The notes under the pieces were generated by a model. It was given only the letters and a program-made list of their open reading frames with translations. It did not search any database and had not been told where the DNA came from. Position numbers and translations under genes: made by a program. Shown here piece by piece: positions 1 to 64,000 of a DNA stretch of 64,000 nucleotides. Numbering within the stretch: the first letter of the stretch is position 1; every line of letters begins with the position of its first letter. This DNA is from Microbulbifer thermotolerans. GTDB taxonomy: Bacteria > Pseudomonadota > Gammaproteobacteria > Pseudomonadales > Cellvibrionaceae. The stretch lies in NCBI RefSeq assembly GCF_900112305.1, contig NZ_FOKT01000002.1, positions 124,001 through 188,000 of the forward strand, written 5' to 3'.

Positions 1-951
1 CTCCTGTCACCAGGTATTGCTTCTCTGGCGGCGCTAGCCGGGCGTATGCGAGATCGTGTGAAAGCCGTACTGCCAGAAGAGCGCCGCAAGGATTTCTGGC
101 AGTGGGTTTTTACTGGTCCTGTGGCCTCGAAAGTCGATGCGGGAAAAAATGCCGAGGCGGAAGCCCAACTACTTACAGCATTGGACGCGTGGCAGGGCAG
201 CCCGGCGCCCTCTGGGGAAGTGTACTTGGTCGGTGGAGGCCCCGGAGATCCGGACTTGCTGACATTCCGCGCCCTGCGCCTCATGCAACAGGCCGACGTG
301 GTGCTCTACGATCGCTTGGTCTCTCCCGAGGTGCTCGACTTAGTACGTCGCGATGCCAGGCGGATCTATGTTGGCAAGAAAAAGGAATTCCACTCAGTGC
401 CGCAGGACAATATCAACCAACTTCTGGTGGATTTGGCCCAGCAGGGAAAGAAGGTGCTGCGTCTGAAAGGCGGTGATCCTTTTATTTTCGGTCGGGGCGG
501 AGAGGAGATCGACAAGCTGGCAGACGCGGGAATCCCTTTTCAAGTGGTGCCTGGGATTACAGCGGCTTCCGGTTGTGCGAGTTACGCTGGCATACCACTC
601 ACACATCGGGATCACGCCCAATCGGTCCGCTTTGTCACCGGGCATTTGAAGAAAGGGACGCTCGAGCTGCCTTGGGCGGAGTTTGTCTCTCCCGGACAGA
701 CGCTGGTTTTTTATATGGGACTGACCGGCATTGACACTATCTGTGCCAAGCTGAAAGAGCACGGCATGCCTGAGGGAACCCCGGCGGCATTGGTGGAGAA
801 GGGAACCACCAGGGAGCAGCGTGTGGTTGTGGGGAATCTGTCAACACTCCCAAAACTGGCGAAGTCGGAAGGGGTAGAGGCTCCAGCACTGGCAATCATT
901 GGCACTGTTGTCAGTCTGCACGAGAAATTGCGCTGGTACAGTTCCCGGTAA
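1..951 (+). CDS. cysG: Siroheme synthase CysG, 3' part (5' end outside window)
   Basis: Uroporphyrinogen-III C-methyltransferase half of the trifunctional siroheme synthase, which methylates uroporphyrinogen III with SAM and then oxidises and ferrochelates precorrin-2 to siroheme, the cofactor of sulfite and nitrite reductases. The reading frame is open from base 1, so the protein is cut at its N-terminus; the first ~70 residues visible are the end of the dehydrogenase/ferrochelatase domain ([11 protein letters not shown]). The methyltransferase domain begins near base 220 with [15 protein letters not shown] and has the family motifs [27 protein letters not shown] and [19 protein letters not shown]. 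The frame closes at TAA 949-951. An internal ATG at base 46 is not a credible start because the domain continues upstream of it. Confidence 0.93.
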
Positions 952-1053
952 AACTGCACTCCGCGGAGTCTTTTGGGAGGGCATTCGATTGCCCACACCC
1001 CGGGCGCGGTAGGGCATCTATACTGCAAAGGAAGTTTGTACGCGGTGCTCTCA

Positions 1054-1317
1054 ATGTTTATCGCCCTGATCCGTTTTTACTGCACTCTTTTGGTGCGCTT
1101 CTTTCTTCCCCGGATGGGCGAAATCTGCCTTCCCAATCCCCACGATAGTCACACGCGTAGGTACAGCCACCGCTATCGCTTGAAAAGAGGTTGGGTGAAA
1201 AACCTCTGGATAGGTACATCTCTGCTGATGCTCTGCTTCCCGTTACTGCCCTTTGTATTGGTAATCGGTCTGCTCACCTCTTTTCTCTCATTTGCGATCC
1301 TGGATGAGACCGTCTGA
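1054..1317 (+). CDS. Small putative membrane protein, function unknown
   Basis: I do not recognise this family. The likely product is about 87 residues, starting at ATG 1054 (MFIALIRFYCTLLVRFF). It has a hydrophobic N-terminal stretch, a basic central segment rich in His/Arg (DSHTRRYSHRYRLKRG) and a strongly hydrophobic C-terminal segment (LLMLCFPLLPFVLVIGLL), so a two-helix inner-membrane protein is plausible. The frame could extend upstream to 973 but that part looks non-coding. No good ribosome-binding site is visible close to the chosen start. Its stop codon (1315-1317) directly abuts the stop codon of the convergent acylase gene. It could be a chance frame. Confidence 0.4.
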   Translation: MFIALIRFYCTLLVRFFLPRMGEICLPNPHDSHTRRYSHRYRLKRGWVKNLWIGTSLLMLCFPLLPFVLVIGLLTSFLSFAILDETV

Positions 1318-3678
1318 TTAACGCAACCTGAGTGTGTAACGGCTTTCACTTTCCACTAGCGGCGATGGATTCCCCTCTACCCAATCTTTGTGACCACGGT
1401 CAAAAAATGGGGATAGCGGATGTGCGCTTTGGCCAGTGGCCATATGAAAGATGGCGTTGTCCTCGCGCCCAGGGGCTACCACCATGCGCTCTGAGGCACC
1501 GTTAGTCGTGGATTGGAATCTGGGCATATGCGTGTCGCCGGGGAGTTGGTCCGCAGGCATCGCAGTGAACCAATTGATCGCCGCGATAGCCTTACCCAGT
1601 GGGTGTTGAATACGTACCGTATTTTCCACGCCCCAGGTTTGTTCCTGTAGCGAACGGTTGTCCGCTGACATTTCTTGTAATACCTGGTTCAGGGCTGCGA
1701 ACTTGAGCGCGCGCCAGGATTCGTAATCCGGGTTTAGCAACTGTGAAGGCTCCCGCTGAGCCATTTCCCACAAGGCATATTCGAACTGACGTTTGACGGG
1801 GCCGAAGGAAAAATCCGGTTGATAGCGGCGCATGTAGCTGAGTATTGGCGCCGTAGTGAGCTCCATAAACTTCAGGCGGTAATTTCGGACAATGCGATAG
1901 CCGACGGAGTCGGCACTGGCCCGACCTCCCCAGTGTTTCACTTGGTGGCGCACGTCTGTGTAGCTTTCTTCTCCATCCAATAGCTCCAGTAGGTGCTCCT
2001 GCCACCGCTGTAGAAAAATAGCACGATCGTCCAGCTGTATATTCAGTAGATCTTGCTCACTAAAAGTATCGCGGGCAAAGAGGCGATCGCGAATCTGTTG
2101 TTGGCGGGCACCCAGGGCGTAACCGCGGTTACCCATAACTTTGAGGTATTCGCCATCCATGGTGCGGGCATTGGCTGTCCAGATGCGGTGCGAAGGTGGG
2201 TCATAGATACGGGGCTGCTCCTCTACGGACAGGTAGCCATCCCAATAAGCTGAGCCGTCGGCCCAGGAAACGGAGCGGCTGCCGTCGAGGCCGACGCGCC
2301 GCGGGATGGGGCCGGCCACTGTCCAGCCGATATGTCCTTTCGCATCGCCCACTACCATATTCTGGTGTGGAATTCCGAGCGACGGTCCGAGATCCAGGGC
2401 TTCTTTCGCAGAGGCAGCTGTTTCCAAGCGCAGCAGGTTCAGGTTGGCGCCTTGAATATCGTGAGCGACCCAGCGGTAGGCCAGGGGAACCCCGCGGTGG
2501 TTTTCTGCAACGACCGGGCCCCAAATGGTCTTTTTCACCTGGAGGACTTGCGGTTCTCGACCTTTGATTTCAATCGTCTCCCGCTCTATCTCGAAGTTGC
2601 GCCAACCTTCCGGTGTCAGGTATTGATCGCCCCTCTCGCTCAGTTCCAGGGGAATCAGATCGCCCCAATCGGCGGTGGTATTGGTAAAGCCCCAGGCCAC
2701 TTTGCCATTGCTGCCCACCACCATGATGGGGCCTCCGGGCAGGGTGGCCCCACGGATCACCCGGCCAGTGCCGGGCAGATTCCAACCGGCCCGGTACCAT
2801 ATATTGGGGACATTCAGCGCCAAGTGCATATCGTTTGCCACAATGGCGCCATTGTGTGCTGTGAGGGCGCCGCCAACCACCCAGTTGTTGCTGCCGTAAA
2901 TATTGTCCTCGCTCTCCATGCTTTCATAGGTGATGGCATCACCACTGTTAAGAAGAGAAGTAATGGAGGTGTCGGGGATGGTAACCGGTCCGCGGGCTTC
3001 ACCGATCAATGGCGCGTCCCAGCTGCCGCCCTCGGGAAAATAAAATTCGTATAGGTCCCTGGGTAGCAAATCCGCAAGGGCGGTATCCCGCAGTTCGAAT
3101 TTGCCGATGGGACTCTGCAATGTCAGATACATACTGAAGATCGTCAGCAGGCTATCGGCGCTGGTCCAAGGTTCCGGTTCCTGCCCGAGAAGCGTGTATT
3201 CCCAGGGATTGGATTTCAGCTGCCGCAGACCGAAATTCACTCCCGATACATAGCTGTCTAAAAGTTGTCTGTGGGCCTGGGGTAGGGCGGCGATATTTTG
3301 CTCGGCACGTTTGCGGAACTGGTGTCGGCGCACGGCCTTATCCTGTTCAAGCGCTACTTCTCCCACTAACTCAGACAACTCACCGGCGGAATTGCGGCGC
3401 AACAGATCCATCTGGAAGAAACGCTCCTGAGCGTGGAGAAACCCCAACGCGAATGCAATTGAATTGCGATCCCCTGACTCTATCAACGGTATTCCCTGGG
3501 CGTCCCGGTGAATCGTAACCGGAGCCTGCAGGGATCCACCGGTGTCCACCTCACCTTCCAGTATCGGCAGGCTTTGGCTCAGCCAGGTTCTACCCACAAA
3601 AACGGTAACTGCAAATAGAGCGGTTAGACCAATCAGTAGGTGGGGAATGCGGCGACGGGACAAGAGAGGGTACGCCAT
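1318..3678 (-). CDS. Penicillin acylase family amidohydrolase
   Basis: N-terminal-nucleophile hydrolase of the penicillin amidase/acyl-homoserine-lactone acylase family, normally exported and cleaved autocatalytically into two chains. The chosen start (ATG at 3678, preceded by CGGAG) gives 786 residues; a longer start at 3720 lacks a good ribosome site. A hydrophobic signal/anchor lies near residues 12-31. The new N-terminus after self-cleavage should be the Ser of NIYGSNNWVVGG, near residue 262. Other family signatures are LGFLHAQERFFQMDLLRR, GLPHQNM-like GIPHQNMVVGDAKG and the Asn of ADNRSLQEQTWGVENT. Substrate (beta-lactam, acyl-homoserine lactone or other N-acyl compound) cannot be read from sequence. 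It is divergent from a large TonB receptor, so shared regulation is possible. Confidence 0.9.
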   Translation of the reverse strand: MAYPLLSRRRIPHLLIGLTALFAVTVFVGRTWLSQSLPILEGEVDTGGSLQAPVTIHRDAQGIPLIESGDRNSIAFALGFLHAQERFFQMDLLRRNSAGELSELVGEVALEQDKAVRRHQFRKRAEQNIAALPQAHRQLLDSYVSGVNFGLRQLKSNPWEYTLLGQEPEPWTSADSLLTIFSMYLTLQSPIGKFELRDTALADLLPRDLYEFYFPEGGSWDAPLIGEARGPVTIPDTSITSLLNSGDAITYESMESEDNIYGSNNWVVGGALTAHNGAIVANDMHLALNVPNIWYRAGWNLPGTGRVIRGATLPGGPIMVVGSNGKVAWGFTNTTADWGDLIPLELSERGDQYLTPEGWRNFEIERETIEIKGREPQVLQVKKTIWGPVVAENHRGVPLAYRWVAHDIQGANLNLLRLETAASAKEALDLGPSLGIPHQNMVVGDAKGHIGWTVAGPIPRRVGLDGSRSVSWADGSAYWDGYLSVEEQPRIYDPPSHRIWTANARTMDGEYLKVMGNRGYALGARQQQIRDRLFARDTFSEQDLLNIQLDDRAIFLQRWQEHLLELLDGEESYTDVRHQVKHWGGRASADSVGYRIVRNYRLKFMELTTAPILSYMRRYQPDFSFGPVKRQFEYALWEMAQREPSQLLNPDYESWRALKFAALNQVLQEMSADNRSLQEQTWGVENTVRIQHPLGKAIAAINWFTAMPADQLPGDTHMPRFQSTTNGASERMVVAPGREDNAIFHMATGQSAHPLSPFFDRGHKDWVEGNPSPLVESESRYTLRLR

Positions 3679-3958
3679 GGAAACTCCGAAGGACTTTTTA
3701 TTTTTTGAAGATTCTAGCAATGAAGAAAAGCATAAAAGTAGTAACCCGAGGACATTGCACAGTCACAAAAGCCCTATTTTTGTTCTTCTGTGCGCCAAAT
3801 GTATACGGGTAGATTTTTTGATAGCGTCTAGAACTGACTAGTCACTCAAAAAAAGTCATACAGACTTTCAAATCCTCTGCGGTGATCGTAAGATGGCGCC
3901 CAATAACAAAAAATTACTGGACATCACGCTTTTCAATAACAACAAACGCGAGGACGCG

Positions 3959-6592
3959 ATGATGCATGACGCCGATCAAAGCTGGAAAACCCGCCAATTC
4001 AGGCTGTCGACTCTCTCCGGAGCTATTGCCTTTGCCACTGCGATCAGCGGCACGGCATATGCGGCCGAAATCGAGGAAGTCGTGGTAACCGCACAAAAGC
4101 GTGCGGAGAACCTGCAGGAAGTACCCATCGCCATTTCCGCCGTTACCGGTGAAAATATGAAGGCTATGGGGATCAAAAACCTGACTGACCTGGGTAAATC
4201 AACACCCGGCGTTGAAATGAACAACGACACCCCGCTGCAACCCACTTATAACATCCGCGGCATTCAGACTTCCGACTTTACCGTGGGTTCTGACCCTGCC
4301 GTAGCTGTGTATATTGATGGTGTCTATAACGGTCGCGGCGCCGGGGCGGAGGTCCCGCTGGCGGATATCGAGCGGGTTGAGGTATTGAAGGGCCCTCAGG
4401 GTACCCTCTTTGGCCGCAATGCCACGGGGGGGGCCATCCATATCATTACCAGGAAGCCACAAGCGGACGATACAACCGAATTGAATATTACTGCCGGTAA
4501 CTATGGTCGCCAGTCTGTGGACCTACTCGTCAACCGCCAGCTGAGTGACAACCTGTACGGTCGTATCACTGCATCTACCAACCGCCGAGATTCCTTTGCT
4601 GACAACCTGGCCGGGGACTTCACTGCGGGAAACCAAGATACCCAGACCTACCGCGCTTCTCTGTTGTGGGAGCCTACGCCGGATACAGAAGTACTGTGGC
4701 GGGCTGAGTATGGCGTAATGGATCAGGGAAGTGCGCTGCGCTCGAGCATTGTACCCACCCTGCAAGCAATGGATGGCGGGAGCGATGTATTCGAAGACTA
4801 TGCGCTGGATACCCCGACTATCGAAGACCGCGATTCCTTTGGCACTTCTCTCACCATCACCAGTGATTTTGACAACTTCACCTTTACCTCCATTACCGCC
4901 TTCAGCAAATTTGACGCACACCTGCAGCAGGACGAAGACGGCACGGCAAATCCGGATTACATGTTTGGTTCCGCCAACTTTGACGAGCAGGAACAATTCT
5001 CCCAGGAGTTCCGTCTCAACGGCGCTACCGATACATTGAAGTGGACCCTGGGTCTTTCCTACTCCCAGGAAAAACTGGAGCATTTGACCGACGCTTACTT
5101 TACTTCCGGGTCCCTTGAGTCTTTTGCGGTATACGAAGGGCTGAAGGGAAATCCTGAAGCTTTTGGAATTCCTCAGTCCGTGTTTGACCAGATGACAACA
5201 ACGGAAAAAGAGGACTTGGCGGCTCAGATTCGTTCCACTATGGCAGCAGGCGGAATCCCGGCTATGCCGGAGGGGTCCGCGGTGTCGACTTTCGTCTACG
5301 ACCTGCTGGTGCAGTCGGGACAGGCGGATGCGCTACTACAGCAGTTGGGGGCGCCGAGTGGCGTCACCGCCAGTATGCTGGATCGCAACCAAATGATTGC
5401 CCAGTTGATGGCTGGCATCGCCCCTTGGGTAATGGCGGATATCCCTTGGACAGAATCCGTTTTCAATACAGGGGATTATCGTTCCGCAGCCATCTATGGT
5501 GACTTTACCTGGAGCTTGACTGACAGGATGGATCTGACTATCGGCGCCCGCTATACCGCCGATGAAAAAGACTTTACTATCGAAAGTTCTTACCAAAACA
5601 CCCTGCCGATTGCGCTGGCCGGAGGTGCCGTTGACTTGATCGGTCCTGATGGCAGTGTCATCGGTCAGTTGCCAATCCCTGCTGTGCCCTCCTGTGATAC
5701 CGCGGCCTCGGCTCCCTGTATCCCCGCAGAGCGCTTTGGCATGGCGTTTAACAACAATGGCATTGCCGATTTGTATCAGGAGTTAGATGACTCCTGGAGT
5801 GATATCTCTGGCCGTATCGTGTTGGACTACCGCTGGAACGACGAGATCATGACCTATGTCTCGCTGTCAGAGGGCTTCAAGGCCGGTGGATTCAACAGCT
5901 TCAGTGCGGCTGAGGGCATTGATCCGTCATTCGACCAGGAAGATGTCACCAATCTGGAAATTGGCTTGAAGAGCAACCTCTTCGATAACCGTGTGCAGCT
6001 CAATGCGGCGGTTTACAGCTATGAGTACGATAACCTGCAGGAACTGGATCTGGTGGGCAAACCCATCCCCAACTACTACCTGCGCAATGCCGACGCGGAA
6101 GGGCAGGGCATGGAACTGGAGGTAGTCTGGGCCGCTTCCGATAACTTGCTGATCGCTGGTAACTACTCGCATTTGGAGACTGAATATACCCGCTATCAGA
6201 TCCTCGAAGCCGCCGGTGAAACTGAAGAGGATTCCCTCGTTGGCGAACCGCGAGTGGGCACGCCGGAGAACAAGTTTAACCTAATGGCGGAGTACAACTT
6301 TGAGCTGGCTTCTGGTGCCAACGTGGTTTTGCGCGGCGACTACAACTGGACCGACGAGCGCGTCGGCACGGTTGACGACCCCACTCGTGTCGTGGATGAC
6401 TATCAACTGCTGAATCTCCGCCTGGGGTGGAACAGTGCGTCAGACCGCTACTCCGCGGCACTTTGGGTCCAGAATGCGACAGACGAAGAAATCGTTGGCG
6501 GCTACGGCGGTACCGGCTCCGCAATTGGCGCCAGCCCGGCGTGGCGCTATATGCCGCGTATGTACGGCGCCGACTTCACCGTGCGTTTCTAA
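3959..6592 (+). CDS. TonB-dependent outer-membrane receptor
   Basis: Ligand-gated outer-membrane beta-barrel that imports a bulky substrate using TonB energy. From ATG 3959 (ATG 3962 follows at once; GAGGA lies just upstream) the protein has 877 residues with a signal peptide ending near AYA-AEIEE. The TonB box region EEVVVTAQKR is near residue 40, followed by the plug domain (VPIAISAVTGENM, LKGPQGTLFGRNATGGAIHI) and the barrel, ending in the usual terminal Phe (FTVRF). A long insertion around residues 390-500, with several Met/Gln-rich stretches, is typical of the large CirA/FecA-like receptors of marine Alteromonadales and Cellvibrionales. The ligand is unknown. The gene stands alone, with its own terminator directly downstream, and diverges from the acylase gene. 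Confidence 0.93.
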   Translation: MMHDADQSWKTRQFRLSTLSGAIAFATAISGTAYAAEIEEVVVTAQKRAENLQEVPIAISAVTGENMKAMGIKNLTDLGKSTPGVEMNNDTPLQPTYNIRGIQTSDFTVGSDPAVAVYIDGVYNGRGAGAEVPLADIERVEVLKGPQGTLFGRNATGGAIHIITRKPQADDTTELNITAGNYGRQSVDLLVNRQLSDNLYGRITASTNRRDSFADNLAGDFTAGNQDTQTYRASLLWEPTPDTEVLWRAEYGVMDQGSALRSSIVPTLQAMDGGSDVFEDYALDTPTIEDRDSFGTSLTITSDFDNFTFTSITAFSKFDAHLQQDEDGTANPDYMFGSANFDEQEQFSQEFRLNGATDTLKWTLGLSYSQEKLEHLTDAYFTSGSLESFAVYEGLKGNPEAFGIPQSVFDQMTTTEKEDLAAQIRSTMAAGGIPAMPEGSAVSTFVYDLLVQSGQADALLQQLGAPSGVTASMLDRNQMIAQLMAGIAPWVMADIPWTESVFNTGDYRSAAIYGDFTWSLTDRMDLTIGARYTADEKDFTIESSYQNTLPIALAGGAVDLIGPDGSVIGQLPIPAVPSCDTAASAPCIPAERFGMAFNNNGIADLYQELDDSWSDISGRIVLDYRWNDEIMTYVSLSEGFKAGGFNSFSAAEGIDPSFDQEDVTNLEIGLKSNLFDNRVQLNAAVYSYEYDNLQELDLVGKPIPNYYLRNADAEGQGMELEVVWAASDNLLIAGNYSHLETEYTRYQILEAAGETEEDSLVGEPRVGTPENKFNLMAEYNFELASGANVVLRGDYNWTDERVGTVDDPTRVVDDYQLLNLRLGWNSASDRYSAALWVQNATDEEIVGGYGGTGSAIGASPAWRYMPRMYGADFTVRF

Positions 6593-6614
6593 GTAAGCAG
6601 CCACATGCTGTAAT

Positions 6615-6646
6615 AAAAGGAGGCGACACTCTCGCCTCCTTTTTTA
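6615..6646 (+). terminator. Rho-independent terminator after the TonB receptor
   Basis: A 12-bp stem (AAAAGGAGGCGA paired with TCGCCTCCTTTT) with a five-base loop is followed by a run of T. It sits 22 bases after the receptor stop codon, as expected for its terminator. Confidence 0.85.
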
Positions 6647-6713
6647 TTTCCGTCCTATTTTCTGGGCACCTCGGAAGCTACCATAGTGTTCACGCGAATT
6701 AATCAGAGGTTCC
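6646..6713 (-). repeat. Half copy of the 213-bp inverted-repeat element
   Basis: Bases 6646-6713 match one end of the MITE-like element, in reverse orientation: terminal repeat AATTAATCAGAGGTTCC at 6697-6713, then the sub-terminal ACTATGG block and the GTCCTATT arm. The element stops where the receptor terminator begins, so the other half is missing. The intact end is followed by CTAG (6714-6717), the same motif that flanks complete copies. The remainder of the 6593-6926 gap, up to egtB, shows nothing else I can name. Confidence 0.75.
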
Positions 6714-6926
6714 CTAGAGGACGCAAATTCAGCGGAGACCTCCTCATAACGCGCAATTTTCCCATCCAGTGCTTGCAGATAAGGTATTCCAGTAAATTTA
6801 TCGCCGCTTTTTGAGAGAAAGTGGCACGGATTTTTACTTATAGGTTGGCATTGTTGTGGGAATTGGACAAAAACTGCGTATGATCAATAGCACCCTTTGG
6901 AAAAGGAATCCCAAGCGGCGGCACTC

Positions 6927-8210
6927 ATGACGACTCTCGCCAGTGAGGTAGACATCGAAATCCGGCAACAACTCCTCACACATTACAGGCGGATACGCGG
7001 GGAGACGGAACAATTGGCCGATCCGCTATCGGCGGAAGATATGCAAATCCAGTCGATGACGGATGCCAGCCCCACCAAGTGGCACCTGGCGCATACCAGC
7101 TGGTTCTTTGAAACCTTTATTTTGCGTCAATACTTACGAGACTATCGGCAGTTCGATCCCTCTTTCCACCAGCTGTTTAACTCCTACTACAATAGTCTCG
7201 GTACCCCCTTCCAACGCCCGCAGCGCGGCCTGCTTTCCAGGCCTGATTTGGACACAGTTTTTGCCTATCGGCATACCATCGATAGTGCCATGGAAAAGCT
7301 ACTGACCGATGGTCCAGTGAATAAGGAACTCGAAGCATTAATCATCTTAGGACTGAACCACGAACAACAGCACCAGGAATTGTTGCTTACTGATATCAAA
7401 CACGCTTTTTCCATCAACCCCGTCAAACCCGCCTATACGGACAGCTCTCACGAGGACGATAGTCAAGCGCCTGCTCATACCTTGGAATGGCTGGAAATTC
7501 CCGGTGGTCTCTACAGTATCGGCGCTGAAGGTGAGCATTTTTATTTTGACAATGAGGGGCCGGCGCATCAGCAATTACTGCGGGACTTCCGTATTGCATC
7601 GCGCCTGGTTACCAATGGTGAATACCTGGAATTTATCGAAGACGGTGGCTACCGTGAACCCCGCTTGTGGTTGTCAGACGGATGGTCACTGATACAGCAG
7701 GATCAGCGGACTGCACCACTTTACTGGCAAAAAAGGGAAGGGCGCTGGTATCAATTCACGCTATCCGGCTTGCAACCCATCGTTGAGCAAGAGCCTGTTT
7801 GCCATATCAATTACTACGAAGCCGATGCCTATGCCGCTTGGGCGGGATGTCGCCTGCCAACAGAGTTCGAGTGGGAGGCGGCGGTCTGGATATTGCGTAA
7901 ACCAGATCAACTGGCCACTGCCAATATGTTGGAGCAGCGCAGCTTCCGCCCTGTGGCGCCAGCCCCCGGTCAAACGCAGTTTCTCGGTGATTTGTGGGAG
8001 TGGACCTCCAGCGCCTATCTACCTTACCCGGGCTTTCGCGCCAATAGCGGTGCTGTCGGTGAATACAACGGCAAATTCATGTGCAATCAGAAGGTTTTGC
8101 GCGGAGGATCCTGTGTCACGCCTGCAGACCATATACGGATCAGTTATCGCAACTTCTTCTATCCTCATCAATCTTGGCAGTTTACCGGAATTCGCCTTGC
8201 TGGAGAGTGA
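6927..8210 (+). CDS. egtB: Ergothioneine biosynthesis sulfoxide synthase EgtB
   Basis: Non-haem iron enzyme joining hercynine to a thiol (gamma-glutamylcysteine or cysteine) with oxygen, forming the C-S bond of ergothioneine. The N-terminal DinB_2-type domain carries the iron-binding H-x3-H-x-E motif as HEQQHQE near residue 145, with the earlier His in WHLAHTSWFFE. The C-terminal half is the formylglycine-generating-enzyme-like fold, shown by CRLPTEFEWEAA, LWEWTSSAYLPYPGF and VLRGGSC. The ATG at 6927 gives 427 residues; a TTG at 6897 would add ten residues, and neither has a strong ribosome site. It is followed three bases later by egtD, so the pair forms the minimal ergothioneine pathway. 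Confidence 0.93.
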   Translation: MTTLASEVDIEIRQQLLTHYRRIRGETEQLADPLSAEDMQIQSMTDASPTKWHLAHTSWFFETFILRQYLRDYRQFDPSFHQLFNSYYNSLGTPFQRPQRGLLSRPDLDTVFAYRHTIDSAMEKLLTDGPVNKELEALIILGLNHEQQHQELLLTDIKHAFSINPVKPAYTDSSHEDDSQAPAHTLEWLEIPGGLYSIGAEGEHFYFDNEGPAHQQLLRDFRIASRLVTNGEYLEFIEDGGYREPRLWLSDGWSLIQQDQRTAPLYWQKREGRWYQFTLSGLQPIVEQEPVCHINYYEADAYAAWAGCRLPTEFEWEAAVWILRKPDQLATANMLEQRSFRPVAPAPGQTQFLGDLWEWTSSAYLPYPGFRANSGAVGEYNGKFMCNQKVLRGGSCVTPADHIRISYRNFFYPHQSWQFTGIRLAGE

Positions 8211-8213
8211 ATC

Positions 8214-9182
8214 GTGACTATGGCCTTGCCTTCCCAGAGCGAAGAACAGATACAGGACCGAGAATTTCTGAGGGATGTACTGGAAGGGCTGGGACGAAGA
8301 CAGAAAGCACTGCCGTGCAAATATCTCTATGACGAGACGGGTTCCCGCCTTTTTGAGCGTATCTGTGAACTCGACGACTATTACCTGACCCGAGCCGAAG
8401 CCGATATCTTCTCGAAATATCTTACCGATATGGCCCGGCGGATTGGCCCCGCTGCGCTGATCGTAGAACCGGGCGCAGGCAATTGTAAAAAGGTTCAGCA
8501 GTTGCTTCGACAGCTCGATAGTCCAACAGGTTACTATCCTATTGATATTTCTCCGGAAATACTGATGGCCGCTCAGGGTAGGATGGCTGCACAGCTCCCC
8601 GGACTCACCATTCGGGCCGCGGTAGGGGATTTTAGTGACCCGGAGGCTTGGACTGGGCTGATGGATTTTCCCGCGTGTAAAAAAGTGGTGTTTTTTCCGG
8701 GGTCCACCATCGGAAACTTTTCACCGCAACACGCGGAGGATTTACTTGCATTCTTTAAGTCTATGTTGCAACCGGGAGATGGTTTGCTGATAGGGACCGA
8801 TCTGGTCAAAGATGCCGTTGTGTTGGAAAGGGCGTATGCGGACAGTGAGCATGTCACAGCCGCCTTCAATAAGAACATACTCGTTCGCATCAACAATGAA
8901 CTGAATGCAGATTTTGACCTTGCGCTCTTTGCCCACCGCGCTTTCTACCACCCATTACGGCAACGGGTGGAAATGCATCTGGTCAGTTTGAAGACCCATA
9001 GCGTCCATATCGCTGGGACAAGAGTGTATTTTGAGGAAGGTGAAACGATACACACTGAAAACAGTCATAAGTATTCTGTCGCAGGATTCAACTGCCTGCT
9101 CGGAAAAACCGGCTTTACTCCAGTCTGTCACTGGAGTGATATACAGCGGCGCTACGCGGTCCACTATGCGCAGGTCAATTGA
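8214..9182 (+). CDS. egtD: L-histidine N-alpha-methyltransferase EgtD
   Basis: SAM-dependent enzyme that trimethylates histidine to hercynine, the first step of ergothioneine synthesis. The GTG start at 8214 is preceded by GGAG in the end of egtB; the product has 322 residues, the normal family length. Recognisable blocks are KYLYDETGSRLFERICEL, YYLTRAEADIF, the SAM-binding LIVEPGAGNCKKVQ, the YYPIDIS strand, FFPGSTIGNF and the C-terminal HTENSHKYSV, which contacts the histidine substrate in known EgtD proteins. It is coupled to egtB (three-base gap), and its last 17 bases overlap the start of the DUF411 gene, so the three are probably one transcript. Confidence 0.95.
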   Translation: MTMALPSQSEEQIQDREFLRDVLEGLGRRQKALPCKYLYDETGSRLFERICELDDYYLTRAEADIFSKYLTDMARRIGPAALIVEPGAGNCKKVQQLLRQLDSPTGYYPIDISPEILMAAQGRMAAQLPGLTIRAAVGDFSDPEAWTGLMDFPACKKVVFFPGSTIGNFSPQHAEDLLAFFKSMLQPGDGLLIGTDLVKDAVVLERAYADSEHVTAAFNKNILVRINNELNADFDLALFAHRAFYHPLRQRVEMHLVSLKTHSVHIAGTRVYFEEGETIHTENSHKYSVAGFNCLLGKTGFTPVCHWSDIQRRYAVHYAQVN

Positions 9183-9654
9183 CGTTCTTATCGGCCTCTC
9201 GTTTCTGACAGTCCTTTATGCGGGTACATTTGCACTTGCAGCGGACTTTGAGGCAACGAAAAGACCTCCAGACATGGTGGTCTATAAGCACCCCTTGTGT
9301 TTTTGCTGTAAGAAGTGGATACGCTACCTGGAAGAAAAAGGGTTGGATGTACAGCCCATATCGCGCATGGATATGCGTGGCGTCAAAGGTCACTGGCATC
9401 TTCCGCCGGGGATGAGATCTTGTCACACTGCCGTTTGGCGGCAGCAATATGTGTTTGAGGGGCATGTCCCGGCAAGGTATATCCGGCGTTTCCTCCTTGA
9501 TCCCCCGCCCGGCGCCCTCGGATTGGCCGTACCCGGAATGCCTGTCGGCAGCCCCGGAATGTACGATGGAAAAACCTTTGAACCCTATACGATATATCTG
9601 CTACTGCGGGACGGAGATTACCGTTATTACACCCGCGTTGAAGCTCCGGAATAG
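9166..9654 (+). CDS. DUF411 (CopG-like) periplasmic copper protein
   Basis: Exported DUF411 protein of 162 residues. ATG 9166 begins a clear signal peptide (MRRSIDVLIGLSFLTVLYA, cleaved near ALA-ADFE). The mature part has the family motif HPLCFCCKKW (cysteines near residues 45-48), then MDMRGVKGHWHLPPGMRSCHTAVW, which supplies another Cys and His/Met ligands. The related Pseudomonas CopG protein binds a copper cluster through CxCC and helps with periplasmic copper resistance; that role is inferred here. The start overlaps the end of egtD by 17 bases, giving an unusual egtB-egtD-DUF411 arrangement. A much longer frame beginning at 9031 lies inside egtD and is not credible. Confidence 0.85.
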   Translation: MRRSIDVLIGLSFLTVLYAGTFALAADFEATKRPPDMVVYKHPLCFCCKKWIRYLEEKGLDVQPISRMDMRGVKGHWHLPPGMRSCHTAVWRQQYVFEGHVPARYIRRFLLDPPPGALGLAVPGMPVGSPGMYDGKTFEPYTIYLLLRDGDYRYYTRVEAPE

Positions 9655-9870
9655 GAATAACTCCGACAGACTTTTTCATCTTACGATTGCTGACGAGTAA
9701 ATAAGTACTTATACGTCAATACCGCATTGTTAGCCCATATCTATTGCCGTAAAAGGCATAATCTATTGGCAAGCTCAATATCCATGGTCTATTGGATTGA
9801 GTACCTCTCGCAGCAGTAGTGTCGCCCGACGCTTGGAGAGCACTCTGATAACAAATTGCGGAGGATTTCT

Positions 9871-11274
9871 ATGTTCAGCTATAGTCTGAAGTCCACGGCA
9901 CTCGCCCGGATGCTGCTCACCGGTATTACCGCCATTTCTCTCCCGGTACTTGCACAAATGGCTGCCCCGCCAAGCAGCTATATGCCAGTGGTGGACAAGG
10001 AAAGCTTCAATACCACTCTTAAGCGGATGCGGGCGGAAAAGTCCGATATCATCAAACGTCACAAGACTCTACTCAATCAGCGTTACGATCTCTCCAACCG
10101 CCCGGTTCAAGGTGTGACCATGAGTGGAGGTAAAGCGGTGCAGGGGGGCGTCAGAGTCAAACTTCCCCGTGGAACCACTTGGGACCAGCTGGCGAGAATG
10201 TCGCCGTCTGAGATCAAAGAAAAAGGGTTGTGGCCGGAGGGCTTTTATCCGTTGCCGCATCCTAATCAGAATGAAGGCGGAATGCTTTTTCCCCAATTTC
10301 ACATCGATGAAGTCAAGAAATTGGAGGGTAGGGACCTCACCCGCTTCGATCTGGATTTTGTGCTTCCAGACGAATTTCTGCCGGAATTTCCGCCACCAAT
10401 CTTCCTGACTACCCGCCCTGATCTGGGGGATGTATCCCAGGGGAAGCTGGTTAACCTGACCAACTACTATGACCTTTTCAATGGCATCCTAAACCCAAAA
10501 CAACTGGAAGGTCTGCGCTTACTGGTGACTCCATTCCCGCAGCAACAATTCAATGCCACTTGGGACAGGCGTTCCGTAAAGCCAAGCCAGGGAGTCGCCT
10601 GCTTCGACTGTCATGTCAACGGTCATACCAATGCGGCCACGCACCTTGTGGGCGATATACGTCCGCAGAAGCACCGCCACCGCATAGATACCCCTACGCT
10701 GCGGGGCGTTAACATACAGCGTTTGTTCGGGTCTCAACGTGCCCTGAAAACTGTCGAGGATTTCACTGAGTTTGAGCAGCGAGCCGCCTATTTTGATGGC
10801 GACCCTGTGATCGCCACCAAGAAAGGAGTGAACATTCTCGAGCGCGGCAGCCAAGTGCACTTTATGGCGGAGCTACAGGAGCTCTTAGATTTCCCTCCAG
10901 CACCAAAGCTCAACCTGCTGGGCCGGCTGGACAAAAATATGGCGACGGAGCAAGAGCTGCGAGGAGAAGAGATTTTCTTCGGCAAGGGGCAATGCGCTGT
11001 CTGCCATATGCCACCGTACTTCACCGACAACCTGATGCACAACCTGCGCACTGAGCGCTTCTTCAAGCCCAAGATGATCAACGGGCGTCTCGCGAGTGCG
11101 GATGGCCCAATCAAAACCTTTCCACTGCGCGGTATCAAGGATTCTCCGCCTTACCTGCACGACGGTCGCCTAATGACGTTGGATGACACAGTGGAGTTCT
11201 TCAATATTGTTCTCGGTACCCAATTGACCGAACAGGAGAAAAAGGACCTGGTGGCTTATCTTTATACGTTGTGA
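9871..11274 (+). CDS. Diheme cytochrome c, peroxidase/MauG-like
   Basis: Periplasmic c-type cytochrome of 467 residues. ATG 9871 has a good ribosome site (GGAGG) and begins a signal peptide ending near VLAQMA. Two haem-attachment motifs are visible, CFDCH near residue 244 and CAVCH near residue 375. The C-terminal segment KTFPLRGIKDSPPYLHDGR with TLDDTVEFFN is characteristic of the bacterial cytochrome-c peroxidase/MauG superfamily. The N-terminal ~200 residues (GTTWDQLARMSPSEIKEKG and so on) are not familiar to me. The gene is transcribed with, but 216 bases after, the DUF411 gene. Peroxidase activity is an inference from the fold; an electron-transfer role is equally possible. Confidence 0.8.
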   Translation: MFSYSLKSTALARMLLTGITAISLPVLAQMAAPPSSYMPVVDKESFNTTLKRMRAEKSDIIKRHKTLLNQRYDLSNRPVQGVTMSGGKAVQGGVRVKLPRGTTWDQLARMSPSEIKEKGLWPEGFYPLPHPNQNEGGMLFPQFHIDEVKKLEGRDLTRFDLDFVLPDEFLPEFPPPIFLTTRPDLGDVSQGKLVNLTNYYDLFNGILNPKQLEGLRLLVTPFPQQQFNATWDRRSVKPSQGVACFDCHVNGHTNAATHLVGDIRPQKHRHRIDTPTLRGVNIQRLFGSQRALKTVEDFTEFEQRAAYFDGDPVIATKKGVNILERGSQVHFMAELQELLDFPPAPKLNLLGRLDKNMATEQELRGEEIFFGKGQCAVCHMPPYFTDNLMHNLRTERFFKPKMINGRLASADGPIKTFPLRGIKDSPPYLHDGRLMTLDDTVEFFNIVLGTQLTEQEKKDLVAYLYTL

Positions 11275-11386
11275 GGGCTGACGAGGAAAAAGGGGCAAAC
11301 CTTATTGAAGCAGTGGGTGAGGGAAGCGCCTTTTGTTTCCCTCACCGAACGGGTATCTTGGCCTCAGACGATTTCTGAGTGGATGT

Positions 11387-12367
11387 ATGACCGAGAAGTT
11401 TTCCCCGGCTGCCGGCCTAGGAAACTGCCATTTGCAGACGGTATTTGCCCGCTTTCACCGGCCACAGCCCTGGGTATCCACAGATTGCCACTGGTTCGAT
11501 ACACCTGATGGCGACCGGCTGGCCCTGCACACACCGCGGGAGCTTAAAGATGACGCGACGAGGCCCCTGGTGCTGATCCTGCACGGTCTGGAGGGATCTG
11601 TGGCGTCTCCTTACGCCCAGGGGCTGATGGAATCTCTGCTGGAACGGGGTTATCAAGTTGCAGTGATGCACTTCCGCGGTTGCGGCGGTGTTCCCAACCG
11701 ATTGCCGCGCGCATATCACAGTGGTGACAGTGAGGACCCGCGCTGGCTTGCAAAGCAGCTCAAGAGACAGCTGCCGAACACACCATTAGTGGCGGTCGGC
11801 TATTCTCTCGGTGGTAACGTCTTGCTGAAATGGTTGGGAGAGGATGGGAAAGAGAGTCCCCTCACTGCAGCAGTGGCAATATCCGCGCCAATGGATCTGC
11901 ATGCCTGTGCCCGGCGAATAGACCGCGGCTTGTCCCGGGTTTATCAAAAACACCTGTTGGCCTGTCTGCGCCGTAGCTTGCGCATAAAGGCCGCGAACCC
12001 GGAATTGGCAGAGGCTATGCCAGACCTGGATGAGGAAGCACACTTTCGCAGTTTCCGCCACTTCGACAACGCTTTCACGGCGCCCATCCATGGCTTTCGC
12101 GATGTAAACGACTATTACACCCGTGCATCGAGTAAACCACTGCTGCGTTATGTCCAGGTTCCTACGCTGATTATCCACGCGGAAGACGATCCCTTTATCT
12201 GTCCCAGCGCGATACCCACTAAACCAGAACTCAGTCACTGTATCCGTCTGGAAGTGAGTGCAAAGGGTGGTCATGTGGGCTTTATCGGAGGCAGCCTCTT
12301 GCGGCCGGTGTATTGGCTGGAGCAGCGGATACCAAACTTCCTCGAATCAGTCCTGAACCGACGCTAA
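11387..12367 (+). CDS. YheT-like alpha/beta hydrolase
   Basis: Cytosolic alpha/beta-hydrolase of the YheT/UPF0017 family, putative esterase of unknown physiological substrate. The start at ATG 11387 (MTEKFSPAAGLGNCHLQT) gives 326 residues and fits family length; the frame is open to 11333 but that part has no family match. Motifs include GLGNCHLQTVFARF, the oxyanion strand LVLILHGLEGS, HFRGCGGVPN, the nucleophile elbow VGYSLGGN, the acid region HAEDDPF and the catalytic His in GGHVGFIGG. It is followed by an intergenic space occupied by a MITE-like repeat. Confidence 0.88.
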   Translation: MTEKFSPAAGLGNCHLQTVFARFHRPQPWVSTDCHWFDTPDGDRLALHTPRELKDDATRPLVLILHGLEGSVASPYAQGLMESLLERGYQVAVMHFRGCGGVPNRLPRAYHSGDSEDPRWLAKQLKRQLPNTPLVAVGYSLGGNVLLKWLGEDGKESPLTAAVAISAPMDLHACARRIDRGLSRVYQKHLLACLRRSLRIKAANPELAEAMPDLDEEAHFRSFRHFDNAFTAPIHGFRDVNDYYTRASSKPLLRYVQVPTLIIHAEDDPFICPSAIPTKPELSHCIRLEVSAKGGHVGFIGGSLLRPVYWLEQRIPNFLESVLNRR

Positions 12368-12390
12368 AAAGGTTACATTCTCATTACCGC

Positions 12391-12420
12391 CCGGAAGCGA
12401 ATAATCAGAGCCTCCCTGAG
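12391..12420 (+). repeat. Relic end of an older inverted-repeat element
   Basis: The segment AATAATCAGAGCCTCCCT resembles the right terminal repeat of the 213-bp element (TTAATCAGAGGTTCCCT) with several changes. It lies immediately before an intact copy, as if a younger copy had inserted beside an older one. Confidence 0.35.
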
Positions 12421-12426
12421 CCTCAG

Positions 12427-12639
12427 GGAACCTCTGATCAATTCGCGTGAACACTATGGTAGCTTCCGGGGCGCTCAGGCAATAGGACGGACATTTCGAA
12501 AACGCACGAGTACTTCCCTGTAGCTCCGACAGATACATCCCTGTATCCGACGGTTTCGAAATGCCCGTCCTATCACCTGAGCTTCACATCCGCCCCCGAA
12601 GCGCCTCTGCCACCAGAAAGTGACTTAATCAGAGGTTCC
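12427..12639 (+). repeat. Intact 213-bp MITE-like element, copy A
   Basis: Terminal inverted repeats GGAACCTCTGATCAATTC and TTAATCAGAGGTTCC bound the element. Inside, a second pair of arms (GCTCAGGCAATAGGACGG and its complement CCGTCCTATCACCTGAGC with small changes) encloses TTTCGAAA arms and a small hairpin GATAC-ATCCCT-GTATC. The flanks are CTCAG on both sides (12422-12426 and 12640-12644), an apparent target duplication. No coding frame fits. It fills most of the 12368-12766 gap between the hydrolase and sigma-factor genes. Confidence 0.85.
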
Positions 12640-12766
12640 CTCAGCCTTTTTGTAACGAAACATCTAAACGAACGACTAACTACAAAGAAATCACCGCACA
12701 CTGAGAAGGTTCGCCGACATCGGTTACCATTGCCTGCCTCAGTGTTGCTTGTCCCAGGAGAAGGCT

Positions 12767-13393
12767 TTGAGCGAAAGTACGGCCCAAAATGCCGGCAAAT
12801 TAAGCGATGATACGGTACCTTCCGCGCTGATGGATGGTGAGTTCTTGCAGCAGCTGCGCCAGCAGATGTATCGATTCTCCCTGCTGCAGCTGGATGATCC
12901 ACAGCTTGCGGAAGACGCTGTACAGGAGGCTCTGCTAGGAGCTCTAAGAAATGCCCGGACCTTTGGCGGCCGCGCGGCACTAAAAACCTGGGTGTTTGCA
13001 ATATTAAAAAACAAGATCGCCGATACGCTGCGCCAGCGCCACCGCTTTGTGGATGCTGACCAACTTCTGCGCAGCGACGCGGAAGAGGATATCGTCGATA
13101 CACTGTTTAAAGAAAGCGGCCACTGGCACCGCCAGGAACGCCCCGCGCATTGGGAGAACCCGGAGTCGGCAATCCGCGATAAGCATTTCTGGCGCATTTT
13201 CGAGGCCTGCCTGGAGCATCTGCCCGCCCGTCAGGCAAAGGTGTTTATGATGCGCGAATTTATCGAGCTGGAAAGCCACGAGATCTGTGCCGCTGCGGAA
13301 ATCTCTGTCACTAACCTGAATGTCATCCTGCACCGCGCACGCCTTCGGCTGCGGGAGTGTCTTGAAAACAACTGGTTTATTAGGGAGGGGTAG
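12767..13393 (+). CDS. Sigma-70 family (ECF-like) RNA polymerase sigma factor
   Basis: Alternative sigma factor of about 208 residues. Region 2 is seen in YRFSLLQLDDPQLAEDAVQEALLGALRN with KTWVFAILKNKIADTLRQ, and region 4 in LPARQAKVFMMREFIELES followed by the helix-turn-helix EICAAAEISVTNLNVILHRARLRLRE. The TTG at 12767 is chosen because AGGAGA lies six to ten bases upstream; a TTG at 12749 would add six residues. The gene is followed six bases later by a small zinc-finger anti-sigma-like gene, the usual arrangement in this group. Its promoter must lie in or next to the MITE-like element upstream. The regulon is unknown. Confidence 0.9.
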   Translation: MSESTAQNAGKLSDDTVPSALMDGEFLQQLRQQMYRFSLLQLDDPQLAEDAVQEALLGALRNARTFGGRAALKTWVFAILKNKIADTLRQRHRFVDADQLLRSDAEEDIVDTLFKESGHWHRQERPAHWENPESAIRDKHFWRIFEACLEHLPARQAKVFMMREFIELESHEICAAAEISVTNLNVILHRARLRLRECLENNWFIREG

Positions 13394-13398
13394 CTGTC

Positions 13399-13611
13399 AT
13401 GAAGAAGTGCAGGGATATCACACGTCTGCTTTCTGAGGCGCAAGAGCGTGAACTGACACCCAGTGAGCGCATCAGTGTCAAACTGCATACATTGATCTGT
13501 TCCGGTTGCCGGAATTTTGGCAGCCAGGTAGACATACTGCGCCGTATATCCCGGGCCTATGTCCGCGGAGCCGCAGATGAACCTCAGCGTGAAGAGGATT
13601 CCGGTGACTGA
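13399..13611 (+). CDS. Small zf-HC2 anti-sigma-type protein
   Basis: A 70-residue protein with the putative zinc-finger signature H-x3-C-x2-C (HTLICSGC) that defines zf-HC2 domains of anti-sigma factors. It has no membrane segment, so it would act as a soluble zinc-binding anti-sigma factor on the partner encoded just upstream (gap five bases). The C-terminal tail is acidic. ATG 13399 is preceded by a GGAGGGG run inside the end of the sigma gene. Anti-sigma function is inferred from family and position. Confidence 0.82.
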   Translation: MKKCRDITRLLSEAQERELTPSERISVKLHTLICSGCRNFGSQVDILRRISRAYVRGAADEPQREEDSGD

Positions 13612-13961
13612 GGGCTTAAACGGATCACAAACGTAGATTGACCCACCATCTAGGGGCAAGCTCCGACCTCCCGCTCGCATCCATCCAAAGGTTTCCTGGC
13701 TCATGTGAATCCGCACCTAGCCCGAGCGCTTTTTGTGGCGATGCGCACCTAACAACAAATTGACTCCTCATTCAACCCGGATTGTGCCTCGTACGGGTAC
13801 TCTTACCTCCAGAGCGGCTAAGCTCAGATCGGGCTAATCGGGCCTCACACTCATGGAAGTCGGCAATAAACCGGTAATCCAATAACGCGTCGACACCGTT
13901 ATTTTTCTTGCAATCACAGATAGATAAAAGGACTGCACAACACCGGGCAGAGGAAACACGC
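13612..13961. other. Intergenic stretch without recognised gene
   Basis: Three hundred and fifty bases between the anti-sigma gene and the UspA gene. I see no coding frame, hairpin terminator or copy of the local repeat family. The UspA promoter must lie here; I looked for an FNR-type TTGAT-N4-ATCAA site and did not find one. Confidence 0.5.
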
Positions 13962-14945
13962 ATGCCATTCAAGCACATCTTATTGCCCTTAGACGGTTCC
14001 TCCACTGCAGAGGAAGCTGTTGCCCACGCCGTGACTTTGGCGAACACCAGCGGCGCGGAGATCCATCTGTTGCATGTTCAGAGATCCCACACCGGCGAGC
14101 CCAGTGTCGATCCTGTTGACTGGCGCTTGCGGCGGGCAGAGCTGCGCAGCTATTTGAACCGGCTGGCCGAGCGCCTTACCCGGCGCGATATCCCCGTGAC
14201 CGTATCCGTTGTAGAAGGGCGGCCTGCCGAGCAGATCGTCGAATACTGCGAAGAAATGCAGATTGACCTCATTGTGTTCACCGCCTTTGGCAAAGGGGGG
14301 GTAAGCCGTTTCGCTTTCGGTAGTACCGCACAAAAGGTGTTCAGCGGTTCCGGGCGCTCCTTCATGGTGGTACGGCCAGGGGAGACTCCGGCGGATCCCG
14401 AAAAGACTGCTTACCGCCGAGTGCTCGTTTCCATGGACGGTTCGCCGAGATCCGAATGGGTGGCCTGTCAGGTAGCATCCATGATGCGAGGGCAGGAGGT
14501 GGAACTGATATTGTTGCAGGTCATTGCGGTACCGGATATGCCGCGGCGTATGCCAATCACCCAGGAGGAGCGTGCTACCAGGGAGAAATTTGTTGAATGT
14601 AACCGACGCGCGGCACGGGCCTACCTCGATGAAGTTGCCCGCCAGCTGCAAAACGGCATCACGGTACGCCCGCTGCTAGTTGTCGCTCAAAATGTTGCCG
14701 AGCGTATAAACGCTACAGCTATTGAAGAGAGAGTCGATCTCATCGCCATGAGCGCCCACGACTGGCAGAGCGGGGCGCAGCAAGTGACCGGCACCGTCTG
14801 CCACACGGTAATGAGTCACAGCGACCGTCCAGTATTGGTCTTCCAGGACCTGCCCGAAGCTCAATTGCAGGCACTGCGCGCCGGTGCCGACTTCTGCCAA
14901 ATACGCCACCCGACACTTCCGGAAAGTGACGCTGCCCAGCGATGA
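13962..14945 (+). CDS. Tandem-domain universal stress protein (UspA family)
   Basis: Two consecutive Usp domains in 327 residues. The first begins FKHILLPLDGSSTAEEAVAHA and ends with the nucleotide-binding type signature near FGKGGVSRFAFGSTAQKVF; the second begins YRRVLVSMDGSPRSEW and ends with MSAHDWQSGAQQVTGTVCHTVMSHS. ATG 13962 is chosen because the domain starts at the second residue and GAGGAAA lies upstream; the frame upstream to 13908 has no family match. Usp proteins of this kind act in stress and low-oxygen survival. Its stop overlaps the start of the giant glucan synthase gene by four bases (ATGA), indicating translational coupling. Confidence 0.93.
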   Translation: MPFKHILLPLDGSSTAEEAVAHAVTLANTSGAEIHLLHVQRSHTGEPSVDPVDWRLRRAELRSYLNRLAERLTRRDIPVTVSVVEGRPAEQIVEYCEEMQIDLIVFTAFGKGGVSRFAFGSTAQKVFSGSGRSFMVVRPGETPADPEKTAYRRVLVSMDGSPRSEWVACQVASMMRGQEVELILLQVIAVPDMPRRMPITQEERATREKFVECNRRAARAYLDEVARQLQNGITVRPLLVVAQNVAERINATAIEERVDLIAMSAHDWQSGAQQVTGTVCHTVMSHSDRPVLVFQDLPEAQLQALRAGADFCQIRHPTLPESDAAQR

Positions 14946-17900
14946 AACTCAGATTTTGGAAGAAAAATGGGGCCCTCCACGGACTCCGGTCCTTTTTGCG
15001 GCCAAAATCAACGAAAGTTACGCCCTCGGCCAATAAATCCGCAGGCCAGAGTGGAGCCAAGCGTGAGCAGGACGATGAACAACAGCGTCAGAATGACATA
15101 ATCACCCTTGCTAAAGGCCATCAACGTCTGACGGAAAGCAGACGCAGGTACCGGCTTAAATACCACCTCTGGCTGTTGGAAGGGCGGTTTCAGGAAATCT
15201 ACCGCCGTCTGTCTGCACGCGTGGAAGCGAGAGAGAAGGGGACCCGCAACGAAGAGTGGCTTTTAGATAACCGCCACATAGTGCAGGAAACTGTCGCACT
15301 TGTACGCGAGTCCCTTCCCCGCAAGTTTCTGCGTCAACTGCCGAAAGTCACTTCGGTAAACGGACACATCGATCTGCGCGCGCGGGCCCTGGCGGAAACG
15401 CTGGTGGCTGACATCAGTCAGCCACTGGATATGGAAAGCATTCTTCAGCTGGTTGACCTGTACCAAACAGAGACCATCCTGACCACAGGAGAGCTTTGGG
15501 CGCTGCCAGCCCTTCTGCGCCTGAGCTTGCTGCAGCAGTTGGTGGAACTCGCGGAAGAAGCACTGGACTGTGCGGAGACAGAGAGTGAGGCCTGTGGTGT
15601 AGGTATAGCCAGCGCGATTATCAGCTTGCGGGAACTCCGCTCCCACGATTGGCGTGACTTTGTAGAATCCTTAAGCCGGGTTGAACAAGTTCTGCGAGAG
15701 GATCCGGCCGCCGCCTATCGCGACATGGATTTCGAGACCCGCGATACCTATCGCAACGTGGTGGAAAAACTCGCCCGCGGCAGTGGCTGTTCCGAAGAGC
15801 AGGTGGCCCGGCAGGTGATTGAGCTGAGCGACAGCCAGGCCCCCGATAGCCGCGGGCGCCATATCGGCTACTACCTGATTGGAGATGGCCGTCCGGAATT
15901 GGAAAAACGTCTCGGGTTCCGGCCCGACTTTTTCCCGGGTCTCTATCGTCTGCTTTTGCGTAAAGCGCCGAGCGCCTATTTTGCAGCGCTGGCGCTTTTC
16001 TCCGCACCACCACTGCTTGCCCTCGCTGTCTATCTGCTGCAACAAGGCACTCCGCTGTTGTTGATACTGCTGATATCAGCGATTGCCGCCGTGCCGCTGA
16101 CCGGATTGGCCCTGGCGCTGGTGAACGGGCTGATTACCCACAGTCTCCCACCGCACAAATTACCGAAACTGGATTTCGACAAAGGCCTACCGGACACCTT
16201 CCGCAGTGCCGTGGTAATGCCGGTCCTCTTTGCGGATGCGGAGGATATGCGCAAGGTTCTGGAGTGCCTGGAGATCAACTATCTCAATAATGATGACCGC
16301 AATCTCGTCTATGCCGTACTGAGTGATTTTGCCGACGCCGATAAGCAGCACATCGAGAGTGATAAAGCTCTACTGCAAGCGACCCGGGAAGCCCTGGATG
16401 CACTGAACCGACGCTACGCCGATAGCGAGGGAAGGGCGCCTTTCCTTTTGCTGCACCGAGAACGCCGCTGGAATCCCGCAGAAAATTGTTGGATGGGCTG
16501 GGAGCGCAAACGCGGCAAATTGCTTGAATTCAACCAGCTGCTCCGGGGGTGCGAGGACACCAGCTTTACCACTTTTTGCGGCGATAAGGCACAGTTGCGG
16601 GGAGTCCGCTATGTCATCACTTTGGATGCGGATTCTCAGATGCCCCCGGGTACCGCCCGGCGCTTGGTGGGAACCATGGCCCATCCGCTGAACCGGGCGG
16701 AGGTAGACAGTAACGGCCGACGCGTTGTGGCCGGTTACGGATTCCTGCAACCGCGCCTGGAAATTGACCCCGGCAGTTCACCGGATACCGTTTTCACGGA
16801 AGTTTTCTCCGGTGATCGCACCGTTGATCTCTATACGCACGCGGTATCCGATGCCTACCAGGATCTTTTTGGCGAGGCCATCTTCGCCGGGAAGGGCATT
16901 TATGACCCGCAGGTATTCGAGCGGACACTGGCCGGCCAGCTGCCGGAAAACGCGGTGCTCAGCCACGACCTGCTGGAGGGTGCGCTTGGCGGTGCCGCCC
17001 TGCTGTCGGATACGGTTTTTTATGAACAATATCCACCCAACATTTTCGCGCTGCTGCGGCGCAGCCACCGCTGGATACGCGGCGATTGGCAACTCTTACC
17101 CTGGCTGCGCCAGCGGGTGACGGTCTCCAGTGGCGAAAAGGTTAAAAACCCTTTGCCGTCAATTCACCGCTGGAAGATCGCCGACAATCTGCGCCGGAGC
17201 CTGGAAGCTCCCTGTCTACTGATTCTTTTCTTGTTTGCTTGGACTGGATTACTGCCCGGTGCTGCCTGGCTTTGGACCGTAGGATTACTGGTGCTGGCGG
17301 CCGCACCCGTGTGGCTGGAAATGCTGTCCATGCTCTGGCGCAGCCTGGCCGATCCCCGCCATGTACACAGGCACCTGCGCGGAGGCCCAGGGGTTTTGCG
17401 ACAGCGGGCCCTGCACTGGATTCTTTCGATGGCGCTTTTGCCTTGCCAGGCCTTCAATGCGATGGATGCGATATTGCGCACACTCTATCGCTTGGGCGTT
17501 TCCCGCCGCCATCTACTGGAGTGGACATCCGCGGCGCATACCAATCGCGCCTTTGGAAACGGCCTGAAAAACAATGGTGCCTGGCGTGAACAGTGGATAT
17601 CGCCGGCCTTGGCCATAGCCTCCATCGTCTGCATTCTGGCCGTGGCTCCGCTGAATCTGTTACCTGCCGCCCCCCTGCTGGCGGCATGGCTACTGGTGCC
17701 CCTGGTGGTCCACTGGATCAGTCGTCCCTACCGGCGACAGGTGGCTCCCCCCTTGTCCGCGCGCGACAGGCGCGAACTGCGTCTGCTGAGTCGGCGCACT
17801 TGGTTCTTTTTTGAATATTTCATGGGCCCAGATGACCACTGGCTGCCGCCGGACAACTACCAGGAGGAACCACTGGCAGCATTGGCAAGGCGCACTTCGC

Positions 17901-20900
17901 CCACCAATATCGGCTTGGGCCTGCTAAGTATTCTCACTGCCTATGACTTTGGCTACTTAGACCTCAACCTGCTCTTGGCGCGACTCAATAACAGTTTCGA
18001 ACGCATGCGCGGGCTGGAGCGCTATCGGGGGCACTTCCTCAACTGGTATGAAACCCGTGAGCTGCACCCCTTGAACCCCCGATATGTGTCCACGGTGGAC
18101 AGCGGTAATCTGGCTGCGAGCCTGCTGACCTTAGCCCAGGGCCTGGAGTCATTGCAGACCCAGCCGCTCAGTGGCCACCAGCTGGTGATGGGGATCGCCG
18201 ACACACTCGGGGTGGTGGCCGAGACCCTGTTGCCCGCGGAGCCGGCGACCGCCTCAGCGGAAGTGCGCAAAGTGATCGCCGAGATCGAACAGCTGCGTAG
18301 AAACCTGGAATCCGGGGCCCAAGAGAAAAACTGGTGGGAGTGCATCGACAAAATCTATGAACGGCAGATGCCGGTCTTGCAAGAACGGGTGCTATCGGTG
18401 GTGGAAAGCGATGAGATCAATTTCAGCGCCGAAGCATTGGGACGCCTGCGTCAATGGTTGGATGAGCTGCAGCAGCAGACAGTGGCCGCGCGGCGCCACC
18501 AGGAACAACTGGAACCCTGGCAGCGCCTGTTGCAATCGCCCCCATTGCTATACCGGCAAGACGGTGCCTTGGCGGATGGATTCCAAGAACTTGAAGAAGT
18601 TCTCCGGGCACCGTTGACTCTGGCATCGCTGCCCCAGAAATGTCAGGTGGCAGAGGCACTGCTCGCAGATCTGGAAAGTGCGCTCAATGCGGAAGGGGCA
18701 GAGCATCGCGATGACGCCGTTGCCTGGAACAACAGATTGCGCGCTGCTCTGCGGGAAGCGCAGGCAAATGTCGACGGCTACAGAAGCGATCTACAGCGGT
18801 TGGCGGCGCGGGCACGCCAATGGGTCGAAGAAATGGATTTTGCGTTTCTCTATGACCCGGACCGGCACCTGTTCCATATCGGTTACAACGTTACCGATGC
18901 CGCACTGGACCCCAACTACTACGATCTGCTGGCTTCGGAATCGCGCCTTACCGGGTTTCTGGCCATTGCCAAGGGCGATGTGCCGGCGCGCCACTGGCGC
19001 CACCTGGAGCGCCCTTTCCGGCGGGTGCATCGCAGGGTGGTACTCATGTCCTGGAGCGCGACCCTGTTCGAGTATCTAATGCCGCGCCTGCTGATGGAGA
19101 CGCCGGACAACAGTTTGATGGGGCGGGCCTGCCGCAACGCAGTGGAAATACATCGGGAGTTCACCGCCGAATTCGATCTTCCCTGGGGGATCGCCGAATC
19201 CGGGTATTATGAGTTGGATAGCCATCTGCACTACCAGTATCGTGCCTTCGGCGTGCCGGGGATCGGTTTCCGGCGCGACCTCGGTGAGCGCATTGTCGTC
19301 TCACCCTACGCCTCCCTGATGGCACTGCCGTTCGGCGCCGATGCGGTGATGGAAAATCTCCGTCAGTTGAGGGCTCACGGCTGCTATGGTCAGTTTGGTC
19401 TTTACGAAGCCATCGATTTTGGCCGCACCGCTAAGCCGGCGCCCCGACGTGCACGTACTGTGCGCTCCTATATGAGCCACCACCAAGGCATGATCCTGCT
19501 GGCAATCAATAATTATCTGCACAACGACATAATGTTGCAGCGCTTCCACAGCGATGTACGGATTTCCGGCCTGACTCCGCTGCTGTACGAACGCCTGCCA
19601 TCCGCGCCGCCAGCACTCAAACCCTGGAGGCGGCCCGGCGTCCAGCGCAGCTTCCGCGCAGAAGTGGCGCTGGAAAATTGGACAGTGTCACCGGCGAGCC
19701 CCCAGCCGCACTACAACCTGTTATCCAACGGTCACTACACCCTGGTGTTGGCTGCGGACGGAGCTGGCGGTGCCTATTGGCATAACATCGCGCTCACCCG
19801 CTGGCAGCCGGACCCAACTCAGCATCAGTGGGGGCGTTGGAACTATGTGCGGGATTTGGACAGCGGTGAGTTTTTCTCCCTGGGGCTGGCACCGTGTGGC
19901 GGCGAAGCAGGGCACTGCAATGCCAACTTCTCTCCCCACCAGGTGGAGTTCCAACGCCGAGAGGCCGGGCTATTTTGTCGTCTGCGCGTCGCCCTCAGCT
20001 CCCAGCACGACGTGGAGGTGCGTCAGCTGATCATCAAGAACGAAAGGGACCACAAGCGCCGCTTATTGCTGGCGAGTTACGCGGAGGTGGTGCTCGCGCC
20101 GGACAAAGAAGACCAGCGCCACCCGGCGTTTGCCAAGCTATTTGTGGAAAGCCGTTTTCTGGATGACGAACAGGTGATGCTCTACCGGCGCCGCCCCCGC
20201 AGCAACGCTGAGAAGCCGGTGTATTTGGCACACTCCATTCTGGTTCAGCCCGGTGTGAAACACCGGCTCGGCTGGGAAACAGACCGCCTGCGTTTCCTCG
20301 GCCGCGGTGGTGATCCCGCACATCCTCGTGCACTGGAGAACGGCCTGGAGGGGTTCAGCGGCACCACCGGCCCGGTGTTGGACCCGGTCATCGCCACCGG
20401 ACAAGAGGTGATCATCCCCCCGCAGTCGGAAATTGAAGTCATCTATCTGACCGGTGTGAGCAGGTCGCGGCGCGAAATCCTCTCCGCCATGCGCAGCTAC
20501 CGCTCCCAACCCAAAGCGCGCTGGATATTTGATCTGGCGCGCATGCAGTCAGAGCATGAAGTGCGCAACCTGCAAATATCCGGTGGGGATATGCGCTGGA
20601 TGATGGACCTGCTGTCCGCAGTACTGGCGCCCTCCGGCACTATGCGCGCCCCTTCGCGCGTGCTGGCCCGCAGCCGCCATATCCAGCCGGGGTTATGGAG
20701 TCGCGGCATCTCTGGAGACAATCCCATACTGCTGGTGCAAATTCGCAGCGACCAGGAAATCAGCTTCGCCGAGCCCATACTAGAGGCGCACACTTATTGG
20801 TGTGGGCGCGGCATTGCGGTGGACTTGGTCATACTTGACGAAGAGTCCGCGGGTTACGCACAGCAAACCCGCGACCGGCTTCAAGACATGATCGCCGATA

Positions 20901-23581
20901 TACGCGGCCGCACACTGCGCAAACTGGCTGGCTCAGTGGTGCTTGTCGCGGGTCAGGAGTTACCCGGCGTGGAACGCATTCGCCTGTTGGCGGCGGCCCG
21001 GGTCATTCTGGATTCCGCGGCCGGTCCCGTGACTGCGCAGCTGGAAGCGGCGGCTTCGTCTTTGCAGGCACAGTTACAGCCACTGCCGCCCTTTGTGCCC
21101 GTGCACCCCTCGGATCGTGTGCCACAGCCTACACCGCTTTTGGAGCGGCCTGCCGACCTGCAATTTGACAACGGCATCGGCGGCTTCAGTGCGGATGGGC
21201 GCGAATACATATTGCATCTGCAACCTGGGCAACGCCCGCCGGCGCCCTGGGTAAACGTTATTGCCAACCCAAATTTTGGCTGTCTGGTATCCGAGGGCGG
21301 TTCCTGCTGCACCTGGAGCGGCAACAGTGGTGAACACCGGCTGACCGCCTGGAATAATGACCCGGTGCGCGACCCCAGTGGCGAAGTACTCTACCTGCGG
21401 GACGAAGAGACGGCGGAGGTATGGACGCCGACACCGGCACCGCGCCCCGCCGATTCCGCCTACCAGGTTTGTCACGGTGCGGGCTACAGCGAGTTCCGGC
21501 ACAACAGTCACGGTCTGAAGCAGACGTGGCGGATTTTTGTCGATCGTGAAGCGCCAGTGAAAATAGGGCGCCTCACCCTTACCAACTGCTGGGACAGCCC
21601 GCGGCGGCTCACGGCCACATACTACGTAGAATGGGTTCAGGGCTTGGTCCGCGCCACCAGCTGGCCGCATCTCGTCAGTGAGTATGTGTCAGAAGAGGAC
21701 GTTTTGCTGGCACGCAACGCTTTTGTCCCGGATGCGAAACCGGGGGTGGCCTTCCTCACGTCAAACCTGCCGGCACATGGGCTGACCACCGATCGCCACG
21801 AATTCCTGGGTAGATCCGGTGGGCTCCAGGCACCGGAAGCACTTTTCCGCATTGGCCTTTCCGGCCGGGTACAATGCGGTATCGACCCCTGCGCCGCGTA
21901 TCAGGTCCACATCGACCTGAAAGCGGGGGAATCCCAGCACATCTATTTCGTAATGGGGGAGGGGACAGATCGCAGCAAGGCCCTGGCGCTTGCGGCGAAA
22001 TTCCGCCAGCCGGAGATGGCAGAAAAGGCGCGCGCGGAAGTCGAGGACTTTTGGGAAAACTACCTTGGCACAATACAAGTGGAGCTGCCCGATCGCGCAA
22101 CCGAGCTGATGCTGAATCGCTGGCTGCCCTATCAGACACTGGCCTGCCGGCTTTGGGGCCGAAGCGGCTTTTACCAATCCAGTGGCGCCTTCGGTTTCCG
22201 CGATCAATTGCAGGATGTGCAGGCTCTATTATGGACCCGCCCGGATTGGGCGAGGGCGCACATACTGCGCGCCGCCTCACGGCAGTTCCAGGACGGAGAC
22301 GTACTGCACTGGTGGCATGAACAACCCCTGCGTGGCGTACGCACCCGCTGCTCCGATGACCTCCTGTGGTTACCTTTTGTCACTGCTCAATATATTCGCA
22401 GTACCGGGGACTACGGGATTTTGCACGAGCAGATTCCCTATCTGCAGGGAGCACCTTTGGCCAAGGACGAGCATGAGCGCTATGCGGAATATGAAAGCAG
22501 TGAGGAGTCCGGCTCTCTGTACGAGCACTGCTGCCGCGCCATTGAGCGTGCCGGCGCAGTGGGCCCACACGGACTGCCGGTCATTGGCAACGGTGACTGG
22601 AATGATGGCTTTAACCGTATCAGCACCACTGGCCGCGGAGAAAGCGTATGGATGGGGTGGTTCCTTCTGCGCGTATGCCGGGATATGGCACCTTTGTGTG
22701 ACTACATAGGTGACAGCGCCCTGGCAAACCACTACCGTCAGCTTGGCGAAAATCTCCGCCAGCAGGTGGAGGAGAGCGGTTGGGACGGAGCCTGGTACCG
22801 CCGTGCTTATTACGATGATGGTACCCCCGTAGGTTCCAAGGACAGCGACGAATGTAAGATCGATCTTATTGCGCAAACGTGGTCGGTGCTGTCGCAGGAA
22901 CATCCGACCGACCGTTCTCGCCAGGCAATGGAATCCGCCTACAAGCATTTAGTGCGCGAGAAGGCGCGGCAGATATTGCTGCTGACACCGGCATTCGACC
23001 GCACCAAAAAGGACCCGGGCTACATTAAAGGCTACCCACCGGGCATACGCGAGAATGGCGGCCAGTATACCCACGCCGCCACCTGGGCGGTCTGGGCTGC
23101 CGCCGGGCTCGGTCAGAGTGAACGCGCCTGGCATCTGTTCAATTTGATCAATCCCATCACACATACCTCCGACGCCGCGGGCGTACACCGTTATCGCACC
23201 GAACCCTATGTGTTGGCGGGTGATGTTTATGGCGTTCCGCCGCATGTGGGTCGAGGCGGTTGGACCTGGTATTCCGGGGCATCAGGATGGTTGTACCGCG
23301 GGGCCATTGAAGCGTTGCTCGGCCTGCAAATGGTCGGTGGAGACACCCTTGAAATTAGACCCTGCCTGCCGGATTCCTGGAGTCACTACCGGGTGCATTT
23401 AAGATTCAAGAGCAGCTGCTATGAAATTGATGTGCACAACTGTGGCGGTTGTCCTTCGAGAATGGCTGAGCTGACCCTGGACGGCGTAACACTGGACGAC
23501 GAGCGGATCCCGCTCGTGGATGACGGTACAAAACACCGTGTGAAGGTGGTTTTCGATAAAGTAAAGGCGCAAGCGATCTGA
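14942..23581 (+). CDS. ndvB: NdvB-like cyclic beta-1,2-glucan synthase (GT84-GH94), 2879 aa
   Basis: Very large inner-membrane enzyme with a GT84-type glycosyltransferase N-terminal half (VITLDADSQMPPGTARRLVG, EAIFAGKGIYDPQVFE, ALLRRSHRWIRGDWQ) surrounded by membrane segments near residues 345-400, 755-800, 840-865 and 905-945. A central glucoamylase-like region follows (LSRRTWFFFEYFMGPDDHW, STVDSGNLAASLLTL, WGIAESGYYELDSHL, RSYMSHHQGMILLAINN). The C-terminal third is a GH94 phosphorylase module (SSGAFGFRDQLQDVQALLW, GVRTRCSDDLLWLPFV, NGDWNDGFNRI, GGWTWYSGASGWLYRGAIE). This domain order matches cyclic beta-1,2-glucan synthases, which make periplasmic glucans for osmotic adaptation or antibiotic tolerance. 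Length is typical of that family. Coupled to the Usp gene by a four-base overlap. Confidence 0.92.
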   Translation: MKLRFWKKNGALHGLRSFLRPKSTKVTPSANKSAGQSGAKREQDDEQQRQNDIITLAKGHQRLTESRRRYRLKYHLWLLEGRFQEIYRRLSARVEAREKGTRNEEWLLDNRHIVQETVALVRESLPRKFLRQLPKVTSVNGHIDLRARALAETLVADISQPLDMESILQLVDLYQTETILTTGELWALPALLRLSLLQQLVELAEEALDCAETESEACGVGIASAIISLRELRSHDWRDFVESLSRVEQVLREDPAAAYRDMDFETRDTYRNVVEKLARGSGCSEEQVARQVIELSDSQAPDSRGRHIGYYLIGDGRPELEKRLGFRPDFFPGLYRLLLRKAPSAYFAALALFSAPPLLALAVYLLQQGTPLLLILLISAIAAVPLTGLALALVNGLITHSLPPHKLPKLDFDKGLPDTFRSAVVMPVLFADAEDMRKVLECLEINYLNNDDRNLVYAVLSDFADADKQHIESDKALLQATREALDALNRRYADSEGRAPFLLLHRERRWNPAENCWMGWERKRGKLLEFNQLLRGCEDTSFTTFCGDKAQLRGVRYVITLDADSQMPPGTARRLVGTMAHPLNRAEVDSNGRRVVAGYGFLQPRLEIDPGSSPDTVFTEVFSGDRTVDLYTHAVSDAYQDLFGEAIFAGKGIYDPQVFERTLAGQLPENAVLSHDLLEGALGGAALLSDTVFYEQYPPNIFALLRRSHRWIRGDWQLLPWLRQRVTVSSGEKVKNPLPSIHRWKIADNLRRSLEAPCLLILFLFAWTGLLPGAAWLWTVGLLVLAAAPVWLEMLSMLWRSLADPRHVHRHLRGGPGVLRQRALHWILSMALLPCQAFNAMDAILRTLYRLGVSRRHLLEWTSAAHTNRAFGNGLKNNGAWREQWISPALAIASIVCILAVAPLNLLPAAPLLAAWLLVPLVVHWISRPYRRQVAPPLSARDRRELRLLSRRTWFFFEYFMGPDDHWLPPDNYQEEPLAALARRTSPTNIGLGLLSILTAYDFGYLDLNLLLARLNNSFERMRGLERYRGHFLNWYETRELHPLNPRYVSTVDSGNLAASLLTLAQGLESLQTQPLSGHQLVMGIADTLGVVAETLLPAEPATASAEVRKVIAEIEQLRRNLESGAQEKNWWECIDKIYERQMPVLQERVLSVVESDEINFSAEALGRLRQWLDELQQQTVAARRHQEQLEPWQRLLQSPPLLYRQDGALADGFQELEEVLRAPLTLASLPQKCQVAEALLADLESALNAEGAEHRDDAVAWNNRLRAALREAQANVDGYRSDLQRLAARARQWVEEMDFAFLYDPDRHLFHIGYNVTDAALDPNYYDLLASESRLTGFLAIAKGDVPARHWRHLERPFRRVHRRVVLMSWSATLFEYLMPRLLMETPDNSLMGRACRNAVEIHREFTAEFDLPWGIAESGYYELDSHLHYQYRAFGVPGIGFRRDLGERIVVSPYASLMALPFGADAVMENLRQLRAHGCYGQFGLYEAIDFGRTAKPAPRRARTVRSYMSHHQGMILLAINNYLHNDIMLQRFHSDVRISGLTPLLYERLPSAPPALKPWRRPGVQRSFRAEVALENWTVSPASPQPHYNLLSNGHYTLVLAADGAGGAYWHNIALTRWQPDPTQHQWGRWNYVRDLDSGEFFSLGLAPCGGEAGHCNANFSPHQVEFQRREAGLFCRLRVALSSQHDVEVRQLIIKNERDHKRRLLLASYAEVVLAPDKEDQRHPAFAKLFVESRFLDDEQVMLYRRRPRSNAEKPVYLAHSILVQPGVKHRLGWETDRLRFLGRGGDPAHPRALENGLEGFSGTTGPVLDPVIATGQEVIIPPQSEIEVIYLTGVSRSRREILSAMRSYRSQPKARWIFDLARMQSEHEVRNLQISGGDMRWMMDLLSAVLAPSGTMRAPSRVLARSRHIQPGLWSRGISGDNPILLVQIRSDQEISFAEPILEAHTYWCGRGIAVDLVILDEESAGYAQQTRDRLQDMIADIRGRTLRKLAGSVVLVAGQELPGVERIRLLAAARVILDSAAGPVTAQLEAAASSLQAQLQPLPPFVPVHPSDRVPQPTPLLERPADLQFDNGIGGFSADGREYILHLQPGQRPPAPWVNVIANPNFGCLVSEGGSCCTWSGNSGEHRLTAWNNDPVRDPSGEVLYLRDEETAEVWTPTPAPRPADSAYQVCHGAGYSEFRHNSHGLKQTWRIFVDREAPVKIGRLTLTNCWDSPRRLTATYYVEWVQGLVRATSWPHLVSEYVSEEDVLLARNAFVPDAKPGVAFLTSNLPAHGLTTDRHEFLGRSGGLQAPEALFRIGLSGRVQCGIDPCAAYQVHIDLKAGESQHIYFVMGEGTDRSKALALAAKFRQPEMAEKARAEVEDFWENYLGTIQVELPDRATELMLNRWLPYQTLACRLWGRSGFYQSSGAFGFRDQLQDVQALLWTRPDWARAHILRAASRQFQDGDVLHWWHEQPLRGVRTRCSDDLLWLPFVTAQYIRSTGDYGILHEQIPYLQGAPLAKDEHERYAEYESSEESGSLYEHCCRAIERAGAVGPHGLPVIGNGDWNDGFNRISTTGRGESVWMGWFLLRVCRDMAPLCDYIGDSALANHYRQLGENLRQQVEESGWDGAWYRRAYYDDGTPVGSKDSDECKIDLIAQTWSVLSQEHPTDRSRQAMESAYKHLVREKARQILLLTPAFDRTKKDPGYIKGYPPGIRENGGQYTHAATWAVWAAAGLGQSERAWHLFNLINPITHTSDAAGVHRYRTEPYVLAGDVYGVPPHVGRGGWTWYSGASGWLYRGAIEALLGLQMVGGDTLEIRPCLPDSWSHYRVHLRFKSSCYEIDVHNCGGCPSRMAELTLDGVTLDDERIPLVDDGTKHRVKVVFDKVKAQAI

Positions 23582-23604
23582 GCTAAGACATTTCGGATGG
23601 GTTG

Positions 23605-23662
23605 TGGGATATCCTTGGAGCCATGGGGCCAGGCGAGAAGCTCAGGTGGGTGGCGGAGTATT
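23605..23662 (-). repeat. Possible decayed fragment of the inverted-repeat element
   Basis: The stretch TTGGAGCCATGGGGCC and the nearby GAGAAGCTCAGGTGG resemble the inner part of the reverse-oriented copy at 54071-54284 (TTTGGAGCCAGATGGAGAAG and following). No terminal repeats remain. Weak match. Confidence 0.3.
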
Positions 23663-23684
23663 GATGTAGGAATTATTAATTTAA

Positions 23685-23700
23685 CATAATATATATTATG
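23685..23700. promoter_or_regulatory. Perfect 16-bp palindrome upstream of the GNAT gene
   Basis: CATAATATATATTATG is a perfect palindrome with arms CATAATA and TATTATG. The same arms, with CG instead of TA in the centre, occur upstream of the KfrA-like gene at 43101-43116. It lies about 170 bases before the acetyltransferase start and may be an operator; the regulator is not established. Confidence 0.45.
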
Positions 23701-23872
23701 CGAACTAAATATTGTTGTGGAATCCAGCGCGGGATACGGGTCTCAGCGCCGCTCTGTGCTCCTCCTGCGCATAAATGCCTGCATCCGGTTGGTCGCCACC
23801 AAGCAGACAGTCCTATTATTGGAAGATGAATCACATCAACCATCGGCCCCGATGACAAGGAGACTGGTGACA

Positions 23873-24421
23873 ATGTCCGGTGAACAAGCGCATACGGCGA
23901 TTTCCAGAAGCGTGACAGAAAAGCTGCGCAACGGTCAGGTGGTGACAATCCGTCCCATGGAAAAGAGCGATATAGAGTTGGAGCGGGCATTTATCACCAA
24001 TTTATCACCGGAATCCCGCCATTTCCGTTTTCTAGGGGGTATCGGCGAGCCCAGTGAACAGCTGCTGAAGCAATTGACGGATATTGACCACGACGAGCGG
24101 GAGGCGTTTATCGCTCTACTGGAGAGTGACAAAGGGCCGCTGGAAATCGGTGCGGCGCGCTATATTCTGGAAGCATCGCGCACAGCGGCGGAATGCGCCG
24201 TAGTGGTGGCGGACGATTGGCAGATGCAGGGATTGGGGACCCTGCTTCTCAACCGCCTGATAGAGTCGGCCCGTGCGCGCGGTGTTAAACACCTTTATTC
24301 CATTGACTCGGCAGAGAATATCAAACTACGCGATGTGGCACGCAGTATGGGGTGGGACTGCCACACGGACCCGCAGGACCATACTCAGGTCATCTTCACC
24401 CTGGATCTAAGTGCAACATAG
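23873..24421 (+). CDS. GNAT family N-acetyltransferase
   Basis: Acetyl-CoA-dependent acetyltransferase of 182 residues. ATG 23873 is preceded by AAGGAG; frames extending to 23717 have no domain match. The domain starts at VVTIRPMEKSDIELE and shows the acetyl-CoA loop in VADDWQMQGLGTLLLNRLIESARARGV, then YSIDSAENIKLRDVARSMGW. Similar small GNAT proteins with RFFSLSPESR-like segments (here TNLSPESRHFRFLGG) occur near Usp proteins and Anr-controlled genes in pseudomonads, and some are the catalytic domain type of protein acetyltransferases (PatZ C-terminal domain). Substrate here is unknown. It stands between the ndvB operon and the convergent P-type ATPase. Confidence 0.88.
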   Translation: MSGEQAHTAISRSVTEKLRNGQVVTIRPMEKSDIELERAFITNLSPESRHFRFLGGIGEPSEQLLKQLTDIDHDEREAFIALLESDKGPLEIGAARYILEASRTAAECAVVVADDWQMQGLGTLLLNRLIESARARGVKHLYSIDSAENIKLRDVARSMGWDCHTDPQDHTQVIFTLDLSAT

Positions 24422-24543
24422 CCCGATCAACGCTGAAACCCACATTTGCGAAAGGCCATCGCTGCGTATTGCGGCGGCAGTTGGGCGCCAAGCAGCTCAT
24501 ACCGGTATGCGGTGAAGATCTCAATCGCCAGTCGCTTCCCATC

Positions 24544-27312
24544 TTAGGTTATGTATGTCTTCAGACTGTCAGCCGTTTTCCGCTTGCGCCAGCGAGTGAT
24601 GGACAATAGCAGCTCCATCGCTAAAAGCTGCAGCAGTGCCACTGTCAAAAGCGTTACCCATTCTCTGGCGCTCACCGGAGACACCCCGAGCAGGTCCTGC
24701 ATCAAAGGTGAGTACAGTGACAGGATATGAATTCCCTGCCCGGCTAATGTTCCCAGCAATAGTATTGGATTGGAAAACAGTGGCTGGCGGAATATGGAAC
24801 GGTATTCGGAGCGGCTATTGAATACCTGTACGTTCTCAAACAGCACCATCAGCAGCAACACGCTGTTGCGCGCTGCATCTACCTCCCAGCCTTGCTCCAA
24901 CAACCAGTAGAAACAGCCGAAAGCAAGCCCACCCATCACAAGTCCGGCGGTAATCACACGGCGTAACATCAGTGGATCGAACAGAGATTCTTGGGGGGAA
25001 CGGGGCGGTCTTTGCATTTCGTCACCCTCGCCGGGTTCCAGCGCGAGTCCGATACTTTGCACACTGTTGGTGACCAGGTTGAGCCACAATAGTTGCACGG
25101 CGGTCAGTGGTAAGGGCAGACCGAATGCGGTGGTAAGAATAAACAGTACGACCTCCGCTGCCCCGGTGGATATCAGGAAAAAGATCACCTTACGGATATT
25201 CCGATAGGCGATACGCCCCTCTTCCACTCCGGCCACCACCGAGGCGAAATTGTCGTCTGCGAGCAGCAGATCCGCGGACTCCTTTGCCACCTCCGTTCCT
25301 TGCTCCCCCATGGCCACACCAACATGGGCACTGTTGAGCGCCGGCGCATCATTGACGCCATCACCGGTGACCGCCACAAATTCTCCCTGGCGCTGGAGCG
25401 ATTGCACAATGGTTAATTTTTGCTCTGGAGATACTCGCGCGTAAACTCGCGTATCGGCGGTCAGCGCGTCCACTGCCGCTTCTCCCCTTGCTTCGGCCTG
25501 CGCTAAATCGGTGCCGGTAACCGCTTTGTCGCCCTGCTCTGCCAGTTTTAGCTCTCGGGCAATGCTGAGCGCGGTATGCGGGTGGTCGCCGGTGAGCATA
25601 CACAAGTGGATGCCCGCTTGTTTACATTCCTCTACGGCGGCGGCGGCCTCTGGGCGCAGAGGGTCAAACATCGCCGCCAATCCCAGCAAACAGAGGTTTT
25701 GCAATTTTTCTTGCGATAGCGTTTCCGATTCGCCCAACTCTCCTTCCGCAAGTGCCAGCACCCGAGCGCCCCTTTCCGCGAGACGATGCATTTGCTCAGT
25801 AATGGATGCACTGTCCAGGGGGACATCACCGTCGGCGGTGGCCATACGGCTACACATGGGTAATAGTTTTTCCAATGCACCCTTCACGCAAACCAGCTGC
25901 CGCCCCCCCTGCCCTTGCGGATTCGCATGCGATGTAGCAGCAAATCCAAGCGCCGGCTCGTAATGTATCTGCCCCTTTAACGGATATGTCTGCAGCAATT
26001 GCGCCCGACTAAATCCCGTCTTGTGGGCCATAACCAGAAGCGCTTGGTCAACAGCATCACCGCTGCTGTGCCACTGACCATTTTCCAGCGGGTGCAACTC
26101 TGCCTCGTTGCACAGGGCGGCGGCCCGGGCTACCCGCGCCATTATGGCGTGATCGACAGGGGGTGACTGCGGATGCGACGGTAGTATGCCGCCGTCCACG
26201 GTAAACCCCTCGCCATCACAGAAAGCGACTTCACTGGCGGTGAGTCGATTTTCTGTCAAAGTACCGGTCTTATCTGCGGCAATCACGGTACAGGACCCGA
26301 GACTCTCTACCGCCACCAGTTTGCGGACGATCACATTGCGCTTGACCATGCGGCGGGTGGCGATGGAGAGCACCACGGTCAGTGCCATCGGCAGCCCCTC
26401 GGGAATAGCGGACACAGCGAGAGCAACTGCCGTCATGAAAATCACCAGTGGCGGAGTGTCTCTGGCCAGTTCGATTGCGGCGAGAATGGCCACTGTCGTC
26501 AGCAGTGCGATTGTGAGTTTTTTACTAAAGCGCTCAATCCGTTGAAAAAGTGGTGGCTGAACCGTCTCGGCGGATTCCAGGGTGAGGCTCAATTTACCCA
26601 TTTCCGTATGCAGTCCCGTGGCTGTCACCAGACCGCGGGCACGGCCACTTGTAACAAGGCCGCCTGCAAAACATTGATTGATTCGCTCTGCCACCGGTGT
26701 ATCGGCGTCACACAGCAGGTCGCTGTTCTTGCTAACCGGCAACGATTCTCCAGTTAAAACAGATTCATCGACCTCGAGCCCGACAGACTCCAGCAAGCGA
26801 AGATCAGCAGGTACCCGATCGCCCGAGGCAAGTAGCAGCAGGTCACCAGGTACCAGCGACTCCGCATCAATCTCCAGTATTTCTCCGCCCCGAATAACCC
26901 GCGCGCGACTCACCATTAGTTTGCGTAGTGCCTGGGCGCTGCGGTGCGCGTGATACTCCTGCAGTGCGCCGATTAGCGCATTCAGCAGAAGAATCAATCC
27001 GATAAATGTGGCGTCGGCAAATTTACCGGCAATCAATGAAACCACCATTGCCGCCAGCAGCACATATATCAACGGGCTGACAAATTGCCGCAGAAACAAA
27101 TGGAGAAACCCCGGCAGCCGGGGCTGTGGCAATGTATTGGGGCCATATGCGGCAAGGCGGTGGTTGGCCTCCTCCACCGATAACCCTTCTTCACCGCTAT
27201 CGAGGCGATTTGCGGCTTCCTTTGCTGGTAAGCAATGCCACTGGCGTTGTGCATCCGTGTCGGTCATTTTGGCTTTGGCGCTGTCTGGCTGCGCAGTGAT
27301 CGAGGTGAACAT
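24544..27312 (-). CDS. P2-type cation-transporting ATPase
   Basis: Membrane P-type ATPase of 922 residues, the normal size for the P2A (Ca2+/Mn2+-like) group. It has a cation-ATPase N-terminal domain, the TGES-type loop VLTGESLPVSKN, the PEGLPMAL segment in helix 4 (near residue 307), the phosphorylated Asp in DKTGTLTENRLT near residue 346, the nucleotide-binding KGALEKLLP, and the hinge TGDGVNDAPALNSAHVGVAMG. Helix 6 has NLVTNSVQSIGLALEP where SERCA-type pumps have VTDG, so the ion specificity may differ from calcium. ATG 27312 is preceded by CGGAG. A consensus FNR/Anr box lies 60 bases upstream, suggesting induction at low oxygen. Confidence 0.92.
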   Translation of the reverse strand: MFTSITAQPDSAKAKMTDTDAQRQWHCLPAKEAANRLDSGEEGLSVEEANHRLAAYGPNTLPQPRLPGFLHLFLRQFVSPLIYVLLAAMVVSLIAGKFADATFIGLILLLNALIGALQEYHAHRSAQALRKLMVSRARVIRGGEILEIDAESLVPGDLLLLASGDRVPADLRLLESVGLEVDESVLTGESLPVSKNSDLLCDADTPVAERINQCFAGGLVTSGRARGLVTATGLHTEMGKLSLTLESAETVQPPLFQRIERFSKKLTIALLTTVAILAAIELARDTPPLVIFMTAVALAVSAIPEGLPMALTVVLSIATRRMVKRNVIVRKLVAVESLGSCTVIAADKTGTLTENRLTASEVAFCDGEGFTVDGGILPSHPQSPPVDHAIMARVARAAALCNEAELHPLENGQWHSSGDAVDQALLVMAHKTGFSRAQLLQTYPLKGQIHYEPALGFAATSHANPQGQGGRQLVCVKGALEKLLPMCSRMATADGDVPLDSASITEQMHRLAERGARVLALAEGELGESETLSQEKLQNLCLLGLAAMFDPLRPEAAAAVEECKQAGIHLCMLTGDHPHTALSIARELKLAEQGDKAVTGTDLAQAEARGEAAVDALTADTRVYARVSPEQKLTIVQSLQRQGEFVAVTGDGVNDAPALNSAHVGVAMGEQGTEVAKESADLLLADDNFASVVAGVEEGRIAYRNIRKVIFFLISTGAAEVVLFILTTAFGLPLPLTAVQLLWLNLVTNSVQSIGLALEPGEGDEMQRPPRSPQESLFDPLMLRRVITAGLVMGGLAFGCFYWLLEQGWEVDAARNSVLLLMVLFENVQVFNSRSEYRSIFRQPLFSNPILLLGTLAGQGIHILSLYSPLMQDLLGVSPVSAREWVTLLTVALLQLLAMELLLSITRWRKRKTADSLKTYIT

Positions 27313-27371
27313 ACAGGCTCCGATTCTGCAACATTAGTCGAAAACCTATACGGCACTGACCTCACAAGGCA

Positions 27372-27385
27372 TTGATCTAAATCAA
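27372..27385. promoter_or_regulatory. FNR/Anr-type box
   Basis: TTGATCTAAATCAA fits the TTGAT-N4-ATCAA consensus exactly. Its centre is about 65 bases before the start of the P-type ATPase gene on the minus strand, the right range for an activator site. The ZIP gene is on the same strand but upstream of this site, so the ATPase is the likely target. Confidence 0.75.
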
Positions 27386-27491
27386 CCTTTCCCCGGCTTG
27401 AGTGAATGCTGGCGCTTATTCCCTATAAATGAGGCAATAAGGAGGGAATGCACGTGCACGCAAGCCGCTTGAGCCCTTGAATCTGTACTTG

Positions 27492-28223
27492 CTATAGCGC
27501 CAAAATCAGCATCAACCCCAGTCCGGTGATAAAAAAACCGAAATGCAAGGATACAGCGTGCAATGATGCCTGCTGCTTAATTTCCGGTATCAGGTCCGAT
27601 GCTGCGATATAAATAAAATTGCCCGCGCCAAAAAGCACCAGCCCAGTCACATCAAAGCTTTGAGAAATCCCGTAGGCAATCAACGCTCCCAGCGGAAAGG
27701 TTAACGCAGACAGAAAATTCCAAATCAGTGCACGACGTTGCGACCAGCCACCGTGGACCAGTACGCCGAAGTCCCCCAGCTCCTGAGGGATCTCATGGGC
27801 AACCGCTGCAATCCAGGCGGAGATGCCCGCTCGAGGGTCAATTAAAAAGGCACTGGCGATAGCGAGTCCCCCAATAAAGTTGTGAATGCCATCGCCGAGA
27901 AGGATGAGATAAGTCACCGGAGGCGCGTCCGCCTCCCTGGTGCTGTGCGAGTGGTGCCAGTGCAACAATTGTTCCAATAACAAAAAAGTCGTAAAGCCCG
28001 CCACCATCCACAGACTTGCAGAGAGTGGCGTAGCCCTACCCAATCCCTCCGGCAGCATATGAAAAAATGCTCCGCCGAGCAGAGTCGCGGCGGCCAGGGA
28101 CACCAAGGGCAAAAGCAGCCGCTCCAAGGTGGCAGGACTGCAAAACACTGTGACACCGCCAACCATGGCAACAGCGCTCATCAAAAAGCTACCGGTAACA
28201 ATCCAGATCAATGGTTCGGACAT
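27492..28223 (-). CDS. ZIP family metal transporter
   Basis: Inner-membrane divalent-metal (usually zinc) importer of the ZIP family, 243 residues with about eight hydrophobic helices. The metal-binding motifs are HNFIGGLAIASAFL in helix 4 and HEIPQELGDFGVLVHGG in helix 5, both canonical. The start is ATG 28223 (MSEPLIWIVTGSFLMSAVAM), with GGGA upstream. A His-rich loop (HWHHSHS) lies in the cytosolic loop before helix 4, typical of ZIP proteins. It is divergent from the TonB receptor/CobN-like operon across a gap holding a MITE-like repeat and a Zur-like box, and so belongs to the local metal island. Confidence 0.92.
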   Translation of the reverse strand: MSEPLIWIVTGSFLMSAVAMVGGVTVFCSPATLERLLLPLVSLAAATLLGGAFFHMLPEGLGRATPLSASLWMVAGFTTFLLLEQLLHWHHSHSTREADAPPVTYLILLGDGIHNFIGGLAIASAFLIDPRAGISAWIAAVAHEIPQELGDFGVLVHGGWSQRRALIWNFLSALTFPLGALIAYGISQSFDVTGLVLFGAGNFIYIAASDLIPEIKQQASLHAVSLHFGFFITGLGLMLILAL

Positions 28224-28300
28224 CACAACTATTCCCGGCAATTCGGCTGCTCAGTAGCGCTTGGGCTGGGCTAGTAACTGGCACGCCCAAATATCCCTAG

Positions 28301-28513
28301 GGAACCTATGACTAATTCGCGTGAACACAATGGTAGGTTCCGGGGCACTCGGGCAATAGGACGGATATTTCTAAAACGCACGAGTACTTCCCTGTAGCTC
28401 CGCCAGATACTTCCTTGTATCCGATGGTTTCGAAATATCCGTCCTATCACCCGAGCTTCACATCCGCTCCCGAAGAATCTCTGCCCCCAGGAAATGAATT
28501 AATCAGAGGTTCC
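28301..28513 (+). repeat. Intact 213-bp MITE-like element, copy B
   Basis: Same architecture as copy A: terminal repeats GGAACCTATGACTAATTCGC and TTAATCAGAGGTTCC, inner arms around TTTCTAAAACGC and GTTTCGAAAT, flanked by CTAG on both sides (28297-28300 and 28514-28517). It lies between the divergent ZIP and TonB receptor genes, about 190 bases before the receptor start, so it separates two metal-related promoters. Confidence 0.88.
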
Positions 28514-28568
28514 CTAGGTTGAGATTTATTTTGGCTCATTAATCACACAATGCTGGCGCACACCTTTT

Positions 28569-28587
28569 TATAATGTTATATCATATC
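28569..28587 (+). promoter_or_regulatory. Probable promoter -10 (TATAAT) overlapped by a Zur-like box
   Basis: TATAAT at 28569-28574 is a consensus -10. It is followed at 28575-28587 by GTTATATCATATC, which matches the gammaproteobacterial Zur core GTTATAATATAAC at 11 of 13 positions (counting either centre base). A repressor bound here would cover the transcription start of the TonB receptor/CobN-like operon. No clear -35 is visible. The site is weaker than the Zur box at 40743. Confidence 0.45.
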
Positions 28588-28704
28588 TACCTTATGAAGA
28601 ATGAGGCGCCTCAGCACAAGATGCACTGCCAATCTGTGCAAATAGCGCCCACTCATAGTGCGACGTCACAGATCGCTTAATCCACACCAAAGAATGTATA
28701 AATA

Positions 28705-30630
28705 ATGAACAAGAGTATATTTTTGCTGCTACCTGTCAGCCTTTCTGTACTTGGGATATGCGCAGAAACGGCACATGCCGTGGAAGCGTCCGGGCTGGAA
28801 ACGATTGTTGTGACAGCCAGCCGTCAGGAATCCAAACTTGTAGACGCGCCGGCCAGTATTTCTGTCGTTACGGCGGACGAGTTGAACCGGATTGATGCCG
28901 AGGATTTAGCCGATGCACTCACCGCGCAGACCGGTGTAACCGTCACTTCCGTGGGACAGACCCGTCGTGGCATCAGCATTCGCGGCATGCCGGTCGAGCA
29001 TACGCTGTACTTGGTCGATGGCCGCCGAATCAGCTCCAGTAACAGTGTCATTGCCCACTCGGACTACGAGCTGAGCTGGTTGCCCCAGTCCGCTATTGAG
29101 CGAATTGAAATGGTCCGCGGGCCAATGTCGTCTCTCTACGGCGCCGATGCACTGGGCGGTGTTGTCAATATCATCACCCGCGAGCCCGGCGACAGCTACC
29201 ACGGCGAAGTAACGGCCTCACTCACGAACCTGGATCAATCCGGTGGAAATACAAATCAAGCCACTTTCTATCACTCCGGGCCTCTGATAGCAGAAACGCT
29301 GGCGTTTACCCTGGCGGGACAGTACTTCCAGCGTGACAATCTGCCAATGGAGGATAATGAGGCTATCTCAGAAATTGAAGGGAGAGAGTCTAAAGCCGCA
29401 CAAGGTTCCCTATTATGGACTCCGCGCGACGGCCAGAAACTGCGGTTTACCTACAGTCGAAATGACGATGAGCGTGAGCGGGATGTTGCTAGCTACTCCA
29501 ATGGCTACACCTCTATTGATGATATCGAGCGAGAACAGTTCGCTCTAAGTTATTACGGCGACTGGCAATGGGGACACGCCAGAATCAATGCTTACCAAGC
29601 TGAGTTGAAAAGGAAAAATCTCCGTACAAATGGTGTATCTGCTACGCGTCCACAAGCGCTTAAAGACCACATCATCGATGGTCACCTCGGTCTACCGCTG
29701 GCCTCAGGCCACTATCTCTCCATTGGTGGGCAACTGCGTGACGAAAAACTGTTCGACACTGAGTCATCCGCCATTGGTGAATCCTCGGCAACGCATAAGA
29801 GCCTCTTCCTGCAAGATGAGTGGAGGTTATCTGCTCCACTGAAAATCGTTTCTGGCCTCGGTATCGACAGCCACGAGGACTACGGGCAAGTGATCAATCC
29901 CCGTTTGTACGCCGTATACCATCTCAATGACAGCTGGACCCTAAAAGGCGGTTACGGCGAGGGCTTTAAAGCCCCTTCCCTAACGGAGCTGTCTGGAGAA
30001 TTTCGGGTATTAGCCGCCGGCGGTATGTTTTGGGTTGAAGGTAACCCGGATCTCGAACCTGAGCGCTCAACAACTTATGAGCTCAGCTTTGAGTACACGC
30101 GGAACGTTTGGTTTATTGCCACTAGGATCTATGAAAATCAGCTCGAGAACCTTGTGCAAACTGTGTGCTATGCCGACTGTGGACTACGCGGCATTGAGCG
30201 GCGCAGCTATCAGAATGTCAGCGAGTCGCTGATTCGAGGACTCGAACTCGAGCTCAGCCGCAAACTGACCGATACGCTGCACGTCGACATCAATCATACG
30301 TACCTGGAAACCGAAGATCTGGATAGCGGAGAACCGCTGGAGGAACGGCCGCAATACATCAGCAACCTGATTTTGACCTGGTCTCCCTTGGACTCTGCAC
30401 AACTGCGCTGGCGGGCTGAGTTTGTCGGCAAACAGTATGTGGGCTCCGAGCGCTATGCGCCCAAATATGATCTTCACCATATCGATGTGGATATTGAATT
30501 AACACCTTCGCTAACGCTGTATTCCGGCGTTGAAAACATATTCGATGAGCGACTGCTGGACTCCTCCGATCTCTACAGTCTGGCTGAGCCTGGGAGAGAA
30601 ATTCGTTTGGGAATGCGAGCAAAGTTCTGA
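28705..30630 (+). CDS. TonB-dependent receptor of the CobN-like operon (HmuR/BtuB type)
   Basis: Outer-membrane receptor of 641 residues. A signal peptide (cleavage near THAVEA) is followed by the TonB box LETIVVTASRQ, the plug (ISIRGMPVEHTLYLVDGRRI, RGPMSSLYGADALGGVVNII) and a 22-strand-size barrel ending LGMRAKF. The short length and the DALGGVVNII plug place it near BtuB/HmuR/CirA receptors rather than the larger receptor at 3959. It is the first gene of an operon: the CobN-like gene follows after eight bases. In Bacteroidota hmu operons the receptor in this position imports haem; here the ligand could be haem, another metallo-tetrapyrrole or a metal chelate. Confidence 0.9.
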   Translation: MNKSIFLLLPVSLSVLGICAETAHAVEASGLETIVVTASRQESKLVDAPASISVVTADELNRIDAEDLADALTAQTGVTVTSVGQTRRGISIRGMPVEHTLYLVDGRRISSSNSVIAHSDYELSWLPQSAIERIEMVRGPMSSLYGADALGGVVNIITREPGDSYHGEVTASLTNLDQSGGNTNQATFYHSGPLIAETLAFTLAGQYFQRDNLPMEDNEAISEIEGRESKAAQGSLLWTPRDGQKLRFTYSRNDDERERDVASYSNGYTSIDDIEREQFALSYYGDWQWGHARINAYQAELKRKNLRTNGVSATRPQALKDHIIDGHLGLPLASGHYLSIGGQLRDEKLFDTESSAIGESSATHKSLFLQDEWRLSAPLKIVSGLGIDSHEDYGQVINPRLYAVYHLNDSWTLKGGYGEGFKAPSLTELSGEFRVLAAGGMFWVEGNPDLEPERSTTYELSFEYTRNVWFIATRIYENQLENLVQTVCYADCGLRGIERRSYQNVSESLIRGLELELSRKLTDTLHVDINHTYLETEDLDSGEPLEERPQYISNLILTWSPLDSAQLRWRAEFVGKQYVGSERYAPKYDLHHIDVDIELTPSLTLYSGVENIFDERLLDSSDLYSLAEPGREIRLGMRAKF

Positions 30631-30638
30631 GGTAATTC

Positions 30639-33600
30639 ATGTCGTTTACGTCTAAAAATCTCATTTTTTTGCTATTCATTATCCTGCCCTGTGGGGCACT
30701 TAGCCAAATGGATAAGCCCATTCGGGTCAGTGTGGTGGCCAATGATTTTGTGCTGCCAGGTAAAATCTCCCGGCTACGCGAAATTGCACAGCAATACGGT
30801 ATTGAACTGACGGGGTTCACCGTCGGCCACTCGCCGGGAAGCGCGCGCTCTTGGCTTTCCCAATCAGACTTGGTCATTATCGATACTCCCCGCGGCGGCG
30901 ATCGTGCCCAGGTAATGGCCTATATTGGCGATGCGCTAAAGAGTGAGACGACTCCTTGGATTGCGATCGGCGGCGGAAAGCCTACAGGGGAACATCTGCC
31001 CGGCGAGGTAAAGGCAGCTCTGTGGGGATACTACAGAGCTGGTGGTCAAAATAATTTCCATCATATGATGGCGTATATCGCGGCTTGGTGTATGGGGAAA
31101 AGTACAGCGGATGTCCCCCTGCCAGAAACACTACCCGTGGCGGGCTTCTATCATCCTCAGGCGCCGGAATACTTTCAGAGGCTCCAGAATTATTTTTCCT
31201 GGGGCGCTGATCGCTGGGACATAGGTGCTCCGGTCATGGCAGTTGCGATTGCTTCTTCGGCAGTTTCCAACGGCGAAACCGCCTTTTACGACGATCTGAT
31301 CCAGGCGGTCGAGTCGGTTGGGGGCATACCGCTTGTATTCTGGTTTGACCGTAATGCGCCCGCTCCCATCACGTCGTTAATCGCCGATGCAAACCCCGTC
31401 ATGCTGGTAAACAGCACCCACATGATGGGGGAAAACCTCCGCCGGGACTTGGAACTTCTGAATATCCCCGTAGTAATGGGGCTCAATTATCGCAGCGGGG
31501 ACATACAACACTGGCGCGACGCCACCCAGGGCCTGTCCGCGGCGTCAGCAGCGGCACTGATGATGATTCCGGAAACTTGGGGGATGTCAGACCCCCTGGT
31601 ATTAAGCGCGGTGGAAACGGGCACACCGAAAGCGATTCCAGAGCAGGTATCGATGCTGATTGGCCGCTTTCTTGCCATGGCGCACCTGCGCAATGCCGAG
31701 CGTAACGAGCTACATCTCGCGCTGTTGTTCTGGAATAGCCCCAGTGGAGCGAAAAACCTTTCCGCCTCCAATCTGAATGTGCCTCGCAGCATTGAAAATA
31801 TTCTGCGCGCGCTGAAGGAAAGCGGCTACGCCGTGACACCCGTTCGGGAGCAAGAGCTGATCACCACAGCACAGCGGTTACTGTCCGCCTACTATCACCC
31901 CGAACAGCTCGATTCCCTGCTGGCAGATGGCCTTGCGGTCACGCTGCCCTTGGATGACTACCGCAACTGGTTACAAGAGCTGCCGGCGAGAATCCGTAAG
32001 GAGCTGCAAGATACTTGGGGCAGGCCGGAAGATCACTGGGCCTACCGCCGCCTGAACGGTGCGGATTACTTTGTGATACCGTTGGCGCGGGCGGGTAAAC
32101 TCGCCCTACTCCCGCAGCCACCCCGTGCCGACCGCCCCGGAGAGGGGGTTCACGATACACACCAGGCGCCGGGGCACTTTTACCTGGCAACTTATCTCTA
32201 TCTCCGTGAGCACTTTGCCGCAGATGCCTTAATTCACTTGGGTACCCATGGCACCCAGGAGTGGACGCCGGGCAAGGACCGGGGCCTGTCGGCTTACGAT
32301 TACCCCAACCTGGCGGTGGGCAATGTGCCCGTATTCTACCCATACATTCAAGACAATATCGGCGAGGCCATGCAAGCCAAAAGGCGCGGTCGAGCCACTG
32401 TTATAAGCCACCAGACGCCCCCTTTTTCTCCGTCCGGACTATACGATGAACTTCGGGATATCCACGACTTGTTACACCGCTATCAGCAACTGGATAAGGG
32501 CGCAGTACGTGATACTACATTTGACAGGATATTGTCCGAAGTAATGCAGCATGATTTGCATCGCGATCTCGGCTGGAGCGAGGAAGCCATGCGCCGGGAA
32601 CACAGCACCTTTCTTCCCCTGCTCCACGATCATCTGCACCTGCTGGCAAAAAGCAGTACTCCCATTGGCCTGCACAGCTTTGGTGAGTCCGCACCGCTCA
32701 AGTACCGCATCGCCACAGTGATGCAGCAGTTGGGAGAGGATTATTACCAGGCTCTCGATATTAATCCCGCGGAGGTTCACGCGACCAGCTATGATGCGTT
32801 GTTTGGCCAGCCCACTTATCAATACCTCGCACCCTTTCTGAACGGTGAGAAATCGCCGTCTGCCGCGGGTTCCCGCAACCTGAGGATATTGATGGAAAAG
32901 GCCCAAGCCTTTCACGACCGGCTCATCCACAACAGTGAGATCGAATCACTTCTGGCGGGTTTGCGGGGACAGCTGGTTCCCCCGGGCCCGGGAGGAGATC
33001 CGGTACGAAACCCGGAGACCACCAGCGGCACCAACCTTTTTGCACTGGACCCGAACAAGGTCCCCAGTCCAGAAGCCTATCGCGCGGCCGAGAAAACCTT
33101 TACCGACTTAGTCAAGGACTATCAGGAAAAGCACAATGGGCAGTGGCCGGACAAACTGGCTTTTTCTCTCTGGTCTTCGGAAACCATCCGGACTCTGGGC
33201 ATAACCGAAGCGCAAATTATGCATGCGCTGGGTGTGCGTCCAGAGTGGGACCGCGGCGGTCGGGTCACAGGCCTTACGATCATTCCAGAGGCGGAGTTGG
33301 GGCGGCCCAGGATAGACACGGTGATTCAAGTCACCAGTGTTTACCGAGATCAATTTGACGGCATTATGAAGAAATTAGCCCGGGTGATCCGGATACTTTC
33401 TCAGCAAGAGGCTGACGATAGCAATACCATTGCCCGCAACAGCCGGCAGTTGATGTTATCACTGCGTGAACAAGGCTTAACCAATGCAGAAGCGGCCCGT
33501 TATGCGAGTGCCCGGATCTTCAGTAATCCGCCAGGCGATTACGGCACAGGTGTAACTGTTGCGGCGATGAACTCCACGGAGTGGGAAGATGAGGCCGTGC

Positions 33601-34511
33601 TCGCCGATACCTTTATTCAAAGCCAGTCCTATATTTATACAGAAGAAGACTGGGGCATGCCGGTTCAGGACTTGGCGTTGCTGGAAGCACAGTTACGGTA
33701 CGTAGATGCTGTGTTGCTTTCAAGATCCTCCAATTTGCACGGGCTCCTGTCCACCGATCATCCCTATGAGTATCTCGGCGGACTCTCCGCCGCGGTCAAA
33801 AAAGTCAGCGGAGAACACCCGCAACTCTATGTTTCCGACGCCAGGTCGACAACCGCGACTATCACCGCTGCAGAGCAATTTTTTAGCAATGAAATGCGCA
33901 TTCGCTATCAGAATCCACAATGGATTGAAGGCATGAAAGTCGAGGGTTACGCGGGAACAGTACAGATACTGAAAGTCGTCAACAATCTATTTGGTTGGCA
34001 GGCCATGGATTCCAACATGGTGCGGGAAGATCAATGGCAGGCAATGCACGACACCTATGTCATGGACGAGCGGAAGCTGGGGCTCAACCAATGGTTTGCG
34101 GAGCACAACGCTACTGCCCAGGCACAATTAATAGAGCGCATGATGGAGGCCGTGCGCAAGGGATACTGGGATGCCAGTGAGCAGACCCGGCGGGAAATGA
34201 TCGAACGCTGGCAGTTGTTGGTCAATGAACTGGGAGCGGAAACCGACGCGCAAAAAACAGTGGAATTTATCCGCCAGCAGGCAGCGGGCTTCGGCCTGGA
34301 GGCTGCCGGCCCCAATGAAGGTAACCACGTCAAGGGGCAGATTTTAGAGCCGGTTATGGAGCAGTCAGCCTCACAAGGTGAAACCCGCTGGGCACTGTGG
34401 ATTTTCTTTTTCTTGCTCTGCGGCAGTTTTGTCCTCGGCGTTGTCCGCACGCTGATCCGTTACCAAAAACTAGGCATTGATCATCTGGAGCCAGAGAATG
34501 TTCAGCAGTAA
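30639..34511 (+). CDS. Periplasmic, membrane-anchored CobN-like chelatase (HmuS-like)
   Basis: CobN/magnesium-chelatase-H family protein of 1290 residues. Unlike cobalamin-pathway CobN, it starts with a signal peptide (FLLFIILPCGALSQ) and ends with one membrane helix (WALWIFFFLLCGSFVLGVV) plus a short cytosolic tail, so the body should be periplasmic. Family motifs present are HLGTHGTQEWTPGKDRGLSA near residue 531, GLHSFGESAPLKYRI, NLFALDPNKVPSPEAY and ADTFIQSQSYIYTEEDWG. No CobS/CobT or other cobalamin genes accompany it. Gene order receptor-CobN-ExbB/MotA-DUF2149 matches hmuR-S-U-V of Bacteroidota, where HmuS is reported to remove iron from haem; an equivalent metal-removal role is inferred. 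ATG 30639 follows a GAGG site. Confidence 0.87.
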   Translation: MSFTSKNLIFLLFIILPCGALSQMDKPIRVSVVANDFVLPGKISRLREIAQQYGIELTGFTVGHSPGSARSWLSQSDLVIIDTPRGGDRAQVMAYIGDALKSETTPWIAIGGGKPTGEHLPGEVKAALWGYYRAGGQNNFHHMMAYIAAWCMGKSTADVPLPETLPVAGFYHPQAPEYFQRLQNYFSWGADRWDIGAPVMAVAIASSAVSNGETAFYDDLIQAVESVGGIPLVFWFDRNAPAPITSLIADANPVMLVNSTHMMGENLRRDLELLNIPVVMGLNYRSGDIQHWRDATQGLSAASAAALMMIPETWGMSDPLVLSAVETGTPKAIPEQVSMLIGRFLAMAHLRNAERNELHLALLFWNSPSGAKNLSASNLNVPRSIENILRALKESGYAVTPVREQELITTAQRLLSAYYHPEQLDSLLADGLAVTLPLDDYRNWLQELPARIRKELQDTWGRPEDHWAYRRLNGADYFVIPLARAGKLALLPQPPRADRPGEGVHDTHQAPGHFYLATYLYLREHFAADALIHLGTHGTQEWTPGKDRGLSAYDYPNLAVGNVPVFYPYIQDNIGEAMQAKRRGRATVISHQTPPFSPSGLYDELRDIHDLLHRYQQLDKGAVRDTTFDRILSEVMQHDLHRDLGWSEEAMRREHSTFLPLLHDHLHLLAKSSTPIGLHSFGESAPLKYRIATVMQQLGEDYYQALDINPAEVHATSYDALFGQPTYQYLAPFLNGEKSPSAAGSRNLRILMEKAQAFHDRLIHNSEIESLLAGLRGQLVPPGPGGDPVRNPETTSGTNLFALDPNKVPSPEAYRAAEKTFTDLVKDYQEKHNGQWPDKLAFSLWSSETIRTLGITEAQIMHALGVRPEWDRGGRVTGLTIIPEAELGRPRIDTVIQVTSVYRDQFDGIMKKLARVIRILSQQEADDSNTIARNSRQLMLSLREQGLTNAEAARYASARIFSNPPGDYGTGVTVAAMNSTEWEDEAVLADTFIQSQSYIYTEEDWGMPVQDLALLEAQLRYVDAVLLSRSSNLHGLLSTDHPYEYLGGLSAAVKKVSGEHPQLYVSDARSTTATITAAEQFFSNEMRIRYQNPQWIEGMKVEGYAGTVQILKVVNNLFGWQAMDSNMVREDQWQAMHDTYVMDERKLGLNQWFAEHNATAQAQLIERMMEAVRKGYWDASEQTRREMIERWQLLVNELGAETDAQKTVEFIRQQAAGFGLEAAGPNEGNHVKGQILEPVMEQSASQGETRWALWIFFFLLCGSFVLGVVRTLIRYQKLGIDHLEPENVQQ

Positions 34512-34995
34512 CTTGGAAAGTGTTTTATCTCAGGTATCGGCGGTTTTTTTAGCCCCGTCTCTTCTGTGTATTGTTCTCGCCCTGATATATACCCTCTACG
34601 CCTTCGGGGCCCTGCTCACCGACGCCTGGCTAATGCGTAAGGGGGTACGGAGAACAGAGCTCAGTGCCTATGCAAGGAAGGCTGCAAAGCACAGCGATGA
34701 TCTGGAGCTGTTTATCATGCGTAAACTGGAATTGTTGCGGCTCACTTCCCGGGTTACGCCCATGCTGGGACTGGTGGCGACTTTAATCCCTATGGGGCCC
34801 GCATTGCTGGCCCTTTCGGAAAACGACACCACCTCTGTCGGCAGTAATATGGTTGTCGCCTTTTCCGGTGTGACTCTAGCACTGATCACCGCCAGCCTCA
34901 GCTTTGTGATACTGAATATCCGCCGCCGCTGGCTGTTTGAGGAACTGCGCATGATTGAGCAGGATAGCGAACCAAGCGCAGGAGGGAGGGTATAA
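34498..34995 (+). CDS. MotA/TolQ/ExbB family proton channel-like protein
   Basis: Inner-membrane protein of 165 residues with about three hydrophobic helices (around residues 12-35, 80-100 and 112-135). The family segment VTPMLGLVATLIPMGPALLAL followed by VAFSGVTLALITASLSFVIL corresponds to the channel helices of ExbB/TolQ/MotA. ATG 34498 lies inside the end of the chelatase gene (14-base overlap), showing coupling. It probably works with the DUF2149 protein encoded directly downstream as an ExbD-like partner, supplying energy to the receptor or the anchored chelatase; this corresponds to HmuU. The partner role is inferred. Confidence 0.87.
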   Translation: MFSSNLESVLSQVSAVFLAPSLLCIVLALIYTLYAFGALLTDAWLMRKGVRRTELSAYARKAAKHSDDLELFIMRKLELLRLTSRVTPMLGLVATLIPMGPALLALSENDTTSVGSNMVVAFSGVTLALITASLSFVILNIRRRWLFEELRMIEQDSEPSAGGRV

Positions 34996-34996
34996 A

Positions 34997-35305
34997 GTGG
35001 CAAGGCGTTTTCTGGAGCAGGAAGATGATGATCCGATTCTGTCAGTAGTCAATCTAATCGATTTGTTTCTGGTAATTGTCGTCATCCTGCTGATCATTGT
35101 GGTCCGAAACCCCCTGAATCCTTTTTCCAATAAGAACGTGGTGGTAGTTGAAAATCCCGGGGAAATGAACATGAAAATTACGATCAAAAATGGCGAAGAA
35201 TTAACCAGATATGAAAGTGATGGAGCTATCGGCGAAGGCGACGGTATCAAAGCTGGCGTCACTTACAAGCTCTCGAATGGCAAGATGATTTATGTTCCCG
35301 AGTAA
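34997..35305 (+). CDS. DUF2149 membrane protein (ExbD-like position)
   Basis: A 102-residue protein with one N-terminal membrane helix (VNLIDLFLVIVVILLIIVV) after a short acidic cytosolic leader (RRFLEQEDDDPILS), and a periplasmic C-terminal domain ending SNGKMIYVPE. This topology matches ExbD/TolR, and DUF2149 proteins regularly accompany MotA/TolQ/ExbB proteins next to CobN-like genes (HmuV position). GTG 34997 is chosen because GGAGGGAGGG lies just upstream and residues before it have no family match. It follows the preceding gene by one base, closing the operon; a long palindrome comes 53 bases later. Confidence 0.85.
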   Translation: MARRFLEQEDDDPILSVVNLIDLFLVIVVILLIIVVRNPLNPFSNKNVVVVENPGEMNMKITIKNGEELTRYESDGAIGEGDGIKAGVTYKLSNGKMIYVPE

Positions 35306-35357
35306 TACGGGAAATATGCACTCGACCGTCTCCTGCGGGGTAAACAGAGTATGCCCT

Positions 35358-35385
35358 GGATGGCAAGCATATATGCTTGCCATCC
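35358..35385. terminator. 28-bp perfect palindrome after the CobN-like operon
   Basis: The 14-base arm GGATGGCAAGCATA is followed at once by its exact complement. As RNA it would form a strong hairpin at the end of the operon, but only a short AT-rich tail (TATGATTTAA) follows, not a T run. It may be a terminator or mRNA-stabilising structure; a protein-binding site is the alternative. Confidence 0.5.
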
Positions 35386-35395
35386 TATGATTTAA

Positions 35396-35607
35396 GGAAC
35401 CTATGATTAATTCGCGTGAACACTATGGTAGCTTCCGGGGCGCTCAAGCAATAGGACGGACATTTCGAAAACTCACGAGTACCTCCCTCCAGTTCCGATG
35501 GATACACCCCTGTATCCGACGGTTTCGAAATATCCGTCCTATCACCTGAGCTTCACACCCGCCCCGAAGCGCCTCTGCCACCAGAAAGTGACTTAATCAG
35601 AGGTTCC
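35396..35607 (+). repeat. Intact 212-bp MITE-like element, copy C
   Basis: Terminal repeats GGAACCTATGATTAATTC and TTAATCAGAGGTTCC, inner arms with ATTTCGAAAAC and GTTTCGAAAT, and flanking TTAA duplication (35392-35395 and 35608-35611). It lies between the end of the CobN-like operon and the convergent DUF6702 gene, and fills most of the 35306-35637 gap together with the palindrome. Confidence 0.88.
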
Positions 35608-35637
35608 TTAAATCTCAGCGTAATATTGAGGAAAATT

Positions 35638-36135
35638 TTAGTGAACCTGCAAGTCCACTAGCACCTGGTTGGCACCGGGCGTGAGTGTATGACTGGTCGT
35701 TTTTCCACCACTGGTTACATTGAGGGTATTTACTTGATCTCGCTCAATATCCATCAACATGGATTGCCGCACTGTCAGTTGGTTGCCCTGAATATCCGCT
35801 AGAGGGACTTCCTGATAGATCCAGATGTTATGCACATCTGCCTCCATACCAACCCATTCAGGTTTTAAGGCTGTACCCTTTTCGTCCCGTATCTGGAATC
35901 GAGCGTTGATATATTTTTCGATTTGCGCTGGTACATCCTTGAGATCCTTATCCGCATTGAGTGACAGCGCTCTTTGCATGTCGGCAACAAAAAAACGATG
36001 GGAAACCTCCAGCATCTGTGTTCTTTTATTCACTGAAAGCTCAGTAAGACCAAAGTGATATCGGTGCGCTTGCGCATGCAGAGAAAAAGCCATCGATATC
36101 ACTAGGAAGATGAAAGACGAAAAAGGAATCTTCAT
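35638..36135 (-). CDS. DUF6702-type periplasmic protein
   Basis: A 165-residue exported protein: signal peptide FSSFIFLVISMAFSLHAQAHR, then HYHFGLTELSVNKRTQMLEVSHRFF, which resembles the DUF6702 family (often found beside peptidases in marine bacteria and Bacteroidota). The rest is beta-rich, with NIWIYQEVPLADIQGNQLTVRQSMLMD. The function of the family is not known to me. It lies 95 bases downstream of the M1 peptidase gene on the same strand and is probably cotranscribed with it. An unusually His-rich mature N-terminus (AHRYHFG) might bind metal; this is speculative. Confidence 0.75.
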   Translation of the reverse strand: MKIPFSSFIFLVISMAFSLHAQAHRYHFGLTELSVNKRTQMLEVSHRFFVADMQRALSLNADKDLKDVPAQIEKYINARFQIRDEKGTALKPEWVGMEADVHNIWIYQEVPLADIQGNQLTVRQSMLMDIERDQVNTLNVTSGGKTTSHTLTPGANQVLVDLQVH

Positions 36136-36230
36136 GGGGTGTCACCGGGATTATCAGGATATGAGGAGATGATTGGGAACGGGAGCCCCCAGTTGGCGTC
36201 AGTACAACTGGAGGCTCACAGAAAAGAAGG

Positions 36231-38597
36231 TCAGCCCTTCTCTTTTAGTTCAGTGTCCCAGTCTTTCATGAGGTTGCGCCGTTTCTCTTCTTTAAATAGC
36301 TCAAGGCGCGACTTGATAATACGGCGTGGGTAGTAATTGTTCTCCACATTAACATCTGCCGTTTCCCAGTGCGGATCAAGAATGACTGATTTTAGAATCT
36401 TGTTTTTATCCCGCACTAACATTTTGGAGGTTTTACGACTGTTTTTTGCCCAGATCTCGGCAGGAATCCTGAGGTCCTCCACAGTGCCATCTTCATATTC
36501 CAGACGCAGGAACAACGGCATAACCAAGCCGCCGATATTGGAGAAGTCCAGGACATAGACATTGCTTTCCACGCTGAGCATGTCTCTTTCCCAGTCTTCC
36601 AGTCCAGCGAGCATATCCCGGTAGCTGTTGCGATCGGCATTGGATACATCAAACTCGTCGTGTTTGTTGTAAAAGTCCGCAAGCTCCGGCTTGGCATCAA
36701 CAATCCGGGGCAGTTTACGCGCCCGATTTTCAATTGCTGTGATGCTCTCAGGCTCACTGTTGTGCTGCTCCCGTTTCCAGGGACCTTCGATGTCTGGGTT
36801 TTTCGTACCTACTGTGTAATGACGCACTTGGTCGAGACTGATATCCACATGATCGGTGGTATAGAACCACCCGCGCCAGAACCAATCGAGATCCATGCCG
36901 GAGGCATCCTCCATGGTGCGGAAAAAGTCCGCGGGCATCGGGCGTTTGAATTTCCAGCGCTGGGCATACTCGCGAAACGCAAAGTCGAACAACTCACGCC
37001 CCATAATTGACTCGCGCAATATGTTGAGCGCGGTGGCCGGTTTGCCGTAAGCGTTATTGCCGAATTGAAGAATAGATTCCGAGTTAGTCATAATCGGAAC
37101 CTGGTTATCACTCTTCATATAATCGACAATTTTTCGCGCATCACCACGGCGGGATGGGTATTTTTCTTCCCATTCCTGCTCTGCAAGGAACTGCAAAAAG
37201 GTATTCAGCCCTTCATCCATCCAGGTCCACTGCCGCTCGTCTGAATTGACGATCATAGGGAAATAGTTGTGCCCTACTTCATGGATAATGACTGAAATCA
37301 GTCCATATTTGGTAGTGCGCGAATAAGTGCGCTTGCTTCGGTCCTCGTCATCGATTTCCGGCCGGGGGCCATTGAAAGTAATCATCGGGTATTCCATCCC
37401 GCCGACAGGACCGTTAACGGATATGGATACGGGATAGGGATAGTCGAAGCTATAGCGATTGTACACATCCATGGTATGGATGATGGTCTCTGTCGAATAT
37501 TTATCCCAAAGTGGCATGCCCTCTTCCGGGTAGAAAGACATGGCCAGGGTATCGGTCCCGCCTTTTTTATATCCCTGTGCATCCCACAGGAATTTGCGCG
37601 AGGACGCCCAGGAAAAGTCGCGGACATTCTCCGCTTCAAAAATCCAAGTTTTACGCTTTTTCGAGCGGCTCTTTTCGTTCTTGAGCGCTTCTTCCTTCGT
37701 GATAATCATCACTGGTTTCTGCGCGGTACGCGCTTTTTTCAGGCGTGCACGTTGTTCCCGGGTCAGCACCTCCTCAGGGTTCTGCAAAACACCGGTGGCA
37801 GCCACCACGTGGTCGGCAGGAACATTGATAGCGACTCGATAGTTGCCGAATTCCAGTGCAAATTCACCGCGCCCCAAAAAGGGTTTGTTCTGCCATCCAC
37901 TGACATCGTTATAGGCGGCCATGCGCGGAAACCACTGCGCGATTTCGTAGAGATAGTTGTCGTCGCGCTTAAAATACTCATAGCCGGAGCGCCCGCCGAG
38001 CGCCTTCTGCTCAATGACTTTATAACTCCAGTCGATTTGGAAACGCACTTGCTCTCCCGACTTCAGAGGTTTCGGCAAATCGATGCGCATACCAGTGTCG
38101 ACGATGGTGTGGGCAAGCTCGCGTCCCTTGCTGTCAGCCACGCGCGAAATCTGGTAGCCGCCGGGGAATTCATCCGCTACAACTTGCCGTCGAAAAACGC
38201 CAAAAGGAATTGTGTCAGGCGCAATAGACTCGAGGTCTACTGGCGTTGCCAGATTGCCCATGGAGTCCGGCTTAAATCGGTTTTGATCTAGCTGTAACCA
38301 AAGGTAGCGCAGGGTATCCGGTGAATTATTGGTATAAGTCACCGTTTCAGAAGCCGTGATTAACTGCTTGTCATCGTCAAGGGATACCTGGATATCGTAA
38401 TCCGCCTGCTGCTGCCAGTAGGCGTGCCCTGGTGCTCCAGAGGCGGTGCGATAGGCATTGGGGGTCGGTAAGAGTTCGTCTAATTGCCGGAACTTATCAC
38501 CGGTGACATTCAAGGGGTCCGAGGCCATGGCCAGGTTCACCCCAGCCATGGCAAAGATTGCCGCTCCCCAGCGGCGGAGTGAATTTACATTCATCAC
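36231..38597 (-). CDS. M1 family zinc metallopeptidase
   Basis: Exported aminopeptidase-type protein of 788 residues with signal peptide (WGAAIFAMAGVNLAMA-S). The gluzincin site is complete: HEVGHNYFP (two His, Glu) with the third ligand in WTWMDEGLNTF 19 residues later. The GxMEN-type exopeptidase loop appears as VGGMEYPMITF. The N-terminal beta-domain (YDIQVSLDDDKQLITASETV) is typical. A Lys/Arg-rich insertion follows the first domain (RARLKKARTAQKP, KNEKSRSKKRK). It is probably the first gene of a pair with the DUF6702 gene. Its zinc dependence and closeness to zur are suggestive, but no Zur box is visible before it. Confidence 0.9.
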   Translation of the reverse strand: MMNVNSLRRWGAAIFAMAGVNLAMASDPLNVTGDKFRQLDELLPTPNAYRTASGAPGHAYWQQQADYDIQVSLDDDKQLITASETVTYTNNSPDTLRYLWLQLDQNRFKPDSMGNLATPVDLESIAPDTIPFGVFRRQVVADEFPGGYQISRVADSKGRELAHTIVDTGMRIDLPKPLKSGEQVRFQIDWSYKVIEQKALGGRSGYEYFKRDDNYLYEIAQWFPRMAAYNDVSGWQNKPFLGRGEFALEFGNYRVAINVPADHVVAATGVLQNPEEVLTREQRARLKKARTAQKPVMIITKEEALKNEKSRSKKRKTWIFEAENVRDFSWASSRKFLWDAQGYKKGGTDTLAMSFYPEEGMPLWDKYSTETIIHTMDVYNRYSFDYPYPVSISVNGPVGGMEYPMITFNGPRPEIDDEDRSKRTYSRTTKYGLISVIIHEVGHNYFPMIVNSDERQWTWMDEGLNTFLQFLAEQEWEEKYPSRRGDARKIVDYMKSDNQVPIMTNSESILQFGNNAYGKPATALNILRESIMGRELFDFAFREYAQRWKFKRPMPADFFRTMEDASGMDLDWFWRGWFYTTDHVDISLDQVRHYTVGTKNPDIEGPWKREQHNSEPESITAIENRARKLPRIVDAKPELADFYNKHDEFDVSNADRNSYRDMLAGLEDWERDMLSVESNVYVLDFSNIGGLVMPLFLRLEYEDGTVEDLRIPAEIWAKNSRKTSKMLVRDKNKILKSVILDPHWETADVNVENNYYPRRIIKSRLELFKEEKRRNLMKDWDTELKEKG

Positions 38598-38740
38598 ACA
38601 ATCATCAAAGTTACAAAAAAATAGGGAGACATTGTATCATCCGAAGAGTGGCGCGAAACTTTTCTGCAAGTGATTTGTCGCAGCGATGCAACCGTTTATC
38701 CCTGGGGATACCTTCCGCCTTGTGCGGGAATAAGGGCTTT

Positions 38741-38940
38741 AGGAAATCTCAGACGCATTCGCGCCCTGGCCGCAAAGATACTTCCTGCTCGAGTGGCGGG
38801 ATGGGCATTTCGAAGTCGGCGGATACAGGGCGATTCTGGCGGAGCTACAAACACTTTCTGGTGCGTTTTTGAAATATTCATCCCACCGGCAAAGTGCCTC
38901 GATACCAGCGACAGCGCGCACGCAGTTTAGTCAGAGACCT
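38741..38940 (-). repeat. Decayed copy of the inverted-repeat element
   Basis: Reverse-oriented relic of about 200 bases. Recognisable pieces are GGGCATTTCGAAGTCGGCGG, GGATACAGGG, GGCGGAGCTACA and GTGCGTTTTTGAAATATTCATC, in the order seen in the intact reverse copy at 54071; the ends AGGAAATCTCAGACGCATTC and AGTTTAGTCAGAGACC are degenerate terminal repeats. It occupies most of the gap between the M1 peptidase and COG0523 genes (38598-38953), where nothing else is seen. Confidence 0.65.
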
Positions 38941-38953
38941 GTGGACCGATTGC

Positions 38954-39955
38954 TCAGGCAGCACTCAATGCTTCCAGCCAAGCGCTTTCCATCCGGGTCC
39001 ACTCACCCGGCTGCGCGTCGATCACCTCTACGCGGCTTTCCGATATATCGTCAAGCTCCAAAACGCTCAGTACGGAATCCGCCTTATTGAAACCAAACAC
39101 CCCGTCTTGGGTGATAAAAACGCCCTTAACTCTATCCGCGCCGATACCGCTAATTAGGGAAAACAGTTTGTGAAAATCAAATACCAAGGTGGGATCAAAT
39201 CGCCAGCCACAACTATGAAAGCCCTCGCCACTGTGCTCCAGACGTAGATAGCCGCATTCCGGTATCGGTTGCTCATTTATCTCCGGATGCGTGGCATGGG
39301 TGTGCGTTTGAGCCTGCGGCAGCGTGAAACCACTGGGGGAATGCAGCCATTCCGGCAGAAGCCTGCCCTGCTCGACCACCTTTAGCGGTTTAGTAGGGCC
39401 GTGCGCACTGCTGGAAAGAAAACGGCGAAGCGCTTCAAGGTCGCGCGGACCGTAGAGATCGGATTTATTGGCCACCACCAGATCCGCCACTTCCAGCTGC
39501 TGGCGGAAGGTATCGTTACTCAGGTAGCGTTCATCCGCCAGACAGCGCGCATCCACGAGTGTCAAAGTCGCGCGCAAATCCAGCACCCCACTGGATGCAG
39601 CCTCAGAAAGTGCGGTGAGGACTTCGCGGGGGTGACCGAGGCCAGTGGGTTCTATCAGCAGCCGCTGGGGTCTCGCCCGCCTCAAAAGCTGATTGAGAGC
39701 CACCTGCATGGGTAAGCCGGCTGTACAGCACATACAACCACCGGGTACTTCGCGGATAAAGACCTCTCCGTCATTTTCTGAGCCAAATAGGCTGCCATCG
39801 ACGCCGATCTCACCAAACTCGTTCACCAGCACCGCCCAACGCTCGCCGGTGGGCTTATTGTCCAGGAGGTGACGAATAGCTGTCGTCTTGCCAACCCCCA
39901 GAAAGCCGGTAATCACATTGGCCGGCACTTGGCGAATCGGGTCTTCTATCTTCAT
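38954..39955 (-). CDS. COG0523 (CobW-type) zinc-related GTPase, zur-linked
   Basis: G3E-family metallochaperone GTPase of 333 residues. The P-loop is GFLGVGKTTAIRHLL, the metal-binding CxCC motif is GGCMCCTAG, and the GTP-specificity motif is VANKSDL. A His/Thr-rich loop (TLPQAQTHTHATHPE) before the C-terminal domain is a typical metal-binding insert. Its ATG (39955) directly follows the stop of zur, so the two are translated from one transcript. Zur-linked COG0523 proteins are thought to deliver zinc to client enzymes during zinc limitation; the client here is unknown. Confidence 0.9.
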   Translation of the reverse strand: MKIEDPIRQVPANVITGFLGVGKTTAIRHLLDNKPTGERWAVLVNEFGEIGVDGSLFGSENDGEVFIREVPGGCMCCTAGLPMQVALNQLLRRARPQRLLIEPTGLGHPREVLTALSEAASSGVLDLRATLTLVDARCLADERYLSNDTFRQQLEVADLVVANKSDLYGPRDLEALRRFLSSSAHGPTKPLKVVEQGRLLPEWLHSPSGFTLPQAQTHTHATHPEINEQPIPECGYLRLEHSGEGFHSCGWRFDPTLVFDFHKLFSLISGIGADRVKGVFITQDGVFGFNKADSVLSVLELDDISESRVEVIDAQPGEWTRMESAWLEALSAA

Positions 39956-40423
39956 TCAGGCCGCACTCCGCCCGCATTCATCGCACAGGCAGTCCAGTTC
40001 CAGTTGAGACGTCTGCAAATGGTAACCGGCCGCTTCCACTGTCTCCCGCAGCGCAGCGATCACTTCAGGTTTAATGCCAATTTCCCGCACTTTGCTGCAG
40101 CGGCTGCAAATGAGAAATTGCGGAGTTTCATGCCGGTGGTCACAGGCAATATGGGCACAGGCGAGATATTTATTTTCCGAGTTTAATTTATGCGCGAGAT
40201 TCTCATCGACCAGGAAATCCAACATCCGGTACACGGACATGGCGGGAATCGGCTCACCGAAATCGACCCGGTACTGATCTGCAATCTCGTAGGCGGACAG
40301 TGGCGTTTTCGCGCGCAGCAGTACTGTGAGGATGTTTCTGCGCTTTTCGGTCAGACGGGCCCCGGAAATGCGGCAGCTTTGCTCCGCGGCACTCAAGTTG
40401 CGTTTAAGCTCGGATGCATTCAT
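39956..40423 (-). CDS. zur: Zinc uptake regulator Zur (Fur family)
   Basis: Fur-family zinc sensor of about 155 residues that represses zinc-acquisition genes when zinc is bound. The winged helix is seen in LTEKRRNILTVLLRAKTPLSAYEIADQYR, and the metal sites in HIACDHRHETPQFLICSRCSKV and the C-terminal CLCDEC (two CxxC pairs), typical of Zur rather than Fur. The start is taken at ATG 40423 (MNASELKRNLSAAEQ); the frame stays open to 40519 but the extra 32 residues look non-family, and no clear ribosome site decides it. It is followed directly by a COG0523 gene and is divergent from a second one that carries a strong Zur box. Confidence 0.92.
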   Translation of the reverse strand: MNASELKRNLSAAEQSCRISGARLTEKRRNILTVLLRAKTPLSAYEIADQYRVDFGEPIPAMSVYRMLDFLVDENLAHKLNSENKYLACAHIACDHRHETPQFLICSRCSKVREIGIKPEVIAALRETVEAAGYHLQTSQLELDCLCDECGRSAA

Positions 40424-40594
40424 GGATTTATTAATTTCAACTTGTTTCGCACCAGGTGGCGATTCACCTGCTGTGCAATGTTTGTCTGCCCTAAGGAAAA
40501 GTCCCCAAGGCGATGCCACTATGGCTGACTTTTCGAGGTTATCATAATAGAAAGCCTCCGTTCATTCGCATGAGCGTTTCCCTAGATTCCCGGG

Positions 40595-40712
40595 TCCGCA
40601 GACAGTGGATTCGAAAACGTGTGAGCACGCCCCTATAACTCCGCAACCCCCGTGATTCCGACGGCTTTGACATGCCCATTTCACCACCCGAGTTTTGTCA
40701 TCGGGCCATTAA
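40595..40712 (+). repeat. Decayed copy of the inverted-repeat element
   Basis: Forward-oriented relic: ATTCGAAAACGTGTGAGCAC, TATAACTCCGCA, TTCCGACGGCTTTGACATGC and CACCCGAG follow the order of the intact element's middle. Terminal repeats are nearly lost (CATTAAGTCT remains). It lies in the gap 40424-40792 between zur and the divergent GTPase gene. Confidence 0.55.
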
Positions 40713-40742
40713 GTCTCTTTACAGTCATGTCGTGTTGCATCA

Positions 40743-40762
40743 AATGTTATGTTATAACATAT
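40743..40762. promoter_or_regulatory. Zur box upstream of the second COG0523 gene
   Basis: AATGTTATGTTATAACATAT contains the palindrome ATGTTATAACAT and fits the gammaproteobacterial Zur consensus (GTTATA-centre-TATAAC). It is about 31-50 bases before ATG 40793, covering the likely promoter, so zinc-bound Zur should repress this gene. It is over 300 bases from the zur start, so it says nothing about zur autoregulation. Confidence 0.8.
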
Positions 40763-40792
40763 GAAATGTCCAGAATTTGGGAGGCAACAGTG

Positions 40793-41986
40793 ATGGATAA
40801 TCGCTTACCGGTAACAGTGCTGTCTGGTTTTCTCGGCGCCGGCAAGACCACCTTGCTCAACAGTATTCTCAATAATCGTGCCGGCAGACGTGTAGCGGTA
40901 ATTGTCAATGATATGAGTGAGATCAACATTGATGCCGGCCTTGTACACAGTCAGATTCACCTCCACCGCGGGGAGGAGAAGCTGGTGGAAATGAGCAACG
41001 GCTGTATTTGCTGCACCCTGCGCGAAGACTTGTTGGAAGAGGTAAGCCGCCTGGCCCGGGACGGGCGTTTTGACCACTTATTGATCGAATCCACCGGGAT
41101 ATCCGAGCCTCTGCCGGTAGCAGAGACCTTCACTTTTGCCGACGAAAACGGCAACAGTCTTTCCGATCTGGCACGCCTGGACAATATGGTCACGGTCGTG
41201 GATGGCGTCAACTTTCTGCAGGAATACCATGCGGCCCGCTATCTCAAGCAAACCGGCGAATATCTTGGCGATGATGATGAGCGCAATGTGGCCGACCTAT
41301 TGGCGGAACAGGTAGAGTTCTGCGACCTGCTACTCATCAGCAAAACAGATCTTATGACCGCTTCACAGCTGGCTGATCTCAAGGCGGTATTGCGCAGCCT
41401 GAACCGCCGTGCGGAGATTATCCCAATGGAGAACGGCAATGTCCCTATTGCCAAGATCCTCGATACCAGGCGGTTTGATTTTGAGCAGGCCCAGCTGGCG
41501 CCGGGCTGGCTCAAGGAGCTGCGCGGCGAACATACCCCGGAGACTGAGGAATATGGCATTCGGAGCTTCACCTATCGCGCGCGACGCCCCTTCCACCCGC
41601 AAAAGCTGTACGATTTTTTCCACCATCCGGCACTCAGTGGAAAGCTTCTGCGCTCTAAGGGTTTCTTTTGGCTCGCCAGCCGCCCTGACTACGCCGGCAG
41701 CTGGAGCCAGGCGGGAGGCATAGCGCAACACGGCGCCGCAGGTTATTTCTGGAGTGCCGTACCCCGTGACCGCTGGCCGGAAAATCCCGAGCAAGTGCAA
41801 TATATTCTCGAAAACTGGCGGGAACCTTACGGCGACAGACGGCAGGAATTGGTCTTTATCGGCCAGAATCTGCAACAACCCTGGCTGCAAGAGCAGCTGG
41901 ACTCATGCCTCCTTAACGATGAAGAAATCGCCGCCGGTGAGAGATTCTGGCGAAGCCTGCCAGACCCCTTCCCCGCCTGGGACTGA
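40793..41986 (+). CDS. COG0523 GTPase (ZigA/CobW type), Zur-regulated
   Basis: Metallochaperone GTPase of 397 residues. ATG 40793 has the ribosome site GGGAGG and starts just before the P-loop ([20 protein letters not shown]); the upstream extension of the frame to 40652 crosses the Zur box and is not coding. It has the metal site [12 protein letters not shown], the Walker-B-like [13 protein letters not shown], and LISKTDL for GTP recognition. The C-terminal CobW domain runs from [16 protein letters not shown]. Length and motifs resemble the ZigA group, induced in zinc starvation. The strong Zur box directly upstream supports that role. Confidence 0.92.
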
Positions 41987-42007
41987 GCTCTCACGATGCA
42001 TCGCCAT

Positions 42008-43075
42008 TTATTCCCGCTTTCGCCCTGACTTTTTCTCCATCCTCCCAGTCTTCGCCGGCCCCGAGGGGTCGGCCTTTTTGCGCTCCGCGAGCGCTTTATA
42101 ATGTGCCAAGTTGGCCTGACAATGTGCCAGGTTAGCCTGCGCTTCAGCCAGAGTCACCTCCAATGCGCGCTGCCGCTGCACACATTCTCGATATTGCCCC
42201 TCTGTGCGCTCCAGCTGTTCCCGCAGCAAGTCCCGCTCACTTGTTTTTACACTGAGGGCCTTTTCGGTGTCGCTCAGCTGTTTTTGCAGTGGCGGCAGCT
42301 GATGCTCCAACTTTTCAACAGCGCCTTCCAGACTGACCATCTGTTTGCGCGCTGCCCCCAGTTCACTGAGCAGGCGCGCGTTGTCCTTGTTGAGCTGAGT
42401 GAGCTCCTCCTGTTTTACGATCACAGTTTGATTGGCTTGTCGCAGCTCGGCTTGCAGCTGCTGCAGCTGCTGCTCATGTCGGCGGATATCCTGCTCCCGC
42501 TGTTCTTTACTGGCTTGGCGGAAGTGCTCAAGCGCATCTCGGGCGTGTCGATGCTTCTCTTCCAGAGAACTCAGGTGAGCATCTTTGTCTGCCAAGTGCG
42601 CCTCCAGCCCTTCCACCTGCTGTGACAAGCGCTGACTTCTGACCTGTTCAGCTTGTAATGACGCAGCGGATTCCTCCAGCGACGCCTGAGTAGCTGTCAG
42701 GCTGCGATTCAGCCTATCTACGTTTATACGGCTCTCCTTGAGTGCGGATTCGAGTTCAACGCGCTCCTTTTTCCATTGCGCCTCCCGCTCAGCGTGGCGT
42801 TTTTCCGCCGCCGAGACGATTTCCTCAGCCTCTTCCCGCAGCTTGGCCGCCATCTTCGCCACCATCTCCCGCAAAGCCTTGCTGAGCAGCTGCTCATCGT
42901 CGAGCCGGGTATTTTCCTCCGCTTCAAGCTCTTTCAAGTAGCGGTGAATGGTGGATTTTGAGCCGGTATTGCCCAGCTCAATACGTATTGCATCAATTGA
43001 TGGATTTTCCCCTCTCGCCAATAAAGCGGCTCTAGCCCGCGCCACCTGGACCTTATTGATACCTGCCCGCGCCAT
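42008..43075 (-). CDS. KfrA-like DNA-binding coiled-coil protein
   Basis: A 355-residue protein whose N-terminus (GINKVQVARARAALLARGENPSIDAIRIELGN with TGSKSTIHRYLKEL) matches the KfrA N-terminal DNA-binding domain. The rest, from about residue 60 to 330, is a nearly continuous alpha-helical coiled coil rich in Glu, Gln, Leu and Arg, and the tail is basic (KKSGRKRE). KfrA was described on plasmids as an autorepressor with a nucleoid-like filament role; chromosomal relatives are common and of unknown function. It is divergent from a tyrosine recombinase gene across an AT-rich gap with a perfect palindrome that may be its own operator. Confidence 0.85.
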   Translation of the reverse strand: MARAGINKVQVARARAALLARGENPSIDAIRIELGNTGSKSTIHRYLKELEAEENTRLDDEQLLSKALREMVAKMAAKLREEAEEIVSAAEKRHAEREAQWKKERVELESALKESRINVDRLNRSLTATQASLEESAASLQAEQVRSQRLSQQVEGLEAHLADKDAHLSSLEEKHRHARDALEHFRQASKEQREQDIRRHEQQLQQLQAELRQANQTVIVKQEELTQLNKDNARLLSELGAARKQMVSLEGAVEKLEHQLPPLQKQLSDTEKALSVKTSERDLLREQLERTEGQYRECVQRQRALEVTLAEAQANLAHCQANLAHYKALAERKKADPSGPAKTGRMEKKSGRKRE

Positions 43076-43100
43076 ACAAAGCCCTTCTATTATTTTGTAC

Positions 43101-43116
43101 CATAATACGTATTATG
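43101..43116. promoter_or_regulatory. Perfect 16-bp palindrome in the kfrA-like/integrase gap
   Basis: CATAATACGTATTATG is a perfect palindrome 26 bases before the KfrA-like start codon. Its arms are identical to those of the palindrome at 23685-23700. KfrA proteins bind inverted repeats in their own promoters, so this is a candidate autoregulatory operator. The surrounding 43080-43220 is strongly AT-rich and contains a further near-palindrome, AATGAATTATTCATT. Confidence 0.55.
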
Positions 43117-43285
43117 TATTTACATACTAAATTATAATGTAATTCTTGCCAATTTTTAGAAAAACTTACTTTTGATAATAATGAATTATTCATTGTTATA
43201 TATTTTTTGAACCGTAAAATGCGCATTTTCAGTACGAAACCCATCCGATTCAGGCCCCTGCCCTACCGCCTCCCGAGGTGCAGCG

Positions 43286-44260
43286 ATGAGCAAAATTGAG
43301 CAGTACATCCACGCGGCCACCCGCGAAAACACAAGGCGCAGCTATCAATCTGCAATCCGCCACTTCGAGGTAACCTGGGGTGGCTTCCTGCCAGCCACCG
43401 CTGACAGTGTTGCCCGCTACCTGGCCGAACACGCAGATACTTTGGCTGTCAGCACACTTCGACTGCGCCTCGCCGCACTGGCCCAGTGGCACCGGGAGCA
43501 GGGATTTCCCGATCCAACCAAGGCTCCTGTTGTGAGAAAGGTTTTGAAGGGCATCCGCGAACTCCACCCTGCGCAAGAAAAACGCGCACGCCCGCTGCAA
43601 GTGGAGGAGCTGGATAGGATTACTGACTGGCTGGAAGGTGCGCGTGAAAAGGCGGAAACGAGGAACGACCGCAAAACCCTACTCGCCGCTACTCGCAATA
43701 AGGCGATATTGCTGCTGGGTTTTTGGCGCGGTTTCCGCAGCGATGAGCTCTGCCGTTTACAGGTGGAGTTTGTAACTGTCAGCCCCGGAGAAGGGATGAC
43801 TCTCTTCCTGCCGCGCAGCAAAGGGGATCGACAAAGCGCGGGGCGGGAGTTCAGGGTGCCGGCTCTGAGCCGGCTATGCCCTGTTGCCGCCTATGAGGAC
43901 TGGATCCGGCTCGCCGGGATCGGAGAAGGCCCCGTTTTTCGCGCTATCAACCGCTGGGGGCAGCTGTCCGGGCAAAGCCTTAGCCCCAATAGTATCTCCC
44001 CCCTTCTCCGCCATTTGTTTGCAGAGTCCGGCCTCGCCGCTGATACCGGAATAAGCAGCCACTCATTGCGCAGGGGGTTTGCCAACTGGGCGAGCAGTCA
44101 CGGCTGGGATACCAAGACTCTCATGGAATATGTGGGTTGGCGGGATGTTCAGTCTGCAATGCGTTACATCGATACCCCCGACCCGTTTTCACGTCAACGC
44201 ATTGAAAAGAGCCTGACCGCTTATACCTCCAACCGCCTTACAGATAACTCTGATCGTTGA
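43286..44260 (+). CDS. Tyrosine recombinase (site-specific integrase)
   Basis: Phage-type recombinase of 324 residues. The N-terminal SAM-like DNA-binding domain (TRRSYQSAIRHFEVTWGGF) is followed by the catalytic domain: first Arg in GFRSDELCRLQ, the HxxR box in SSHSLRRGFANWASSHGWD, and the nucleophile Tyr in WRDVQSAMRYIDTPDPF. All catalytic residues seem present, so it should be active. There are no phage or conjugation genes near it and no obvious attachment repeats, so it is not evidence of a prophage. Its constant partner here is the divergent KfrA-like gene. Its stop codon overlaps the likely -35 of the NAD salvage gene downstream. Confidence 0.9.
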   Translation: MSKIEQYIHAATRENTRRSYQSAIRHFEVTWGGFLPATADSVARYLAEHADTLAVSTLRLRLAALAQWHREQGFPDPTKAPVVRKVLKGIRELHPAQEKRARPLQVEELDRITDWLEGAREKAETRNDRKTLLAATRNKAILLLGFWRGFRSDELCRLQVEFVTVSPGEGMTLFLPRSKGDRQSAGREFRVPALSRLCPVAAYEDWIRLAGIGEGPVFRAINRWGQLSGQSLSPNSISPLLRHLFAESGLAADTGISSHSLRRGFANWASSHGWDTKTLMEYVGWRDVQSAMRYIDTPDPFSRQRIEKSLTAYTSNRLTDNSDR

Positions 44261-44283
44261 CTATTAGTGGCTAAAAGACAAAA
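44257..44283 (+). promoter_or_regulatory. nadM-nudix promoter with a degenerate NrtR-type box
   Basis: TTGACT (44257-44262) is followed after two bases by TAGTGGCTAAAAGACA, which aligns with the strong box at nadV (TAGTGTCTCTAAGACA) with the same spacing to TTGACA there. I read it as a weaker NrtR operator in the core promoter. Confidence 0.5.
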
Positions 44284-44301
44284 ATGATCGCGAAAATTAC
44301 T

Positions 44302-44326
44302 GCGGCACTGGATAGACCGGTACCGC
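44302..44326 (+). promoter_or_regulatory. Leader hairpin with ATAGA loop, nadM copy
   Basis: GCGGCACTGG and CCGGTACCGC can form a ten-pair stem (one mismatch, one wobble) closing the loop ATAGA. It lies 12 bases before the AAGGAG ribosome site of nadM. A hairpin with the same GG-ATAGA-CC core but a different stem occurs in the nadV leader. Confidence 0.5.
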
Positions 44327-44350
44327 CCATCTGGCAAGGAGCTTGCTTTC

Positions 44351-45409
44351 ATGTTCAAAACTTACGACTTTGCCGTCTTTATTGGCCGGTTTCAGCCTTT
44401 TCACGCGGGGCACCTCAAAGTAGTGGAGGAAGGGTTATCCAGAGCGGAGCACCTGATAGTACTGATCGGCTCGGCTTTTCAACCCCGCAACCTCCGCAAC
44501 CCGTGGACGCATGAGGAGCGGGAAGCCCAAATCAGAGCTTGTCTGCCGGCAGAAGACAACCGCCGCTTGATCTGCCTACCCCTGATGGATGTGCCCTACA
44601 ACGACGAGTTATGGGTTCGCAATGTACAGACTTCAGTCAATGGCATAGTGACGGCGCATCATTCAGTGCCACACAAACCACCGAAAATCGCATTGATCGG
44701 TCATCGCAAGGATCACACCGGTTTCTACCTGAGCCTGTTTCCACAGTGGGATTCAGTGGGTATCGGAAACTTTAACGGGATCAGTGCCACAGCTATCCGG
44801 GAACGTATATTCTCCGACAACGCCACTGGCCAATTGCATGACTTAGAAGAATCACGAGTGCTGCCGCCGCCCGTAGCACAGGCACTGCACTCTTTTGTGG
44901 AGGCGGATCCCGCCTATCAGGCAATACGCAAAGAGGCGGAATTTGTTGCCAAATACAAAGCATCATGGGCCGCCGCTCCCTACCCGCCAACCCATGTTAC
45001 CGTCGACGCGGTGGTTGTGCAGTCCGGGCACGTTCTGCTGGTAAAACGGCGCGCTTACCCCGGACGCGGCCTATGGGCCCTGCCTGGCGGGTTTGTCGAT
45101 CCCCATGAGAAATTGGTAGATGCATGTTTACGGGAACTGCGCGAAGAAACCCGTCTCAAGGTACCGGCGCCAGTGCTAAAGGGTTCAATCCGCCGGCAGA
45201 AAGTGTTTGACGATCCTCATCGCTCTGCCCGAGGCAGAACCATTACTCATGCCTTTTATATAGAGTTGGAGCCCAACAGCCAGCTGCCCAAGGTAAAAGG
45301 TGGTGATGACGCCAGCCACGCCAAATGGGTACCTCTGGGCGCACTGAACCCACGAGAGATGTTTGAGGATCACTACGCTATCATTCAATCACTGATGGGG
45401 GCTGCGTAA
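44351..45409 (+). CDS. Bifunctional NMN adenylyltransferase/Nudix hydrolase (NadM-Nudix)
   Basis: Two-domain protein of 352 residues. The N-terminal domain (GRFQPFHAGHLKVVEEGL, SATAIRERIF) is a NadM-type nicotinamide-mononucleotide adenylyltransferase that makes NAD from NMN and ATP. The C-terminal domain carries a full Nudix box (GGFVDPHEKLVDACLRELREE plus TRL), which in homologues hydrolyses ADP-ribose. ATG 44351 has AAGGAG upstream. It is 215 bases upstream of nadV, whose product supplies NMN, so the two genes together convert nicotinamide to NAD in two steps. The leader contains a probable NrtR box and a hairpin. Confidence 0.93.
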   Translation: MFKTYDFAVFIGRFQPFHAGHLKVVEEGLSRAEHLIVLIGSAFQPRNLRNPWTHEEREAQIRACLPAEDNRRLICLPLMDVPYNDELWVRNVQTSVNGIVTAHHSVPHKPPKIALIGHRKDHTGFYLSLFPQWDSVGIGNFNGISATAIRERIFSDNATGQLHDLEESRVLPPPVAQALHSFVEADPAYQAIRKEAEFVAKYKASWAAAPYPPTHVTVDAVVVQSGHVLLVKRRAYPGRGLWALPGGFVDPHEKLVDACLRELREETRLKVPAPVLKGSIRRQKVFDDPHRSARGRTITHAFYIELEPNSQLPKVKGGDDASHAKWVPLGALNPREMFEDHYAIIQSLMGAA

Positions 45410-45418
45410 CGCAGCCCC
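45398..45418 (+). other. Hairpin with the nadM stop codon at its tip
   Basis: GGGGCTGCGT and ACGCAGCCCC are exact complements separated by one base; the TAA stop lies at the apex. No T run follows, so it is not a classical terminator. It may protect the transcript or influence read-through into the nadV region. Confidence 0.5.
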
Positions 45419-45496
45419 TGCTACGTACCTTCTGCAGTCCTCCCCTGCCAGCCACCCCGACTTCGTCATTGCGTAAAATTTTCACCAATTTCCCCT

Positions 45497-45521
45497 TGAC
45501 AGGATAGTGTCTCTAAGACAC
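45497..45521 (+). promoter_or_regulatory. nadV promoter -35 and NrtR box
   Basis: TTGACA at 45497-45502 is a consensus -35. The palindromic GTGTCTCTAAGACAC at 45507-45521 fits known NrtR operators (GTGTC and GACAC arms) and sits between -35 and -10. The regulator gene nrtR lies at 47329-48042. Confidence 0.85.
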
Positions 45522-45527
45522 CATTCG

Positions 45528-45594
45528 CGTTAGAGACGAAACGTCACTAACTGAGTGGCCTCTTTCTCTAACGGAGTACCGGATAGACCGGCAC
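45528..45594 (+). promoter_or_regulatory. Structured nadV leader with ATAGA-loop hairpin
   Basis: CGTTAGAGA (45528-45536) pairs exactly with TCTCTAACG (45564-45572), enclosing a small GTCAC/GTGGC hairpin. Directly after it, AGTACCGG and CCGGCACT (45574-45594) form a stem with loop ATAGA, the same core as in the nadM leader. The ribosome site GGAGGG is at 45611-45616. A regulatory RNA role is inferred from the repeated arrangement; no known riboswitch class was recognised. Confidence 0.5.
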
Positions 45595-45624
45595 TAATAA
45601 TTCTTTCGACGGAGGGTTTCCGCG

Positions 45625-47046
45625 ATGCAAGACTACAACCCGATACTGAACGTAGACAGCTACAAAACCAGTCATTACCTCCAATACCCGGAGGGTACCC
45701 AATACGTAAGCAGCTATATTGAAAGCCGCGGCGGGCAGTTCAAGGAAGCGGTGTTTTTCGGTCTGCAGGCTTTTATCAAGCAATACCTGAGCCAACCCAT
45801 TACCCGGAATGACATCGAGGAAGCGGAGGAGCTCTGCCTGGCCCATGGGGTTCCGTTCAACCGCGCGGGTTGGGAGTATATCCTGGAAGCCCATCAAGGC
45901 TATCTGCCCATTGAAATACAGGCCGTGCCCGAGGGCACCGTGGTACCGGTACAAAATGTGCTGGCGCAAGTTGTAAATACCGACCCCAAATGCTTTTGGA
46001 TTACCAGTTATGTTGAGACTGCGCTGCTGCGCGCTATCTGGTATCCGACCACAGTGGCAACACAAAGCCGGGAGGCGAAAAAAATTATTCAGCGCTACCT
46101 GGAGGAAACCGCGGATACTTTGGACGGCCTGCCCTTTAAGCTACATGACTTCGGCGCGCGCGGCGCAAGCAGCGGGGAAACCGCCGCCCTGGGCGGGCTT
46201 GCCCACCTGGTGAACTTCCAGGGTACCGACACTGTGGCAGCCCTGGTTGCCGGTCGCCGCTTCTACAATGCCCCAATGGCCGGCTTCTCTATTCCGGCGG
46301 CAGAACACAGCACTATGACCAGCTGGGGGCGAGAGCATGAAACCGAAGCCTACGCCAATATGCTGACCCAATTCACCGGAGACGGACGCGTCGTAGCAGT
46401 AGTCAGTGATAGCTACAACTTGTGGAATGCCATCGATAATATCTGGGGCGGTGAACTGAAAGAGCGGGTGGAAAATAACGGCGGCACCCTGGTGATTCGG
46501 CCCGACAGCGGTGATCCCGTGGACGTGGTAACCCAAACCATCGAGCGCCTGATGCGTATCTTCGGAGCCCGAATCAATAGCAAAGGTTATCGGGTTCTAC
46601 CGGATTATATCCGCGTAATCCAGGGGGATGGTATCTCACTGCACACCATCGAAGGTATTCTGGCCGCGATGAAAGCCCGCAAGCAGAGCGCAGATAACAT
46701 CGCATTTGGTATGGGGGCGGAGCTACTGCAAAAAGTACACCGGGACACTATGAAATTTGCCATGAAGGCGAGCGCAGTACGGGTCAACGGGCTATGGCGC
46801 GATGTGTTCAAAGACCCAGTTACAGATACCGGTAAACGTTCAAAAAAAGGACGCCTGGCTCTGATTCGCCGGGGCAACGGTGAACTTCGGACAATTCGTG
46901 AACAGGACCTTGGAAATCGCCAAAACCTGCTGCAACTGGTGTTCCGCAATGGAAAGCTACTGACTGAGCAAAGCCTAGAGGATATCCGTAGACGCGCAGC
47001 AGTCCCGCACAACGAGGACGAGCTTGTCATGGCAGCTGTTTCTTAG
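45625..47046 (+). CDS. nadV: Nicotinamide phosphoribosyltransferase NadV (NAMPT)
   Basis: Forms NMN from nicotinamide and PRPP, the entry step of NAD salvage without deamidation. The 473-residue length is normal. Family blocks are PILNVDSYKTSHYLQYPEGT, ESRGGQFKEAVFFGLQAFI, HDFGARGASSGETAALGG (substrate-binding), PAAEHSTMTSWGREHE, RPDSGDPVDVV and IQGDGIS with FGMGAELLQKVHRDT. ATG 45625 has a strong GGAGGG site. It works with the NadM-Nudix protein encoded upstream, and its promoter has a near-perfect NrtR box. Downstream is a clear terminator. Confidence 0.95.
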   Translation: MQDYNPILNVDSYKTSHYLQYPEGTQYVSSYIESRGGQFKEAVFFGLQAFIKQYLSQPITRNDIEEAEELCLAHGVPFNRAGWEYILEAHQGYLPIEIQAVPEGTVVPVQNVLAQVVNTDPKCFWITSYVETALLRAIWYPTTVATQSREAKKIIQRYLEETADTLDGLPFKLHDFGARGASSGETAALGGLAHLVNFQGTDTVAALVAGRRFYNAPMAGFSIPAAEHSTMTSWGREHETEAYANMLTQFTGDGRVVAVVSDSYNLWNAIDNIWGGELKERVENNGGTLVIRPDSGDPVDVVTQTIERLMRIFGARINSKGYRVLPDYIRVIQGDGISLHTIEGILAAMKARKQSADNIAFGMGAELLQKVHRDTMKFAMKASAVRVNGLWRDVFKDPVTDTGKRSKKGRLALIRRGNGELRTIREQDLGNRQNLLQLVFRNGKLLTEQSLEDIRRRAAVPHNEDELVMAAVS

Positions 47047-47093
47047 CGTATCTTCAACCAATCCGTATAAACCCAGAAGGGAGTTATGCGACG

Positions 47094-47124
47094 AGAGCCC
47101 GGCCAAACCGGGCTTTTGTTGTTT
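47094..47124 (+). terminator. Rho-independent terminator after nadV
   Basis: AGCCCGG and CCGGGCT form a seven-pair stem with loop CCAAA, followed by TTTGTTGTTT. It lies about 50 bases after the nadV stop. Confidence 0.8.
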
Positions 47125-47328
47125 CACGCTTCGCCAATACAACCCAGCCACCTCAGGAGATTGACAGGGGTAGTCCCCACCGACTGTATGCCGTACCGGT
47201 TAAAAAGTACCGCAATAACGCTGTATACCGGGAACCTATGTATATTCGAGGAAGCCGCCGCTGCCCGCCGGAACGCCTATGCGTATAAGTTGATAACCGT
47301 TCATTGACAACGCAATGGTGTTAAATCA

Positions 47329-48042
47329 CTACTGCTCAAGATTGCGCACAAAGGTGTAGTCACCAGACTTTTCCCGCATCCGGTACAGGGCAGCTGGGCG
47401 TCCACCCTCGGAGCGTTTCTCGCCAGTATCAATTAAGAGGTTGGCCTGTTCGATCCTGCGCCGGAAGGACTTCTTCTGTAACGGCTTGCCGATAATCACT
47501 TCGTGCACCCGCTGTAACTCCGGAAGAGTGAAGGTTTCAGGAAGCGCATAAGCGGGCACTATGCTGTACAAGGCTTTCTGGCGTAGGCGTTCGCGGGCGC
47601 GATACAGTATTTGCTGGTGATCGAATGCCAATTCCATCTTTTCCGCCCGCGCAACATTCATCCAGTCCACATTCGATACCGTCTCAATATGGCTCCGGCA
47701 GGCCTGGTGCGCAATCAGGGCGGTATAGCTGATTGTCACCGACCAACCCCGTTTGTCCCTGTCAGGTCCGCCAAAGGTATACAGCTGTTCAATATAAGGC
47801 GGCTCCACCGAAGTCTTTTGTTTGAGGATACGGATCACCGTGTCTTCCAGAGAGCGGTCTTTCTTCTCGTCAACGAACCCACCTGGCAAGGCCCACTTCC
47901 CCTTCTCCGGATGGTTGGACCGCTCGATGAGCAGTACCTTGAGATCGCCCTGGTGGTAGGTGAATAAAACCGCGTCCACCGTAAGCAAAGGACTCTCGAA
48001 CAGCGTTTTTTTGTAGTTCTGTAAGTACTTTTCTTCGCTCAT
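47329..48042 (-). CDS. nrtR: NrtR, Nudix-related regulator of NAD metabolism
   Basis: Transcriptional repressor of 237 residues with an N-terminal Nudix-like effector domain (VDAVLFTYHQGDLKVLLIERSN, LPGGFVDEKKDRSLEDTVIR) and a C-terminal winged helix (TLPELQRVHEVIIGKPLQKKSFRRRIEQ). The Nudix box is degenerate: ILKQKTS replaces the catalytic REUxEE, as expected for a sensor of ADP-ribose rather than an enzyme. It should control nadV and nadM through the boxes upstream of them, and its own gene through the box at 48055-48077, 13 bases before its start. It is divergent from the FAN1-like nuclease gene. Confidence 0.93.
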   Translation of the reverse strand: MSEEKYLQNYKKTLFESPLLTVDAVLFTYHQGDLKVLLIERSNHPEKGKWALPGGFVDEKKDRSLEDTVIRILKQKTSVEPPYIEQLYTFGGPDRDKRGWSVTISYTALIAHQACRSHIETVSNVDWMNVARAEKMELAFDHQQILYRARERLRQKALYSIVPAYALPETFTLPELQRVHEVIIGKPLQKKSFRRRIEQANLLIDTGEKRSEGGRPAALYRMREKSGDYTFVRNLEQ

Positions 48043-48054
48043 AAAAGCCCATCA

Positions 48055-48077
48055 TATAGTGTCGTTTAGGCACTATA
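48055..48077. promoter_or_regulatory. NrtR-type box in front of nrtR
   Basis: Arms TATAGTG and CACTATA are exact complements around TCGTTTAGG; the GTGTC half is shared with the nadV box. Position next to the nrtR start suggests autoregulation. Confidence 0.7.
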
Positions 48078-48274
48078 TTACTTGCTCACAGCCCACGACC
48101 ACAATCGTCAACGTGGAAAGGAGCGCCTCAGTCTCCTCAGGATTGGCTACTGCGCTCATGGGGAGAAAACCAGGCATTCCTTAGTGGCTTGCCTTATCAT
48201 ACTGCATAAATATACAGTCCTCGCTATGCAATCCTGGTCGCAAGCAGTGCCTGCATTACGAGATAAGCAACAAA

Positions 48275-49939
48275 ATGCCTTCCCCCGCCGAATTGAAGCC
48301 GGACTACTATCTGACCAATTTTCAGACATTGGTCGATTTCGTTATGAAACGATACCAGCACTTACTCTCGGAGAAGGAGCTGGCTTTCCGACGCAGATTG
48401 GAAACTCTGGACATCAACAGCCGACGACTCTTTGTGCGGCTATTACTGCGTAAAGGGGTACCCTCTTCTGCCGGAGCGCTGTTTCGGCAGGACAAGCTCA
48501 ACTACGCTGAAATTCAGCATTTGCCACGGGCCGTGGTGCGCTTGATAGATGCGGGTCTGCTACAGCGCAACCCGAAACTGCCCGTGGAAGCATACCTGCC
48601 ACTATACAACCGAGCGGAACTGGCCGCGCTCAGCCCCATCCCCCTCCCCCGTTCACTCAAACGCCAGGCACTGGTGCGAGCACTACTGGAGCAAAGTCCA
48701 CAACCGTTAAACCTACAGGAAGCCTTATCTCGGTTCGGCCCGGTCTTGGCCGTGCAGAAGGCGGAGCACTTCAAGACCTTTCGCCTCCTTTTTTTCGGCA
48801 ATCTAAGTCAGGATCTGAGCGAATTTGTGTTGCGGGATCTGGGGCTTTATCGCTACGAGCCCTATCCCCTGGAACAGCGGCACTTGCCCTTCCGGAGCCG
48901 GGCGCAGGTCGAACAGCACCTGCTCTATTATCAGTGCCAGGAAGAGCTGGGCGACGCGCTCGACAAAGGGAAAGACGCTATTCTGGCACTGGCCGAGCGG
49001 TTGCCATCCGGAATTGACGGGGACGCCGCCCTTCAGCGCCGCCTGGATCGCCTGCGTTTAAGCTTGGCCCGACAGCTCGAACGGCTGGAAGCGCTGGAGG
49101 ATGCCGAACGCCTGTACCGCCTTTGCACCCATCCGCCTGCGAAAGAGCGCAGAGCGCGTATCGCCGTCAAGCGAGGAGATATCGAAAACGGGCTCGCCCT
49201 GTGCCGGGAAATTCTGGCCACGCCCTGCAACGAGGCCGAGCGGATATTTGCCGAGCGCTTCGGCCACCGCACAGCCAAAAATACAGTGTTCGAAAACGAC
49301 TGGCCCCCTCCCACCCAATACCGGCCACCAGCGCAAACCATCAGGCTGCCGAAATCCCTGGAGCGGGTGGAACTGCTGGTCATGAAGCACCTGGAAAAGT
49401 CGGACGGGGGCTGCTGTTACTATGTTGAAAACAACTTGCTTAGCAGTGTATTGGGGCTTTATTGCTGGGATATTGTCTTCAAACCGATACCCGGAGCATT
49501 TTATAACCCGTTTCAGGCGGAACCGGGGGACTTTCGTACAGCTGACTTTTATCCCTCGCGGCAGTGGGCGTTCGATCGACGCCTCGCGGAGCTCAACACA
49601 GAAACTCTGACGCAGCGTGTATGGCGCTGCTACCGCGAAAAGCGGGGCATCACCAATCCGCTGGTGATCTGGCAGGCCCTATCGGATAAGCTGTTGCAAC
49701 TGGCACTGACACACATTCCCGTACCGCATTGGTACCAGTTGTTTCGGCGCTTCCTCGCGGATATTACCCATCACCGAAACGGCCTGCCGGACCTGATTCT
49801 GTTTCCTGAATCCGGTGGCTATCGCCTGCTGGAAGTCAAAGGGCCGGGCGATCGTCTGCAACCGAATCAGTTGCGTTGGCTGACCTTCTTTGCCCAGCAT
49901 CAGATTCCCCACAGAGTCCTGCATGTGGAGTGGCAATAA
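48275..49939 (+). CDS. FAN1-like VRR-NUC structure-specific nuclease
   Basis: A 554-residue homologue of FAN1, a nuclease that cuts branched DNA and incises near interstrand crosslinks. The N-terminal part matches bacterial FAN1 (YYLTNFQTLVDFVMKRYQHLL, SRRLFVRLLLRKG, FRQDKLNYAEIQHL), the centre is helical TPR-like, and the C-terminal VRR-NUC domain has the catalytic set in NGLPDLILFPESGGYRLLEVKG followed by PGDRLQPNQLRWL (PD and ExK). In pseudomonads this gene is followed by a DinG/XPD-like helicase gene and a CLCA_X gene; here the helicase survives only as a remnant. The start at ATG 48275 fits the domain although its ribosome site is weak. Confidence 0.9.
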   Translation: MPSPAELKPDYYLTNFQTLVDFVMKRYQHLLSEKELAFRRRLETLDINSRRLFVRLLLRKGVPSSAGALFRQDKLNYAEIQHLPRAVVRLIDAGLLQRNPKLPVEAYLPLYNRAELAALSPIPLPRSLKRQALVRALLEQSPQPLNLQEALSRFGPVLAVQKAEHFKTFRLLFFGNLSQDLSEFVLRDLGLYRYEPYPLEQRHLPFRSRAQVEQHLLYYQCQEELGDALDKGKDAILALAERLPSGIDGDAALQRRLDRLRLSLARQLERLEALEDAERLYRLCTHPPAKERRARIAVKRGDIENGLALCREILATPCNEAERIFAERFGHRTAKNTVFENDWPPPTQYRPPAQTIRLPKSLERVELLVMKHLEKSDGGCCYYVENNLLSSVLGLYCWDIVFKPIPGAFYNPFQAEPGDFRTADFYPSRQWAFDRRLAELNTETLTQRVWRCYREKRGITNPLVIWQALSDKLLQLALTHIPVPHWYQLFRRFLADITHHRNGLPDLILFPESGGYRLLEVKGPGDRLQPNQLRWLTFFAQHQIPHRVLHVEWQ

Positions 49940-50120
49940 CTGTGAACGAGGTCGAAACCCCGATAGGGGAAGCACAGACCGCGGGTTCCGAAACTATCTT
50001 GCGGCGGCCGGTAGCAGAGTACAGGCTGGAAGTTCAGCGGCAATACGGAGATCATGCAGAGATCTTCACAGGTCCCAAATGCTGTCAGCAACACCGTAAA
50101 CAGGTACGCGCAGGTTGGCG

Positions 50121-50325
50121 TTTCCTTTCCCCGACTACCGCTAGCCGGGAATGATGAGAGTGCCTCAAGCCGCGGATCGGGTAATCCGCACCGACTCGGA
50201 TCGCGGCGTATTGATACTGGCCGACAGCCGCTTTACCCCGCCCTTTTACAGGGAGCAGTATCCGTCACACTGGCAGCTGCATAGATACGGCCGCGGAAAG
50301 AAACATCGAGAGAACTTTATCCGTT
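50121..50325 (+). pseudogene. C-terminal remnant of a DinG/XPD-type DNA helicase
   Basis: In one frame the sequence reads PGMMRVPQAADRVIRTDSDR and then GVLILADSRFTPPFYREQYPSHW, which matches the last motif of DinG/XPD helicases (typically PGMNKVLQAAGRVIR..DRG...DxRF...YRxxFPxHW). An in-frame TAG (50142-50144) sits just before PGMMRV, the glutamine motif has AAD for AAG, and nothing of the upstream helicase domains (about 650-700 residues) is present. I infer a large internal deletion between the FAN1 and CLCA_X genes. The rest of the 49940-50349 gap shows nothing I can place. Confidence 0.65.
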
Positions 50326-50349
50326 GTGGAAAACGGAGTGAATCAATCC

Positions 50350-51189
50350 ATGCTGCTGTCGCGAAAATTTTATCGGCGCGGTCCCACTCGAAGAGAATCG
50401 GGCCCTGTATCTTTTTCGGATATCCGGAAGCGGTTTGGCTTTAGGTCCATCGGTATCGGCCGCTGGGTAACGAGGGAAGAGCGCGATGTCGCGGCCAGCC
50501 TGTTTTACGATGCGCTCTCCGATCTTATGGCGATACTGCGCGGCCCGGAAATAGTCATTTCACTGCGCGGTACCCTGTCCTTCCAATACGGTATTGGAGG
50601 ACGGCCCGGTGTATCGGCTTTTTATGAACCGGCAAGCCGATGCTTCTCGCTGGCGAAAAATGCCGGCCCCGGCGCTATTGCCCACGAGTGGTTCCACGCA
50701 TTAGATCATTATCTAGGCGATAAGGCATTCAGCGATACAGATGGCAGTGTATTTGCCTCCGAGGCGTGGCTGAGAGACGCCACGCCGGTTCCCCACCCCC
50801 TCAACGACCGGTTGTTCGATTGCTTCAAGTCCATCATGTTGGATGAAAGCGGGGAAAAGCCCAGTGAGCTGTTCCGTGCATCCTGCCGGATCGACCGGGA
50901 AACAGGCCGCCTGTATTACAGCAGGCCCGCAGAGATCTGCGCCCGAGCATTTGAAGCCTTTGTCCAAGATGCAACGATCAGCAATAACTTTCTTGTATCC
51001 GGCACCAAAGTGAGCGAGGAGGCGCAAATGGGGCTATACCCAAATGCCGGACACCGCAGGCGTATCAACAACGCATTCAGCAACTATTTCACCGCACTCG
51101 GAACGGCTCTGCGTGCGGAGGCCGAGAACCGCCGGGATCAGCCATTCAGTAACACCCGCTCCAGCAGGTCAAGACAGCGACAGGCATAA
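50350..51189 (+). CDS. CLCA_X family predicted zincin metallopeptidase
   Basis: A 279-residue protein with the HExxH zinc-protease motif in GAIAHEWFHALDHYLGD, the third ligand perhaps in the SRPAEICARAFEAFVQD region (Glu). The N-terminal half (FYRRGPTRRESGPVSFSDI, RFGFRSIGIGRWVTREERD, EIVISLRGTLSFQYG) matches proteins annotated CLCA_X or LPD-type in pseudomonads, where they accompany the FAN1-like nuclease and helicase genes. ATG 50350 is chosen as the family N-terminus; a start at 50326 is also open. Role unknown; a DNA-repair-linked protease is a guess from context. Its 3' end overlaps the convergent GAPDH gene by 52 bases. Confidence 0.82.
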   Translation: MLLSRKFYRRGPTRRESGPVSFSDIRKRFGFRSIGIGRWVTREERDVAASLFYDALSDLMAILRGPEIVISLRGTLSFQYGIGGRPGVSAFYEPASRCFSLAKNAGPGAIAHEWFHALDHYLGDKAFSDTDGSVFASEAWLRDATPVPHPLNDRLFDCFKSIMLDESGEKPSELFRASCRIDRETGRLYYSRPAEICARAFEAFVQDATISNNFLVSGTKVSEEAQMGLYPNAGHRRRINNAFSNYFTALGTALRAEAENRRDQPFSNTRSSRSRQRQA

Positions 51190-52142
51190 CCGAATTCGTT
51201 GTCATACCACACCTGGACCTTCACGAGGTTTCCCTGTGCGCGCGTGGATAAGGCGTGCAGTATGCAGGAATGCGCATCTCCGATGATATCGCTGGAAACC
51301 AATTCTTCCTCGCTGTATGCCAGAATGCCCTGCAGCGGACCGTGTGCGGCGGCGCTGAAAGCAGCGTTAACTTCCTCCACGCCGGGGCTGCGTTTAAGTT
51401 GCGCTGATATATCACTCAGGGAGCCGTCCGCAACCGGCACCCGCACCGCGAGTGCATTTAGCCGGCCCTGCAACTGCGGCAGAACCCGAATTGTGGCGGC
51501 GTCGGCACCGGTACTCGTAGGGATTATGTTGAGCGCCGCGGCGCGCCCACGGATCTTCTTCCCCGCAGCCTGATCTACTACGCTCTGGCTGGCCGTATAG
51601 GCGTGGATAGTGGTGGCTGAGGCCTGCTCAATACCAAATTCGTCATCCAGCACCTTCAGTACCGGTGCCAGAGAGTTAGTGGTGCAGGAAGCATTCGATA
51701 TCACATAGTGACGCTCCGGCACATAGTCGGTCTCGTTGACCCCCATTACCAAGATCACGTCTGCGTCAGCCGAAGGTGCGCTGATCAGAACCCGCCCTGC
51801 CCCGGCCTCGATATGCTTGGCCGCGGCCGCGCGCTTGGTAAAGTGGCCGCTGCATTCGATCACCAGGTCCACCTGCTCGGAGCCCCAGGGCAACTTCTGC
51901 GGTTGCGTTTCGCTAAACAGCGGCACACTGAGTTTACCCACAGTCAGCTTTCCATTCTCAACGGAGACCGGTGCATCCAGTCGGCCGTGTACCGAGTCGT
52001 AGGCGAGCAGATAGCGCAGATTGTCCGCAGGCATCGGTTCGTTGGCGGCTACCAGGGTAAAGTGCTTGTATTCCACCTGTAGATAGCGGCGCAACAGTAA
52101 CCTGCCAATGCGGCCCAGACCGTTGATGGCAACGCGTTTCAT
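51138..52142 (-). CDS. Glyceraldehyde-3-phosphate dehydrogenase family (GapA/Epd-like)
   Basis: Type I NAD(P)-dependent aldehyde dehydrogenase of 334 residues. It has the Rossmann start RVAINGLGRIGRLLLRR, the catalytic Cys in SNASCTTNSLAPV, the phosphate site PTSTGADAAT, and the closing WYDNEFGYACR. The adenine-side loop reads AANEPMPADNL instead of the usual NDLTD, and RVPVADGSLSD resembles erythrose-4-phosphate dehydrogenase (Epd) as much as GAPDH, so the substrate is uncertain. It is monocistronic. Its last 52 bases overlap the convergent zincin gene. Confidence 0.9.
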   Translation of the reverse strand: MKRVAINGLGRIGRLLLRRYLQVEYKHFTLVAANEPMPADNLRYLLAYDSVHGRLDAPVSVENGKLTVGKLSVPLFSETQPQKLPWGSEQVDLVIECSGHFTKRAAAAKHIEAGAGRVLISAPSADADVILVMGVNETDYVPERHYVISNASCTTNSLAPVLKVLDDEFGIEQASATTIHAYTASQSVVDQAAGKKIRGRAAALNIIPTSTGADAATIRVLPQLQGRLNALAVRVPVADGSLSDISAQLKRSPGVEEVNAAFSAAAHGPLQGILAYSEEELVSSDIIGDAHSCILHALSTRAQGNLVKVQVWYDNEFGYACRCLDLLERVLLNG

Positions 52143-52428
52143 CAGACCGTACTCAATGATGATGGATTTATCTCAAAGAATAGAAGCTACTGCGGCGGCA
52201 GGGGCCGGTGTTAGGAGGGCCCGGATAGCCCCCGGTAGCCGGCGGTTTTACAATCGCTATTCCATCACTTGTGCCTTTCATCCTGCTACGGCGCTGCCTC
52301 AAGCCTGAGACACGATGCGCTCTTAGCAAAATATTGTCGCTTAATTCATGATCTTGTTCGGAAAACCTGTTTGGACTGACCTCCCCTTCCTTTAGTATGC
52401 GCCGCTTCTACCCCGGGGAAGCACACCC

Positions 52429-52758
52429 ATGACGACAGCAGAGAGAATCTATCAGGCGGTTGAGCTGTTCAGCGCGGAAGAGCCTCACTACCACCTCTTC
52501 GAGCTCGCCTTCCAGGACGCGCTGACCAGCGACGGTACTCCAGGCGCTGATGCCGAGGAAATGGCACGGGTGGCAGCGAAATCATTGCGAAGCCTGGGGT
52601 ACTCGGATTATCACTTGGCGATGGCGGCCACCATCGCCTACAACAGTGACTTTGAGAAGCTCATGTATGGCAGCCCGGCAGCCGTTCAGGCAATGCACAA
52701 ATATATGTCCTACTACCTGGAGTTTGCAGATCACCAACAGGTCGCGGCAGTGCAGTAA
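52429..52758 (+). CDS. Conserved hypothetical protein, 109 aa
   Basis: Small, acidic, helical protein (TTAERIYQAVELFSAEEPHY, LMYGSPAAVQAMHKYMSYYL) without signal peptide or membrane segment. I do not recognise the family. ATG 52429 has GGGGAA upstream and the composition is clearly protein-like, so I consider it a real gene. The 285 bases before it and the 255 after it show no other gene. Confidence 0.6.
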   Translation: MTTAERIYQAVELFSAEEPHYHLFELAFQDALTSDGTPGADAEEMARVAAKSLRSLGYSDYHLAMAATIAYNSDFEKLMYGSPAAVQAMHKYMSYYLEFADHQQVAAVQ

Positions 52759-53013
52759 CCTCAGCCTGACCTTTTTCCACAATACGGGCAACGCCGGCTT
52801 GCCCCCTGTCTTTGATTCGCGCAATGGCACACGCGCGGGGCTCAACCGTCTATTTACTTAACAGGGCACGAAGCGCTACAGTGTGGCCGGCGAGGAGAGG
52901 CGTGTATTTCTACCAAGTGAGGTCGCGGGAAGACTGTGCGCCGCATTCAAGACACCGGCGGGGCGCAGATTCAAGCCGCCAGCAATATGAGTTTTTATCG
53001 AGCAGGACCGGAA

Positions 53014-53871
53014 ATGCTGGAAGCGCTTTTGACGCACAAATTTGTCCTTACCCTGGCGACTATCGTTACTATTTTGTTGCTGCGCTGGTTGCTCGCCGCT
53101 GCTATAGCGCGCAGCAACTGGGCCAAGGCAGATAAGCGCCGCCGTATCAGCACGGTACACAATTACAGCAATCTGCTGCTGGTCATTGGCCTGATCGCCA
53201 TATGGATCACCGAACTGCGTGAGTTTGCCCTGTCTATCGCCGCATTTTCCGTAGCGATTGTCCTTGCCTTGCGGGAATTCGTTCAGTGCTTCGTCGGCGG
53301 CGTTTTTCAGCGGAGTATGCGCGCATTCAATGTGGGGGATTGGATTAAAATCGGCGATAAATTCGGTGAAGTAATCGACAGTGACTGGCTCAGTACCACC
53401 CTGTTAGAAATAGATCCCCACGGACTCGGCAATGGATACACAGGGGCGACCTTATTTATTCCCAACAGCGCCTTCTTTACACAGCCGGTAAAAAACCTGA
53501 ACTTTATGCGCCGCTATATAGAACATTCTTTCGCCCTGGTGCGCGAGAGTAATGGCGTGAACCCCATGGCGGCTAAAGAGTACATCAGCACGCGCATACG
53601 CGAGCACTGCGAACCTTTTCGGGAAGTGGCTGAGCGCTACTGCAAACTCATTGAGCACCGCATGGGCGTTGAACTATCCGGTCCCGATGCTGAAGTGCGC
53701 ATCACTACCAATGAACTGGGGCACGATGTGCTGACAGTTACCGTCTTCTGTCCGCGAGAAGAGGCGCACGAGATCGAACAGAAAGTTACCGAGGATTTCT
53801 TCAACTTCTGGCACCAACAATTTGAAGCCACCTCCCGGGGTGGGGCCAATACATCAGCTTCCGGAGCTTAA
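53014..53871 (+). CDS. MscS-type mechanosensitive channel
   Basis: Small-conductance mechanosensitive channel family protein of 285 residues. Two or three N-terminal membrane helices (KFVLTLATIVTILLLRWLLAA; NYSNLLLVIGLIAIWITEL; LSIAAFSVAIVLALREFVQ, the pore helix) lead to the beta-domain SMRAFNVGDWIKIGDKFGEV and the conserved IPNSAFFTQPVKN, then the alpha/beta C-terminal domain. ATG 53014 has AGGA-rich sequence upstream; alternative starts at 52936 and 52987 lack good sites. It releases solutes on osmotic downshock. The gene is followed by a decayed and then an intact MITE-like element. Confidence 0.9.
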   Translation: MLEALLTHKFVLTLATIVTILLLRWLLAAAIARSNWAKADKRRRISTVHNYSNLLLVIGLIAIWITELREFALSIAAFSVAIVLALREFVQCFVGGVFQRSMRAFNVGDWIKIGDKFGEVIDSDWLSTTLLEIDPHGLGNGYTGATLFIPNSAFFTQPVKNLNFMRRYIEHSFALVRESNGVNPMAAKEYISTRIREHCEPFREVAERYCKLIEHRMGVELSGPDAEVRITTNELGHDVLTVTVFCPREEAHEIEQKVTEDFFNFWHQQFEATSRGGANTSASGA

Positions 53872-53894
53872 AGCCGGCTCCCGATCTATATTGG

Positions 53895-54066
53895 TTTCCG
53901 TGCGCCGGGCGATGAGAAATGCATTGCGAAAACAGTCGAGACCATCCCTGCAACTCCGCCGGATTACCTCAAGGTATCCGGCGTTTTCAACATTTCCTCC
54001 ATCACCCGAACTTCTCGCCTGGCTTTTTTTACCTTTACCCTCAGAAGCGAGTTAATCGAAGTTCCC
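53895..54066 (+). repeat. Decayed copy of the inverted-repeat element next to copy D
   Basis: Forward-oriented relic: TTGCGAAAACAGTCGAG, CCCTGCAACTCCGCCGG, GTATCCGGCGTTTTCAAC and CCATCACCCGAACTTC follow the intact order, and the right end GAGTTAATCGAAGTTCC matches the terminal repeat. Its flanking CTAG (54067-54070) is also the left target duplication of copy D. Confidence 0.7.
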
Positions 54067-54070
54067 CTAG

Positions 54071-54284
54071 AGAACCTCTGATTAATTCACTTCCTGACGC
54101 TAAAAACTCTTTGGAGCCAGATGGAGAAGCTCAGGTGATAGGCTGGCCATTTCGAAACCGTTGGATACAGGGATGTATCCGACGGAGCTACAGGGAAGTA
54201 CTCGTGCGTTTTCGAAATGGCCATCCTAGTGCCTGAGCGCCCCAGAACCTACCATAGTGTTCACGCGAATGAATCAGGGGTTCC
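54071..54284 (-). repeat. Intact 214-bp MITE-like element, copy D (reverse)
   Basis: Reverse-oriented copy with ends AGAACCTCTGATTAATTC and GAATCAGGGGTTCC, inner arms GGCCATTTCGAAACCG and TTTTCGAAATGGCC, and the GATACAGGGATGTATC hairpin. Flanked by CTAG on both sides (54067-54070 and 54285-54288). The right CTAG contains the stop codon of the lysR gene. Confidence 0.88.
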
Positions 54285-55217
54285 CTAGGTGCCAACGCCG
54301 GGTTCCTGTAGTTTCGCACGGATTATCTCGGCTAGGCGTAGAGCGCCCGGTCCGGGGGCATCCCTATCGGCAAAGATCAAATACAAGGGAATACTGCGCG
54401 CACTACCACCCCGTATGGGCAGGGGTTTTAGCAAACCGCTCTCGAGTTCCGCGAGGATCTTTTCCTTCGGCAGCCAGGCAAATCCATAACCGCGGCAAGC
54501 GGCACCGATAGAAGTCGCCATATTGGTCAGCGTCCAGCGCCGTGTCACTTCAACGGTAGTGGTTTTGCTGGTGCGCTGAGAACCTGTGTCCCGAACCACC
54601 AAATGCCGGTGCTGGCGCAGGTCGCGCAGTGTGACCTCGCGTCCCAGCTGATGCAGGGGGTGATCGGGATGTGCCACTGGAATCACCTGCGCCGGCCGGG
54701 GAAGCATTTCACCGACAAAGCCTCTGGGCACATGTGGTGTGATCGCGAGATCCACTCTGCCCTGTTCCAGGGCCTCCGGCGCGCCACCAATCACCGTTTC
54801 GTAGAGCTCGACCCTGGTTTGCGGACTCTCGCGGCCAAAGTCATCCAGGCAGCCAAGCAATAACCAGGTGGGAAACAAGACTTCCACGGCAATGGCAATC
54901 TCCGCTTCCCAGCCCGCTGACGCTTTGCGTGCCGCTACCTCCAAGCCCGCGGCATCTTCCAGTAGCTGGCGAGCACGGCGGTAGAGCATCTCTCCCGCCC
55001 TGGTAAGAACCGCACGGCGTCCCTCTATGACAAAAGCCTTGATATCCAGCACAGATTCCAGCTTTTGCACGGAATAGCTCACCGATGACTGGCTCTTATG
55101 CAAGCGCGCCGCCGCCTGGGCGTAGCCGCCCTCCTCGACAACCGCTACCAGACAACGCCACTGTTCCAGACTGATACGCGGTGTCAAAGGGGTCTCCATC
55201 TGCTTCTTGTCGGCCAT
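54285..55217 (-). CDS. LysR family transcriptional regulator
   Basis: LysR-type regulator of about 310 residues. The N-terminal helix-turn-helix is seen in SLEQWRCLVAVVEEGGYAQA, ARLHKSQSSVSYSVQKLESVL; the rest is the effector domain (LPTWLLLGCLDDFGRESPQTRVELYE, VDLAITPHVPRGFVGEML). The start is set at ATG 55217, with ATG 55199 also possible. It is divergent from the azoreductase gene, which it probably controls. Its TAG stop is within the CTAG duplicated by the adjacent MITE-like element. Confidence 0.9.
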   Translation of the reverse strand: MADKKQMETPLTPRISLEQWRCLVAVVEEGGYAQAAARLHKSQSSVSYSVQKLESVLDIKAFVIEGRRAVLTRAGEMLYRRARQLLEDAAGLEVAARKASAGWEAEIAIAVEVLFPTWLLLGCLDDFGRESPQTRVELYETVIGGAPEALEQGRVDLAITPHVPRGFVGEMLPRPAQVIPVAHPDHPLHQLGREVTLRDLRQHRHLVVRDTGSQRTSKTTTVEVTRRWTLTNMATSIGAACRGYGFAWLPKEKILAELESGLLKPLPIRGGSARSIPLYLIFADRDAPGPGALRLAEIIRAKLQEPGVGT

Positions 55218-55322
55218 TAAATCTATCCGTTCGATGAGTTTTAGCAGTTTTTTATATTTTTTTATCGAATTAATCAATGTTTAAATGGCCTCACATTCGG
55301 AATACAGTGAGGAAATACCGAA

Positions 55323-55928
55323 ATGACACACCGAGAGCAAAAGCTACTTAAGATCCAAACCAGCCTATTTCAGAATGACGGTGTATCGTCTCAATTGGCA
55401 GATGAATTCGCCCGCCAATGGCAGGCACAGAACCCTCAGGGCCAGGTAATCACCCGCGACCTCGGCGCTGAGCCAGTCCCACATCTCGATCTGGCGCGCT
55501 TCCAGTCATTTATCACTCCGGAAGAAGAGCGCACTGCGGAGCAAAAGGCCGTGGTGAACTATTCCGATCAACTCATTGCAGAGATCACCTCAGCGGATGT
55601 GCTGGTACTGGGCATTCCGATGTATAACTTCAGTGTGCCATCCACATTGCGCGCCTACTTCGACCATGTTGCCCGCGCGGGCGTGACTTTCCGTTATACG
55701 CCCGAAGGTCCCCAAGGACTGATCAAAGGCAAACGCGCGGTGGTGTTTATCACACGCGGTGGTTTCCACGGAGAAGATCATTCCCAAACTGCCTACGTGC
55801 GCCAGTTCCTCGGGTTTCTCGGCATCACCGACGTCGAGGTTGTCCACGCTGAAGGCTTATCGGTAAGTCAGGACGCCAAGGAAAACAGTGTCAAAACTGC
55901 CCGCGAAAAAATCGCTGAGTTGGTTTAA
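55323..55928 (+). CDS. azoR: FMN-dependent NADH-azoreductase
   Basis: Flavodoxin-fold quinone/azo reductase of 201 residues that reduces azo compounds and quinones with NADH. Family features are KIQTSLFQNDGVSSQLADEF near the N-terminus, the FMN-loop IPMYNFSVPSTLRAYFDHVA, GVTFRYTPEGPQGL, and VVFITRGGFHG. Length is typical of AzoR. Divergent from the LysR gene with 105 bases between starts; such pairs are commonly regulator and target in response to quinones or other electrophiles. A long hairpin separates it from acrB. Confidence 0.92.
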   Translation: MTHREQKLLKIQTSLFQNDGVSSQLADEFARQWQAQNPQGQVITRDLGAEPVPHLDLARFQSFITPEEERTAEQKAVVNYSDQLIAEITSADVLVLGIPMYNFSVPSTLRAYFDHVARAGVTFRYTPEGPQGLIKGKRAVVFITRGGFHGEDHSQTAYVRQFLGFLGITDVEVVHAEGLSVSQDAKENSVKTAREKIAELV

Positions 55929-55968
55929 GGAGGCACAGACCAAGGCGAGCCCCTTGTCTTCAGCCGCC

Positions 55969-56037
55969 TAAAACAAACGGCCGGTGGCCGCGATCGAAAA
56001 CATCCTCCATCGATCGCAGCCACCGGCCGTTGTTTTA
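55969..56037. terminator. Bidirectional terminator between azoR and acrB
   Basis: Arms of about 27 bases (TAAAACAAACGGCCGGTGGC and on to CGATCG; the complement at 56011-56037) pair with one bulge and one mismatch around a 14-base loop. A-rich on the left and T-rich on the right, it can serve both convergent genes. Confidence 0.85.
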
Positions 56038-56081
56038 TGGCAGCCTGACTGAGACAGGCGATATCTTCGCTAATACAAGGC

Positions 56082-59000
56082 TCAAACAGCTTCAGCGGCC
56101 TCTCGGCGCTGCTTCTCTGATTCAACCTCAGAGCTTTCCATTGCGGCCGTTTTGCTGCCGAACAGTCGCTGCACTACCACAAAGAACAGCGGGATAAAGA
56201 AGATCCCCAGCAGTGTACCGACAATCATTCCGCCCAGGACGCCAGTGCCGATAGCACGTTGCGCACCCGAGCCGGCACCAGTAGCCACCGCTAATGGCAA
56301 TACGCCGAGGCCAAAAGCAAGGGATGTCATCAGGATGGGGCGCAGCCGGTCACGCACTGCGCGCATCGTCGCCTGAATCAACTCCATGCCACTTTCCAGG
56401 TTCTGCTTGGCAAACTCCACGATCAGAATCGCGTTTTTGCTGGTCAATCCCACGGTTGTCAGCATCGCCACCTGGAAGTAGACATCCCGCTCCATTCCGC
56501 GGAAGGTATTCGCCAACACTGCGCCAAGGATCCCAAGAGGAGCCACCAACAGAACGGCGGTGGGCACGGTCCAGCTTTCGTAAAGCGCTGCGAGACAGAG
56601 GAACACGATCAGCAGTGATAAGGTGTAGAGCAGTGGTGTCTGCGCACCGGCAGCCCGTTCCTGATAGGAGAGACCGCTCCACTCCATGCCGATTCCATCC
56701 GGCAGCTGCTTCACCAAGCGCTCCACTTCAGCCATGGCTTCGCCAGAACTGACACCGGGCGCCGCTTCACCGTTGATTTGCATCGCCGGCACGCCGTTGT
56801 AGCGCTCCAGACGCGGTGAGCCATACTCCCAGCTAAAGCTGGCAAAGGAGGAAAGTGGCACCATTTCTCCCTGGTTATTGCGCACCGACCACAAGCGGAA
56901 ATCCTCGGGCACCATGCGGAAAGGCGCATCAGCCTGCAGATAGACCTTCTTCACCCGGCCGCGATCGATGAAGTCGTCGATATAGGCTCCCCCCCAGGCG
57001 GCGCTCAGGGTTGAGTTGATATCCGCGATCGAGAGACCGAGGGCCGCTGCCTTGGCAGTATCGATATTCACCCGGAACTGCGGGGTATCCTCCTGCCCAT
57101 TGGGACGCACATTCGCCAGTAGAGGACTTTCGCCAGCCATACCGAGAAACTGATTGCGCGCGTTGGTCAGTGCCACATGTCCCAGGTTGGCATTGTCCTT
57201 CAGGTAGAAATTGAAACCATTGGATGTGCCCAACTCGGGAAGTGCCGGTGGCGAGAAGGCATAGGCGATGGCATCCTTAATTTGCATCAGCGCCCCCATG
57301 CCGCGCATGGCGATCGCGCTGGCCCCCTGCTCCGGCGCCTTGCGCTCATCCCAATCCGCCAGCTTGATAAATGCAATGCCATTGTTCTGGCCGGAACCGG
57401 CGAAACTGAACCCCTGCACAGAGAACACGGACACCACATTGTCGGGCTCATTGTTCAGGAAGTGATCTTCAATCTTATAGATGGACTCCATGGTGCGTTC
57501 CTGGGTGGCCCCAACTGGGGTTTGCACCATGGAGAAAAGCACGCCCTGATCTTCTTCCGGAAGGAAGGATGTCGGCAGCCTTAAAAAGAGCACGACCATC
57601 ACGGCCAACAGCCCGGCGAAGATGGCCATAAAGCGGCCACCGCGCGCAAGCAGTCCGCGCACACCCCGCTGGTAGCGGTCAGTGCCGCGCTCGAAATTGC
57701 GGTTAAACCAACCAAAGAATCCTTTGTGGCCGTGAGCCTCGCCCTTTTTCAGCGGCTTCAAAATAGTGGCGCAAAGCGCGGGCGTGAGAATCAAGGCCAC
57801 CAGCACAGACAGCGCCATTGCGGAAACGATAGTCGCAGAGAACTGTCGGTAAATAACTCCCGTGGCCCCGCTCATAAACGCCATGGGGACAAACACCGCG
57901 GACAGCACTACACCGATACCCACCAGGGCGCTGGAGATCTGCCGCATCGACTTCTTGGTCGCCTCCTTCGGCGACAGCCCCTCCTCGCTCATCACCCGCT
58001 CGACGTTTTCCACCACCACGATGGCATCGTCCACCAAGAGACCGATAGCCAGCACCATGGCGAACATGGTCAACATGTTAATGGAGTAACCCAGCGAGAA
58101 AAGTACCCCGAATGTGCCGAGCAGCACGACTGGCACAGCGATAGTCGGGATCAATGTGGCGCGGAGATTCTGCAAGAAGAGATACATCACCAGGAATACC
58201 AGAACCACCGCTTCGACCAGGGTATGGACCACCCCCTCGATAGAGACCTGCACGAAAGGCGTTGTGTCGAAGGGCACTACCGCTTTCAATCCGGTGGGAA
58301 AGAATTCCTCCAGCTCCTTCAGCTTCGCCTTGACATTCTCGGCAGTCTCCAGTGCATTTGCGCCGGTGGCCAGAGTAACCGCCACGCCGGTTGCCGGCTG
58401 GCGGTTATAGCGGGTCAGGGTCTCATAGCTTTCCGCACCGATTTCCACCCGCGCGATGTCTCCGAGGCGCAGCACCGAGCCGTCATCGTTGGCCCGGATC
58501 ACAATATTGCGGAACTCCTCCGGTGTTTGCAGACGACCCTGCGAGTTGATGGTCGCGTTCAGCTGCTGACCGGGTACGGCCGGGGTACCACCCAGGGAGC
58601 CAACTGCCACCTGTTGGTTTTGCGCCTGTACTGCTGCAGCGACATCCGCCGGTGTCAGGCGGTAAGTCTCGAGTTTGTGCGGATCCAGCCAAATGCGCAT
58701 GGCGTATTTGGAGCCGAAGACCTGCAGACTACCGACTCCGGGTACCCGGCTGATCGGATCCACCAGGTTCGACGAGATATAGTCGGCGATATCGGCTTTA
58801 GACATGCTGCCGTCTTCGGACACAAAGCCGAGTACCATCAAAAAGCCCGTGCGACCTTTACTGACACTCAGCCCCTGACGCTGCACCTCTTCCGGCAGCA
58901 GAGGGGTCGCCAGTTGCAGCTTGTTCTGTACCTGTACCTGGGCCGTATCCGGGTCAGTACCATTCTCAAAGGTCAAAGTGATCGAAGCGGTACCATTGGA

Positions 59001-59249
59001 CTGACTGGTGGCGGACATATAGAGCAATCCGTCCAGCCCCTTCATATTTTCTTCGATAATCTGGGTAACCGAGTCCTCCACCACCTTAGCGGAAGCACCG
59101 GGATACACGGCGCCGATGGTGACCGCTGGCGGTGCGATATCCGGATAGCGCTCCACCGGCAGCTGGGTAATGGCCAGGCCACCGCCGAGCATGGTGATAA
59201 TTGCCAGCACCCAAGCGAAAATCGGGCGATTGATAAAGAAACTAGCCAT
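56082..59249 (-). CDS. RND multidrug efflux transporter, AcrB/MexB type
   Basis: Inner-membrane trimeric pump subunit of 1055 residues driven by proton import, HAE1 family. The start is [20 protein letters not shown], highly typical. Further signatures are [35 protein letters not shown] in helix 4 (proton-relay Asp pair), and [16 protein letters not shown]. The C-terminus ends in a Glu-rich tail. It is the second gene of an operon with the membrane-fusion protein gene (12-base gap). No outer-membrane channel gene is present, so a TolC/OprM from elsewhere must be used. Confidence 0.95.
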
Positions 59250-59261
59250 TGCCGGGCTCCC

Positions 59262-60464
59262 TTACGACTCTTGAGCGGTCGGCGCTTGAACTTGTGATTC
59301 AGTGTTGGCATCACCGGCGACAGCATCACCCGCTGCCGGAGTTTGCGGTGCCTCCTGTTCGACAGCCTGCACCGGTGCGCCCGGGCGAATTTTTTGCAGC
59401 CCCTCTACAACCACCTTATCACCGGCCTGCAGCCCCTCTTCCACCAGCCACTTGTCGCCAATCGTGCGGCTCACTACTACTGAGCGCTGAGCCACGACAC
59501 CTTCTCCGCTGACGACCATCACAGACGTATTGCCTTTCGGGTCCCTGGCCACAGCCTGCTGGGGCACCAGTATTGCCTGTTGGCGCACTCCGCTGCCCAA
59601 AAGGGCGCGCACATACATACCCGGCAACAATATATTGTCCGGATTGGGGACAATAACCCGCAAAAGCACACTGCCCGTGGATGGCTCCACACTAACCTCG
59701 GCAAATTCCAGCTTGCCCTTATGTTCATACTGGCTGCCGTCTTCCAGCAGGATGGTTACAGGCAGCTCCGTACTCTCCACAGTGCCCGCCTCTAGCGCCT
59801 TGCGCAGTGCCAGCAACTCGGCGGTGGACTGGGTCACATCCACGTAGATGGGATCCAGTTGCTGCACCGTTGCAAGAGCCGTGGTCTGATTGGCGGTGAC
59901 CAGCGCGCCCTGGGTAATGGAAGACTTACCGATCCGGCCACCAATAGGCGCACTGATACGCGCATAATCCAGCTGCACTTTGCTGCGCTGAACCGCTGCG
60001 CGGGCTGCCGCCACATCCGCCTCCGCCCGCTGCAGTGCGGCCTGGGCGCTGTCGTTATCCTGCTTGCTCACAGCCCCGCTTTTTACCAGTTCCGCAGTCC
60101 GCTCCGCGGTCAGACGCGCTTCGTTCAACGCCGCCAGGGCACCTTGCAGATTGGCGCGGGCACTGTCGTAATCCGCTTTATAAGTGGCGTCATCCAGCTG
60201 ATAGAGGGCCTGGCCGGCCTCTACCATGCCACCTTCCCTGAACAGCTGCGCTTTTACGATACCGCTGACCTGAGGGCGTACCTCGGCCACTTTGAACGCC
60301 GATGTACGGCCCGGCAGCTCCCGGGTCAGTGTTACGGGTTCTGCCTTGAGAGTGACTACAGTCACCTGCGGCACCATCATCGGCGGCGCGGCGGCCTCCT
60401 TGCCGCATGCACTGAGCAGTGCGCATGACAACAGCAGGCTGATTAGTACTTTCTTCTTCAGCAT
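59262..60464 (-). CDS. RND efflux periplasmic adaptor, AcrA/MexA type
   Basis: Membrane-fusion lipoprotein of 400 residues. ATG 60464 begins a lipoprotein signal (LKKKVLISLLLSCALLSACG, lipobox LSAC). It has the lipoyl half-motifs (RPQVSGIVKAQLFREGGMVE; ISAPIGGRIGKSSITQGALV), a coiled-coil hairpin with many Ala/Glu residues, and the beta-barrel domain (LLPGMYVRALL). The C-terminal 40 residues are Pro/Gln/Ala-rich and look unstructured. A longer frame to 60533 runs over the promoter region and is not coding. The gene precedes acrB and is divergent from tetR. Confidence 0.94.
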   Translation of the reverse strand: MLKKKVLISLLLSCALLSACGKEAAAPPMMVPQVTVVTLKAEPVTLTRELPGRTSAFKVAEVRPQVSGIVKAQLFREGGMVEAGQALYQLDDATYKADYDSARANLQGALAALNEARLTAERTAELVKSGAVSKQDNDSAQAALQRAEADVAAARAAVQRSKVQLDYARISAPIGGRIGKSSITQGALVTANQTTALATVQQLDPIYVDVTQSTAELLALRKALEAGTVESTELPVTILLEDGSQYEHKGKLEFAEVSVEPSTGSVLLRVIVPNPDNILLPGMYVRALLGSGVRQQAILVPQQAVARDPKGNTSVMVVSGEGVVAQRSVVVSRTIGDKWLVEEGLQAGDKVVVEGLQKIRPGAPVQAVEQEAPQTPAAGDAVAGDANTESQVQAPTAQES

Positions 60465-60565
60465 GACTACCTCAACAGGGGGTAGGCCGTCCCCGCGGCC
60501 AATGGAATTGAACAGGTTTGTACGGACAGACAAGTTAGGCCCTTATAGGGAACCGGCATTTTATA

Positions 60566-60607
60566 TTCATGCATGAACAAACATCAATTATTCATTCATG
60601 AATGAAT
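60566..60607. promoter_or_regulatory. Probable TetR-type operators between acrA and tetR
   Basis: Two palindromes of related sequence lie here: TTCATGCATGAA (60566-60577) and ATTCATTCATGAATGAAT (60590-60607), both perfect. They are 102 bases or more before the acrA start and 160 before tetR, in the divergent promoter zone, as expected for an AcrR/TtgR-like repressor. Confidence 0.7.
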
Positions 60608-60766
60608 ATAAACTAGTATGCTGTTCCGTGCAGGTGCCCCGATGCTATCCGACCTTTTGGTCGCTATTAACTGCTCTGGATCGACACAGTTCAATTTCAC
60701 TGCGACCAGGCGTCTGTCTACTGGGACCAACTGAATATCGCAACCTCAACGGAATCTAATAAACCA

Positions 60767-61423
60767 ATGGCCAAACGCAGAAAAGAAGATGCCCTGGAAA
60801 CGCGGGAGCGGATTTTGGACGCCGCTATTGAGGTGTTCCACAAACGCGGTGTTGTCCGCCCTTCCCTTACTGAGATCGCACAGCTCGCTGGCGTCACCCG
60901 GGGCGCTATCTATGGCCACTTCCGCAACAAAGCGGATCTTTTCGCCGCGCTCACCGAGCGGGTGCAGTTCCCCGATGAGCGGCTGTGTGAGTGCGCCTGC
61001 GATGAAATAATGAAAGATCCACTTGGAGTACTGCGCAGCCGGTGGCTGCGGATGTTCCAGGAAGTGGCCCGCAACCGCGAGTGGCAACTAATCCTGGAAA
61101 TCGTCTTTCACCGCTGTGAGCTGGTCACAGAAAGTGGCGAGATACACCAGCGTTTAATGGAGGGGCACGCCCAAGGGGTGGAGCGTATGCGCTTTCTCAT
61201 CACTGCCGCGGTGCAGCGGGGACAACTGCCTACCGACCTGGCTATAGAAGTTGCCACGCCGCTGCTGCACGGCTCGCTTGTCGGGGTACTGCAGGACTGG
61301 CTCCTGCAGCCTCAAATCGGTGACCTCGCGGTATTGGGCGAGCGCTATGTCGATGCGCTGATCGATATGCTCCACGCCTCACCGGCACTACGCCGACCAA
61401 TGCAGTTGCAGATGACCTGCTGA
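60767..61423 (+). CDS. TetR family repressor of the acrAB-type operon
   Basis: AcrR/TtgR-like regulator of 218 residues. The DNA-binding domain is TRERILDAAIEVFHKRGVVR with SLTEIAQLAGVTRGAIYGHFRNKADLF, the AcrR-type recognition helix. The C-terminal ligand domain has the family pattern (CECACDEIMKDPLGVLRSRW, REWQLILEIVFHRCELV). Divergent from acrA, with operator-like palindromes between, so it very likely represses the pump and itself until a drug binds. ATG 60767 fits the usual N-terminus (MAKRRKEDALETR). Confidence 0.93.
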   Translation: MAKRRKEDALETRERILDAAIEVFHKRGVVRPSLTEIAQLAGVTRGAIYGHFRNKADLFAALTERVQFPDERLCECACDEIMKDPLGVLRSRWLRMFQEVARNREWQLILEIVFHRCELVTESGEIHQRLMEGHAQGVERMRFLITAAVQRGQLPTDLAIEVATPLLHGSLVGVLQDWLLQPQIGDLAVLGERYVDALIDMLHASPALRRPMQLQMTC

Positions 61424-61754
61424 TACCCGCACAGCCTATCCCCTGTAGCGGCTAGCGGCGATCGGAAAATCCGCCGGTTGTGAGGGGGGCGCTCGCAAAA
61501 TAGGTTAAAAAATCGCCTATCACTGACTTTCTATATCGACACAATGCGGCCAACAGAGCACAACACCCGTAAAACCCGGCATATGGCGCAATTTCTTCTC
61601 GCAAAAAGGCTTTTGGCGGCACCATTTGCCTCGGATTAGAGGCAATTCATGCCTTTTGGAGCTTTCAGCCTATATACTTGTCCTAAGCTATAGGTCGCCA
61701 GCGCTCCACCGGACGCTGACAGCCCGTGAAGTAGGACGTATAAAGAGACTCTCT
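61424..61754. other. Intergenic stretch before prc
   Basis: About 330 bases without a recognised gene. The frame upstream of the prc start is open from 61626 but has no signal-peptide or domain match. No terminator hairpin for tetR and no copy of the repeat family is apparent; the prc promoter must lie here. Confidence 0.5.
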
Positions 61755-63860
61755 ATGCAGACCAATCGGATCGCCGCTCTGTTTTCCGGCTTCTTGTTTC
61801 TCACCCTGACCCTGTTCTCCGCTGCGACGCTGGCCGAGCTGGACAGCCTGCAACCCGAAGAGGACCAGGGCAGTACCGCTCGCGAAATCGTCGGCAAGCT
61901 GGAAATGCTGCACTACAACAAGCTGAAGCTCAGCGACGATATGTCCGAAAAGCTCTGGGAGGAATATATCGAGGCCTTGGACCCCACCAAAAGCTACTTC
62001 CTCGCCTCGGATATCAGCGAATTCCGCCAGTGGCGCACCAAGCTCGATGACCAACTGCGCGCGGGCCAGGTAAAGGCCGGTTTTGACATTTACAATCGCT
62101 TCCGCCTGCGCCTGACAGATCGGCTCAACAATATTCTCAACCAGCTGGACAAAGGCCTGCCGGCCTTCGACTTCACCCGCGACGAATACCTCGAATTGGA
62201 CCGCGAAGACAGCGACTGGCCGGCCTCCATTAGCGCCGCTGATGAACTGTGGCGCAAACGCCTTAAAAGCAGCGTGCTCAACCTGCGCCTGACAGGCAAG
62301 AAAGATGAGGAAATCCGCGACTTGCTGGTACGGCGCTACAAAGGCCAGCTGAAACGAATCCACCAACAAAGCAGCGATGACGTCTTTGAGCTCTACATGA
62401 ATTCTCTGACCCGTCTGTACGATCCGCACAGCAACTACCTGTCACCGCGCTCACTGGAAAACTTCAATATGAGTATGTCGCTGTCCCTGGAAGGGATCGG
62501 CGCAGTGTTGCAAATGGAGGACGAATACACCAAGGTGGCACGCTTGGTTGCCGGCGGTCCGGCCGATCGCTCTGGCAAGCTCAAGCCCAATGACAAGATT
62601 GTCGCGGTCGGCCAGGGCAAAGAAGGCGAAATGGTCGATGTCGTCGGCTGGCGCCTGGACGATGTGGTTGACCTGATTCGCGGCGAAGCGGGTAGCTACG
62701 TGCGCCTGGAAACCATCCCCACTGGTGGGGACGGCACCCACAGAACCATCCTGATCAAGCGCAGCAAGGTGAAACTAGAGGATCAGGCCGCGAAAAAGGC
62801 GACCTTTGAATTCTCCGACGGTGAAAAAACGTACAAAATCGGCGTCATCAACCTGCCGACCTTCTATATCGATTTCGAGGCCTACCGTCGGCGCGATCCC
62901 AACTATAAAAGCACCACTCGCGATGTCGCCAAGTTGCTTGAGGAGCTGAAAGCGGAAAAAGTAGACGGCATCATCCTCGACCTGCGCAACAACGGTGGCG
63001 GCTCTCTGCAGGAAGCCACGATGCTCACCGACCTCTTCATCGATCAGGGGCCGGTAGTGCAGATTCGCCATGCCAATGAACAGATATCGCGCCACAACCG
63101 CTCCCGCTCGCGTGCCATGTACCGTGGCCCTCTGATGGTTTTGATTAACCGCCTGTCCGCATCCGCATCGGAGATCTTTGCCGGCGCTATTCAGGACTAC
63201 AATCGCGGGCTGGTTGTGGGCAACCAGTCCTTTGGTAAGGGTACAGTACAGACAATGGCGCCTTTGAAGGAAGGCCAGCTGAAGATCACTCAATCCAAGT
63301 TCTACCGCGTATCCGGTGACAGCACGCAACACGCCGGGGTAACCCCGGATATACAGATGCCGCGCCTGATCGATGTGGAAACTGTCGGAGAGAGTGCCTA
63401 TGACACGGCCCTGCCCTGGGACCGAATCCACGCGGTGCCCCACGCCAAATATTTCAATCTCAAGGAGCTCCTGCCGTCACTGATCAGCAAACACCAGCAA
63501 CGCACGGCGGCGGACCCGGATTTTATTTTCCTGCGCGAACAATTCCAGTTCGAGACCGAGCGCGCGGATCAGGAATATGTATCCCTGAACGAAAAGACGC
63601 GCGAAATGGAACGCAAAGAATTGAACGAGCGCCTGCTCACAATGGAAAACCGCCGCCGCACCGCCAAAGGCCTGGAGCCGTATAAAACCTTTGAAGAGTA
63701 TGAGGAAAGCGAATCAGAAGAAGTGGCAAATATCGGCGGGCCTGTGGAAATCAAACTGGAAAAAGACCCGATTCTGAACGAGGCCGGTTATATCATGGCT
63801 GACTTTATCAGCCTCTACGACAAAATCGCCAAGTCGCCACCCCAAGTGGCAAACTTCTGA
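61755..63860 (+). CDS. prc: Tail-specific carboxy-terminal protease Prc
   Basis: Periplasmic serine protease of 701 residues. ATG 61755 begins a signal peptide (MQTNRIAALFSGFLFLTLTL, cleaved near TLA-ELD). After an N-terminal helical domain (YNKLKLSDDMSEKLWEEYIE, DPTKSYFLASDI), a PDZ domain starts near LSLEGIGAVLQMEDEYTKVA. The catalytic Ser-Lys dyad is in NRLSASASEIFAGAIQDYNR and GNQSFGKGTVQT. The C-terminal DUF3340-like region is present. It degrades tagged periplasmic proteins and trims penicillin-binding protein 3 in relatives. A terminator follows 67 bases after the stop. Confidence 0.95.
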   Translation: MQTNRIAALFSGFLFLTLTLFSAATLAELDSLQPEEDQGSTAREIVGKLEMLHYNKLKLSDDMSEKLWEEYIEALDPTKSYFLASDISEFRQWRTKLDDQLRAGQVKAGFDIYNRFRLRLTDRLNNILNQLDKGLPAFDFTRDEYLELDREDSDWPASISAADELWRKRLKSSVLNLRLTGKKDEEIRDLLVRRYKGQLKRIHQQSSDDVFELYMNSLTRLYDPHSNYLSPRSLENFNMSMSLSLEGIGAVLQMEDEYTKVARLVAGGPADRSGKLKPNDKIVAVGQGKEGEMVDVVGWRLDDVVDLIRGEAGSYVRLETIPTGGDGTHRTILIKRSKVKLEDQAAKKATFEFSDGEKTYKIGVINLPTFYIDFEAYRRRDPNYKSTTRDVAKLLEELKAEKVDGIILDLRNNGGGSLQEATMLTDLFIDQGPVVQIRHANEQISRHNRSRSRAMYRGPLMVLINRLSASASEIFAGAIQDYNRGLVVGNQSFGKGTVQTMAPLKEGQLKITQSKFYRVSGDSTQHAGVTPDIQMPRLIDVETVGESAYDTALPWDRIHAVPHAKYFNLKELLPSLISKHQQRTAADPDFIFLREQFQFETERADQEYVSLNEKTREMERKELNERLLTMENRRRTAKGLEPYKTFEEYEESESEEVANIGGPVEIKLEKDPILNEAGYIMADFISLYDKIAKSPPQVANF

Positions 63861-63927
63861 AAGGTCCCCGGGCGAGAGTCACAAGGGGCCCGGTGGAAGG
63901 TAATCAGACTCACAGCAAAATGATTCA

Positions 63928-63955
63928 GGCCGGGCATGCCCCGGCCCTTTTCTTT
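63928..63955 (+). terminator. Rho-independent terminator after prc
   Basis: GGCCGGG pairs with CCCGGCC around loop CATGC and is followed by CTTTTCTTTG. Confidence 0.75.
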
Positions 63956-63973
63956 GTTTGGGGAACACAATAA

Positions 63974-64000
63974 ATGAAAGTTGTCTCTTTTAATGTCAAC
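63974..64000 (+). CDS. Start of an exodeoxyribonuclease III-like gene (runs off window)
   Basis: Only nine codons are inside the window, reading MKVVSFNVN. This is the characteristic start of XthA-type AP endonuclease/exonuclease III proteins, whose first strand carries the metal-proximal Asn. The identification rests on this short stretch only, so it is tentative. Confidence 0.5.

Follow-up and report, generated by a model that had tools for sequence, protein, structure and literature searches.

A possible zinc-stripping operon for imported chelates in Microbulbifer thermotolerans, apparently turned on when zinc is short

What does a CobN-type protein do beside a TonB-dependent receptor and among zinc genes? 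This question is raised by a four-gene operon (28705-35305) of Microbulbifer thermotolerans GCF_900112305.1, located in the window, by which we mean the whole 64,000-nt stretch analysed (contig NZ_FOKT01000002.1, 124,001-188,000, forward strand). The operon encodes a TonB receptor, a CobN/HmuS-type protein, an ExbB-like protein and a DUF2149 protein (Table 1), and the tight spacing given in the first-pass annotation was reproduced, with a gap of 8 bases, an overlap of 14 and a gap of 1. The ExbB-like gene starts with an ATG at 34498, read directly in the sequence, and the DUF2149 gene with a GTG at 34997, preceded by an aggaggg stretch; the DUF2149 protein has a single hydrophobic helix with Asp (NLIDLFLV) and is ExbD-like by eye only. 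The hairpin 3' of the operon is weak evidence for its end, because 12 terminator-like hairpins were found in the region compared with a mean of 6.9 in shuffles. The zinc-gene surroundings noted earlier are real, as the ZIP, zur-like and COG0523 neighbours are all backed by Pfam. The repressor gene was called zur from its context and its best NCBIfam match, Zur at 79 bits (below the cut-off of 167), and the GTPase adjoining it scores 114 bits with TIGR02475 (CobW), below the cut-off of 332. Two 215-bp repeats either side of the operon were considered as marks of a mobile unit, and the idea was dropped: full-length members of this repeat family number at least 40, with four nearly full copies and one partial copy in the 64-kb window, so repeats flanking the operon are expected.

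Table 1 Features of the operon and its neighbourhood (window positions).
Feature	Position	Strand	Support	Remark
ZIP-family metal transporter	27492..28241	-	PF02535, 120 bits	divergent neighbour
Zur-like box TGTTATATCATATCT	28574..28588	+		131 bases upstream of receptor start codon
TonB-dependent outer-membrane receptor	28705..30630	+	Pfam plug 88.2 bits, barrel 147.3	Cir-like
HmuS/CobN-type protein	30639..34511	+	Pfam CobN-Mg_chel, 960.5 bits	1290 aa; probably periplasmic, membrane-anchored
MotA/TolQ/ExbB-like proton-channel subunit	34498..34995	+	PF01618 MotA_ExbB, 28.1 bits (cut-off 22.9)	
DUF2149 protein	34997..35305	+	PF09919, 90.9 bits	
Terminator-like hairpin	35358..35385	+	12 pairs	3' of operon; without clear T run
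DUF6702 protein	35638..36135	-	PF20420, 124 bits	last gene on zur side and strand
M1-family metallopeptidase	36231..38597	-	PF01433, 57 bits	
COG0523 (CobW-type) GTPase	38954..39955	-	PF02492, 148 bits	adjoins zur
Zur-like FUR-family repressor	39956..40519	-	PF01475, 48 bits	
Perfect Zur box TGTTATGTTATAACA	40745..40759	+	22.8 bits	between zur and second COG0523 gene
Second COG0523-type GTPase	40793..41986	+	PF02492, 186 bits; CobW_C, 88 bits	transcribed away from zur; start read in sequence

The first part of an answer comes from the promoter. Using a matrix built from the promoters of five relatives, the box TGTTATATCATATCT scored 17.8 bits, a value reached by 0 of 300 simulated promoters, and it is the second-best site in the 64 kb, the only site above it being TGTTATGTTATAACA, which has the top score. 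With a fixed box pattern, TGTTATGTTATAACA is the sole site in the genome with no mismatch. When two mismatches were allowed, the pattern occurred at 10 places in the genome and a reversed control at 9; near-match counts were therefore rejected as evidence, and the case for TGTTATATCATATCT lies in its position and in its conservation among relatives rather than in rarity. Our genome surveys, which scored mostly two candidates per genome and give lower bounds, yielded a clade of 15 such CobN/HmuS-type proteins. The Zur-like box pointed out in the first-pass annotation has counterparts at the promoters of 13 of the 14 other members and is a clade-wide property (14/15). The 14 boxes span 10 genera as counted and possibly 9, as the Parahaliea genus may coincide with another; L044, L046, L105 and L106 were placed in one genus, L107 and L108 in one, and L109 and L110 in one. 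Five box promoters are the training set, each excluded from the matrix for its own score, and the boxes of L046, L105 and L106 are identical to the L044 training site. L047 (p 0.013) and L107 (p 0.007) have weak boxes, and L109 was counted with its likely true start codon, preceded by TGTTACGTTATAACA; the stretch from a start codon too far upstream gave p 0.997. The only member without a box is on an Azospirillum plasmid near nikR, where the inverted repeats included no clear NikR site. With the same matrix, no box was found in the neighbourhood of the ZnuA-type gene of our genome, and for the other periplasmic type 0 of 16 promoters carry a Zur-like box at p < 0.05. COG0523 and DUF1826 genes are neighbours in L047 and L107, and a divergent dksA gene, whose finger retains a single Cys, shares the Zur box in L044 and L106. 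Both a box at the promoter and a zur gene are present in the M. thermotolerans genome, and the predicted control of the operon by Zur, with induction by zinc shortage, is well supported.

The first-pass annotation had suggested that this control would be a new physiological link, but it is already in print for P. aeruginosa PA1922-PA1925, including promoter binding (PMC8531726, PMC4542158). Judged from two genomes of a Pseudomonas-type genus (L109 and L110), our operon is the homologue of PA1922-PA1925 and thus not wholly new; what is added here is the clade-wide occurrence of Zur boxes, the active-site pair, its separate gain or retention, and the place of the protein outside B12-type CobN. 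According to PMC4542158, PA1922-PA1925 transcripts rose 45-147 fold in a znuA mutant, in which cobalt was also raised; a Zur site is present, and PA1922 reached 147-fold in zinc starvation compared with 172-fold for the top gene. The Zur protein bound the PA1922 promoter in EMSA, even without added metal (PMC8531726). In the papers considered, proposals for the function go no further than free zinc or cobalt import. Reviews assign PA1922-PA1925 to the uptake of non-chelated zinc (PMC10393844; PMC8456098), in which case the receptor would pass Zn(II) and the CobN-like protein would be only a periplasmic zinc chaperone or docking factor, in keeping with the strong Zur control. We consider this unlikely, as the operon encodes neither a binding protein nor an inner-membrane metal transporter, Cir, a catecholate receptor, is the nearest match of its receptor, and a 1290-aa chelatase fold with a conserved active-site His pair exceeds the needs of a chaperone.

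The second part comes from the CobN-type protein itself. The hydrophobic N-terminus and the single hydrophobic C-terminal segment described earlier were both seen, the latter near residue 1251, as judged by hydrophobicity only; the N-terminal measure does not separate the protein groups, and the C-terminal anchor is not present in three B12-type CobN checked. In quick trees, from which 9, 10 and 9 rows were excluded, the protein and its clade fall outside the 10-row B12-type CobN clade (100 support). No CobT was found in the genome, neither of its two PF02514 proteins qualifies as a B12-type CobN, and no cob genes were seen beside the operon, as the earlier reading had it. On the strength of the tree, the missing CobT and the C-terminal anchor, the alternative of a B12-type CobN whose signal peptide had been called in error was rejected, and the view of the protein as a CobN relative of another type stands. 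It passes the NCBI model NF004644 "CobN", a name that is not diagnostic because the haem-linked paralogue of the same genome and a Parahaliea protein also pass. The best solved match in both sequence and fold is HmuS (PDB 9d26). The fold model is of moderate quality (pLDDT 70.5, pTM 0.55), and the structural comparison proposed earlier did favour HmuS (TM 0.56), but by a tiny margin over CobN (0.53), with ChlH at 0.51. The HmuRSUV-like architecture without HmuY also holds: the R, S, U and V types of hmuYRSTUV are present, and Y as well as T are absent. Since the relatives CobN and ChlH insert metals, a metal might instead be inserted, in the periplasm, into a ligand that is either imported or secreted. 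This is very improbable in our judgement, as CobN and ChlH need the ATP partners CobS/CobT and ChlI/ChlD, of which CobT was searched for in the genome and not found, and the His/Glu pair described below is that of the de-chelatase HmuS.

The active site was compared using the HmuS family features listed in PMC12583661, in which the HmuS H538A mutant had lost haem conversion. The alignment pairs H537 with HmuS H538, D1040 with D1208, H1041 with H1209, E1044 with E1212 and H261 with H254. H537 lies in HLGTHG, matching HmuS HFG(T/A)HG, and is His in 15/15 clade members; an equivalent of the catalytic His538 is common to nearly the whole superfamily. The counterpart of the HmuS motif LSLDHxxEFMGG is LSTDHPYEYLGG, in which the flanking letters differ and D, H and E are kept in all 14 members that reach the site, so the His1209/Glu1212 pair is present in 14/14. 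The His matching His254 is found in 15/15, and neither it nor the pair occurs in 20 related periplasmic proteins or 10 B12-type CobN. HmuS Met79 is replaced by Pro in 15/15 clade members (and by Arg in two gammaproteobacterial HmuS-like rows), leaving only the His254 equivalent of the two site 1 ligands. As a measure of the Met-rich insertion, the highest number of Met in any 120 residues is 9 here, against 30 in Prevotella HmuS and 10 in B. finegoldii HmuS, and because of the last value this count does not separate the groups. In the tree, the clade stands by itself within the proteobacterial periplasmic group and does not join the four HmuS rows; with this and the missing Met79, strict membership of the HmuS family has to be given up, and the His/Glu pair (the group was named by this trait after the trait was noticed) appears to have been acquired or retained independently of true HmuS. 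Nor is the pair a simple marker of de-chelation, because the haem-receptor-linked paralogue has Asp/Gln in its place. Fur-like boxes were found at 6 of 11 Asp/Gln loci tested; among the loci with such boxes, L041 and L042 share one genus, as do L111 and L112. De-chelation is moderately supported as the activity of the HmuS-like protein, with removal of metal from a tetrapyrrole as a candidate form of it.

The cargo is a separate matter. The best solved match of the receptor is the colicin I receptor Cir (E 1.8e-102), and the tetrapyrrole cargo proposed in the first-pass annotation found no support, the receptor scoring 198.5 bits with the TonB-hemin model (cut-off 316.85). An FxAP/NPxL stretch without His occurs in 7 of 13 receptor rows (the 13th row, L001, is out of frame and carries no weight), and a Cys pair near mid-barrel in 12/12 receptors; these features gave no cargo clue. 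A HemB that depends on zinc would stop working when the metal is short, and import of haem or porphyrin could then offset failing haem synthesis, a role that kinship to HmuS would also suit. The HemB motif is without Cys in all 12 genomes searched of the 15 clade members, which we take to be the zinc-free type, so backfill for a zinc-dependent HemB was rejected. With a receptor below the haem-model cut-offs and a separate haem-receptor-linked paralogue in the genome, haem import seems improbable. Cobalt or cobalamin uptake, with Co(II) replacing Zn(II) in enzymes during zinc starvation, has in its favour the kinship to CobN, the raised cobalt of the znuA mutant and the finding that the Zur regulon is repressed, and zinc starvation relieved, by Co (PMC13083405). 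However, the receptor is far from the BtuB models (180.5 bits, cut-off 599.7), CobT is missing, the active site differs from B12-type CobN at two residues, and a cobalamin riboswitch is lacking in the window, L001, L004 and L005, because Rfam gave no match there at gathering score; we regard cobalt uptake, too, as quite unlikely.

Since the operon is apparently on when zinc is short, its role may be to take zinc off a chelate that it imports. Our preferred reading is a zinc-starvation machine for chelate import and periplasmic de-chelation, which we stop a little short of calling probable; its narrower form, a Zur-controlled zinc de-chelatase with a separately acquired His/Glu pair that frees the metal from a zinc tetrapyrrole or another zinc chelate after import, is put forward tentatively, as possible. 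In zinc shortage, Zur would leave the promoter (repression as in the P. aeruginosa homologue), and the Cir-like receptor would admit a metal chelate to the periplasm, with the ExbB-like/DUF2149 pair probably supplying the energy, as suggested by HmuU/HmuV. The central cleft of the HmuS-like protein would take the chelate, and the axial His pair (H537, H1041) with E1044 would remove the metal by protonation, as in HmuS, without ATP-driven CobS/CobT; removal of Zn(II) requires no redox step. The freed zinc could pass to an inner-membrane transporter, e.g. the adjacent ZIP protein or ZnuABC. This reading is favoured by the Zur boxes (14/15), the zinc-gene neighbours, the His/Glu pair, the clade of its own, the lack of CobT and HmuS as best match. 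Against it count the Cir-like receptor, the change of Met79 to Pro, the haem-linked Asp/Gln paralogue, the moderate fold model with a fit to HmuS barely above CobN and ChlH, the binding of Zur without metal in EMSA, and the Azospirillum copy without a box near nikR. Overall, the regulation is well supported, de-chelation moderately, and the substrate (a zinc chelate, possibly a tetrapyrrole) weakly; what is imported is probably a chelate of zinc, for which a zinc tetrapyrrole is the leading, unproven candidate.

In a major opportunistic pathogen, PA1922-PA1925 ranks with the operons that zinc starvation induces most strongly. If our reading is true, stripping of zinc chelates would explain this orphan operon and would add a new branch to the ways in which bacteria acquire zinc, suggesting a zinc counterpart to the harvest of iron from haem. 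The chelatase superfamily would also be split, between loci with Zur boxes and His/Glu and Asp/Gln loci with Fur-like boxes in 6/11, which is hidden by the label 'cobaltochelatase CobN'.

Compared with the Bacteroidota hmuYRSTUV operon and HmuS (PDB 9d26), a related gut-bacterial system that removes iron from haem, our operon has the same order of receptor, CobN-like, MotA/ExbB and DUF2149 genes, and its protein shares the chelatase fold, the axial His pair with Glu, and His254; it differs in having no HmuY, HmuT or Met79, and in its separate clade, Zur box and Cir-like receptor. With the B12 cobaltochelatase CobN it shares the fold and the Pfam family PF02514, whereas here a C-terminal hydrophobic anchor is present, CobT and adjacent cob genes are missing, and His/Glu replaces Asp/Gln. 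The haem-receptor-linked paralogue on contig C18 of the same genome is 39% identical and has ExbB-like, DUF2149 and CobN-like partners, with a divergent haem receptor above the model cut-off and a Fur-like box that is weak at best (p 0.06). The homologue PA1922-PA1925 (TonB receptor, CobN-like, ExbD-annotated and hypothetical proteins), judged from the stand-ins L109 and L110 of a Pseudomonas-type genus, is alike in gene order, clade and Zur box, with CobN-like proteins 49-50% identical. The L110 operon adjoins nrdD and a radical-SAM gene, as presumably does that of PAO1, whereas the operon described here adjoins zur, COG0523 and ZIP genes.

The window operon is a real, HmuS-like operon, probably under Zur control. 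The four genes described in the first-pass annotation, with their order and spacing, were all found again on re-reading, and Pfam assigned them as TonB receptor, CobN/Mg-chelatase, MotA/ExbB and DUF2149. The CobN/HmuS-like protein (1290 aa) has a hydrophobic N-terminus, a feature which alone did not separate periplasmic-type proteins from three B12-type CobN proteins, and a single hydrophobic segment close to its C-terminus; the paralogue and B. finegoldii HmuS share this segment, and all three B12-type CobN proteins checked lack it. Among PDB sequences, HmuS (9d26) ranked first with 422 bits, followed by CobN (372) and ChlH (363). An AlphaFold model of residues 24-1223, built using nine clade members, was of moderate quality (pLDDT 70.5, pTM 0.55), and in the structural comparison suggested earlier, Foldseek placed HmuS first (TM 0.56), but CobN (0.53) was too near, and ChlH (0.51) followed, so that the ranking is consistent with HmuS kinship without discriminating it from CobN or ChlH. 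The genome has two PF02514 proteins, the window protein and a 39% identical paralogue on contig C18, whose CobN-like gene follows a separate ExbB-like/DUF2149 pair. The receptor divergent from this paralogue scores above the cut-offs of two haem-receptor models (382 bits, cut-off 323.75; 361.6 bits, cut-off 316.85); the active site of the paralogue is Asp/Gln, and its Fur-like box is weak at best (p 0.06, a narrow miss). CobT was not found in the genome search, and neither a cobalamin riboswitch nor any other Rfam match at gathering score was found in the window and three loci scanned.

Coordinates of repeats, operons and loci
Feature	Sequence	Coordinates	Remark
215-bp repeat	window	28298-28516	
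215-bp repeat	window	35393-35610	
215-bp repeat	window	12425-12641	
215-bp repeat	window	54072-54289	
215-bp repeat	window	6646-6717	partial
DUF6702 and M1 peptidase genes	window	35638-38597	same strand and side as zur/COG0523 pair
Second HmuS/CobN-type operon (L002, L004)	contig C18	80982-84818	ExbB-like, DUF2149, CobN-like; divergent from the haem-model receptor
Chelatase-like protein in TonB/ExbB operon	L053	7919-11869	
Azospirillum brasilense plasmid locus	L064	9905-21863	then ABC transporter, TonB receptor, nikR

According to published work on HmuS, His538 and His1209 are the axial pair of the HmuS de-chelation cleft, Glu1212 partners His1209, and Met79 and His254 are ligands of a second haem (PMC12583661). 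We compared these residues in an alignment of 54 proteins, of which 52 fell into five groups: the clade of the window protein and its close relatives (15), its sister group (3), the HmuS type (4, half of them from Bacteroidota and half gammaproteobacterial), the other periplasmic relatives (20) and B12-type CobN (10); L053 and L055, which both deviate from the active-site motifs, fell outside all groups and were left out of the counts. The His538 equivalent is present in 52/52 grouped proteins. Asp1208-His1209 and Glu1212 are matched in all 14 clade members reaching the site, in 3/3 sister and 4/4 HmuS-type proteins, and in none of the 20 other periplasmic or 10 B12-type proteins, which have Asp and Gln instead. 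His254 is matched in the clade (15/15) and the HmuS type (4/4) and in no protein of the sister (0/3), other periplasmic (0/20) or B12-type (0/10) groups. At the Met79 position all 15 clade members have Pro; Met occurs in the two Bacteroidota HmuS and one of the 20 other periplasmic relatives, and the remaining rows, including both gammaproteobacterial HmuS-type rows, have neither.

A tree of 45 rows, 13 of them clade members, put these members on one side of a branch (support 100) inside the proteobacterial periplasmic group, and HmuS and B12-type CobN each formed a group of their own. Another tree, which gained L121 (a contig-end copy), omitted L055 and was built without the active-site columns, agreed (14 clade members, support 98); in both trees the clade lies outside the sampled B12-type CobN. 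The proposed HmuS link was kept by the His/Glu pair and weakened by the missing Met79 and the separate placement. In the second tree the His/Glu state requires two changes, and a single clade of all its bearers was rejected (p 1.2e-6 without the active-site columns, 2.9e-5 with them). The cheapest reading is that the lineage of the clade and its sister group gained the pair separately from HmuS; as the root is not fixed, repeated loss could also account for it. Among other proteins seen, L050 and L054, from gammaproteobacterial genomes of the order, are HmuS-type outside Bacteroidota (LSLDHVYEFMGG, PHGR or PHGRI-like). L055, the one example looked at among the hits of about 1400-1550 aa, is chelatase-like but longer; its motifs diverge (GRHST, NNDAFD), its place in the tree is unsure, and its gene adjoins one of ExbB type. 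In the alignment, the L053 protein lacks the catalytic His motif common to the others.

Close relatives were surveyed with a profile (A1) built from seven of them, and the close type was defined by our own threshold of at least 1950 bits at the order level, where the next type reached at most 1209. The draws overlap, and at order, phylum and class level scoring was mostly confined to two candidates in each genome, which makes the counts lower bounds. The order, with 390 genomes, gave at least 8; the phylum outside the class, with 398, gave two further ones (1861-1865 bits); and the class, with 274, gave none besides the genome of the window. Two more (1774-1806 bits) were found among 25 genomes of the Pseudomonas-type genus. 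Within the window's genus the distribution is patchy, with the close type in one of nine genomes listed, that of the window itself. With Parahaliea mediterranea, an Azospirillum brasilense plasmid copy and L121 added, the working clade has 15 members in about 10 genera. L121, which reached 1022 bits over part of the A1 model, was first assigned by best BLAST match (39%) and later placed as the first branch of the clade (support 98). The order receptor, HmuS-like, ExbB, DUF2149 is kept wherever the contig reaches, except in the Azospirillum copy, which has just an 87-aa receptor-like stretch in front.

The Zur-like box reported on the promoter also held up, being common to 14 of the 15 clade members across about nine genera. 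Promoters were scored with a symmetric matrix built on the sites of five members, always leaving out the member being scored, and compared with 300 first-order simulated sequences; 13 of 14 had a box at p <=0.013; the fourteenth, L109, has TGTTACGTTATAACA upstream of its likely true start codon. At the Azospirillum locus nothing scored above 10 bits with this matrix; nikR lies nearby, and the locus is possibly a nickel-linked version of the operon. For the other periplasmic type, 16 promoters were scored and none reached p <0.05 (lowest 0.093), and Fur-like boxes, searched with a Fur consensus, occurred at p <0.05 in 6/11 loci of that type versus 0/6 of the clade type. L111 and L112 (Pseudomonas-type genus) and L045 (same family) are Asp/Gln type with Fur-like boxes and no Zur box, which may be the reason why other Pseudomonas looked Zur-unregulated.

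Clade neighbour genes agree with a zinc link. At L044 and L106 a divergent dksA gene shares the box; its product retains only one Cys in the C-terminal finger and is, as judged from this motif, of the zinc-free DksA2 type; L047 and L107 have COG0523 and DUF1826 genes, L107 additionally a methyltransferase and a FUR-family gene. Among the remaining, partly scanned members, no zinc-related neighbours were found at L048, L049 and L121. The genes near the window operon encode, by Pfam, a ZIP transporter, a DUF6702 protein, an M1 peptidase, a COG0523 GTPase and a Zur-like repressor, and a second COG0523 GTPase stands across a perfect Zur box from the repressor side; the DUF6702 and M1 peptidase genes are possibly part of the same Zur unit. 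The operon is also flanked by two copies of a MITE-like, self-folding (z -10.2) 215-bp repeat with inverted ends (AAGGAACCT.TGATTAA), as expected because the repeat is so dense in the genome (at least 40 full-length copies; 40/40 of those scored, out of 253 candidates).

The conserved Zur boxes, the His/Glu pair, the chelatase fold with its C-terminal anchor and the absence of CobT suggest the following function. The TonB receptor would import a chelate, energized by the ExbB-like/DUF2149 pair, the CobN/HmuS-like protein, presumably periplasmic, would take the metal off, and ZIP or ZnuABC would then take up zinc. Regulation and neighbour genes point to zinc as the metal. The protein family would suggest a tetrapyrrole as the chelate, but this cargo is disfavoured because the receptor is Cir-like (E 1.8e-102), far from haem receptors and BtuB (PhuR 5.6e-24, BtuB 3.7e-22, ShuA 1.5e-16), and below the cut-offs of haem and B12 receptor models. 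The idea that zinc starvation cripples HemB was unsupported: all 12 clade genomes searched (of 15 members) carry the HemB motif ALD(P/A)(F/Y)...G(Q/H)DG without Cys, which we take to be the zinc-free type.

Clade member L110, presumably P. aeruginosa PA7, has nrdD and a radical-SAM gene adjoining the operon; as these are the neighbours of PA1922 in PAO1, the window operon is of the PA1922-PA1925 type. This homologue is already known, yet unexplained. In published work, a znuA mutant showed PA1922, PA1923, PA1924 and PA1925 raised 147-, 122-, 45- and 56-fold, with a Zur site present (PMC4542158), and EMSA showed binding of Zur to the PA1922 promoter, also when no metal was added (PMC8531726). 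Reviews assign the operon to free, non-chelated zinc (PMC10393844, PMC8456098), and a cobalt origin has been put forward as speculation (PMC11761036); Co represses the Zur regulon and eases zinc starvation (PMC13083405), and one listing names PA1923 cobN2 (PMC7857532). Among the open-licence full texts listed in searches, no paper appeared to connect Zur or PA1923 with HmuS or any de-chelatase, and the de-chelation reading would make this orphan operon of zinc starvation sharply testable by biochemistry. Whereas one source states that the control of PA1922 by Zur 'seems unique to P. aeruginosa' (PMC10393844), the box of our clade extends over about nine genera.
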